Part shown: piece after piece, positions 1 through 28,831 of the stretch
Numbering within the stretch: the stretch's first letter is position 1
Layout of the letters: each line of letters starts with the position of its first letter
IMG/VR virus record: IMGVR_UViG_3300049893_001283
Span: 1 to 28,831 of that record
Length of the DNA: 28,831 nucleotides
Direction: 5' to 3' (one strand)
Source of the DNA: a virus
Program-made: the position numbers and the translations under genes
Notes under the pieces: model-generated
What the model was told of the DNA's origin: nothing
Database searches by the model: none
Seen by the model: only the letters and a program-made list of their open reading frames with translations

Positions 1-28
1 AAATACACCGGGTCTTTTGCGCACTTGA

Positions 29-1612
29 TGTATTCAGCACCCGATTCGTGGCACCATCGCGTTCGACACTTATCCGTTTCAGGACCGCACACTGAAAGAC
101 CTTGTCGAAGAACGCTACAACATCATTCTGAAGAGCCGTCAGATGGGTATCACCACCCTCGTTGCGGCATATGCGCTGCACATGATGACGTTCAACAACG
201 ACAAAAATATCTTGTGCTTGTCGATTACTCAAGAAACGTCCAAAGAAATTGTTACCAAGGTTCGCTTTGCCAACGACAATCTTCCAAGCTGGCTCAAGGT
301 TCCGGCCACCGAAGACAATCGTCTCAGCTTGAAACTAAAAAACGGCTCGATGATTCGCGCCGCATCTTCTGCTGGCACCGCTGGCCGTTCGAGTGCCTTG
401 TCTCTCCTCATCATCGACGAAGCTGCGTTCATTGAAGGTATTGAAGAAATCTGGTTGTCCGCTCAAAGCACCTTGAGCACGGGTGGTAAGGCCATCATCC
501 TTTCCACACCAAACGGCGTGGGTAATTTCTTCCACAAGAAATGGCAAGAAGCTGAGAGCGGTGAGGTTCTGGAAGGCCAACCAAAATTCAATCCAATTTC
601 TCTGCCGTGGCATCTGCATCCAGAGCGCGACCAAAGCTGGCGCGACTTGCAGAGCAAGAATCTTGGACCAAAGGGCGCTGCGCAAGAATGTGATTGTGAA
701 TTCAGCACGTCCGGTAACACGGTTATCGACATTCCGGTGTTGCAGTGGTATGAAAAAACTCATGTGGTTGAACCACTAGAAAAGCGCGGCATCGACAAAG
801 GATATTGGATTTGGAAATATCCCGAAGCCGGTAAGTCATACATGGTCACGGGGGACGTGGCTCGTGGCGACGGTAGCGACTATTCCGCCGCTCAAATCGT
901 TGACATTGAAACGCTCGAACAAGTCGCGGAATACAATGGCAAGCTTGGCACAAAAGATTATGCGAAGGCTCTCATGACCTTCGCAACGGAATATAACATG
1001 GCATTGCTTGTGGTTGAAAATGCCAACGTTGGCTGGGCGGTTATTCAGGAACTCATCGACTTGAAATACCCCAACCTTTTCTATAGTTCCGCCGACCTGC
1101 AATACGTTGACGTGGAAATGCAGATGACGAACAAAATCAACACGCAGGAACGTAAAATGACCCCCGGGTTCACCACGTCGTCCAAGACAAGACCACTTAT
1201 CATCTCGAAACTCGAATATTACATTCGCGAAAAAGAGGTTATCATCAGAAGCAAGCGATTGATTGACCAACTCAATGTATTCATTTGGAAGAGCACAGGA
1301 AGCACCAGCGCCAAGGCCGAGGCGATGGACGGATACAACGACGACCTTGTTATAGCATTCTCCATCGCGATGTGGATTCGTGACATTGCCCTGCGCCTAC
1401 GCGGCGAAAGCGAAGCCATTATGAAAACCATTCTAACAAAGATTGGCACCACGAGCAAAGAACAGACGGCACAAAATATCAATCTTCTGATTCGTGGTAG
1501 TGGCACGAATCCTTATGGTGTGTATCACAATCCTTGGTCGATGCATGTGGGTGGTCCGGGTCATCCGGGCGGCAAAGGAAACAAAGAAGAAGACCTTCGT
1601 TGGCTTCTCTGA
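29..1612 (+). CDS. Terminase large subunit, T4 gp17-like (5' end interrupted)
   Basis: This is the packaging motor ATPase and nuclease that pumps DNA into the prohead through the portal. The Walker A-like segment KSRQMGITTL straddles the first ATG (143). Numbering from that Met, Walker B is LLIIDEA (D92, E93), the coupling motif is LSTPNG near 119-124, and the RNase H-like nuclease has D238 (GDVARGDGSD), E292 (VVENAN) and D400/D401 (YNDDLV), matching the D/E/D triad of gp17. Conserved sequence continues upstream of 143 (HPIRGTIAFDTYPFQ), so ATG 143 cannot be the true start: it would cut off half of Walker A. An in-frame TGA at 26-28 interrupts the N-terminus. A frameshift, an assembly error near the edge, or an intron or split gene would each explain it. 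The feature therefore begins at the first codon after that stop and is 5' incomplete. The gene ends with TGA 70 bases before the portal gene. Confidence 0.93.
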   Translation, partial: CIQHPIRGTIAFDTYPFQDRTLKDLVEERYNIILKSRQMGITTLVAAYALHMMTFNNDKNILCLSITQETSKEIVTKVRFANDNLPSWLKVPATEDNRLSLKLKNGSMIRAASSAGTAGRSSALSLLIIDEAAFIEGIEEIWLSAQSTLSTGGKAIILSTPNGVGNFFHKKWQEAESGEVLEGQPKFNPISLPWHLHPERDQSWRDLQSKNLGPKGAAQECDCEFSTSGNTVIDIPVLQWYEKTHVVEPLEKRGIDKGYWIWKYPEAGKSYMVTGDVARGDGSDYSAAQIVDIETLEQVAEYNGKLGTKDYAKALMTFATEYNMALLVVENANVGWAVIQELIDLKYPNLFYSSADLQYVDVEMQMTNKINTQERKMTPGFTTSSKTRPLIISKLEYYIREKEVIIRSKRLIDQLNVFIWKSTGSTSAKAEAMDGYNDDLVIAFSIAMWIRDIALRLRGESEAIMKTILTKIGTTSKEQTAQNINLLIRGSGTNPYGVYHNPWSMHVGGPGHPGGKGNKEEDLRWLL

Positions 1613-1642
1613 GAATTCAGCTATAAAAATGGACCGCACAGC

Positions 1643-1650
1643 TATTTATA
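1643..1650 (+). promoter_or_regulatory. TATTTATA motif upstream of portal gene
   Basis: This exact TATTTATA octamer lies 31 bases before the portal ATG at 1682. It is one of seven copies placed in the sense orientation ahead of start codons. It is the reverse complement of the T4 late promoter core TATAAATA. A late-promoter role is inferred from position and recurrence only. Confidence 0.5.
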
Positions 1651-1681
1651 GCTAGGGCGCTCATATATATACAATAACCCT

Positions 1682-3610
1682 ATGGCTGAACAAAAAGACC
1701 TATTTTCAAGACTGAAGAGGATGTTTTCTACGGACGTTATCGTTCGTAATGTTGGTGGCAAGCGCCTGAAAGTTGTTGACACCGACGAGATTCAATACGC
1801 GACAGACAGAAACAGTTTGCGTGACCGCTTCAATCGTCTCCGCAGTGCAACATACAACTTGCACAATCGCGACCTTAGCATGGCATATCAAGCATCACGT
1901 CTTGAGCTTTTCCGCGACTATGACGTGATGGACATGGACCCAATCATCGCGTCGGCCTTGGACATTTATGCCGACGAGTGTCTTGTGCCAAGTGAATTTG
2001 GCAAGGTTCTTACCATCAAGAGCAAAAACGAAAACATCAAGCGCATCCTCGATAACCTTTTCTACGACATTCTCAACGTTGAGTTCAATCTTTGGAGTTG
2101 GACGCGCAACATGTGCAAATATGGCGACTTCTTTCTGCGCATGGAAATCTCTCCTGAGTATGGCGTGTTCCTCGTTCATCCAATCAGCCCATATGAAATC
2201 ACTCGCGTTGAAGGTAGTGACCCGAAGAATCTGAACTATGTGAAGTATCAGCACGATGGCGCAGGCGGCGGCATGGAGTATGAGAATTTCGAAATCGCAC
2301 ACTTCCGTCTTATCAGCGACAGCAACTTCCTGCCTTATGGTAAGAGCATGATTGAACCTGCTCGTCGCGTGTGGAAGCAACTCAGTCTCATGGAAGACGC
2401 CATGCTCATTCACCGCATCATGCGCGCGCCAGAAAAGCGCATCATCAAGATTGACGTGGGCAACATTCCACCAAACGAAATCGACACGGCGATGGAAAAG
2501 ATTATCAGTCAGATGAAGAAGGTGCCGTATATCGACGAACGCACCGGTGACTACAATCTCCGCTTCAACCTGAACAACATGATGGAAGATATCTACATGC
2601 CGGTGCGTGGCGGCGACAGCGGCAACAGCATCGATACTCTTCCGGGCATGGAGTTTACTGGTATCGACGACCTTGAGTATATCCGCAACAAGATGATGGC
2701 GGCACTCAAGATTCCAAAGGCATTCCTTGGATACGAAGAAGGCATCAGTGGCAAGGCTACCCTCGCCGCCGAAGACGTTCGCTTTGCTCGCACGATTGCT
2801 CGTATTCAGCGCATCCTCATTTCCGAACTCACAAAGATTGCTATCGTTCACCTTTATGTTCAGGGGTATCAAGACGCCTCGCTTGTTGACTTTGAACTCG
2901 AACTCGCCAACCCATCCACCATCTTCGAACAAGAGAAGATTGAAATCTGGCAAAACAAGGTGTCACTGGCCAAGGACATGATGGAAGCCAGCATGTTCAG
3001 CAAGAAGTGGATTTATGGCAAGGTCTTCAACATGTCCGAAGACGACGTGGAAAATGTTCACAAAGAAGTCATCGCGGACAAGAAAGAAGAATGGAGAATG
3101 CAGCAGATTGTGGACGAAGGTAACGACCCGGCAACCAGCAACCAAAAAGCATCTGATGGTGAAGTGTCTGACCTTGGTGGTGGTCCTGATTCCGGTGGTG
3201 GTGGAGATGCTCTGCCAGAAATTCCTGACCTTGGTGGGGAGGGTGGAGGAGATGCTCTGCCGTCGCTTGAAGAGTCTGCCGAAACTGCTTCTGACGAAGC
3301 TCAACTGAAGGAGGAGACTCGCGAAGAACGTGAGCGCGGCGAACGCGACCAAACCGGTAACAAGGCAAAATACACCAACACGTTTGACAAGACTCGTGGC
3401 GAAGATGCCTTGGGCGATAAGCAAAACAAGGAGAAATCCAAGACAGAACGTCGCACCCGCCATATATACCGTGGCTCTCCAATCGGTCTCGATGAAGACC
3501 TCAAGAACATCAAAAACCTTTTGAAGACTCGCTATAATAAAAAAGACAAGCGAGTAATCACGGAGAAGAAATCATTGCTTGATGAGGGCAATCTCATTCA
3601 AGAAGAGTAA
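1682..3610 (+). CDS. Portal protein, T4 gp20-like
   Basis: The portal forms the dodecameric ring at the unique head vertex. It nucleates prohead assembly, conducts DNA and docks the terminase and neck. At 642 residues it is longer than T4 gp20 (524). Residues 1 to about 475 carry typical gp20 sequence: DMDPIIASALDIYADE, RNMCKYGDFFLRM, HPISPYEITRVEG, LPYGKSMIEPARRVWKQL, RAPEKRIIKIDVGN and KIPKAFLGYEEG. The extra length is a C-terminal extension. It has a Gly/Asp-rich linker (about 489-536) with the motif LPEIPDLGG at 511-519, followed by a charged tail ending SLLDEGNLIQEE. The same LPE-x-PDLGG motif occurs in the core-like protein at 7349. LLDE-G in the tail fits the [L/I]-x-E consensus of T4-type prohead proteases, so the tail may be trimmed (inference). 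In T4 the sheath and tube genes separate gp17 from gp20; here they are adjacent. Confidence 0.95.
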   Translation: MAEQKDLFSRLKRMFSTDVIVRNVGGKRLKVVDTDEIQYATDRNSLRDRFNRLRSATYNLHNRDLSMAYQASRLELFRDYDVMDMDPIIASALDIYADECLVPSEFGKVLTIKSKNENIKRILDNLFYDILNVEFNLWSWTRNMCKYGDFFLRMEISPEYGVFLVHPISPYEITRVEGSDPKNLNYVKYQHDGAGGGMEYENFEIAHFRLISDSNFLPYGKSMIEPARRVWKQLSLMEDAMLIHRIMRAPEKRIIKIDVGNIPPNEIDTAMEKIISQMKKVPYIDERTGDYNLRFNLNNMMEDIYMPVRGGDSGNSIDTLPGMEFTGIDDLEYIRNKMMAALKIPKAFLGYEEGISGKATLAAEDVRFARTIARIQRILISELTKIAIVHLYVQGYQDASLVDFELELANPSTIFEQEKIEIWQNKVSLAKDMMEASMFSKKWIYGKVFNMSEDDVENVHKEVIADKKEEWRMQQIVDEGNDPATSNQKASDGEVSDLGGGPDSGGGGDALPEIPDLGGEGGGDALPSLEESAETASDEAQLKEETREERERGERDQTGNKAKYTNTFDKTRGEDALGDKQNKEKSKTERRTRHIYRGSPIGLDEDLKNIKNLLKTRYNKKDKRVITEKKSLLDEGNLIQEE

Positions 3611-3645
3611 AGCATCAATTATTGAGTTTTTATCACTCTGTCCCA

Positions 3646-3653
3646 TATTTATA
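3646..3653 (+). promoter_or_regulatory. TATTTATA motif upstream of 3668 gene
   Basis: The sequence CATATTTATA ends 14 bases before ATG 3668, in the gap after the portal gene. It is the same octamer and orientation as the other copies. It is a candidate late promoter; no clear purine-rich ribosome binding site lies between it and the ATG. Confidence 0.5.
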
Positions 3654-3667
3654 ACTGACACCACTGT

Positions 3668-4543
3668 ATGAAGAAGCTGAAACACTCTAAATATAAGAAT
3701 GCAGGTATCCTTTTCGAGTTGCTCGTGCGTCAAGTGACCGCCGACATTCTGAACGGCCACGAAGATTCAAAGGCCAACTCGATTTTGCGCACCTATTTTT
3801 CCGAATCAACCGAACTCGGCAAAGAGAATCGGCTCTATCGAATTGTGTTGGAAGAAAAAACCAAGGACCAAGATTCCGCCGACCGTTTGCTTGAGAGCAT
3901 CATTCGCACCCGCAAGAAGCTGGACGAACGTGCATTGAACATTCAGAAATACAATCTCATCAAAGAGATTCGCGAGAATTATCCACTGGAAGATTTTCTC
4001 AAGGGTAGCATCAACAACTACAAGCTTCTGGCCAGCATCTACAAGATTTTTGAAGAAGCTGTCAGTGATGTTCAAGCCGACCCACGCGACATTTTCAAGG
4101 CCCGCAGCTGCATCGTTGAAAGCATCGCCGCACCAAAGACGCCAACCCGTCTCGTCACCGAGGCGGAAAAGAAAGACCTTATCGAAGTTTATCAGAAGCA
4201 GAACGAAGAAGTTCGTTTGCTGGCTTACAAACTACTCGTTGATTCGTTTAACGAAAAATACAAGGGCTTGGACGACAAGCAGAAGGTTCTGCTCCGCGAA
4301 TTCGTCAACAACGTCAGCAATACAAATTCACTTCGCCAGTATGTCAACACCGAGGTTCCTCGCGTGCGTGCAGAGCTAACTGAGCTAAAGGCCAAGGTTG
4401 ATAATGATGTTGTTCGCATCAAGTTGGATGAAACCGTCAACCAACTCGACAAGATTACCAAGGGAACTCTCGTCAAAGACAACCAAATTATGGCTCTCAT
4501 GTATAGCTACGAGCTTGTCAAAGAGCTAAAAACATTGAAGTGA
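3668..4543 (+). CDS. Uncharacterised head-cluster protein
   Basis: I cannot assign a named family. The 291-residue protein is highly charged and predicted to be mostly helical, with no signal peptide or membrane segment. It begins MKKLKHSKYKNAGILFELL, followed by a long run of Lys/Glu-rich helices (EEKTKDQDSADRLLES, DERALNIQKYNLIKEI) and a C-terminal heptad-like stretch (ELTELKAKVDNDVVRIKLDE). It lies directly after the portal gene, with a TATTTATA motif 14 bases upstream, and runs into the next gene with a 1-base gap. T4 has the small core genes 67 and 68 at this place, but this protein is far longer and I see no match. A role in head assembly is inferred from position only. Confidence 0.85.
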   Translation: MKKLKHSKYKNAGILFELLVRQVTADILNGHEDSKANSILRTYFSESTELGKENRLYRIVLEEKTKDQDSADRLLESIIRTRKKLDERALNIQKYNLIKEIRENYPLEDFLKGSINNYKLLASIYKIFEEAVSDVQADPRDIFKARSCIVESIAAPKTPTRLVTEAEKKDLIEVYQKQNEEVRLLAYKLLVDSFNEKYKGLDDKQKVLLREFVNNVSNTNSLRQYVNTEVPRVRAELTELKAKVDNDVVRIKLDETVNQLDKITKGTLVKDNQIMALMYSYELVKELKTLK

Positions 4544-4544
4544 A

Positions 4545-5183
4545 ATGGCCAAAGACCTCAAAGCACTAATCCGCGAAATCACCAAGGAAGTCATTGACGA
4601 AATGACCACGACTGGTGCTGTCGCTGGCTATAATACTCCAAACGCCTTTGGCAAGAATCCAAACAAGAAGCGTGACGCTGCTCGTTCAATGCCCGGTGGA
4701 ACCGTTGTTGGAGAAACCGACACGGATGAAACCACAGTTGGTGAAAACGAAAGCATGACCATTCGTCGCTCGCTCGAAGAGTCCGAAGAAAAGGACAGAA
4801 CTGGAATGAAGTGTGAGAAGTGTCACAAAGGCACATATCAAGAAACCAGCCAGTTCGATGATGCTGACGGCGTGCTCCATTGCACCGAATGTGGTATTTC
4901 GGTATCGAGATATTCACACGGTCTCAATGAAGGCCGCAGCCGTTATCGTAATTTCAAAGAAAGTGACCTGATGAGGAATCATGCCAAGATTTCTTATGGC
5001 GTGAATCAGGCAAAAAAGATGCTCAGTGAAGTGGAGTATCTTCTTAACATCTGCGAACGCCTCAAGACCGAGGCCAACATCAAGAACTCCAACTTGTGGA
5101 AAAGAACGCAGCCAGACATGAAAGAGATTCACAAGCGTCTCAAGAACATCGCCAGCCGCATCAAAAAAATGGAGAAAGAATAA
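4545..5183 (+). CDS. Zinc-ribbon protein with capsid-targeting-like N-terminus
   Basis: This 212-residue protein has no named family that I recognise. Residues 90-116 form a four-cysteine zinc ribbon, C90-x2-C93-x19-C113-x2-C116, with typical knuckles (CEKCHKG and CTECGIS). The N-terminus MAKDLKALIREITKEVIDE is an amphipathic helix with three possible [L/I]-x-E-type sites, like several neighbours. Residues 20-85 are Gly/Thr/Glu-rich and probably flexible. The C-terminal part (about 125-212) is helical and basic, with GLNEG at 126-130 as another possible protease site. The gene starts 1 base after the preceding stop and is followed by another small gene after 3 bases, so the genes are probably co-transcribed. 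Nucleic-acid binding inside the head is a reasonable inference but is not shown. Confidence 0.85.
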   Translation: MAKDLKALIREITKEVIDEMTTTGAVAGYNTPNAFGKNPNKKRDAARSMPGGTVVGETDTDETTVGENESMTIRRSLEESEEKDRTGMKCEKCHKGTYQETSQFDDADGVLHCTECGISVSRYSHGLNEGRSRYRNFKESDLMRNHAKISYGVNQAKKMLSEVEYLLNICERLKTEANIKNSNLWKRTQPDMKEIHKRLKNIASRIKKMEKE

Positions 5184-5186
5184 CTT

Positions 5187-5690
5187 ATGAATCTAACCGA
5201 AATCGCCAAAAAAATTCTCAATGAAGATTCTTGGGGCAATAACCCAAGTGCCGCTGCTGGTCAAAATCCGGGCGAGCAGACCGCTGCTACACCACCACCG
5301 GCCACCGGCAACGTCAAATTCCATGACATCAAGAAGGATTATACCACCTTCACGTCTGCCATTGAAAAGCAAGAAGAAGCAGCCAAGAAGAAGTTTGACG
5401 CCGATTTGACCAAGGCGCTTGGCAACAAGAAAATCACCGTTCGTGCCAGCAAGGGTTCGGTGGGACAGGTTGAAAAAGACTATTCTCTCACCGTCGCGTC
5501 CGCTGATATCGTGTATCTCAAAGACAAGTTCTATGTCGTTTTGGTTGGCACAGACAAATCCGAATATTACATCAACACCGATTTCAAAATCAAGGTTGAT
5601 GCAACAGCCCCAGCCGCACCAGAAATGGCATCCGGTAAAACGGGCAACATCGTGCATCAGCCAGTGATTGGCACTTCAGCTAAAGGATAA
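5187..5690 (+). CDS. Small head-cluster protein with capsid-targeting-like N-terminus
   Basis: I do not recognise this 167-residue protein. It opens with MNLTEIAKKILNEDSWG, a short amphipathic segment ending in ILNE, which fits the [L/I]-x-E cut site of T4-type prohead proteases. A Pro/Ala/Thr-rich linker (about 20-48) follows, then a charged helix (about 50-80), then a small beta-rich domain (about 85-145, containing KITVRASKGSVGQVEKDYSL and KFYVVLVGTDKSEYYI). There is no signal peptide or membrane segment. It sits 2 bases before the prohead protease gene. The architecture, with a targeting-like peptide, a linker and one compact domain, suggests a core or internal head protein, but that is inference. 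Confidence 0.82.
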   Translation: MNLTEIAKKILNEDSWGNNPSAAAGQNPGEQTAATPPPATGNVKFHDIKKDYTTFTSAIEKQEEAAKKKFDADLTKALGNKKITVRASKGSVGQVEKDYSLTVASADIVYLKDKFYVVLVGTDKSEYYINTDFKIKVDATAPAAPEMASGKTGNIVHQPVIGTSAKG

Positions 5691-5692
5691 CC

Positions 5693-6325
5693 ATGAGCAA
5701 GCAACTACTAGTCGATTTCATTCCATTCGAGATTACTCCTCAGATTTTGAGTGAGGCTCGTTCCGCAAATCCAAATGCACCATTGGTGCTCAAGGGTCCA
5801 TTGCAAAAGGCCGGTGAGAAAAATCACAACGGTCGCGTGTATCCTCGCCGTGTTCTCGAACGCGAAGTTGAGAAGTATCAGCAAATCATCAAAGAGCGTC
5901 GTGCTCTTGGTGAACTGGACCACCCAGATAGCAGCGTCATCAATCTCAAGAACGTGTGCCACAACGTTGTGGAGTGTCACTGGGAAGGCGATACCGTAAT
6001 GGGCACAATCGAAATTCTCACCACACCATCCGGCAACATTGCCCGCGACCTCATCAAGAACAACATTCGCATTGGTATCAGCAGCCGTGGTCTTGGTTCT
6101 ACTCGCCAAATGAGCGAGAACACCGTTGAAGTTCAAGACGACTTCGAGCTGCTTTGCTTTGACCTCGTGTCCTCCCCATCTACTCGTGGAGCTTACATGA
6201 ATCTCAGCGAAGGTGTCATTAAGGAAGGTTCCAACCAATCCCAAATCATCACCGACCGCAAGCAAATTGACAAGTATCTCAAGGTGGAAGGTCTCGTGCG
6301 CGACATTCTTTCCGAGATTCGCTAA
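5693..6325 (+). CDS. Prohead core protease, T4 gp21-like
   Basis: This is the maturation protease that removes scaffold and targeting peptides from prohead proteins before DNA packaging. At 210 residues it is close to T4 gp21 (212). The family core is visible: PLVLKGPLQKAGEKNHNGRV, then GELDHPDSS with the predicted catalytic His77, then IRIGISSRGLGS with the Ser130/131 nucleophile candidates, then FDLVSSPST near 156-164. This is the T4 type of herpesvirus-assemblin-like serine protease. LSE-G at 171-174 after the catalytic core fits self-cleavage and would release a C-terminal tail. T4-type enzymes cut after [L/I]-x-E, and many proteins in this window carry such sites near their N-termini, including the capsid protein. 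The gene lies between small core-like genes, as in T4. Confidence 0.94.
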   Translation: MSKQLLVDFIPFEITPQILSEARSANPNAPLVLKGPLQKAGEKNHNGRVYPRRVLEREVEKYQQIIKERRALGELDHPDSSVINLKNVCHNVVECHWEGDTVMGTIEILTTPSGNIARDLIKNNIRIGISSRGLGSTRQMSENTVEVQDDFELLCFDLVSSPSTRGAYMNLSEGVIKEGSNQSQIITDRKQIDKYLKVEGLVRDILSEIR

Positions 6326-6326
6326 C

Positions 6327-6590
6327 ATGAAAAAATCAGAACTCAAACAACTGATTCGAGAAGTTCTTCGCGAACATCAAAATGACACTTATGCCGATGT
6401 TAAAAAGCATATTGCTTCCGCGTCTGAATACGTAAAGCATATCGAAAAACCGGCTGCATCTAATTCCGAGTTTTCTACCGCACTGAACCTATTGTATCAA
6501 GAACTGAACGACGCTGCAAGTATTGTGCTAGGTCATATCGAGACGATTGACCCAACCAGCGCCTCCAAATACAAACAGCGCCCTCGTTAA
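6327..6590 (+). CDS. Small helical protein with capsid-targeting-like N-terminus
   Basis: This is an 87-residue unnamed protein. I chose ATG 6327, just after the protease stop, over an in-frame upstream ATG at 6213 because the upstream part only overlaps the protease gene in another frame. The N-terminus MKKSELKQLIREVLREH is a clear amphipathic helix with LIRE and VLRE sites. The rest is helical (ASASEYVKHIEKP, STALNLLYQELNDAASIVL) and ends with a short basic tail. Its size and position next to the protease recall the small internal core proteins of T4 (gp67, gp68), but I see no sequence match. Confidence 0.8.
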   Translation: MKKSELKQLIREVLREHQNDTYADVKKHIASASEYVKHIEKPAASNSEFSTALNLLYQELNDAASIVLGHIETIDPTSASKYKQRPR

Positions 6591-6591
6591 T

Positions 6592-7311
6592 ATGCCAGCC
6601 AAATCACAAAAGCTCAAGACAGATGAAGTTGCCACAATTGGGTATGGTGGACATGATATTGCCCGTGAAGACAAATTTGGGCGCAGAATCACGAACATCA
6701 AAAACGAACTGGCAAAGATGGGGTTTGAAATTGATTTCATCTATCATTGCGGTGGCGACGAAGAGCCAATGGAAGTGGATATCACGGCGGTCAACGAAAA
6801 AACCGGAAAGAAAATTTCTTTCACGGTGGAAGAAGGAAAGCCAAAGATTGACATCAAAAAGCTTCCACAAAGCCCAGTAAAAGAAGGCACATGTCAATGT
6901 TGCGGTGGCGACGGCTGGTATGTTGAGCCAGATGAAAAGGGCGAACCAAAACAGGTTCAATGTGATGCTTGTCGGGGTCAAGGAGGGAGTAAAGACCCTG
7001 AACCAAGAATTCGTCCAAGTGGAGAACCAGAAAACGAGCCATTCTTCGAGAACAATCTTCTTGGCAACATGGCCAAAGGCATGATGGGACAACCAAAAGG
7101 TCTCGCAGTCAATGGTAAGACCGTGGACGAATCTTCCGTGGAAATCGAAGACATCGATACGCGAGACTATCCAGATTTCTGTGACGCTTACGTGTCATCT
7201 GCCGCGTTTGAAGACGGCACGGAACTCAATGACGCCGAGCTAGACGAGTTCAACGACAAACATGGCGAATGGATTAATGAAAAAATCCACAACGACCAAC
7301 TTTGGATGTAA
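6592..7311 (+). CDS. Protein with DnaJ-type zinc fingers
   Basis: This 239-residue protein starts at ATG 6592, one base after the previous stop; an in-frame ATG at 6547 lies inside that gene. It contains two CxxCxGxG repeats of the DnaJ cysteine-rich type: C101-Q-C-C-G-G-D-G and C124-D-A-C-R-G-Q-G. It has no J domain. The N-terminal 90 residues look like a small alpha/beta domain (MGFEIDFIYHCGGDEEPMEV, KKISFTVEEGKPKIDI). The acidic C-terminus contains DYPDFCDAYVSSAAFEDG and ELNDAELDEF, a pattern I associate with other phage hypothetical proteins. Unlike several neighbours it lacks the targeting-like N-terminus. A zinc-binding assembly factor or chaperone-like role is possible, but function is unknown. 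Confidence 0.82.
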   Translation: MPAKSQKLKTDEVATIGYGGHDIAREDKFGRRITNIKNELAKMGFEIDFIYHCGGDEEPMEVDITAVNEKTGKKISFTVEEGKPKIDIKKLPQSPVKEGTCQCCGGDGWYVEPDEKGEPKQVQCDACRGQGGSKDPEPRIRPSGEPENEPFFENNLLGNMAKGMMGQPKGLAVNGKTVDESSVEIEDIDTRDYPDFCDAYVSSAAFEDGTELNDAELDEFNDKHGEWINEKIHNDQLWM

Positions 7312-7335
7312 CGACATTTTATATCAACCGCTGTA

Positions 7336-7343
7336 TATTTATA
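7336..7343 (+). promoter_or_regulatory. TATTTATA motif upstream of 7349 gene
   Basis: TATATTTATA ends only 5 bases before ATG 7349. If this is a T4-type late promoter, the transcript would start at or next to the start codon. It helps fix the start of the downstream gene at 7349 rather than at the in-frame ATG at 7262 inside the previous gene. Confidence 0.55.
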
Positions 7344-7348
7344 AGCAT

Positions 7349-8119
7349 ATGAACGACAAGATTACCAACCCATTTCTCAAGCAGATGATTTCTGAAATTG
7401 CCAACAAGAGCAACGAGGGTCGTCTTGTTGATATCAACTGGACCGTATTGAATGAAGGTAAGAAGAAGGGTGGCAAGCCAGCCGCTCTCACCAGTTCCGG
7501 TCTAGGCAAAAAGAGCGGCACACCAAAACCTCTCAAGAGTGACAAGCTCAAGGAAGCCGCCAAGCCAGAAGAAGCTCCAAAGGATGAGCCAAAAGATGAT
7601 TTGCCAGAACTACCAGACCTCGGTGGAGCGGACAAAGCAGAAGCCCCAAAGACAGATGCTCCTGCCAAGGCACCAGCAAAAGACGGTCCACCAGCAGATT
7701 CTCCCGCCGCTGACGCAGCCCCCGCAGAGCCAGCAGCCGACACACCAGCTGATGGTGAAGATGCGGAAGCAGCCGAAGCTGATGCTGCCAAGGCCAAGGC
7801 CGAACTAGAAAAGGCCCGTGCCGAAAAAGACCGTGCTGAGAAGGAAATCGAACAGCACGCTTATATCAAGCTAGGTAGTAACGCCGGTGTTCAGTTCCTT
7901 CTCGGTAAGATTCTTGACCACGCTTTCAAAACCAACACCATCGATGCGCTCGCCGGTGAAATGGTTCAAAAGCTCAAGATTCAAACACCAGAAGACATGA
8001 ACACATTCTCCGAAGATACCGCCGCTTATCGCGTTATCCCGGGTATGCCAGAACTTTTGGCGTCGATGAAGGGTCTTGCTACAAAGCAACCAGACACAGA
8101 CGAAGAAGCAACCGAATAA
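7349..8119 (+). CDS. Ala/Pro/Glu-rich prohead core-like protein
   Basis: This 256-residue protein starts at ATG 7349, which directly follows a TATTTATA motif. The N-terminus MNDKITNPFLKQMISEIANK has an MISE site, and VLNEG follows near residue 34. The middle (about 40-150) is low complexity, rich in Ala, Pro, Lys and Asp/Glu, and carries LPELPDLGG at 85-93, nearly identical to a motif in the portal tail. A coiled-coil-like stretch rich in Ala/Lys/Glu/Arg (about 150-170) precedes a compact C-terminal helical domain (about 172-250, with KLGSNAGVQFLLGKILDHAF). This composition is typical of scaffold or core proteins removed during head maturation. It may replace gp67/gp68 of T4 (inference). Confidence 0.82.
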   Translation: MNDKITNPFLKQMISEIANKSNEGRLVDINWTVLNEGKKKGGKPAALTSSGLGKKSGTPKPLKSDKLKEAAKPEEAPKDEPKDDLPELPDLGGADKAEAPKTDAPAKAPAKDGPPADSPAADAAPAEPAADTPADGEDAEAAEADAAKAKAELEKARAEKDRAEKEIEQHAYIKLGSNAGVQFLLGKILDHAFKTNTIDALAGEMVQKLKIQTPEDMNTFSEDTAAYRVIPGMPELLASMKGLATKQPDTDEEATE

Positions 8120-8130
8120 CACAAAATTTT

Positions 8131-8589
8131 ATGGACATTCTCAAACTAAAGCCACTTATCGAAGGTATCGCATCTTCTGTTCCAGCCAACGTTCCTGAAA
8201 AACAGGAAAAGCAATGGAGCACCGAAGAAAAGCGTGCGGCACTTGAATCAATCGGTGCATATGGTCAATGCGGCAAGCACCTGTATCGTGAACACAATCT
8301 CATGGAGATTGCTCACAAGCTTTCGGAAATCACGAAGGTTGCCCAAGAACTCGCCATTCATGAGACGGTCAACAGCAAGGACGACGGATGGTTTGACAAG
8401 AAGACCGTGGAAACCAATTTCAAGCAACTGAGCAAGCTCAGTGAAGAATTCAACAAGCTCGCCAAGGATGCACACACGCTCCAACAGCGCATGGAAGCCC
8501 TCTATGAAGATGGTGCCCACATCGTTGGCCGCTACTATGAAATCAAGGACTTGAAAGAAGGTATCGCCGTTTCAAAAATCGCCAAGTAA
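8131..8589 (+). CDS. Helical head-cluster protein with targeting-like N-terminus
   Basis: This 152-residue protein of unknown family begins MDILKLKPLIEGIASSVPAN, with LIE-G as a possible prohead protease site. The rest is almost entirely helical, with Lys/Glu heptads (EIAHKLSEITKVAQELAIHE, QLSKLSEEFNKLAKDAHTLQ) consistent with a coiled coil. There is no membrane segment or signal peptide. It lies 11 bases after the core-like protein and just before the 142-base leader of the scaffold gene. An internal head or core component is the best guess from position and N-terminus. Confidence 0.8.
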   Translation: MDILKLKPLIEGIASSVPANVPEKQEKQWSTEEKRAALESIGAYGQCGKHLYREHNLMEIAHKLSEITKVAQELAIHETVNSKDDGWFDKKTVETNFKQLSKLSEEFNKLAKDAHTLQQRMEALYEDGAHIVGRYYEIKDLKEGIAVSKIAK

Positions 8590-8731
8590 CTTTTTTCAAG
8601 AAAAAGTAGCGTTTTTGTAAATTGGTATATATTTATTTTTAGAAAATGCACCATTATTTGGTGCGAGTCCGGTAAAATCACTTTTTGAAACTCTAATAGT
8701 TTCATAACCCTAGTAAGGATTACAAACTATT
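8590..8731 (+). promoter_or_regulatory. Long leader of the scaffold/capsid gene pair, with two hairpins
   Basis: This 142-base gap is the longest non-coding stretch inside the head cluster. It holds an AT-rich TATATATTTATT box (TATTTATT at 8630-8637, one base off the recurrent octamer). Two hairpins follow: GCACCA/TGGTGC with a 5-base loop at 8648-8664, and GAAACT/AGTTTC with a 5-base loop at 8687-8703. An AAGGA stretch lies about 12 bases before ATG 8732. A late promoter with a structured 5' leader for the two most abundant head proteins is a plausible reading. Confidence 0.45.
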
Positions 8732-10084
8732 ATGTCAGACCTACTCAAACAAGCGATTGCCGACGCCAAAGCCGTCCGCGCCACCGCCCTTTCGAATGCA
8801 CGTGTTGCTCTTGAAGAGCACTTTGCACCAAAGCTACAGAGTATGCTTTCTGAGAAGCTAAAGGCCGAAGTTGAAGCATCTGAAGACGAAGGTCTTCCAG
8901 TTGCCGACGCTCCTGTTGCTGATGAAGCACCAGTCGCCCCTGAAGCTGCTCCTGAAGCCTCTCTCGATGCTGCTCCTGAAGCCGCTCTCGATGCTGCTCC
9001 TGTTGCTGATGAAGCCCCAGTTGACGCCGCCCCTATGGGCGACGAAGCCCCGGTTGACGCCGCTCCTGTTGCTGATGAAGCCCCAGTTGACGCTCTTCCA
9101 GCCGATGAAGAAATCGAAGAAGACGCCATGCGCGGCACAATCGCTGCCGAACTCGACCCAACTCTTGCTCTCGCAGAAGCCGAAAAAGCTTCTTCCGACT
9201 ACAAGAAGACAACTTCCGGTGAAAAGACCGAAGACAAGGGTCAAGAAATCGTTGACTCCACAAAGCTCAAGACCAAGGGCAGCTTGACTGCCAAGAATGA
9301 CGCTCGCAAGGCTTCCCCTGACTACAAGAAGACAACTTCTGGTGCCAAGACGGAAGACCCACAGGGCGCATCCAATGAACTTTCCAAGGGCATGAAGAAG
9401 ACCGAGTCTTCTACACCAGCTCTTAAAGAAAATGAAGAAGTTGATGAAGCTTCTCTTGACGAAATCCTCAAGGAACTCGAAGCCTCCGTCCAAGATGTTG
9501 GAATGGCCGACGAAGCTCCTGTTGCCGCTGGTGCAGCTGCTCCTGCCGGTGACGAAGAAATCGACTTGAACGAACTCCTGTCCGAAGACGACGACAAAGA
9601 CGCCGACGACAAGAAGGAAGACAAGGACGAAGACGATAAGGACGACAAGAAGCCAGACTTCCTCAAAGAAGAAAATCTTTCGTTGAAGAAGGAACTACAA
9701 GAATACCGCAGCACAGTTATCTATCTGCGGGACCGTATCAATGAAATTAACCTGCTCAATGCCAAGTTGCTTTACACGAACAAATTGTTCAAGCAAGCCA
9801 ACCTGACCAATGAACAGAAGCTTAAAGTAGTCGAATCGTTTGACCTCACGAAGTCGGTTCGTGAAGCCAAGCTCGTCTACACGACGCTAGCCGAGTCGTT
9901 CAATTTCGGTGCCAAGAAGAATGTTGAGCCAGCCAAGAAGCCGGTCTCCACAACCGTCAAGGCAATCACCGAAGGTCTCGCCAGCAAGTCCGTTGCATCA
10001 ACCAAGCCGACCAATCCAGCAGTCTTGACAGAAGGTGCCGAAATGGCCAACCGCTTCAAGAAACTCGCCGGTATTCGCAAGTAA
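8732..10084 (+). CDS. Prohead core scaffold protein, T4 gp22-like
   Basis: This is the main scaffold of the prohead core, expected to be degraded by gp21 before DNA enters. At 450 residues it is longer than T4 gp22 (269). The conserved part is C-terminal, about 310-395: a coiled coil with INLLNAKLLYTNKLFK, LTNEQKLKVVESFD and REAKLVYTTLAESF, a pattern typical of gp22 relatives. The N-terminal two thirds are low complexity. They contain Ala/Pro/Asp repeats of the type VADEAPVDAAP (about 57-127), a duplicated DYKKTTSG block at about 156 and 197, and a very acidic Asp/Lys run at 286-308. It ends VLTEGAEMANRFKKLAGIRK; LTE-G fits the protease site, and a terminal RFKKLAGI-type peptide is, as I recall, shared by other marine T4-like core proteins. 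It sits immediately before the capsid gene. Confidence 0.88.
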   Translation: MSDLLKQAIADAKAVRATALSNARVALEEHFAPKLQSMLSEKLKAEVEASEDEGLPVADAPVADEAPVAPEAAPEASLDAAPEAALDAAPVADEAPVDAAPMGDEAPVDAAPVADEAPVDALPADEEIEEDAMRGTIAAELDPTLALAEAEKASSDYKKTTSGEKTEDKGQEIVDSTKLKTKGSLTAKNDARKASPDYKKTTSGAKTEDPQGASNELSKGMKKTESSTPALKENEEVDEASLDEILKELEASVQDVGMADEAPVAAGAAAPAGDEEIDLNELLSEDDDKDADDKKEDKDEDDKDDKKPDFLKEENLSLKKELQEYRSTVIYLRDRINEINLLNAKLLYTNKLFKQANLTNEQKLKVVESFDLTKSVREAKLVYTTLAESFNFGAKKNVEPAKKPVSTTVKAITEGLASKSVASTKPTNPAVLTEGAEMANRFKKLAGIRK

Positions 10085-10118
10085 CCTCAACAACAACTCC
10101 TAAACAGGAATTATAATT

Positions 10119-11723
10119 ATGTCAGACATCAAATCACTACTCACAGAGACAGCCAACCCAATGGCCGTCCTCATGTCTCAGACCCGTGGCCTCGTTGCCA
10201 AGTGGGAAAAGACTGGTCTCCTTGAAGGCGTCAAGAGCGACATGGAAAAGTCGCACATGTCCATCCTTCTGGAAAACCAAGCACAGCACCTCATTGACGA
10301 AGCTACCCGCACGGGCACTTCGGCCAATTCCGAACAATGGGCCGGTGTGGCACTCCCACTCGTCCGTCGTGTGTTCGCTGAAATCGCAGCCAAGGAATTC
10401 GTTAGCGTTCAGCCAATGAATCTTCCTTCCGGTCTCGTGTTCTACCTAGACTTCAAGTATGGTAGCGACCAAGCCGGTAAGCCATCCTTCAGCGGCCAAA
10501 GCCTCTTCGGTGGCACAGGCACCAAGCTCGGTTCCACCGACAGCGCAACCAACGGTCTCTACGGCCAAGGTCGCTTCGGCTACACCATCAACGACCAAAG
10601 CACGACTGTCACAGCTACAGCTACGACAGCTTCGTGGGAAGATGCAAAGTTCGTTCCTGAACTGAGCGCTTCTCAAGCAGCAGGCAAGCTCCTCAAGATT
10701 TCTGCCTCGCTCGCTGGCACCAGCTTTGACTCGGTCGGCGTCCGCGCCTTCACCGTGTCTGGCTCCGGTATCGTTGATTTCTATCCGGGCTTCACAACCG
10801 TCGTCGGTAACACCGTTTACTTCATCGTTTCCGGTTCCGGCGTTGGCGCTTCCCCAAGCGTTGCCGTTGCTTACCACAAGCAACCAGCCGACACATCCCG
10901 TGGCGACTTCGAAGACCAAGGCGCTGGCCTACCAAACACCACTGGTATCGCTAACGATATCGGTATCCCAGAAGTCAACTTGGAACTCAAGTCCGAAGCT
11001 ATCGTGGCCAAGACCCGTAAGCTCAAGGCCGTCTGGACCCCAGAATTGGCTCAAGACTTGAACGCCTACCACAGCATCGACGCCGAAGCCGAGCTAACCG
11101 CTCTCCTCTCGGAATACGTCTCGATGGAAATCGACCTCGAAATCCTCGACATGTTGGTTCAAAGCGCTCCAAGCGTCACAACCGAATTCTGGTCCGCTCG
11201 TATCGGTTCCGAATTCAACACAACCACCCGTCTCTTCGAAGACACCGCTGCTAACCGCACGGCCTACGTCAAGAGCACATGGTTCCAAACCCTCGGCAAC
11301 AAGATTCAGAAGGTCTCTAACAAGATTCACCAGCTGACTCTCCGTGGCGGCGCTAACTTCATCGTCTGCTCGCCTGACGTTGCAACCATCATCGAGTCCA
11401 TCCCGGGCTTCACCACAAACACGGACGGCGACCAAGCCAAGTTCGCAATGGGTGTTGCTAAGGTCGGCGCTCTCAGCAACCGCTGGACGGTCTACAAGAA
11501 CCCATACATGACCGACAACGTCATGTTGGTTGGTTTCCGTGGAACGAACTTCCTCGAAACCGGTGCGGTGTATGCTCCATACATCCCACTCATCCAGACC
11601 CCATTGGTCTATGACCCAGTCAACTTCACGCCTCGTCGTGGTGTCATGACTCGTTATGCCAAGAAGATGCTGCGTCCTGAGTTCTATGGCAAGATTGTCA
11701 TCGGCGCTCTGAACGAAGTCTAA
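10119..11723 (+). CDS. Major capsid protein, T4 gp23-like
   Basis: This is the main shell subunit, expected to have the HK97 fold. At 534 residues it is close to T4 gp23 (521). Family sequence is clear: NSEQWAGVALPLVRRVFAEI, FVSVQPMNLPSGLVFYLDFK, VAKTRKLKAVWTPELAQDLN, HSIDAEAELTALLSEYVSME and near the end RRGVMTRYAKKMLRPEFYGK. Residues 58-62 read LIDEA, so the prohead protease should cut after Glu61, close to Glu65 in T4. The leader (1-61) starts MSDIKSLLTETANP, which resembles the short N-termini of its neighbours. An AGGA stretch about 9 bases upstream can serve as ribosome binding site. The gene is followed by strong terminators, as expected for a very highly expressed late gene. No gp24-type vertex protein follows it in this window. 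Confidence 0.96.
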   Translation: MSDIKSLLTETANPMAVLMSQTRGLVAKWEKTGLLEGVKSDMEKSHMSILLENQAQHLIDEATRTGTSANSEQWAGVALPLVRRVFAEIAAKEFVSVQPMNLPSGLVFYLDFKYGSDQAGKPSFSGQSLFGGTGTKLGSTDSATNGLYGQGRFGYTINDQSTTVTATATTASWEDAKFVPELSASQAAGKLLKISASLAGTSFDSVGVRAFTVSGSGIVDFYPGFTTVVGNTVYFIVSGSGVGASPSVAVAYHKQPADTSRGDFEDQGAGLPNTTGIANDIGIPEVNLELKSEAIVAKTRKLKAVWTPELAQDLNAYHSIDAEAELTALLSEYVSMEIDLEILDMLVQSAPSVTTEFWSARIGSEFNTTTRLFEDTAANRTAYVKSTWFQTLGNKIQKVSNKIHQLTLRGGANFIVCSPDVATIIESIPGFTTNTDGDQAKFAMGVAKVGALSNRWTVYKNPYMTDNVMLVGFRGTNFLETGAVYAPYIPLIQTPLVYDPVNFTPRRGVMTRYAKKMLRPEFYGKIVIGALNEV

Positions 11724-11741
11724 TCCAGACTGAATAGCACC

Positions 11742-11760
11742 TTACCATAACAAGTGGTAA
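11742..11760 (+). other. Small hairpin after the capsid gene
   Basis: TTACCA (11742-11747) and TGGTAA (11755-11760) form a 6-base-pair stem with a 7-base loop, 18 bases after the capsid stop codon and just before the main terminator. It may protect the 3' end of the transcript or be incidental. Confidence 0.4.
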
Positions 11761-11766
11761 AAATTC

Positions 11767-11798
11767 AAGCCCCGGTCGAAAGACCGGGGCTTTTTTTT
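11767..11798 (+). terminator. Strong intrinsic terminator after the capsid gene
   Basis: An 11-base-pair stem (AAGCCCCGGTC paired with GACCGGGGCTT) closed by a GAAA tetraloop at 11778-11781 is followed by eight T residues at 11791-11798. This is a textbook Rho-independent terminator. It ends the head transcript after the capsid gene. Confidence 0.93.
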
Positions 11799-11802
11799 GT
11801 CC

Positions 11803-11840
11803 ACAAAAAAGCCCCACAAAATCGGGGGCTATTTTTTATA
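11803..11840 (-). terminator. Terminator of the minus-strand lysozyme gene, probably bidirectional
   Basis: AGCCCC (11810-11815) pairs with GGGGCT (11825-11830). On the minus strand the stem is followed by a T run (bases 11810 to 11805), directly after the lysozyme stop codon. On the plus strand it is followed by another T run (11832-11837), so it can also back up the capsid terminator. Confidence 0.8.
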
Positions 11841-11842
11841 TT

Positions 11843-12499
11843 TTAGGCGGCGTTGTTCATTACCGTCGCGTTCCACTCCATGCGTTTTTTTACTCCACGA
11901 TTTGACGTGGTCTTGTATTCGCGGTGGTTGAGATATTCCTTGGCCGCATCATCAAAGCGGTGGGCGGCGAGCAAGGCCATTGTTTTTGGCCCCATATCGC
12001 CACGATATAATGCGTTCACAATAGCAATTCGAACCGTGAGAGGCAAGGAATCAAAGTTCTTTATAGAACGCTTTGCGACCTGAATCTTGCTGTTTACGTC
12101 TTTTTCTAACAAACGCACAGCCTCGGAGTCTGATATGCCTTTGTCAAAATTTTCACCTTTTTGAATCTTGTGGCCATATGCGATAGTGTCGCTGCCACCT
12201 TCAAGACTTTTGTGGGGATACCACTTTCCGTGAGACCTGTTGTATCCACCGTGCCGGTTGTTGGTGTTATTTTCAAATCTTTTTATAACTTCCGCCGCTT
12301 TGCTCATTAGCTCACCTTGTTCACCGATTCCCGTGAAGTCAATGTCTTTCTGCATATAAGGCGTTCCTGCACCGTCACTTGCCGCGTTCTGATAAGCATG
12401 TGTGACGTGCGGCACCACAAACTGGACTGGTGGCGGTAGGTCTGCGACAGGTGCCTCGATTAAGCGTTGTTCGATTAGAATATCCTTGAGCTTTATCAT
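11843..12499 (-). CDS. GH24-like lysozyme with capsid-targeting-like N-terminus
   Basis: This is the only gene on the minus strand. I chose ATG 12499 (218 residues) because GGGG and a TATTTATA motif lie just upstream; the longer open frame has no such support. Residues 68-218 look like a phage lysozyme that cuts peptidoglycan glycan chains: catalytic Glu76 in VIKRFEN, then WYPHKSLEGGSDTIAYGHKI, where T105 matches the Thr of the usual TIGYGH motif. The Asp of the triad is not clearly conserved (E100 or D104 may replace it), and about 20 residues are inserted after Glu76. The N-terminus MIKLKDILIEQRLIEAP has two [L/I]-x-E sites and matches its head-cluster neighbours. There is no signal peptide or holin gene nearby. 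It may be the endolysin, or a virion lysozyme packaged in the head and injected. Confidence 0.82.
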   Translation of the reverse strand: MIKLKDILIEQRLIEAPVADLPPPVQFVVPHVTHAYQNAASDGAGTPYMQKDIDFTGIGEQGELMSKAAEVIKRFENNTNNRHGGYNRSHGKWYPHKSLEGGSDTIAYGHKIQKGENFDKGISDSEAVRLLEKDVNSKIQVAKRSIKNFDSLPLTVRIAIVNALYRGDMGPKTMALLAAHRFDDAAKEYLNHREYKTTSNRGVKKRMEWNATVMNNAA

Positions 12500-12508
12500 A
12501 ACATCCCC

Positions 12509-12516
12509 TATAAATA
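12509..12516 (-). promoter_or_regulatory. TATTTATA motif upstream of the lysozyme gene
   Basis: Read on the minus strand this is TATATTTATA followed by GGGGATGTT and the ATG at 12499, a gap of 9 bases. The motif keeps its orientation relative to the gene it precedes, which argues that it is a directional signal and not chance AT-richness. Confidence 0.55.
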
Positions 12517-12542
12517 TACCCATCGAACACCTTCCAACCTCA

Positions 12543-12550
12543 TATTTATA
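12543..12550 (+). promoter_or_regulatory. TATTTATA motif upstream of zinc-motif gene
   Basis: CATATTTATA ends 5 bases before ATG 12556. Together with the minus-strand copy at 12509-12516 it forms a divergent pair in the 56-base gap between the lysozyme gene and this gene. No ribosome binding site fits between the motif and the ATG. Confidence 0.55.
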
Positions 12551-12555
12551 CAATT

Positions 12556-13887
12556 ATGCTACTGCGCACACTTGTTGAACAAATTCAGTTTGAAAACGAT
12601 GCGGCTGATGATTCTGGCAGCGTTTCGATTGACAAGAAGATGACCGAGAAAACTCTCGATGATACCTTTGAAGTCACCGACACAGGACTGAATTACATCA
12701 AGCGCGAGCTTGACCGCATGAACAAGAAGGCATCCCGCCTTGGTTTGTCGCCCCTGACTCTCAAGGTTCTTGGTCAAAAGCATACCAAGCTTGGCGACGG
12801 CGATGTGCGCGTCATCAATCAAGTTAAGATTGAAGGTAAGGCTCCGATGATTGACGGTTACGAATTCATTGCAAACATTGAACACTCGGAGGCGGGCAAC
12901 ATCATCAACATTTCGCCGGATGCCAGTCTCAAGAACCTTCCCGCTGAATATCGCACGGTCAATGCAACTTGTGACCACTGCCACACCAAGCGCGACCGTC
13001 ACAACACGTTTGTTCTGAAAGACACGAAGTCTGGTGCGCTGAAGCGGGTTGGTCGCAGCTGCCTCAAGAATTTCTTCCCCGACACCGACCCGAAGGCACT
13101 GATGGCGTATGCCGCGATGCTGGGTAAGGCTTTGAACATTGGTGTTGGTGCGGAGGACATGGAAGATGAAGGTGGTATGGGCGGCGGCGGCAGTTCTAGC
13201 AAATATTACGACGCTGCTGGCTTTCTGGTTTACATTTGCACCGCCTATCTCATGACCGGTAAATATCTCTCCAAGAGCAAGGCTCGCCAAAACATTGACG
13301 CCAGTGGTGGACCCACCACCTCGACCGGAGAACTGGCCATGAACCTGAGATGGAACCGTGATGCCGACGTGCAGGAAGAGGTGCGCAAGCTGCGCCCTCG
13401 TGCCGAAGAACTTGCCGCCAAGATTGAAGATTGGAAGGAAACCAAGGATTGGGACGCTATGGCGACCGCCAAGCCCGAACTGGCCAATTACTTCAACAAC
13501 ATGAAGGTGATTTCCAATTCTCAGGCCATCCAATACAAGAACGCGGGCTATCATGCTTCCTTGCTTGGTTTGTATCTGCGAGATGAGATGGACGCGGTTC
13601 AACGTGAAAAAGTCAAGGCACAGGATTATGTTGGCAAGGTTGGTGAAAAGATTCTCATCGACCTTACCGTGAAACTGGCTCGCCCATTCTACTCCGCATA
13701 TGGCGCGGGCATGATGTATATCTTCAATGACACCGTGGGCAACGAGGTGGTATATTTCGCCTCCAAGGACATGGGTTTGGACACCAACGAAACCTATAAG
13801 GTTCAGGCCACGGTGAAGCAGCAACAAGTTTCCAAATACAACGGTGCTCCGCAGACCATCATCACTCGGGCAAAGATTCTTGACTAA
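12556..13887 (+). CDS. Zinc-motif protein with possible OB-fold C-terminal domain
   Basis: This 443-residue protein has no T4 structural counterpart that I recognise. The central part has a putative metal site: C139-D-H-C142-H within ATCDHCHTKRDRHNTFVL, then VGRSCLKNFF with C169, a pattern seen in some phage and plasmid hypothetical proteins. Residues 225-360 are helical. The last 80 residues (GEKILIDLTVKLARPFYSAY to the end) are beta-rich and could be an OB-like nucleic-acid-binding fold (weak inference). The N-terminus MLLRTLVEQIQFEND resembles the targeting-like N-termini of nearby genes, with LVE as possible site. It is divergent from the lysozyme gene and precedes the neck operon. A DNA-binding protein packaged in the head is one idea; function is unknown. 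Confidence 0.8.
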   Translation: MLLRTLVEQIQFENDAADDSGSVSIDKKMTEKTLDDTFEVTDTGLNYIKRELDRMNKKASRLGLSPLTLKVLGQKHTKLGDGDVRVINQVKIEGKAPMIDGYEFIANIEHSEAGNIINISPDASLKNLPAEYRTVNATCDHCHTKRDRHNTFVLKDTKSGALKRVGRSCLKNFFPDTDPKALMAYAAMLGKALNIGVGAEDMEDEGGMGGGGSSSKYYDAAGFLVYICTAYLMTGKYLSKSKARQNIDASGGPTTSTGELAMNLRWNRDADVQEEVRKLRPRAEELAAKIEDWKETKDWDAMATAKPELANYFNNMKVISNSQAIQYKNAGYHASLLGLYLRDEMDAVQREKVKAQDYVGKVGEKILIDLTVKLARPFYSAYGAGMMYIFNDTVGNEVVYFASKDMGLDTNETYKVQATVKQQQVSKYNGAPQTIITRAKILD

Positions 13888-13933
13888 CATATTATAATTG
13901 ACCTCGGCCCGTCTCATTTGCATGGGACGCCTA

Positions 13934-13941
13934 TATTTATA
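13934..13941 (+). promoter_or_regulatory. TATTTATA motif upstream of the neck operon
   Basis: CTATATTTATA ends 4 bases before ATG 13946, the shortest gap in the set. It marks the start of the overlapping neck/tail-completion operon. A late promoter here would yield a leaderless or nearly leaderless transcript. Confidence 0.55.
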
Positions 13942-13945
13942 GGAT

Positions 13946-15154
13946 ATGGCCGATACATCCATCAATTATACTGTAGACCAAGACAGAGTTCGCTGGCCGG
14001 GAAGTGGTTCAGCCATCACCACTGGCAGCACTCCGTTTGGTTTTTTTGACCTTGATTCGCAATTTGTCTCGGATGCACCGAGCGCAGCGAAGTGGGCGGC
14101 GATGCGTCTCGGATATCCTATCCAAGACGTGGAAATGATTGACGTGAATTTCTACGCTTGTTTTGAAGAAGCAATTTTGGAATATGGCGCTCAAGTCAAT
14201 CAGTTCAACATTCGCAACAACATCGGCGTGCTGCAAGGTAGCAATGCCAATGTAAACTTGACGCAAACCAATGTGGCAGGCAGCGGTCTGCCATTCATGA
14301 TTAAGCTGGCTCAAGGTTATGGCACCGAATTTGGTGTTGGCGGCAACGTTGATTGGAAAACCGGCAGCATCGACGTGAGTGCGGGAAAACAGAACTATGA
14401 TTTGCAGGCACTCTTCGGCACACCGGTTGAAGGTCAGCGCATTGAAATTCGTCGCATTTTCCACCACACCCCACCAGCCCGCATTTACGACCCATTCAGC
14501 ATGACGGGTATGAGCTACAGCAACGTGCTTAACGAAATGGGTTTTGCTGGCTACTCTCCTGCCACTCAATTTCTCATGACGCCAATCTTCGAAGACTTGC
14601 TGCGTATGCAAGCCATCGAATTCAATGATTCGGTGCGCAAGTCGGCATGGAGTTTTGACCTTGTGAACAACAAACTTCGCTTGTTCCCGATTCCAACTTA
14701 CGACATGAAGGTTCACTTCCACTATCTTCTTGGAAGCGAGCGCGACAGCCAAGGCATCAATCCATCTGGGTCATACTACAACGTTTCAGGTTCAGCAGTT
14801 TCTTCCACGACGATTGGTGATTACAGTAACGTGCCATACCAGATAATTCCATACACCAGCATCAACTCGGTGGGTAAGCAATGGATTCGCAAATATTTCC
14901 TCGCGCTGTGCAAGGAAGTGCTTGGCAGCATTCGTCAAAAGTATCAATCGATTCCGATTCCCGGTGCAGAAGTGACTCTGGACGGTGGTGAGCTTCGTCA
15001 AGAGGCCGCAACAGAAAAAACCGACCTTATCACACAATTGCGAGAAAACTTGGAAGCAAGCGGACGCAAGGCACAGATGGAAATGCGTGCCGAAGAAGCC
15101 CGCCAAATCCAAGAAACTCTCAACAAAGTTCCACTGGGTATTTACGTCGGATGA
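13946..15154 (+). CDS. Neck protein, T4 gp13-like
   Basis: This protein is expected to sit between portal and tail and close the head after packaging. At 402 residues it is longer than T4 gp13 (309). Sequence typical of gp13 relatives in environmental T4-like phages is visible: TPFGFFDLDSQFVSDAPSAA, WAAMRLGYPIQDVEMIDVNF, YACFEEAILEYGAQVNQF, then a central beta-rich region (IEIRRIFHHTPPARIYDPFS), and the helical KQWIRKYFLALCKEVLGSIR. The C-terminus is helical (residues about 350-395). The order gp13, nuclease, gp14, small gene, gp15 supports the call. The stop overlaps the next ATG by 4 bases (ATGA), so translation is probably coupled. The assignment rests on motif memory and context, not on alignment. 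Confidence 0.78.
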   Translation: MADTSINYTVDQDRVRWPGSGSAITTGSTPFGFFDLDSQFVSDAPSAAKWAAMRLGYPIQDVEMIDVNFYACFEEAILEYGAQVNQFNIRNNIGVLQGSNANVNLTQTNVAGSGLPFMIKLAQGYGTEFGVGGNVDWKTGSIDVSAGKQNYDLQALFGTPVEGQRIEIRRIFHHTPPARIYDPFSMTGMSYSNVLNEMGFAGYSPATQFLMTPIFEDLLRMQAIEFNDSVRKSAWSFDLVNNKLRLFPIPTYDMKVHFHYLLGSERDSQGINPSGSYYNVSGSAVSSTTIGDYSNVPYQIIPYTSINSVGKQWIRKYFLALCKEVLGSIRQKYQSIPIPGAEVTLDGGELRQEAATEKTDLITQLRENLEASGRKAQMEMRAEEARQIQETLNKVPLGIYVG

Positions 15155-15558
15155 AGCCATTTTCTCTACTAGACCAAATCATGACCAAAGGCCAGCGCGT
15201 GCGCATGGGCTATGTTGGTTTCAAGAAGACACTCAAGCCAGAGGTGAAAACGACCTCGCTTGAGCGTCATTATTACATGATGCTCACTGAGCTTGGCGTG
15301 GACTTCGTTCCGCAATTCCCGCTCGGTGGAAGATACTATGACGCTTATCTACCTGACCACAACATCCTTTTCGAGTTTGATGGTGCTTTCTGGCATCCAA
15401 AGAATGTTGATGAAGCCAAATACGGCTTTCAGAAGAAGTCCATGCGCGTGGATGAACTCAAGACAAAAATGGCCAAGGAAAAAGGCTACAAAATCATTCG
15501 CATCCGTGAAGACGAACCAATCACCACCGAACAAATGAGGAAATTGATATGGGCTTAA
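15151..15558 (+). CDS. Vsr/DUF559-like PD-(D/E)xK nuclease, probable free-standing homing endonuclease
   Basis: This 135-residue protein carries a small restriction-endonuclease fold. The visible core is E38 in SLERHYYMML, D64 in RYYDAYLP, then E75-F-D77 in ILFEFDGAFWHP, a basic helix (DELKTKMAKEKGY) and the strand KIIRIRE. This is the arrangement of Vsr-type mismatch nucleases and DUF559 proteins, in which D64 and E75/D77 bind metal. Free-standing nucleases of this type are often mobile in T4-like genomes. It overlaps the gp13-like gene by 4 bases and the gp14-like gene by 10, so it is fully integrated into the operon. That neat fit argues for long residence or a useful function. It could process DNA during packaging or be a selfish gene. 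Confidence 0.83.
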   Translation: MKPFSLLDQIMTKGQRVRMGYVGFKKTLKPEVKTTSLERHYYMMLTELGVDFVPQFPLGGRYYDAYLPDHNILFEFDGAFWHPKNVDEAKYGFQKKSMRVDELKTKMAKEKGYKIIRIREDEPITTEQMRKLIWA

Positions 15559-16022
15559 AAGGCAGATACTTCTCTCAGCGCGACCTGAATTTCATCAACT
15601 CCATCAATGGAGAGTTGATGGGTGACATTGCGGAAAATCTCATCACCATTTTCAAGATTGCCCCGAACGAGACCAAGACCAACATCTACGGCGAAACCTC
15701 GGCGGATACCGGCAAGTGGTATATGCCGGGTATTCAAATTTCCACGCTTGTTGAGCGCTCGGACATGGAAGCGGAGTATGATGATTTTGGTCCAAATCGC
15801 CGCCAAGACCACGTGTTCAAGATGCGCGAGAAAATGCTGCGCGACCTGAGCTTCTATCCTGAAATTGGTGACATGATTTTCTGGAACGACCGCTATTACG
15901 AAATCGACAACGTGGTGCAAGAGCAGTTGCTCGGTGGCCAATCAGATAAGAGCCACAGCATTATCTGCAACACGCACTACACGAAGATTACTTCGCTCAA
16001 CATTGCGCAAAGGAACGACTAA
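15549..16022 (+). CDS. Neck protein, T4 gp14-like
   Basis: This is a head-completion protein that forms part of the neck ring with gp13. At 157 residues it is shorter than T4 gp14 (256). The C-terminal half has the gp14-like pattern EIGDMIFWNDRYYEIDNVVQ, comparable to GDLIYFPMDNSLFEI in T4. The N-terminus RYFSQRDLNFINSINGELMG is helical, followed by a beta segment (GKWYMPGIQISTLVERSDME). Order and operon position (after gp13, before gp15) agree with T4. Its start overlaps the end of the nuclease gene by 10 bases. I rate the family match as likely but divergent. Confidence 0.76.
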   Translation: MGLKGRYFSQRDLNFINSINGELMGDIAENLITIFKIAPNETKTNIYGETSADTGKWYMPGIQISTLVERSDMEAEYDDFGPNRRQDHVFKMREKMLRDLSFYPEIGDMIFWNDRYYEIDNVVQEQLLGGQSDKSHSIICNTHYTKITSLNIAQRND

Positions 16023-16024
16023 AC

Positions 16025-16327
16025 ATGAATCTCAAAAGCATCATCAACGAAATTGCGCTCAATGAGCCCGCCATCAATCCACCATACATGGACGTGAAGA
16101 AGGGAGACCAATATGTATCAAGGGATGTCAATCGTTCCGGCAATCACATCTGGGTTTATGTCTCCACCGTTCTTGAAGTCGGTCCAATCGAAAAACGCTT
16201 TGGTAAAGACGACCGTGTGGTAACAGTGAAAATTGAAGCGTATGATTTGCAGCAAGGAAAAATCACCAACACGGTCGATGACAAGAAAAAAATTTGGGTC
16301 AGTCAACTACTGAAAGGACTTGTATAA
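16025..16327 (+). CDS. Small beta-rich protein with targeting-like N-terminus
   Basis: This is a 100-residue unnamed protein. It begins MNLKSIINEIALNEPAINPP, with IINE and ALNE as possible prohead protease sites, the clearest example of the shared N-terminus outside the head cluster. The rest looks like a small beta barrel, possibly SH3-like (GNHIWVYVSTVLEVGPIEKR, DRVVTVKIEAYDLQQG). It lies 2 bases after gp14 and 3 bases before gp15, so it belongs to the same operon. If the N-terminus does target the head, this would be another packaged protein encoded among neck genes. Confidence 0.78.
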   Translation: MNLKSIINEIALNEPAINPPYMDVKKGDQYVSRDVNRSGNHIWVYVSTVLEVGPIEKRFGKDDRVVTVKIEAYDLQQGKITNTVDDKKKIWVSQLLKGLV

Positions 16328-16330
16328 TCT

Positions 16331-17716
16331 ATGGCATGGCGTGGACCAGCATCTAAAAAAGCAACCAATCCTACACCAAACCCGGTGCAGCATGGAAACG
16401 CCATGTCCGGTGAGAACAAGACAATCCAAAACAGCAGCGTGCCGTTCAAAGAAAACCGCGCCAATCAGATTCGCCGCGACAAAGACAAAGAGTTGGATTT
16501 CAGCGTAAAGCTGATTGACATTGATTCCACAATTCTCAGTTATCTCGATACGGTGATAAATCCAACCATCGTTGACGCTGGTCGTCAAGTGAAGGTGCCA
16601 ATCATCTATTCTTCCCCGGAGCGTTGGAAGGCCATTCGCAAGGACGGGGCAATCCGCGACCACAACGGCAAGTTCCAAACTCCTGCCATCGCGTTTCGCC
16701 GCACTACCATGCAGCGTAACGACAGTCTCATCACGTTCAATCGCTATCTCCAATACCCGGTGATGCGCAAGTTCAGCGAAAAGAACAAGTATGACAAGTT
16801 CAGCTTGATGAATGACTTTGCCCCGACCAAGGAAATCTACTCGGTGGCCATGCCCGACCATGTCATCATCAACTACGATTTCATTGTGTGGACTGAGTTG
16901 GTTGAGCAGGCAAATGGCATCGTGGAAGGAATCAATTTCTCCACGGAAGACTATTGGGGCGACAAGAATCGTTTCAAATTCCGCACCAGCATCAGCGACT
17001 ACAATTTCGAAACCACCGTTGACGCCGGGCAAGACCGCGTGGTGAGAACAACCTTCAGCCTCATGGTGTATGCTTATCTGTTGCCAGACAAGTATGAAAA
17101 CTACAAGAGCGTGATTCAAAAGTCGTTTACTACCCGCAAGGTGGTCGTCAATTTTGACGCTGTGGTGAGCGGTGATTTCCCAACCAAACCATCGCAGTCG
17201 TTGGAATTGTTCTCCGTTTCCAGCGCGGGCACCCGTTCGCCGGTTGAAACCGCTGGATTCAATTCGTTGCCATCTGCCGCCGCCATGTTTGGAATAGCCG
17301 ATAGAGCATTCATTGCGGATTTTGCTGTCAATGCCGAGAACGCCAACAACATGCAAACTACCAACCAAATCCAAGTCGGTGGATTGATAATTTCTGGCAG
17401 CGGTAGCGACGTGGCATTGACCACCGGTCAGGTTTCCGGTGTGTCTGGTTCGCTCGCCATCAATTCGATTGCATACACCGCAGGAGATGCGGCAAAGTGG
17501 TTGGTAAGCATCAACGACGGTGGAACGAATTCAAAGACCAGCGAGGTTGTTGTTGGCTGGGCCAACGGTGCATTCAATTTTTACGTCACTGAAATTGCAG
17601 AGATTGGCTCTGTCCCAGTGTCGATATCGGTTAACAACGCGGGAAGTCAAATCAACCTCGTTGCCACACCGTTGTCTGGAACTTGGAACGTTAAATTTGT
17701 GAGATTTGTTCTATGA
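16331..17716 (+). CDS. Tail completion/sheath stabiliser, T4 gp15-like, with added C-terminal domain
   Basis: T4 gp15 caps the tail tube and sheath and docks the tail to the neck. T4 gp15 has 272 residues; this protein has 461. Residues about 55-280 match the family layout: LIDIDSTILSYLDTVINPTI, then KVPIIYSSPERWKAI (as VPITYASKEHF in T4), FQTPAIAFRRT, YDFIVWTELVEQANGIVEGI (as the IVEQILPYF helix) and TTFSLMVYAYLLPD. The extra C-terminus has a linker and a beta-rich domain at about 375-461 (AAKWLVSINDGG, SEVVVG, FYVTEIAEIGSVP, TWNVKFVRFVL). From memory this resembles domains repeated in fibre and structural proteins of marine T4-like phages. Such a domain on the neck/tail junction could carry whiskers or decoration. 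The stop overlaps the next ATG by 4 bases. Confidence 0.8.
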   Translation: MAWRGPASKKATNPTPNPVQHGNAMSGENKTIQNSSVPFKENRANQIRRDKDKELDFSVKLIDIDSTILSYLDTVINPTIVDAGRQVKVPIIYSSPERWKAIRKDGAIRDHNGKFQTPAIAFRRTTMQRNDSLITFNRYLQYPVMRKFSEKNKYDKFSLMNDFAPTKEIYSVAMPDHVIINYDFIVWTELVEQANGIVEGINFSTEDYWGDKNRFKFRTSISDYNFETTVDAGQDRVVRTTFSLMVYAYLLPDKYENYKSVIQKSFTTRKVVVNFDAVVSGDFPTKPSQSLELFSVSSAGTRSPVETAGFNSLPSAAAMFGIADRAFIADFAVNAENANNMQTTNQIQVGGLIISGSGSDVALTTGQVSGVSGSLAINSIAYTAGDAAKWLVSINDGGTNSKTSEVVVGWANGAFNFYVTEIAEIGSVPVSISVNNAGSQINLVATPLSGTWNVKFVRFVL

Positions 17717-20700
17717 TAAATAACCCATTCACAATTCAAAATGGCTTGGTGGTAAAGGGTGCTATCGAAGCGTCCGGTAGTATAGAAGTGTCCGGTTCCA
17801 TTGTTGCAGACACGTCGCGATTGGCACCGGCATGGAAAGAAGGAACTCTTTTTTGGGACAAAGCGAACAGGACTTATTCGATTTATAACGAACATTCTGA
17901 TATTTCACTCCAACTTGGACAAGAAGTTCTTACCCGAGCCGTCGCGGGTGAATTTATCCAAAACGGAGAAGTTGTCTATGCTTCGGGCTCGGCTACTATC
18001 GGCGGAGATTATTTTCCAGTTGTTTACAAAGCAATTGCGGACAACACCGGCATCCGTTCACAAGCCGTTGGTGTTGCTACCCATGATATCAACCAATCTA
18101 CAACCGGATATATCACCGCGCTTGGAATCGTCCATGACATTGATACGGCGGGTTTGGTTGAAGGCCGTGCGGCCTATCTTTCCCACACCACGTTGGGGAA
18201 GATGGTAGCCACTCCCCCACCGGAACCATACGAAAACGTGGTAATCGGTTTTTGTATTAAGCAGGGTGGTGGTAACGGACATGTGTTTGTAAACATCAGC
18301 AGCCAAGCCCGCGAGAGCAGAACGTTTGTTGGTGCAACCCAACCACCCAGCATAACAAGTTTGGGGTCTGGAAATTTCATGATTGGAACAGGGAGTGTGG
18401 CGTTATGTAACACGGCTGACGGTTCGGGCACAGTTAGAAATTATGTGCTAAACAGTGCCTCGTTATATTTACCAATCAGCGAATACAATTACCAATACAT
18501 CGTCGCTTCATACAATAGCGGAAGTCCTGTGTGGCAACTGACCAACAATTTCAGCGACGTTGATTCAATTCAGACCGCCGCAATCTATTCCGTTGTTCGT
18601 GAAGTTGATGGGACCATCGCCTACGTTTCATGGGACTCTCCCGGCATATTGTTGGCGAACAAATTGCTCGCGAGAGTATCGAAAACTTCTGGGATTGAAC
18701 ATGAAAGCGGAATGGGATTGGCCGAGAGTGGCTCTGGCTATGTCACCGTCGGGGGCGGCATTGTTTGGTTTGGTATCAACAATGTAACGGTTCCATCATT
18801 CAATTCCCGTGTCGATGAAATGTATCTATTACATCACTCGGGAAGCTCCGCGTATTCATCATCTCTCGTTGCACAGTTTGTTGGAAATGTTTACGATAAT
18901 GGAACTTCGTTGGTGTCCATGCCCGCGAACCGATACGTTGTCAATTACTTCTATAAGAGTATAACTAACAATAACCACGTTTTTGTTACGTTGAGTCAAC
19001 CTTATAAAGATGTAGCGGCGGCCCAGACCGACCAACCTTGGACTTTACCCGATGACATGTTGGTTGGTAACATTCTTGTTGGCCGAGCAATGGTATACAC
19101 CAATCAAACCAGCCCAACTCTCATTGAATCTGCCTTCACCAACACGTTTGTTTACAGCGCAATTTCTGAGCACAATTCTCTCTCCGAACTCCAAGGGGGG
19201 GCGGTTGGAGAATATTATCATCTTACAGCAAATGAATACACTCAACTTGGAGTGTCTGCATCATACGCCGGTTCAGCGTCACTCGCTCAAACTGCGTCCT
19301 ATGCTCTAAATGTAATACCTCTTCCAAGTGGCGCGATATCCAGTTCTCAACAGTTGAGCAACGGCGCAGCAGGTGCATTCAATTTGTCGAACAGAGTCAC
19401 TTTCGGAGAAGTTACCGCAAGCTATTTGACCGTTGGCAACATCCACGTGCAGACCGTAACCAGCAGTGTTGTTTACTCTTCTGGTAGCAACATTTTTGGT
19501 AAGAACGAGACCAATGTCCATGAATTCACCGGCAGCGTTAACGTATCTGGTTCTTTCTCTGTCGCCGCCGCCGCCGCTAAGTTTACGAGCAGCGTGTCCG
19601 TTTCTGGCTCGGCTACCAACGGACTAGAAATCCAACACGCTGGAACGAAAATTGTATCTTCACCATACGCAATAACCTATACTGCGCCCGGTGCGTTATA
19701 CTCGGTTGAGTTTAGTGGTGGAAGACTCTCGCTCAAAACCTCGACACAGGCACCTGTTCTTATCACAACGAACAATACTACTCGGTGGGAATTCAAAGAC
19801 CTTGGTGATTTCACACCTGCTGCGGATAACACATACGACATCGGCACAAGCTCTTTGCGCATTCGCTCGGTTTACGCGGGAACGAGCGTGGTGTCCGGTC
19901 AGATAACCGCATCCTTTTTAACTTCTCCCATCATTTCGGCATCTCTCGTATCGGCATCTTTTGTCAACGGCGTCAAGATGTCGGCGTCGAGCAGCAATCG
20001 AATTTATGGATTCGACACGTCAGCGGTAAAATTTTTCGATACCGATTCATCACGAGGAAATGTCATCGTCGGTCTTCTGGCGGGTCCAACGCTTTCCGGC
20101 TCGACCGCTGGTCAAAACAACGTCATAATTGGTGTGGAGGCCGGTTTTAAGCAATCCACCGGTCCCGACAACGTCTTTATCGGAAGAAACACGGGTTACA
20201 ACTCAGTTACCAGCGACGGATGTATTGGTATTGGCCGTCAGGCGCTAAACAGTGGAACTGCAATGGTCGGCAACATCGGTATTGGTGTTCAAACCCTTTA
20301 TGCGCTAAAAGTCGGTCAAGGAAATATCGCCATTGGATATGCCGGTGGCGGTAACGAAACGGCAAGAAATCTTGAGTTGGGCGGAAGCAACACAATCATC
20401 GGCGCGGGCGCGTGCTCTTCGTTTACGACTGGTTCAAACTCTGTTATCATTGGTGCATCGGCGGGCACCGGATTGACCGTGGCCAACAATAACACGATTA
20501 TTGGCGTAAGCACGGCCAACAGTATCACCACAGGTCAAAGAAACACCATCATTGGAACTGCAATCACCGGCCTAGCCTCGAACTTGTCCGACTCCGTTGT
20601 AATCGGAAACGGTAACGGAAACATCAGAATCTTCATAGACAGCAACGGATACATGGGTCTTGGAAAAACCAATCCGTCGGCTTCATTGGATGTTGTCGGA

Positions 20701-20880
20701 AACGTTATGGTTACTGGCTCCTTGCACGTGAGTTCTTCAATTGTTGGAACCGCATCATACGCCACGTCGGCAACAAGTGCATCATATGCTTCCGGTAGCC
20801 TGATTGTTCAATCTCCGAACGGAACAAAGTGGAAAATTGTGGTTGATAACGCCGGTGCATTAAGCGCCTATCCTGCCTGA
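17713..20880 (+). CDS. Fibre/appendage protein with YadA-head-like repeats
   Basis: This 1055-residue virion protein is probably a trimeric fibre. An N-terminal domain (about 35-205) has EGTLFWDKANRTYSIYN, LQLGQEVLTRAVAGEF, NGEVVYASG and GFCIKQGGGNGHVFVNIS, a layout common in phage fibre proteins. HNSLSELQGGAVGEYYHL near 487-504 is a typical fibre motif with spaced His residues. SASYAGSASLAQTASYAL and many VSGS/VTGS blocks follow. Residues 797-976 hold about ten short repeats of the form N-x-I-I-G-x-x-A/T-G (NVIIGVEAG, NVFIGRNTG, NIAIGYAGG, NTIIGAGAC, SVIIGASAG), like the left-handed beta roll of YadA-type adhesin heads. YMGLGKTNPSASLDVVGNV and a short tail end the protein. The start overlaps gp15 (ATGA). 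Confidence 0.85.
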   Translation: MINNPFTIQNGLVVKGAIEASGSIEVSGSIVADTSRLAPAWKEGTLFWDKANRTYSIYNEHSDISLQLGQEVLTRAVAGEFIQNGEVVYASGSATIGGDYFPVVYKAIADNTGIRSQAVGVATHDINQSTTGYITALGIVHDIDTAGLVEGRAAYLSHTTLGKMVATPPPEPYENVVIGFCIKQGGGNGHVFVNISSQARESRTFVGATQPPSITSLGSGNFMIGTGSVALCNTADGSGTVRNYVLNSASLYLPISEYNYQYIVASYNSGSPVWQLTNNFSDVDSIQTAAIYSVVREVDGTIAYVSWDSPGILLANKLLARVSKTSGIEHESGMGLAESGSGYVTVGGGIVWFGINNVTVPSFNSRVDEMYLLHHSGSSAYSSSLVAQFVGNVYDNGTSLVSMPANRYVVNYFYKSITNNNHVFVTLSQPYKDVAAAQTDQPWTLPDDMLVGNILVGRAMVYTNQTSPTLIESAFTNTFVYSAISEHNSLSELQGGAVGEYYHLTANEYTQLGVSASYAGSASLAQTASYALNVIPLPSGAISSSQQLSNGAAGAFNLSNRVTFGEVTASYLTVGNIHVQTVTSSVVYSSGSNIFGKNETNVHEFTGSVNVSGSFSVAAAAAKFTSSVSVSGSATNGLEIQHAGTKIVSSPYAITYTAPGALYSVEFSGGRLSLKTSTQAPVLITTNNTTRWEFKDLGDFTPAADNTYDIGTSSLRIRSVYAGTSVVSGQITASFLTSPIISASLVSASFVNGVKMSASSSNRIYGFDTSAVKFFDTDSSRGNVIVGLLAGPTLSGSTAGQNNVIIGVEAGFKQSTGPDNVFIGRNTGYNSVTSDGCIGIGRQALNSGTAMVGNIGIGVQTLYALKVGQGNIAIGYAGGGNETARNLELGGSNTIIGAGACSSFTTGSNSVIIGASAGTGLTVANNNTIIGVSTANSITTGQRNTIIGTAITGLASNLSDSVVIGNGNGNIRIFIDSNGYMGLGKTNPSASLDVVGNVMVTGSLHVSSSIVGTASYATSATSASYASGSLIVQSPNGTKWKIVVDNAGALSAYPA
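20101..20640 (+). repeat. About ten YadA-head-like protein repeats
   Basis: In-frame degenerate repeats encode N-x-[IV]-[IF]-[IG]-G-x-x-[AT] units spaced roughly 14-20 residues apart. The codons differ between copies, so the similarity is kept at protein level. In trimeric adhesins such repeats build a beta-roll head that binds a surface. Confidence 0.7.
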
Positions 20881-20910
20881 TTTCTAGCCCTCAGTCGTAT
20901 ACTTATTGTT

Positions 20911-21606
20911 ATGACTGCTCGCCTAGACGACTTTAACAGGCGGTTCGTATATACCACAACGAACCCGGAAAACATCATTGCCGCCCCAAAAGGTGCGCTC
21001 TTCTTTCGTCGCGGGCTGGAATTCTTCGTGAACAACGAGGGAAATTTGGATGCAACGTGGATAAAGCTGCCATATCGAACAGTCGTTCTTCCACACCCAC
21101 CTCTCACGAAAGAAATCAAGTATGAAATTCCATATGAAGTTTGGTTGAAGACCATTGATGGCAACTACGACCAATATGGCAATCTTCTACCGAAACAAGG
21201 ATGGACGTTTGTCTCGAACGACAATCTTTTCAGTCGTCGCAATCTCGGCAAAGCACTGAATTGGATTTTTCCTCCACCGACTTCATCTGATGACAACATC
21301 GGCAACAACAACAGTCGCAGCTACGACGAAAATTTCTTCTACGCCAAGATTAGCGGCAAGTGGTATCGAACCCCGATATCAATTTACGCCAATCCCGGTG
21401 ATGCATCTGCCGACGACCCTTATTGGTCAAACAATCTTCCGTTTGTTGATTCACCGAGATTTGCTCCGGTGCCACCAGCAACAGGTGCGGGAGGATATGT
21501 TGGTGAGCAATCATATGATTCAGACTTTTTTTATATTTTTCCGACGAGTTGGAAGCGTTCTGCGCTTTTACGCTACGTTGGGGTCAACAAAATGGCTAGG
21601 TTTTGA
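20911..21606 (+). CDS. Uncharacterised protein between fibre genes
   Basis: I cannot name a family for this 231-residue protein. It starts MTARLDDFNRRFVYTTTNPE, continues with NIIAAPKGALFFRRGLEFFV, and is rich in aromatic residues, Asn and Pro (ALNWIFPPPTSSDDNI, WYRTPISIYANPGDAS). There is no signal peptide, membrane segment or targeting-like N-terminus. It sits 30 bases after the first fibre and 15 bases before the giant fibre. The composition fits a beta-rich virion protein, perhaps a fibre connector or attachment piece, but this rests on context. Confidence 0.8.
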   Translation: MTARLDDFNRRFVYTTTNPENIIAAPKGALFFRRGLEFFVNNEGNLDATWIKLPYRTVVLPHPPLTKEIKYEIPYEVWLKTIDGNYDQYGNLLPKQGWTFVSNDNLFSRRNLGKALNWIFPPPTSSDDNIGNNNSRSYDENFFYAKISGKWYRTPISIYANPGDASADDPYWSNNLPFVDSPRFAPVPPATGAGGYVGEQSYDSDFFYIFPTSWKRSALLRYVGVNKMARF

Positions 21607-21614
21607 TATTTATA
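21607..21614 (+). promoter_or_regulatory. TATTTATA motif upstream of the giant fibre gene
   Basis: GATATTTATA overlaps the stop codon of the previous gene and ends 7 bases before ATG 21622. The motif and the missing ribosome binding site follow the pattern at 7349, 12556 and 13946. A second exact copy at 21643-21650 lies inside the coding region and is probably incidental. Confidence 0.5.
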
Positions 21615-21621
21615 ATTGCAC

Positions 21622-24600
21622 ATGAGTTTGGACCCAAAGACTATTTATAATCTACAGCGCTCTTCCGATGGTTTGACGTGGGAAGAAGTTTATGTCAGCG
21701 GTAGCAATCTTGTGCTTCAAACCGACGCGGCTGGTAATTTGACCGGTTCGATGGACGTTCCTCTTGCCGGGTTTGCAACTAACGCGGACTATGCCGTAAC
21801 CGCGTCATATGCGCTGAATGCTGGTGGAAGCGGAACGAGCGGAACATCTGGCACTTCTGGCACCAGTGGTTCGAGCGGAAGCTCGGGCACAAGCGGCACA
21901 AGCGGCACAAGTGGAACGAATGGAACTTCAGGTAGCTCGGGTTCGAGTGGAACTTCAGGTAGCTCTGGAACCGCTGGCACTTCCGGCACTTCCGGCACAA
22001 GAGGAACCAGTGGAACTTCGGGCACCAGTGGAACCAGTGGAACGAATGGAACTTCGGGCACCAGTGGAACCAGTGGAACCAGTGGAACCTCGGGCACCAG
22101 TGGAACAAGTGGAACCAGCGGAACAAGTGGAACCAGTGGAACAAACGGAACTTCTGGAACCTCGGGCACCAGTGGAACAAGTGGAACCAGCGGAACAAGT
22201 GGAACCAGCGGAACAAGTGGCACCTCTGGAACAAACGGAACCAGTGGTTTGAATGGTTCCATTTACTATGGAACAAGCACATCTTCGTTGACCATCGGCA
22301 CCGGTAGCAAGACACTGACTACACAAACCGGGTCGGCCTATAGCCCAGCGCAGGTAATCAATGTCACATACGATGTGACGAATTACATGACCGCAACGGT
22401 TGTGAGTTACAACCAACTCACCGGCGTCCTAGTTTTCAATTCAGACTCCTTTGCTGGTTCTGGCACTTATTCCGACTGGATTGTCAACATCGCTGGTGCG
22501 GTTGGTGCTGCTGGTTCATCGGGAACCAGCGGAACGAATGGAACTTCTGGAACGAATGGAACTTCTGGAACGAATGGCACCAGTGGTTCAAGTGGTTCGA
22601 GTGGTTCGAGTGGAACCTCGGGCACATCGGGAACCAGTGGAACGAGTGGCACGAGTGGAACGAGTGGCACAAGTGGGTCATCTGGTTCGAGCGGCAGTTC
22701 CGGTTCAAGCGGAACTTCGGGAACCAGTGGAACGTCTGGCACAAGTGGAACATCTGGCACAAGTGGAACTTCAGGAACCAGCGGTTCAAGTGGTTCGAGT
22801 GGTTCAAGTGGCAGCTCTGGCACGAGTGGCACAAACGGCACCAGTGGAACATCGGGAACATCGGGAACATCGGGAACCAGTGGAACGAGTGGCACGTCTG
22901 GAACCAGTGGAACATCTGGCACCTCTGGAACGAGCGGAACGAGCGGAACGAGCGGTCTAAACGGTGCGGCGCAAGGAAGCCCTTATTCATTTAGCACTAC
23001 AACCACAACCGGCGACCCGGGCGCGGGTGTTGTTCGTTTCAACAACGCAACGTTTGCCTCCATTACGTCCATCTTCATAGATAACGTGGACAACAATGCC
23101 GTTGACCAACAAACTTGGTATGGCCAATTTACGTCATCAAACGCAACCTCGAAGGGTTATGTCGTAGCCACGAACCAAAATGGAAGCAAGGTTTCCAAAT
23201 TTTCAGTCACCAACGCGGTTAACTCAACCGGCTACTGGACATTGTCGGTTTCTCCCGTTTCGGGCACCGTGTTCTCAAACACGGAAGTTGTTTACATTTC
23301 GTTCAGCGCAAGCGGAAACAATGGTTCGAGTGGCACGTCGGGTAGCAGTGGTTCGAGTGGCACGTCGGGTAGCAGTGGTAGCAGTGGTTCGAGTGGAAGC
23401 TCTGGAACCAGTGGAACAAATGGAACAAGCGGCACGAGTGGAACGAGTGGAACGAATGGCACATCCGGTAGCAGTGGTAGTTCCGGCTCAAGTGGAAGTT
23501 CGGGCACTAGCGGCACGAACGGAACTTCGGGGACGAACGGCACCTCGGGAACTAATGGAACTTCTGGAACTAATGGAACTTCGGGCACCAACGGCACTAG
23601 TGGCACCAACGGTTCGTCGGGTAGCAGTGGTAGCTCTGGAACCAGTGGAACATCTGGTGCGGCTATGGGTGCTCGTTATGCGTTCAGCACAACCACGACT
23701 GCCGCAGACCCCGGTGCCGGTGTGGTTAGATTCAACAACGCCACATTCGCGTCAATCACGTCCATTTACGTTGACATTGTCGATGCAAATGCAACCGACC
23801 AACAAACGTGGTTCGGTCAATTCACGGCAAGCAACTCAACTAACAAAGGCTATCTTCGTTTCACCAATCAAAATGGAACAAAGAGCGCATTGTTCACGGT
23901 TTCAAACTCGGTAAATTCAACCGGTTATTGGACAGTAACAGTCGCGCCGGTCAGCGGTGTCGTGTTTTCGGACACGGAACAGGTCTATCTCGGATTTTCT
24001 CCAAGTGGAAACACGGGCACATCTGGAACTAGTGGAACATCCGGTAGCTCGGGTTCGAGTGGCAGTAGTGGAACATCTGGGACTAACGGAACTTCCGGTT
24101 CCTCGGGCACTAGCGGCACGAACGGAACCAGTGGGACAAGTGGAACAAGTGGGACCAGTGGCACTAGCTTCCTCACGATAGGCAGCAACGTTGTTTCATC
24201 TTCGGCCCAAATGAGCAACGGTGGCGGCACCGCCTTCACCAATGCGAATAACGTGACATTTGGTCAAGTTACCGCGTCCGCTGCAAGAATTAATCCAGTC
24301 ACGGTCAGCACCTTTGGTGACATGGCCGTGCAATTGGCCGGTAATTATGGCGGGGGCGTCGTATTCAATGATACCGCTCTCGGGGCCATCTCTGTTCGCA
24401 ACAGTGGAACACAGATTGATTTCTACATCAATCAGACCGCAGGAACGGCACTCACTGGTCTATCTGGTAACGCATTGAGAATGACCACTGCCAGCGCAGT
24501 GTTTCCTCAAGCGGGTATTTCTACCTCCGTTTCTTCCGCAGGCGTTGTGGTTAGTGGTGGTTTGTCTCTTGGAGCCAACCTAACGGTCGGCACAAGCATC

Positions 24601-27600
24601 ACGGCTTCCGCCGTCACCGCATCCAATTTGACCGTGGGCGGCACGTTCCTCATGAGCACGAGCGCATCGCTCGCCACGTTCTCTCAGAACACGTCCAATC
24701 CAACGAGCGGAGAACAAGTAGTAATCATCAAGGGCGCAAATAATAACACCGACGGTGCTTACGGTCAACAGCGAGCGCCGGGTCTGGTTATTCAGAATAC
24801 AGACGGTGGCTCGAACACTTATGGTATTTTGACCTTCATGGATGGTGGTGGCAACGGTATTTCCGGTATCATCGGAAGGATGATTAACAATGCCAACAAC
24901 GAAGGAGCCATTGAAATTTGGACAAGAGCAAGCGGCGGGAGCTTTGCTCAAGCCGCCGGGTTTAATTCCGACAAGAGCCTGAATGTCTCTGGTTCAGTAA
25001 CAGCGTCGGCATTTCTTTCGACGGGCAATAGTGTATTTGGTAGCTCCATGACCAGTAACACCAGATTCACTGGTAGTTTGGTGGTCACGGGTAGTGTTAT
25101 CATCACCGGAGGACAGTTGATTTCAAATGGAACCTACACCTCCACGGACGCCGTAACATCATCTATCGTCGCTGTTGGAGCAAAGACCGTTGACGGAAAC
25201 GGTGTGTTCAGCAATGGCCTGAGTATCTACGACACCACTTCCGGCAACGGCGTAGCGGGCGTTGGTGGCGTCATTGTCTTCGAAGGTAACTCTGGTGGCG
25301 GTGTTCACCGTCAATACGCCGCCATTTCCGGTATCAAGGAAATTTCCTCAAACACCGATTATCGCGGCGCGATTGCATTCTACACCCGTCAGGCCGCAAG
25401 CACGCAGACGGAAAAAATGCGTTTGAATTCGGTGGGCACTCTTCTTCTCGGAACCATTGTAGACTCTTCAAACGGAAAATTCCAAATCGCCAACCACACC
25501 ACAAACGCGGGTGGTATCGGATTCGGGGGCGAAACATCGTTGCATCGCAATGCCTCGGGTTCGTTGGTATTGGATTACATTGGTGGAACCTCGGCAGCGT
25601 TCTATCTCCGAGAAAATGGCACAACTCGCGCACAATTCCGAAGTGCCGCTGGTGTCGTTTACATCGGCGGTAATTCGGCGTTCAACACAATCATTACGTC
25701 GAACGGAACCGATGCTGTCACCATCGACACGTCACAGAACGTAAATTTTGCAGGTGTTCCGTTCCCGACTGCGGACAACACGCAGAATCTTGGTAAGACG
25801 ACAAACCGTTGGGCAACGGTATACACAACAAACGTAGATTCGCAGGCGTCGAACTTGACGCTGCGCACCGGTGGCACAGCAGCAGTAACCGTCGATACGT
25901 CACAAAACACCACATTTGCACAAAACATTCTCGCGGGTGCATCTCAGACCAGCGCTCACAAGGTCACGGGCAGTCTCATCGTAAGCGCCAGCTTGCAGGT
26001 CACGGGTTCTACCTCGGTGTTTGGAAACATTCGCTTGAGCGGTTCGCTCGATGTGTCCGGTAGCTCCGTTTTCCAAGGCGACGTTCTGATTGGCACTGGT
26101 TCCGCAGGCAGAAACGTTACCATCAATTCGACACTTGGTTCGGAACTGGCTCCTGCTCTGACCGGTGGGAATTGGTCGGGAACAAACTGGTCGGCAACTG
26201 GCACGACTCTTACCCACACTACCGGAACAACCGGCAACATCTCACCAATCACACCAATCAGCATTTCCACCGGCAAGGTCTATAAAGTGGTAATGGCATT
26301 GAGTGCTGGTGGTGGTTCGTATGTTGGTTTTGCGATGGGTGGAAAAAGCTACACCATCAGCACTGCCGCGATACAAACGTTCTACGTTTACACTACCAGC
26401 ACGTCGAATTTCACGATAAGCAATTTGTCCAATGGTGACGCGACGACAACCATCACATCTCTCACCATCAAGGAAGTGGTTGCCACCACTGGAACACTGG
26501 CAGTGGATGGTCCGGTTACATTCAACAGCACGCTGGCAATCAACAATCTTGGTATCGGCACAACCGCCGGTTGGAACATTAATGCTCCACTCGAAGTCAT
26601 CGATTACGGCGGAAACGCTTTGCGTCTTACCCGTCAAGGAGTAGCAAGCCAATATCTCGCTCTGCACACTGGCGATGGTAGCCAATACACTATTGCGGCC
26701 ATCGGCAACGGCAACGACAAACCATTTGTCATCAGCACGGACGCCACCACCACGGGTATCGCCGTATACACGGGCGGAACACAGCGCGCAGGCTTCAACA
26801 GCGCAGGATTCCAAGTCACGGGCTCCTTGACGGTCCTTGGTGCGATTTCTTCGAGCAATGGTCTGAACGTAATTGGCGTAACTTCGATGACCGGTAGTGT
26901 TCGTCTTACCGGCAGCTTGTCAGTTTCCGGTTCTACCACCCTTGGCTCGTTGGTTTTCGGTGTATCCGATGGCACGGTCACTCAGACAACGCCGAACGGA
27001 AACATTACGTTGGCACCGAATGGCCCGGGAACAGTTCGAATTCCGGTTTCAACCACTACGCTAACTATCGGCCCGATTGGCGGGTCAACCGTCCAGTTGG
27101 CGAGTAGCGGTGGCTTGAATCTCCAGTCGGCGGCGGGCACCGTTTTGTCGATGGGTGGAAACGGCACCGAAGGTGGTCGTTTCTCTACTTCGAATAATTT
27201 ACTTCTCGGCACCACCACCGATTCCTCCAACGGTCGCCTCCAACTCACCGCACATACAACCAGCTCGGGTGGTATTGGTTTTGGGACGGATGCTGCTCTA
27301 CACACCGGCCCTTCGGGCGCAGGATATCTCCGCTTCACCAAGCTTACATCCGGTATTGCGGTTTTTGAAATTCTCGCCAACGGCGGCACCAACGCAGCTT
27401 ATCTGAATTTGACACCAAATTCTACCGGGAACGCGATTATTCAGCGGTCGAGTGCCGACATTATCACAATCGATTCGTCGCAGCAGTCCATCTTCGCTGG
27501 CAATGTGAACCACGGTAACGGCGCACAATTTGGTTCAGCCGGTTCGCAAGTGAACATGAACGGCACGACCGTTGTGCTGAAGACGGGTAATACAGCCGCC

Positions 27601-28125
27601 GTCAGTATCGATAATTCTCAAAACACGACGTTTGCACAAAACATTTTTGCCGGTGCATCTCAAACAAGTATTCACAAAATTACCGGTAGTTTGGTTGTAA
27701 GCGCTAGCCTACAGGTCAGTGGGTCGCTAAACGTTTCGGGCAGCACTCGTTTGACTGGTTCACTTGATGTGTCGGGTTCCTTCAGCGCTCTTGCAAAGAG
27801 CTTCCTCATCGACCACCCAACCAAGCCGGGAATGAAGTTGCAATACGGTGTAATTGAAGGTCCAGAACACAGTGTATTTGTTCGAGGTCGCGCCACCGGC
27901 AGTATCATCGTGTTGCCAGATTATTGGACCGGTTTGGTTGATGAAAACTCCATCACCGTTCAGCTCACGCCATTTGGTCACTATCAAGAATTGACGGTCA
28001 AGGAATATACCAACCAGTGGGTATTGATTTCGAACGAACTTGTTGGAACAGAAAATGAAATCAACTGTTTCTATACCATCACCGGCACACGTAAGGACAT
28101 CCCACCTCTTGTTGTGGAGTATTGA
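21622..28125 (+). CDS. Giant fibre protein with four G-X-Y tracts
   Basis: This 2167-residue protein is the largest in the window. I chose ATG 21622 over the in-frame TTG at 21616. After an N-terminal domain of about 68 residues come four collagen-like tracts of Gly-Thr-Ser/Gly-Ser-Ser/Gly-Thr-Asn triplets, nearly without proline. They are separated by globular domains: one unique domain after tract 1, then two homologous domains after tracts 2 and 3 (both [20 protein letters not shown]). The second half has SGS/TGS-rich fibre sequence with a duplicated module ([31 protein letters not shown]). The C-terminal domain (about 2060-2167) has [31 protein letters not shown] and [15 protein letters not shown], a conserved end found, as I recall, on other fibre-like proteins and possibly a trimerisation or chaperone unit. 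A long trimeric host-binding appendage is likely. Confidence 0.88.
21826..22245 (+). repeat. G-X-Y tract 1 of the giant fibre
   Basis: These 420 bases encode 140 residues of Gly-X-Y triplets, mostly GTS with some GSS and GTN and single GTA and GTR. Codons for Gly, Thr and Ser vary freely from triplet to triplet. Confidence 0.9.
22513..22953 (+). repeat. G-X-Y tract 2 of the giant fibre
   Basis: These 441 bases encode 49 triplets of GTS, GSS and GTN. This is the longest tract. Runs of GSS alternate with runs of GTS, giving blocks within the tract. Confidence 0.9.
22978..23313 (+). repeat. Globular domain, copy 1, between tracts 2 and 3
   Basis: This encodes about 112 residues from [17 protein letters not shown] to VYISFSASG. 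It is homologous to the domain at 23668-24006, sharing [34 protein letters not shown] and NSTGYWT. It is a beta-rich domain of a kind common beside collagen-like tracts in phage fibres. Confidence 0.8.
23314..23655 (+). repeat. G-X-Y tract 3 of the giant fibre
   Basis: These 342 bases encode 38 triplets. This tract is unusually rich in GTN (six alternate GTN-GTS pairs around 23510-23600) and in GSS at both ends. Confidence 0.9.
23668..24006 (+). repeat. Globular domain, copy 2, between tracts 3 and 4
   Basis: This encodes about 113 residues from [17 protein letters not shown] to VYLGFSPS, clearly paralogous to 22978-23313. The pattern of differences suggests an old internal duplication of one tract-plus-domain unit. 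Confidence 0.8.
24007..24168 (+). repeat. G-X-Y tract 4 of the giant fibre
   Basis: These 162 bases encode 18 triplets of GTS, GSS and GTN. This is the shortest tract and leads into the non-collagenous second half. Confidence 0.9.
25420..26070 (+). repeat. Fibre module, copy 1
   Basis: In order this encodes [63 protein letters not shown] and SGSLDVSGS. The same order recurs at 27170-27780 with moderate divergence, so it is an internal duplication of about 0.6 kb. Confidence 0.75.
27170..27780 (+). repeat. Fibre module, copy 2
   Basis: This is the second copy of the module at 25420-26070, with [63 protein letters not shown] and TGSLDVSGS. The 3' half is the more conserved part. Confidence 0.75.
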
Positions 28126-28127
28126 GC

Positions 28128-28831
28128 ATGAGCACGTTATACTCACCCAATATTCCTACCGACGGGTTGTTATCACACCTCGACGCCGAAAACATAAAGA
28201 GCTATGTTAGCGGCAGTTCGTTTTGGAAAAACATGGCAGGAACCAACACAGACGACGGCTATGTTGCCACATTTGCGGGAGGCACCCAGACCTTTTTCGA
28301 TACTTATCCGAAAGCTGTCCGCATACTCCAAGGAGCAAGCAACGGAAACAACATCTTCACCCAAAGTCTTTCATTCACTGAAAATTTCACTCTGCTTCTT
28401 TGGTATAAACCACAGGCAACCTCAAGTGGTATCGCCAACCAAAGCGAGTCTCCGGGTATCATTCAAATCGGCGCTTATGCGCAAAACGCGAGCCTGACGG
28501 TTTGGGATTGGTGCGTGAGCACGCCCAATTCTCACCGTGTTCAAACCTACTTGGACAACGGAACCGTGTGGTCAGACGTTCAAGCATCGGCCACGACATA
28601 CCCCGATGCGGTATGGTGCAACCAATATCACCACATTGCATTAGCTTTCAGTGGAAGTCTTGGAAAATGGAATCTTTACAAGCTTTACATCGACGGCACG
28701 CTGCAAACGACCATGAACTTTGCCACACCCTTTCCAAGCGCCAGTATTGCACAAGGAAACAAAATTTACGCACCCGCTGCGAACGGCGGTTCCGCTAACA
28801 ACAGTTACGCGATGATTAGCACTTACAGTCG
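28128..28831 (+). CDS. LamG-like (concanavalin-type) virion protein, truncated by the window end
   Basis: The frame is open from ATG 28128 to the last base (234 codons seen). It begins MSTLYSPNIPTDGLLSHLDA. The pattern FTENFTLLLWYKPQA, then YHHIALAFSGSLGKWNLYKL and YIDGTLQTT, is that of a laminin-G/concanavalin-like jelly roll (LamG type), which often binds carbohydrate. The gene starts 2 bases after the giant fibre stop, so the two are co-transcribed. A receptor-binding or decoration role at the tail is likely from domain and position; the missing C-terminus could change that view. Confidence 0.8.
   Translation, partial: MSTLYSPNIPTDGLLSHLDAENIKSYVSGSSFWKNMAGTNTDDGYVATFAGGTQTFFDTYPKAVRILQGASNGNNIFTQSLSFTENFTLLLWYKPQATSSGIANQSESPGIIQIGAYAQNASLTVWDWCVSTPNSHRVQTYLDNGTVWSDVQASATTYPDAVWCNQYHHIALAFSGSLGKWNLYKLYIDGTLQTTMNFATPFPSASIAQGNKIYAPAANGGSANNSYAMISTYS

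Follow-up and report, generated by a model that had tools for sequence, protein, structure and literature searches.

Between its portal and protease genes phage T4 carries gp67, gp68 and nothing else, as the initial annotation of this locus pointed out and a comparison with the T4 gene order bears out, and it has zero genes between gp21 and gp22. The window analyzed here, a stretch of viral DNA of 28,831 nucleotides, raises the question of what seven further genes (A to G) are doing in this region. They are closely packed on one strand around a gp21-like prohead protease (5693..6325, plus strand), which matches Peptidase_S77 in Pfam at 86.7 bits against a curated cut-off of 27 (E=1.9e-24). On the same strand are a gp20-like portal protein (1682..3610), whose homologue in the Flavobacterium phage immuto is annotated gp20, a gp22-like scaffold (8732..10084) called from its place in the gene order and its acidic make-up (pI 4.5), and a gp23-like major capsid protein (10119..11723; Gp23 match, E=4.1e-78). 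All seven open reading frames flanking gp21 are genuine and lie where they were originally placed. They can be taken as coding because they have homologues and are under strong purifying selection, with dN/dS of 0.03, 0.02 and 0.04 for A, B and C against the closest relative (L006) and 0.11 for F against another (L025). None of A to G has a confident match in Pfam or PHROGs; Ephrin_rec_like for B and a RecE-like assignment for F were discarded as matches below cut-off or in low-complexity sequence. The answer we favor, at a probability of roughly 70%, is that the block joins prohead-core genes to a tag-and-cargo system of the T4 internal protein type, distinct in consensus, locus and scale.

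The block would represent the late prohead operon of a sizeable clade of T4-like phages, most of them uncultured, and be built in two layers. Its core layer would comprise A, B, C, F, G and the gp22-like scaffold, assembly or core parts taken into the prohead together with the S77 protease. The order of these six genes is kept in dozens of uncultured relatives and partly in three named phages. In the first set of relatives the synteny reads gp17-gp20-A-B-C-gp21-F-G-gp22-gp23, and among 73 more divergent loci the gp20-A adjacency is almost always retained. Gene A (3668..4543, plus strand), predicted to encode an all-helical core protein of 291 residues with an invariant E17 within L-F-E, is single copy and always adjoins the portal gene. 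A, B and C lie between portal and protease, as gp67 and gp68 do in T4. Homology of A, B or G to those two proteins is unsupported: hhalign gave probabilities below 1% when A and G were each aligned with gp67 and gp68 and when B was aligned with gp68, a comparison of limited sensitivity because the T4 side is a single sequence. No sequence similarity was detected between the gp22-like scaffold and T4 gp22. AlphaFold2 models of A (pLDDT 81, all helical) and C (pLDDT 71) found no meaningful PDB match; the only matches of A are to unnamed proteins of uncultured phages, and structural or profile matching assigned no function to A, C or the cargo bodies. The locus had been proposed to be a complex inner-head module, a claim to which homologues far from head genes would be damaging; across 13 genomes or contigs, A and E's C-terminal module were each present as a single copy per genome, confined to the head block. 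An inner-head role is well supported by fixed synteny, protease sites and T4-type targeting spacing. To speak of one complex of seven oversimplifies: the conserved core is A, B, C, F and G, whereas D and E are accessory and can be exchanged.

Much of the argument depends on the N-termini. In T4, residues 4 and 7 of the capsid targeting sequence (CTS) serve targeting and residues 8 and 10 processing, and the protease cuts after L/I-x-E (PMC9026906). The gp23-like protein begins MSDIKSLLTE, with exactly this spacing (residues 4, 7, 8 and 10). The pattern of hydrophobic residues at i and i+3, I/L at i+4 and Glu at i+6 is found in B, D, F, gp23 and a minus-strand T4-lysozyme-like protein (11843..12499; E=1.3e-4 to T4 lysozyme) that starts MIKLKDILIE and is predicted to be packaged. 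Strict T4 spacing occurs in 6 of the 24 called genes in the window against about 2% expected (P=5e-6); run across whole genomes, the same motif search picks out IpII, IpIII and gp24 in T4 and gives no signal in crAss-like phages lacking gp21. Of the five targeting-like N-termini originally noted, those of B, D and F have the strict spacing, and those of C and G have the looser [L/I]-x-E only. An [L/I]-x-E near the N-terminus is kept in B, C, F, G and gp21. Gene B (4545..5183, plus strand) combines a CTS-like LKALIRE and a helical C-terminal half with a conserved junction, EVIDE/MTTTGAVAGYNTPNAF, at which P1 is Glu in 57 of 60 distinct forms and P3 is L/I/M/V in about 50 of the 60, with a propeptide varying in length from 19 to 100. 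In gene C (5187..5690, plus strand), an N-terminal helix ends in an invariant E13 (KILNE) and is followed by a disordered linker and a helix and beta domain. Gene F (7349..8119, plus strand), a prohead-core candidate, carries a CTS-like LKQMISE, an almost invariant second site (WTVLNE/G) and an acidic low-complexity linker. The helical product of gene G (8131..8589, plus strand) begins LKLKPLIE/G, with E11 more than 90% conserved, and gp21 has its own site, LSE-21/A, with the N-terminal LxE maintained in relatives. At maturation, the protease would cut the propeptides of B, C, F, G, gp21 and gp23 after [L/I]-x-E.

Two other features of the block deserve mention. The four-cysteine patterns noted earlier are real in both B (C90-x2-C93...C113-x2-C116) and E (C101/103/104...C124-x2-C127), yet they do not define the block. 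The putative zinc ribbon of B (CxxC...CxxC; 4776..4919, plus strand, residues about 78-125) is missing in most relatives, including the 98%-identical L006; on this comparison it is a recent insertion and was rejected as a defining feature for that reason. A late-promoter-like element, TATTTATA, has 8 copies in the window against 0.15 expected, and in relatives it is enriched 5' of gene starts in the sense orientation. Plus-strand copies lie 5' of the portal gene (1643..1650, sense), 14 bases before A (3646..3653) and 5 bases before F (7336..7343), and another (12509-12516) precedes the lysozyme-like gene in sense to it.

Core synteny, single copies and the acidic low-complexity character of F and the gp22-like protein, as in T4 core proteins, would equally be expected if all seven genes were purely structural, that is, prohead-core or scaffold proteins with protease sites, functional counterparts of gp67 and gp68, with no injected cargo and with D and E varying to adjust head size or packing. 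We consider this unlikely, though it is the strongest competitor, on account of what occupies the accessory slots. Near relatives may have or lack a given slot gene, and the genes are swapped among them; in the slot that holds D, 13 of 13 unrelated bodies have M-x4-LKQLIRE in common. Gene D (6327..6590, plus strand), an accessory cargo candidate, bears the tag MKKSELKQLIRE at 6327-6362 on a body of its own. Gene E (6592..7311, plus strand) has a DnaJ-like CxC/CxxC ribbon (6892-6972) and a C-terminal DxRDYPDFxDAY module (7108-7308), which comes after the tag in relatives. E is untagged in the window; this and the poor fit of C and G to strict T4 spacing were counted against the favored explanation.

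The tag extends well beyond this locus. In IMG/VR, LKQLIRE was found in at least 119 stretches against 1 with a permuted-codon control, starting at least 90 distinct proteins with at least 54 unrelated bodies. A sister tag, QLRxIIRE, was found in at least 120 stretches against 0, starting at least 118 proteins with at least 96 bodies. Many tagged genes are remote from the head genes, so that the slot in the head operon is just one of the places where they occur; this was counted against the favored explanation, and it also speaks against a purely structural role. This same dispersal, and the fact that L/I-rich helices with E are common, could be read as a sign that the tag docks to some other partner (host polymerase, membrane or replication compartment), with [L/I]-x-E a by-product of an amphipathic helix. 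That seems improbable: the residue spacing is that of the mutationally defined T4 CTS and is also found on gp23 and T4 gp24, B retains only its Glu-1 junction while its propeptide length varies, and, by raw count, S77 was present in 20 of 20 large sister-tag contigs. Among shorter fragments with the first tag, 6 of 20 have S77. Slot genes do have about 50 bases of similar start and are themselves exchanged between relatives, but a DNA-level effect, in which a recombination patch or translation-initiation region serves the swapping of late genes and the peptide is unselected, is very improbable given tags that begin genes at many unlinked loci, the near-empty permuted-codon controls, and 198 of 331 differing tag codon pairs being synonymous among slot genes. 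Only 133 of 624 comparisons at tag codons 6-13 are nonsynonymous, against 598 of 624 at body codons 21-28, as for unrelated sequence; by these codon counts the slot tag is conserved as protein, not DNA. Eleven bacterial genome matches to the tag resemble ordinary thioredoxin, adenine phosphoribosyltransferase and quinolinate phosphoribosyltransferase genes (named by eye) rather than a common tag.

Synteny, selection, one tag on unrelated bodies, conserved sites and the S77 association can all be read from the sequences themselves, and from them we infer the packaging, cleavage, injection and target of the tagged proteins. In the explanation we favor, core genes plus tagged cargo, the slots that follow A and gp21 would carry exchangeable small proteins whose sole common part is the N-terminal tag. 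This would be a ticket for packing them into the head, comparable to that of the T4 anti-defense proteins. The tag would dock cargo into the core and then be removed by the protease; the freed bodies would remain in the head, probably be injected with the DNA and, by analogy with T4 Ip1-3, counter host defense or metabolism. A broader proposal, which we hold to be somewhat likelier true than false, is that LKQLIRE and QLRxIIRE form a lineage-wide packaging code by which uncultured large T4-like phages fill their heads with large, open-ended sets of unrelated effectors, with the gp21 operon as one cargo-exchange site, so that hundreds of injected proteins could be listed from sequence by the tag alone. 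Such proteins cannot be recognized as a class from their bodies, because these resemble nothing known. If the tags act as in T4, a simple N-terminal pattern would yield a catalogue of injected proteins from metagenomic phage genomes. Tag, protease cut and packaging together make a directly testable rule for protein delivery by large phages.

Several known systems invite comparison. The Microcystis phage Mel-JY01, immuto and the huge phage LR756508 all have A beside the portal, a B-like protein and gp21, in head genes that are mostly hypothetical or unannotated. The head blocks of Mel-JY01 and immuto include a gp22-like protein, with none seen for LR756508; G is found in Mel-JY01 and LR756508, and C and F were not found in any of the three by the searches used. 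The LR756508 block has about 12 small proteins, several starting KLRxIIRxE. Its tagged paralogues have R-G / S-x-F / E motifs suggestive of ADP-ribosyltransferases, an assignment kept as a lead in view of no family or PDB support. A literature search found no paper on Mel-JY01 or quoting the tag sequences. Like T4 gp67, gp68 and gp22, the core proteins are encoded between portal, protease and capsid genes and are candidate substrates of the protease, with an acidic composition in F and the gp22-like protein. Unlike them, they number five conserved proteins rather than two, show no similarity in the comparisons described above and include, in A, a conserved helical protein for which no fold is matched. 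The conserved head genes A, B, C, F and G are absent from the T4 model. In the giant phages phiKZ and SPN3US, too, a gp21-like protease cleaves numerous internal proteins after Glu to remove their N-terminal propeptides, but the phiKZ motif is S/A-x-E (PMC9026906), whereas here it is L/I-x-E with one recurrent tag sequence.

The closest parallel is with T4 IpI, IpII and IpIII. T4 injects a few internal proteins, and in recent tests three out of three inhibited type IV restriction enzymes of the host; the leader is the sole common part of Ip1-3, which are injected anti-restriction proteins (PMC12373910). Both systems place unrelated bodies on one short N-terminal leader with hyd-x-x-hyd-[L/I]-x-E spacing, in accessory, swapped genes of phages that encode the S77 protease gp21. 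The leaders agree in spacing and character alone, MKTYQEFIAE in T4 and LKQLIRE or QLRxIIRE here, and as the leader is not close to that of T4 the system was not filed as a member of the T4 CTS/IP family, though it would work like one. The slot also lies within the head operon, beside portal and protease, and serves many more bodies, with packaging predicted here from the genes. The suggestion of a previously undescribed system was therefore overstated, since T4 internal proteins, with their capsid targeting sequences, follow the same logic (PMC9026906, PMC12373910); what is new is the tag consensus, the head-operon position and the scale.

Between the portal gene and a gp22-like gene of the window, 28.8 kb of a T4-like phage from IMG/VR whose terminase, portal, S77 protease, gp23 and tail genes all lie on the plus strand, are found, in order, A, B, C, gp21, D, E, F and G (window 3668-8589). 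The seven extra genes around gp21 noted in the initial annotation are borne out, as the corresponding interval holds just gp67, gp68 and gp21 in T4 and a single small gene plus gp21 in cyanophage S-RSM4. In the loci examined, the core order gp17-gp20-A-B-C-gp21-F-G-gp22-gp23 is preserved with few gaps, and A, B and C are under strong purifying selection. Among 50,697 phage records gene A occurs in three distinct lineages only (Microcystis phage Mel-JY01, Flavobacterium immuto phages and the huge phage LR756508), and IMG/VR holds hundreds of homologues. Across 13 genomes or contigs it is present as one copy, inside the head block each time; a search for homologues remote from head genes found none of A and none of the C-terminal module of E. 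The A protein, helical, of uncertain fold and always adjoining the portal, is perhaps a portal-core linker. In LR756508 (L004 9948-15235) the portal-protease interval is enlarged to ~12 small genes, several starting KLRxIIRxE. Two annotations in related phages appear doubtful: 'DNA polymerase phi-like protein' for the immuto gp22-like scaffold (NC_055915 125626-126867) and 'RpsU S21' for a gene within the Mel-JY01 head block (PP395634 22183-22410).

Exchangeable accessory genes occupy two sites, the A-B interval and the gp21-F interval (D in the window), and 40 of the 56 loci having both A and B carry one to three of them. These slot genes, D included, form 13 clusters with no relatedness past residue 20, all 13 starting with M[TK]-x3-L[KR]xLI-x-E. 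Pairwise, codons 6-13 are mostly identical (293) or synonymous (198; 133 nonsynonymous), whereas 598 of 624 comparisons at codons 21-28 are nonsynonymous; what is conserved in the tag is thus the peptide. A degenerate pattern for this first tag (M-x4-LKQLIRE) matched at least 119 stretches in IMG/VR, against one for a permuted codon order. Among the matches listed, 90 distinct proteins start with the tag, followed by 54 unrelated bodies. For 82 of these proteins an in-frame stop lies no more than 20 codons upstream; the tag is therefore N-terminal. Bacterial genomes gave 11 matches in 257 billion bases, resembling three ordinary enzymes. A sister pattern derived from LR756508, M-K-x-T-x-x-[KQ]-L-R-x-I-I-R-E, matched at least 120 IMG/VR stretches and its permuted version none; among the matches listed, 118 proteins start with this QLRxIIRE-family tag, on 96 unrelated bodies. 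Counting tag-bearing sequences only, Peptidase_S77 is encoded in 20 of 20 large sister-tag contigs tested (142-369 kb; among L367-L446) and in 6 of 20 first-tag fragments, including five of the six longest.

T4 gp21 cleaves after L/I-x-E, and in the ten-residue capsid targeting sequence (CTS) of IpIII, residues 4 and 7 serve targeting and 8 and 10 processing (PMC9026906). The window gp23 N-terminus, MSDIKSLLTE, has exactly this spacing, and those of B, D and F conform to it as well. The gene B junction, [L/I/M]-x-E / [M/I/A]-[T/S]-x-[T/S]-G...GYxTPxAF, is conserved among very diverged relatives, with Glu at P1 in 57 of 60 distinct junctions despite leaders of 19 to 100 residues. Also conserved are E13 of C (23/23 aligned members), E11 of G (>90% of members) and a second site in F, W-x-x-[L/I/V/A]-x-E/[A/G/S]. 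The protease's own N-terminal [L/I]-x-E/[A/S] is kept across the window (LSE-21/A) and its relatives (LTE/A in L019, LTE/S in immuto, IKE/S in Mel-JY01 and LR756508), resembling LIE-9 of T4 gp21. Conservation of these sites is a sequence fact; cutting at them would follow from the T4 rule. A generic CTS-spacing test, independent of both tag patterns, covered eight related genomes or contigs. In seven of them the spacing occurs at 6-13% of gene N-termini versus ~2-3% of internal positions; in the eighth, Mel-JY01, there is no significant enrichment. The test was flat (~1%) in two crAss-like phages without gp21, and on a T4 segment it picks up IpII, IpIII and gp24.

The window shares the zinc ribbon of B (residues ~78-125) with relatives L040, L051 and L060. 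The ribbon is missing from the 98%-identical L006 and the remaining aligned relatives; judged by this alignment, it is a clean insertion. Gene E combines a DnaJ-like ribbon with a C-terminal DYPDFxDAY module that comes straight after the tag in many relatives.

Other proteins may be packaged as well. The window's T4-lysozyme-like protein (11843-12499, minus strand) starts MIKLKDILIE, with exact CTS spacing, a start preserved in related genomes G001 and G004 (MSIIKLRDLLHE), and is possibly packaged. CTS-like N-termini also mark three candidate packaged enzymes: a DnaQ-type exonuclease (Pfam RNase_T; G001 100571-101425, L091), a weak 5'-nucleotidase match (W02 109856-110455, L141) and an NMNAT-like protein (GRFQP, by eye; G003 33484-36336, L149). 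In LR756508 at ~177,700-337,900 (L114-L122), more than 15 proteins start M-K-L-K-x-L-L-x-E. Most of them also contain LYRG, PKRSxSxF and late Glu motifs that recall ADP-ribosyltransferases, among them the packaged T4 protein Alt; neither Pfam nor the PDB confirmed this identity when searched.

The sense-orientation element TATTTATA occurs eight times in the window (1643, 3646, 7336, 12509, 12543, 13934, 21607 and 21642) versus 0.15 expected, a few to ~40 bases upstream of gene starts: those of gp20, A and F, of tail genes, and of the lysozyme gene on the minus strand. Near relatives, Mel-JY01 and immuto likewise have it enriched ahead of their genes; LR756508 showed no such enrichment. The T4 late promoter is TATAAATA, of which TATTTATA reads as the reverse complement, and the element is likely the late promoter of this phage group. 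On this reading, A-B-C-gp21-D-E would be transcribed as a single late unit, followed by F-G as a second.

In the proposed mechanism, core proteins would assemble into a prohead together with the protease, tagged cargo would dock via its N-terminal helix, the S77 protease would cleave after L/I-x-E, and the released cargo would be retained in the head and exit along with the DNA. T4 Ip1-3, which have the leader alone in common, are injected and inhibit GmrSD restriction enzymes (PMC12373910), and for this reason an anti-defence role is likeliest for the putative D-like cargo. The block, put forward in the initial annotation as a candidate for a previously undescribed system, is not categorically new, as it appears to work like the T4 CTS/internal-protein system. 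What does set the window's clade apart from T4 is its own tag consensus, a cargo site within the head operon, the A-G core set and a different scale.

What the first reader, a model, noticed from the sequence alone, without database searches (positions are those of the whole stretch)
4545..16327. A shared capsid-targeting-like N-terminus on at least eight unrelated proteins
Genes at 4545, 5187, 6327, 7349, 8131, 12499 (minus strand), 12556 and 16025 encode proteins with unrelated bodies but similar starts: a 10-20 residue amphipathic segment followed by [L/I]-x-E (LIRE, ILNE, VLRE, MISE, PLIE, RLIE, LVE, IINE). T4 internal proteins carry an N-terminal capsid-targeting sequence that gp21 cuts after such a Glu, and a gp21-like protease is encoded here at 5693. 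The pattern predicts a set of head-packaged proteins, including two with Cys-rich putative zinc sites and one lysozyme, that could be injected with the DNA. The targeting role is inference; the sequence similarity of the starts is visible.
Basis: partly seen in the sequence, partly recalled or inferred. Interest (0 to 1): 0.75.

Follow-up and report, generated by a model that had tools for sequence, protein, structure and literature searches.

The report
T4-like capsid-packaging tags on phage proteins
A virus of bacteria puts a similar short address label on the front of many unrelated proteins, most likely so that they are loaded into its head and clipped free there, as coliphage T4 does with a few proteins; some of them may then be injected into the host with the DNA.

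Summary
A profile made only from the eight starts is enriched about 12-fold at N-termini of unrelated proteins in nine relatives with a T4 gp21-type protease (54 of 1328 N-termini, 47 of 13530 internal segments) and finds 0 of 315 in stretches of three phages without it. The spacing matches the T4 capsid targeting sequence (CTS; residues 4, 7, 8, 10). The tag behaves as a module: swapped, missing or duplicated on bodies. Five of the eight families keep a hydrophobic-x-Glu site, several followed by a small residue, as in gp23 and gp21. Published virion proteomics is mixed: in cyanophage S-CREM2 five of six exact-register proteins are in the virion, in S-SZBM1 none of four. Best reading: CTS-type propeptides removed by the phage's own gp21. 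Packaging, cutting and injection are inferred, not shown, for this phage.

The parts
4545..4601 (+). Propeptide/tag of gene 4545-5183 (Cys-rich): residues 1-19, possible cut after E19 (VIDE|M)
   Evidence: E19 in 32 of 32 distinct sequences, P3 I/L/V in all, next residue M in 31; E11 in 97%
5187..5225 (+). Tag of gene 5187-5690: residues 1-13, likely cut LNE|D
   Evidence: E13 in 27 of 27, P3 L or I in all, next residue D in 24
5693..6325 (+). gp21-type prohead protease; own site LSE|A at E21
   Evidence: Peptidase_S77 1.9e-24, phrog_207 7.7e-53; E21 in 96% of 45, next residue A or S in 42 of 43
6327..6374 (+). Tag of gene 6327-6590 (87 aa): MKKSELKQLIREVLRE
   Evidence: profile score 18.0, but it is one of the seeds; the same type of start on unrelated genes of relatives; 1 match in 80 loci
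6592..7311 (+). Untagged gene whose C-terminal domain stands behind this kind of tag in relatives
   Evidence: tagged in L054, L034, L012, L044, another start in L008, untagged in L046
7349..7456 (+). Propeptide of gene 7349-8119: residues 1-36, likely cut LNE|G (not MISE at 16)
   Evidence: E36 in 26 of 26, P3 L/I/V in 25, next residue A/G/S in 25; E16 in 62%
8131..8163 (+). Tag of gene 8131-8589: residues 1-11, likely cut LIE|G
   Evidence: E11 in 88% of 32, P3 Leu in 28 of 28, next residue G in 21 of 28
8732..10084 (+). Probable prohead scaffold (gp22-like by position; no profile search was run on it); probable docking core for the tags
   Evidence: directly before gp23, conserved start MSDLLKQAIADAKAV in relatives; role inferred from T4
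10119..10301 (+). gp23 N-terminal region: tag-like MSDIKSLLTE (1-10) and site IDE|A at E61
   Evidence: exact T4 register; E61 in 97% of 34, next residue A or S in 31 of 33; E10 in 65%
12455..12499 (-). Tag of lysozyme gene 11843-12499 (minus strand): MIKLKDILIEQRLIE, likely cut after E15 (LIE|A)
   Evidence: exact T4 register; E15 in 10 of 13, next residue A in 9 of these 10; low-confidence helix 4-10, disordered 14-51, domain from about 60; T4-lysozyme-like fold
12556..12594 (+). Tag of gene 12556-13887: residues 1-13, QFE|N
   Evidence: E13 in 4 of 4, P3 not always hydrophobic; helix 2-8 at very low confidence, low confidence to residue 30
12664..13878 (+). Body of 12556: phrog_2319 domain (residues 37-441), Cys-rich motif
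   Evidence: E 1.1e-63; four homologs read, of 203 records with a match, lack the tag start
16025..16051 (+). Tag of gene 16025-16327: MNLKSIINE
   Evidence: T4 spacing with offset; no match in 80 loci

Best explanation
The shared starts are capsid targeting propeptides of the T4 CTS type. A short amphipathic helix with hydrophobic residues at the T4 spacing docks the protein on the prohead scaffold core before the shell closes; the phage's own gp21-type protease then cuts after the Glu of a nearby [L/I]-x-E site, which frees the body inside the head. Two classes carry it: constant prohead-core proteins (4545, 5187, 7349, 8131, beside gp21 and gp23) and sporadic cargo (6327, 12556, 16025, probably the lysozyme) that would be ejected with the DNA. 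Shown here: the shared motif, its enrichment, its modularity and the conserved sites. Inferred: docking on the scaffold, cutting, packaging and injection.
For: Profile from the eight starts, tested on proteins (60 aa or more) with no BLASTP match to a window protein: 54 of 1328 N-termini against 47 of 13530 internal segments in nine protease-bearing relatives (odds ratio 12, P 2e-30; T4 and the near-copy G007 left out of the pool), 0 of 315 in 100-kb stretches of crAss001, T5 and SPO1 (Fisher 1.2e-5); these three records lack Peptidase_S77, the other 11 of 14 have it. T4 register, chosen from published IPIII mutagenesis (PMC9026906 passages): T4 gives 5 of 246, namely IPII, IPIII, gp24, Alt and gp61.1, not IPI; G006 11 of 80, G003 8 of 219, immuto 5 of 210, Mel-JY01 4 of 217, controls 0. 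Modules: same domain with and without tag; phrog_2319 homologs without it; three neighbouring genes with identical tag DNA and unrelated rest. Conserved sites. Published virions: 5 of 6 exact-register proteins of S-CREM2 detected by MS, one-sided P 0.003; a cyanophage cytidylyltransferase family keeps F-x-x-F-[I/L]-x-E followed by Ala in 41 of 43 distinct N-termini.
Against: No proteomics for this phage. In S-SZBM1 none of 4 exact-register proteins is among the 30 detected; pooled with S-CREM2 P is 0.024. The window profile picks 4 S-CREM2 proteins and none is in its virion list; the offset pattern there is not significant (P 0.13). T4 and Mel-JY01 are only weakly enriched by the profile (2 of 228 and 3 of 203), as are G004 and G005 (1 of 55 and 1 of 69). 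The exact register is not above the shuffle maximum in G001, G002, G004, G005 and G008, nor the offset pattern in Mel-JY01, T4 and G004. The residue after Glu is not clearly small in sporadic tags (12 of 33, 36%, against 26% background). Replication enzymes such as T4 DNA ligase and a 5'-3' exonuclease also match, so single assignments can be wrong. 16025 and 6327 rest on motif alone. The T5 stretch used as control holds no capsid gene.
Confidence: 0.8

Rival explanations
1. The N-terminal helices dock proteins on the scaffold or shell for head assembly only; they are not cut, or cutting is incidental, and nothing is injected.
For: Four of the eight are conserved head-cluster genes; the residue after Glu in sporadic tags is not clearly small.
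Against: Strongly kept [LIV]-x-E sites followed by A/S/G in gp21, gp23, 7349 and the lysozyme family; bodies that look like enzymes rather than head parts carry the tag in relatives, e.g. an ADP-ribosyltransferase, a Nudix protein and an exonuclease.
Confidence: 0.12
2. Chance: short starts rich in Lys, Glu and Leu look alike without any common role.
Against: Enrichment in non-homologous proteins of other genomes, none in three control stretches; fixed spacing; swaps and duplication; constancy against a variable linker in cyanophage cytidylyltransferases.
Confidence: 0.04
3. The helix is a signal for something else, such as membrane or host-target contact, degradation or dimerisation.
For: Amphipathic helices serve many roles; the longer form MKKSEL..LIKE..V..E could be a short coiled coil (inference).
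Against: It stands on gp23 and beside protease-type sites, and its spacing matches the residues that direct T4 IPIII into the head; five of six S-CREM2 proteins with the register are in virions.
Confidence: 0.04

Closest known systems
T4 capsid targeting sequence (IPI-III, Alt, gp24) with prohead protease gp21
   Same: Short N-terminal propeptide, hydrophobic positions 4, 7, 8 and Glu 10, [L/I]-x-E site, protease of family S77 encoded between portal and capsid genes, unrelated bodies behind one tag
   Different: Commonest form is L-K-x-[LI]-[LI]-x-E rather than Y-Q-E-F-I-A-E; a longer form with a second Glu-ended turn exists; some relatives carry many more (11 of 80 proteins by exact register in G006, against 5 of 246 in T4); neighbours can share identical tag DNA
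Virion-associated enzymes of T4-like cyanophages (SAM hydrolase, APH-like kinase, cytidylyltransferase of S-CREM2)
   Same: Enzymes reported in virions that begin with the same register
   Different: Aromatic form M-K-x-F-x-x-F-L-x-E; the S-CREM2 paper has no occurrence of 'capsid targeting', 'CTS' or 'N-terminal' (the other papers were not checked for this)
phiKZ/SPN3US head propeptides
   Same: Propeptides cut after Glu by a distant gp21 relative, ejected proteins
   Different: Often long propeptides, A-x-E or S/A-x-E site (PMC5694885 and PMC9026906 passages)
P1 DarB N-terminal packaging signal
   Same: N-terminal 30 residues send a reporter into the capsid

Membership tests
T4-type capsid targeting sequence | N-terminal segment of about 10-20 residues with the hydrophobic positions (4, 7, 8) and Glu 10 found to matter in T4 IPIII | tested here: met
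   Exact register in 12499 and gp23; same spacing at other offsets in 4545, 6327, 7349, 16025; NOT exact in 5187, 8131, 12556
T4-type capsid targeting sequence | [L/I]-x-E cleavage site at the end of the propeptide | tested here: met
   Conserved in alignments of 4545, 5187, 7349, 8131 and 12499; 12556 has Y/Q/I at P3 in 4 sequences; 6327 and 16025 could not be aligned
T4-type capsid targeting sequence | Cognate gp21-type protease in the same phage | tested here: met
   Peptidase_S77 1.9e-24
T4-type capsid targeting sequence | Same kind of tag on unrelated bodies | tested here: met
   124 hits in 12 genomes fall in 88 body families by BLASTP at E 1e-3 (includes T4, near-copies and some likely chance hits)
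T4-type capsid targeting sequence | Tagged protein is inside the virion | not testable with these tools
   No proteomics for this phage; from published lists of other phages S-CREM2 5 of 6, S-SZBM1 0 of 4
T4-type capsid targeting sequence | Propeptide is removed by the protease | not testable with these tools
   Needs mature N-termini
T4 lysozyme-like glycosidase (12499 body) | Lysozyme-type sequence and fold | tested here: met
   phrog_13211 8.8e-8 and phrog_4290 4.8e-6, no Pfam match; Foldseek top hit T4 lysozyme, probability 1.00, but E 2.5e-3 and TM 0.41/0.49, none at E 0.001 or below

The most novel reading that the evidence does not exclude
The CTS is not a peculiarity of T-even coliphages but a portable cargo address used across the T4 superfamily; a phage gains a new head-carried effector by putting a tag of about ten codons on any gene, and the tagged set (in relatives an ADP-ribosyltransferase, Nudix, nucleotidase, exonuclease and NMNAT-like proteins and a 2H phosphoesterase related to anti-CBASS Acb1; in S-CREM2 a SAM hydrolase and a kinase) is a readable list of what these phages inject at the start of infection.
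Probability: 0.55. Interest if true: 0.8.

Novelty: new member of a known kind. Interest (0 to 1): 0.6.

Why it matters
T4-like phages are very common in lakes and seas (general knowledge) and most of their genes have no known role. If the tag is a head address, it sorts many of these unknown genes by sequence alone into those that travel inside the particle. It would explain enzymes seen in cyanophage virion proteomics, for which the S-CREM2 authors left open whether they were carried over in purification (PMC10665884 passages), and give a ready list of candidate early effectors and anti-defence proteins to test.

Tried and rejected
Chance similarity: held unlikely. Glu16 of 7349 as the cleavage site: not supported. 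A small residue after Glu as a general mark of the sporadic tags: not significant. Window profile as a cyanophage detector: failed. Searching for 12556 relatives in viral contigs gave two loci from contigs already held. Two tagged Mel-JY01 proteins that look ART-like by eye, and a third, gave no Pfam match. Tagged 5'-3' exonuclease and radical SAM proteins (G003) and T4 DNA ligase are considered likely false positives. Literature searches for a paper that already extends the CTS to environmental phages listed none by title or start of abstract; the lists were capped and I did not open most papers. A 2010 review says that the internal proteins of T-even phages are a diverse set sharing only the CTS (PMC3012670 passages), and a 2022 review that the CTS may be a general way for T4-like phages to take up proteins (PMC9026906 passages), so the concept is in print.

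Limits. The gene caller is home-made; it mis-called the start of 12499 and missed 6327, so the window list was set by hand. Gene names in the window other than the protease, the lysozyme and phrog_2319 rest on sequence, order and homology to annotated relatives, not on a profile search. The T4 register pattern was written after I had seen the T4 starts, so it is not blind for T4; it was fixed before S-CREM2 and S-SZBM1 were fetched. The pattern was written after seeing the S-SZBM1 start. Rows dropped: partial gp17; proteins under 60 aa in the profile tests and under 40 aa in the register tests; G007 and T4 from the pooled test; G007 and T4 from the tag list; two of 81 loci whose match begins at residue 31; relatives that do not align near both starts (for 7349 and gp22, those of 150 aa or less). 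Counts per family are matching proteins in 80 loci, not loci (one locus gives two pieces of the lysozyme). Controls used 100,000 bases each of crAss001 (102,679), T5 (121,750) and SPO1 (132,562).
Full report
What the window is. The 28,831-base window is a whole IMG/VR virus record, a fragment of a T4-like myovirus: large terminase, portal, three small genes, a gp21-type protease (Peptidase_S77, 1.9e-24), four small genes, a scaffold-like gene, the major capsid protein, then neck- and tail-type genes (names other than the protease are by sequence and order). The nearest isolates by protease are Microcystis phage Mel-JY01 (52% identity) and Flavobacterium phage immuto (42%).

Check of the observation. 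All eight genes are there; 6327 is a separate 87-residue gene. Seven of 22 window proteins (six of the eight, plus gp23) match a pattern drawn from the starts, against 1.2 on average in shuffles; this is fitted to the window. The T4 spacing with a free offset hits 6 of 22 against 0.39 expected and at most 3 in 2000 shuffles. So the similarity is real, though 5187, 8131 and 12556 fit only loosely.

Enrichment outside the window. A position matrix made from the eight starts was run on other genomes and then on proteins with no BLASTP match to a window protein. In nine protease-bearing relatives 54 of 1328 N-termini score above 10, against 47 of 13530 internal segments of the same proteins (odds ratio 12, P 2e-30) and 0 of 315 N-termini in 100-kb stretches of crAss001, T5 and SPO1, which have no S77 protease. 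The T5 stretch holds no capsid gene. The spread is uneven: immuto 10 of 194, G003 11 of 200, G006 7 of 69, G002 13 of 301, but Mel-JY01 3 of 203, G004 1 of 55, G005 1 of 69, and, outside the pool, T4 2 of 228. The 124 hits above 8.5 over all genomes, window included, fall into 88 body families.

Fit to the T4 signal. In T4 the first ten residues of IPIII suffice for packaging; residues 4 and 7 matter for targeting, 8 and 10 for processing, and gp21 cuts after [L/I]-x-E (PMC9026906, passages). A pattern with hydrophobic residues at 4, 7, 8 and Glu at 10 picks five of 246 called T4 proteins: IPII, IPIII, gp24, Alt and the small gp61.1; it misses IPI. It picks 11 of 80 in G006, 8 of 219 in G003, 5 of 210 in immuto, 4 of 217 in Mel-JY01, two of 22 in the window (lysozyme and capsid protein) and none in the three controls; in G001, G002, G004, G005 and G008 the one or two hits are within the shuffle range. 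With free offset the excess is clear in G001, G002, G003, G005, G006, G008 and immuto but not in Mel-JY01, T4 or G004.

Sites. Alignments of relatives from 80 loci around the protease gene show which Glu is kept (distinct sequences, window included). The protease keeps [LI]-x-E at residue 21 in 96% of 45, followed by A or S in 42 of 43. The capsid protein keeps [IV]-x-E at 61 in 97% of 34, followed by A or S in 31 of 33, near the place where T4 gp23 is cut (T4 cut site recalled; T4 sequence). The lysozyme keeps Glu15 in 10 of 13, followed by A in 9. 5187 keeps [LI]-x-E at 13 in 27 of 27, followed by D in 24. 4545 keeps [ILV]-x-E at 19 in 32 of 32, followed by M in 31. 8131 keeps L-x-E at 11 in 28 of 32, followed by G in 21. 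12556 has Glu13 in 4 of 4 but no constant hydrophobic residue two before it. 6327 and 16025 have too few relatives. For sporadic tags the residue after Glu is not clearly small (12 of 33 against 26% background), so the cut position in these is uncertain.

Modularity. The C-terminal domain of gene 6592 occurs behind tags in L054, L034, L012 and L044, behind another start in L008, without one in L046, and behind a long unrelated N-terminus in others such as L014. The body of 12556 is family phrog_2319 from residue 37; of 203 records with a match I read four, and the annotated proteins of Aeromonas phage phiWae14, Salicola phage SCTP-2, Gordonia phage Stormageddon and Vibrio phage phi-ST2 start 1-4 codons before residue 37 or somewhat upstream of it (about residues 24 and 29) and none has the tag. 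In G002 three neighbouring genes share identical DNA over codons 1-10 and differ upstream (37% identity) and further in (28%); in G003 and G006 the tags of neighbours also differ at silent positions, which points to selection on the protein. AlphaFold models give a low-confidence helix 4-10, a disordered stretch 14-51 and a lysozyme-like domain for 12499, and a very low-confidence helix 2-8 with low confidence to residue 30 for 12556.

Bodies. Tagged or probably tagged proteins in relatives include an ADP-ribosyltransferase (PF15633, 2e-5, domain from residue 17; T4 Alt is annotated as one too), a Nudix protein (1e-8), an RNase_T exonuclease (1.8e-12), NT5C-like nucleotidases (below Pfam's cut-off), cytidylyltransferase-like proteins (just above it) and a 2H phosphoesterase (2.1e-7) with a sub-threshold match to anti-CBASS Acb1 (8.8e-5). 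Some hits are probably chance.

Published virions. The exact T4 register, fixed beforehand, was applied to cyanophage S-CREM2, whose virion proteome lists 52 of 219 proteins (PMC10665884, section 18). It picks six proteins; five are in the list: the SAM hydrolase, the APH-like kinase, the cytidylyltransferase and two hypothetical proteins (one-sided P 0.003; 0.35 hits expected from shuffles). The Cas9-like virion protein has a similar motif 15 residues further in. The offset pattern is not significant (P 0.13) and the window matrix picks four proteins, none in the list. In S-SZBM1 (30 of 218 detected, PMC9146016, section 27) the exact register picks four proteins and none was detected; pooled P is 0.024. 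Its one detected enzyme, a cytidylyltransferase, starts MRFRQFIIE|A, one residue short of the register. In 79 loci of this protein and its S-CREM2 counterpart's one relative, 41 of 43 distinct N-termini keep the motif with Ala after it, and the other two keep it behind a non-ATG codon, while the linker behind it varies. Cytidylyltransferase or NMNAT-like proteins are reported in virions of S-SM1, S-SCSM1, S-SZBM1 and S-CREM2 (passages of PMC3037559, PMC9602691, PMC9146016, PMC10665884); that all four are one family was not tested here.

Reading. The simplest account is a T4-type capsid targeting system. Four of the eight (4545, 5187, 7349, 8131) are constant neighbours of gp20, gp21 and gp22, as T4 genes 67 and 68 are, and are better read as core proteins. 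The rest are candidate cargo. What is shown is sequence; docking, cutting, packaging and injection are inferred. The kind of system is known, and a review already suggests it may be general in T4-like phages, so I rate this a new member of a known kind, with unusual breadth.

Noticed in passing
G002 139632, 139859, 140143 (L116, L117): Three neighbouring genes with identical DNA over the first codons and unrelated upstream and downstream sequence: the tag itself appears to be duplicated as a DNA module.
   Followed up: partly
L146:1300-2409 (G008): Probably tagged 2H phosphoesterase with a sub-threshold match to the anti-CBASS protein Acb1; a candidate head-carried anti-defence enzyme.
   Followed up: partly
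L104:6595-7074 (G003) and L083:10276-10923, L083:12056-12715 (Mel-JY01): Tagged ADP-ribosyltransferase (PF15633) and two tagged paralogs that look similar by eye but give no Pfam match; possible counterparts of T4 Alt.
   Followed up: partly
T4 record NC_000866, 18966-19130 and 76061-76885: T4 gp61.1 (MKTFKEFIKE) fits the exact register and gp2, the DNA end protector (MAIFQIINE), fits with an offset; possible unrecognised targeting sequences.
   Followed up: no
window 21616-28125: Very long protein (about 2169 aa) made largely of GTSGTSG-type repeats, perhaps a tail fibre.
   Followed up: no
S-SZBM1 genes 191 and 192 (L168): Two small proteins with the exact register (MKSFKSFLSE, MKTFKQYITE) near the terminase genes, not detected in the published proteome of 30 proteins.
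   Followed up: no
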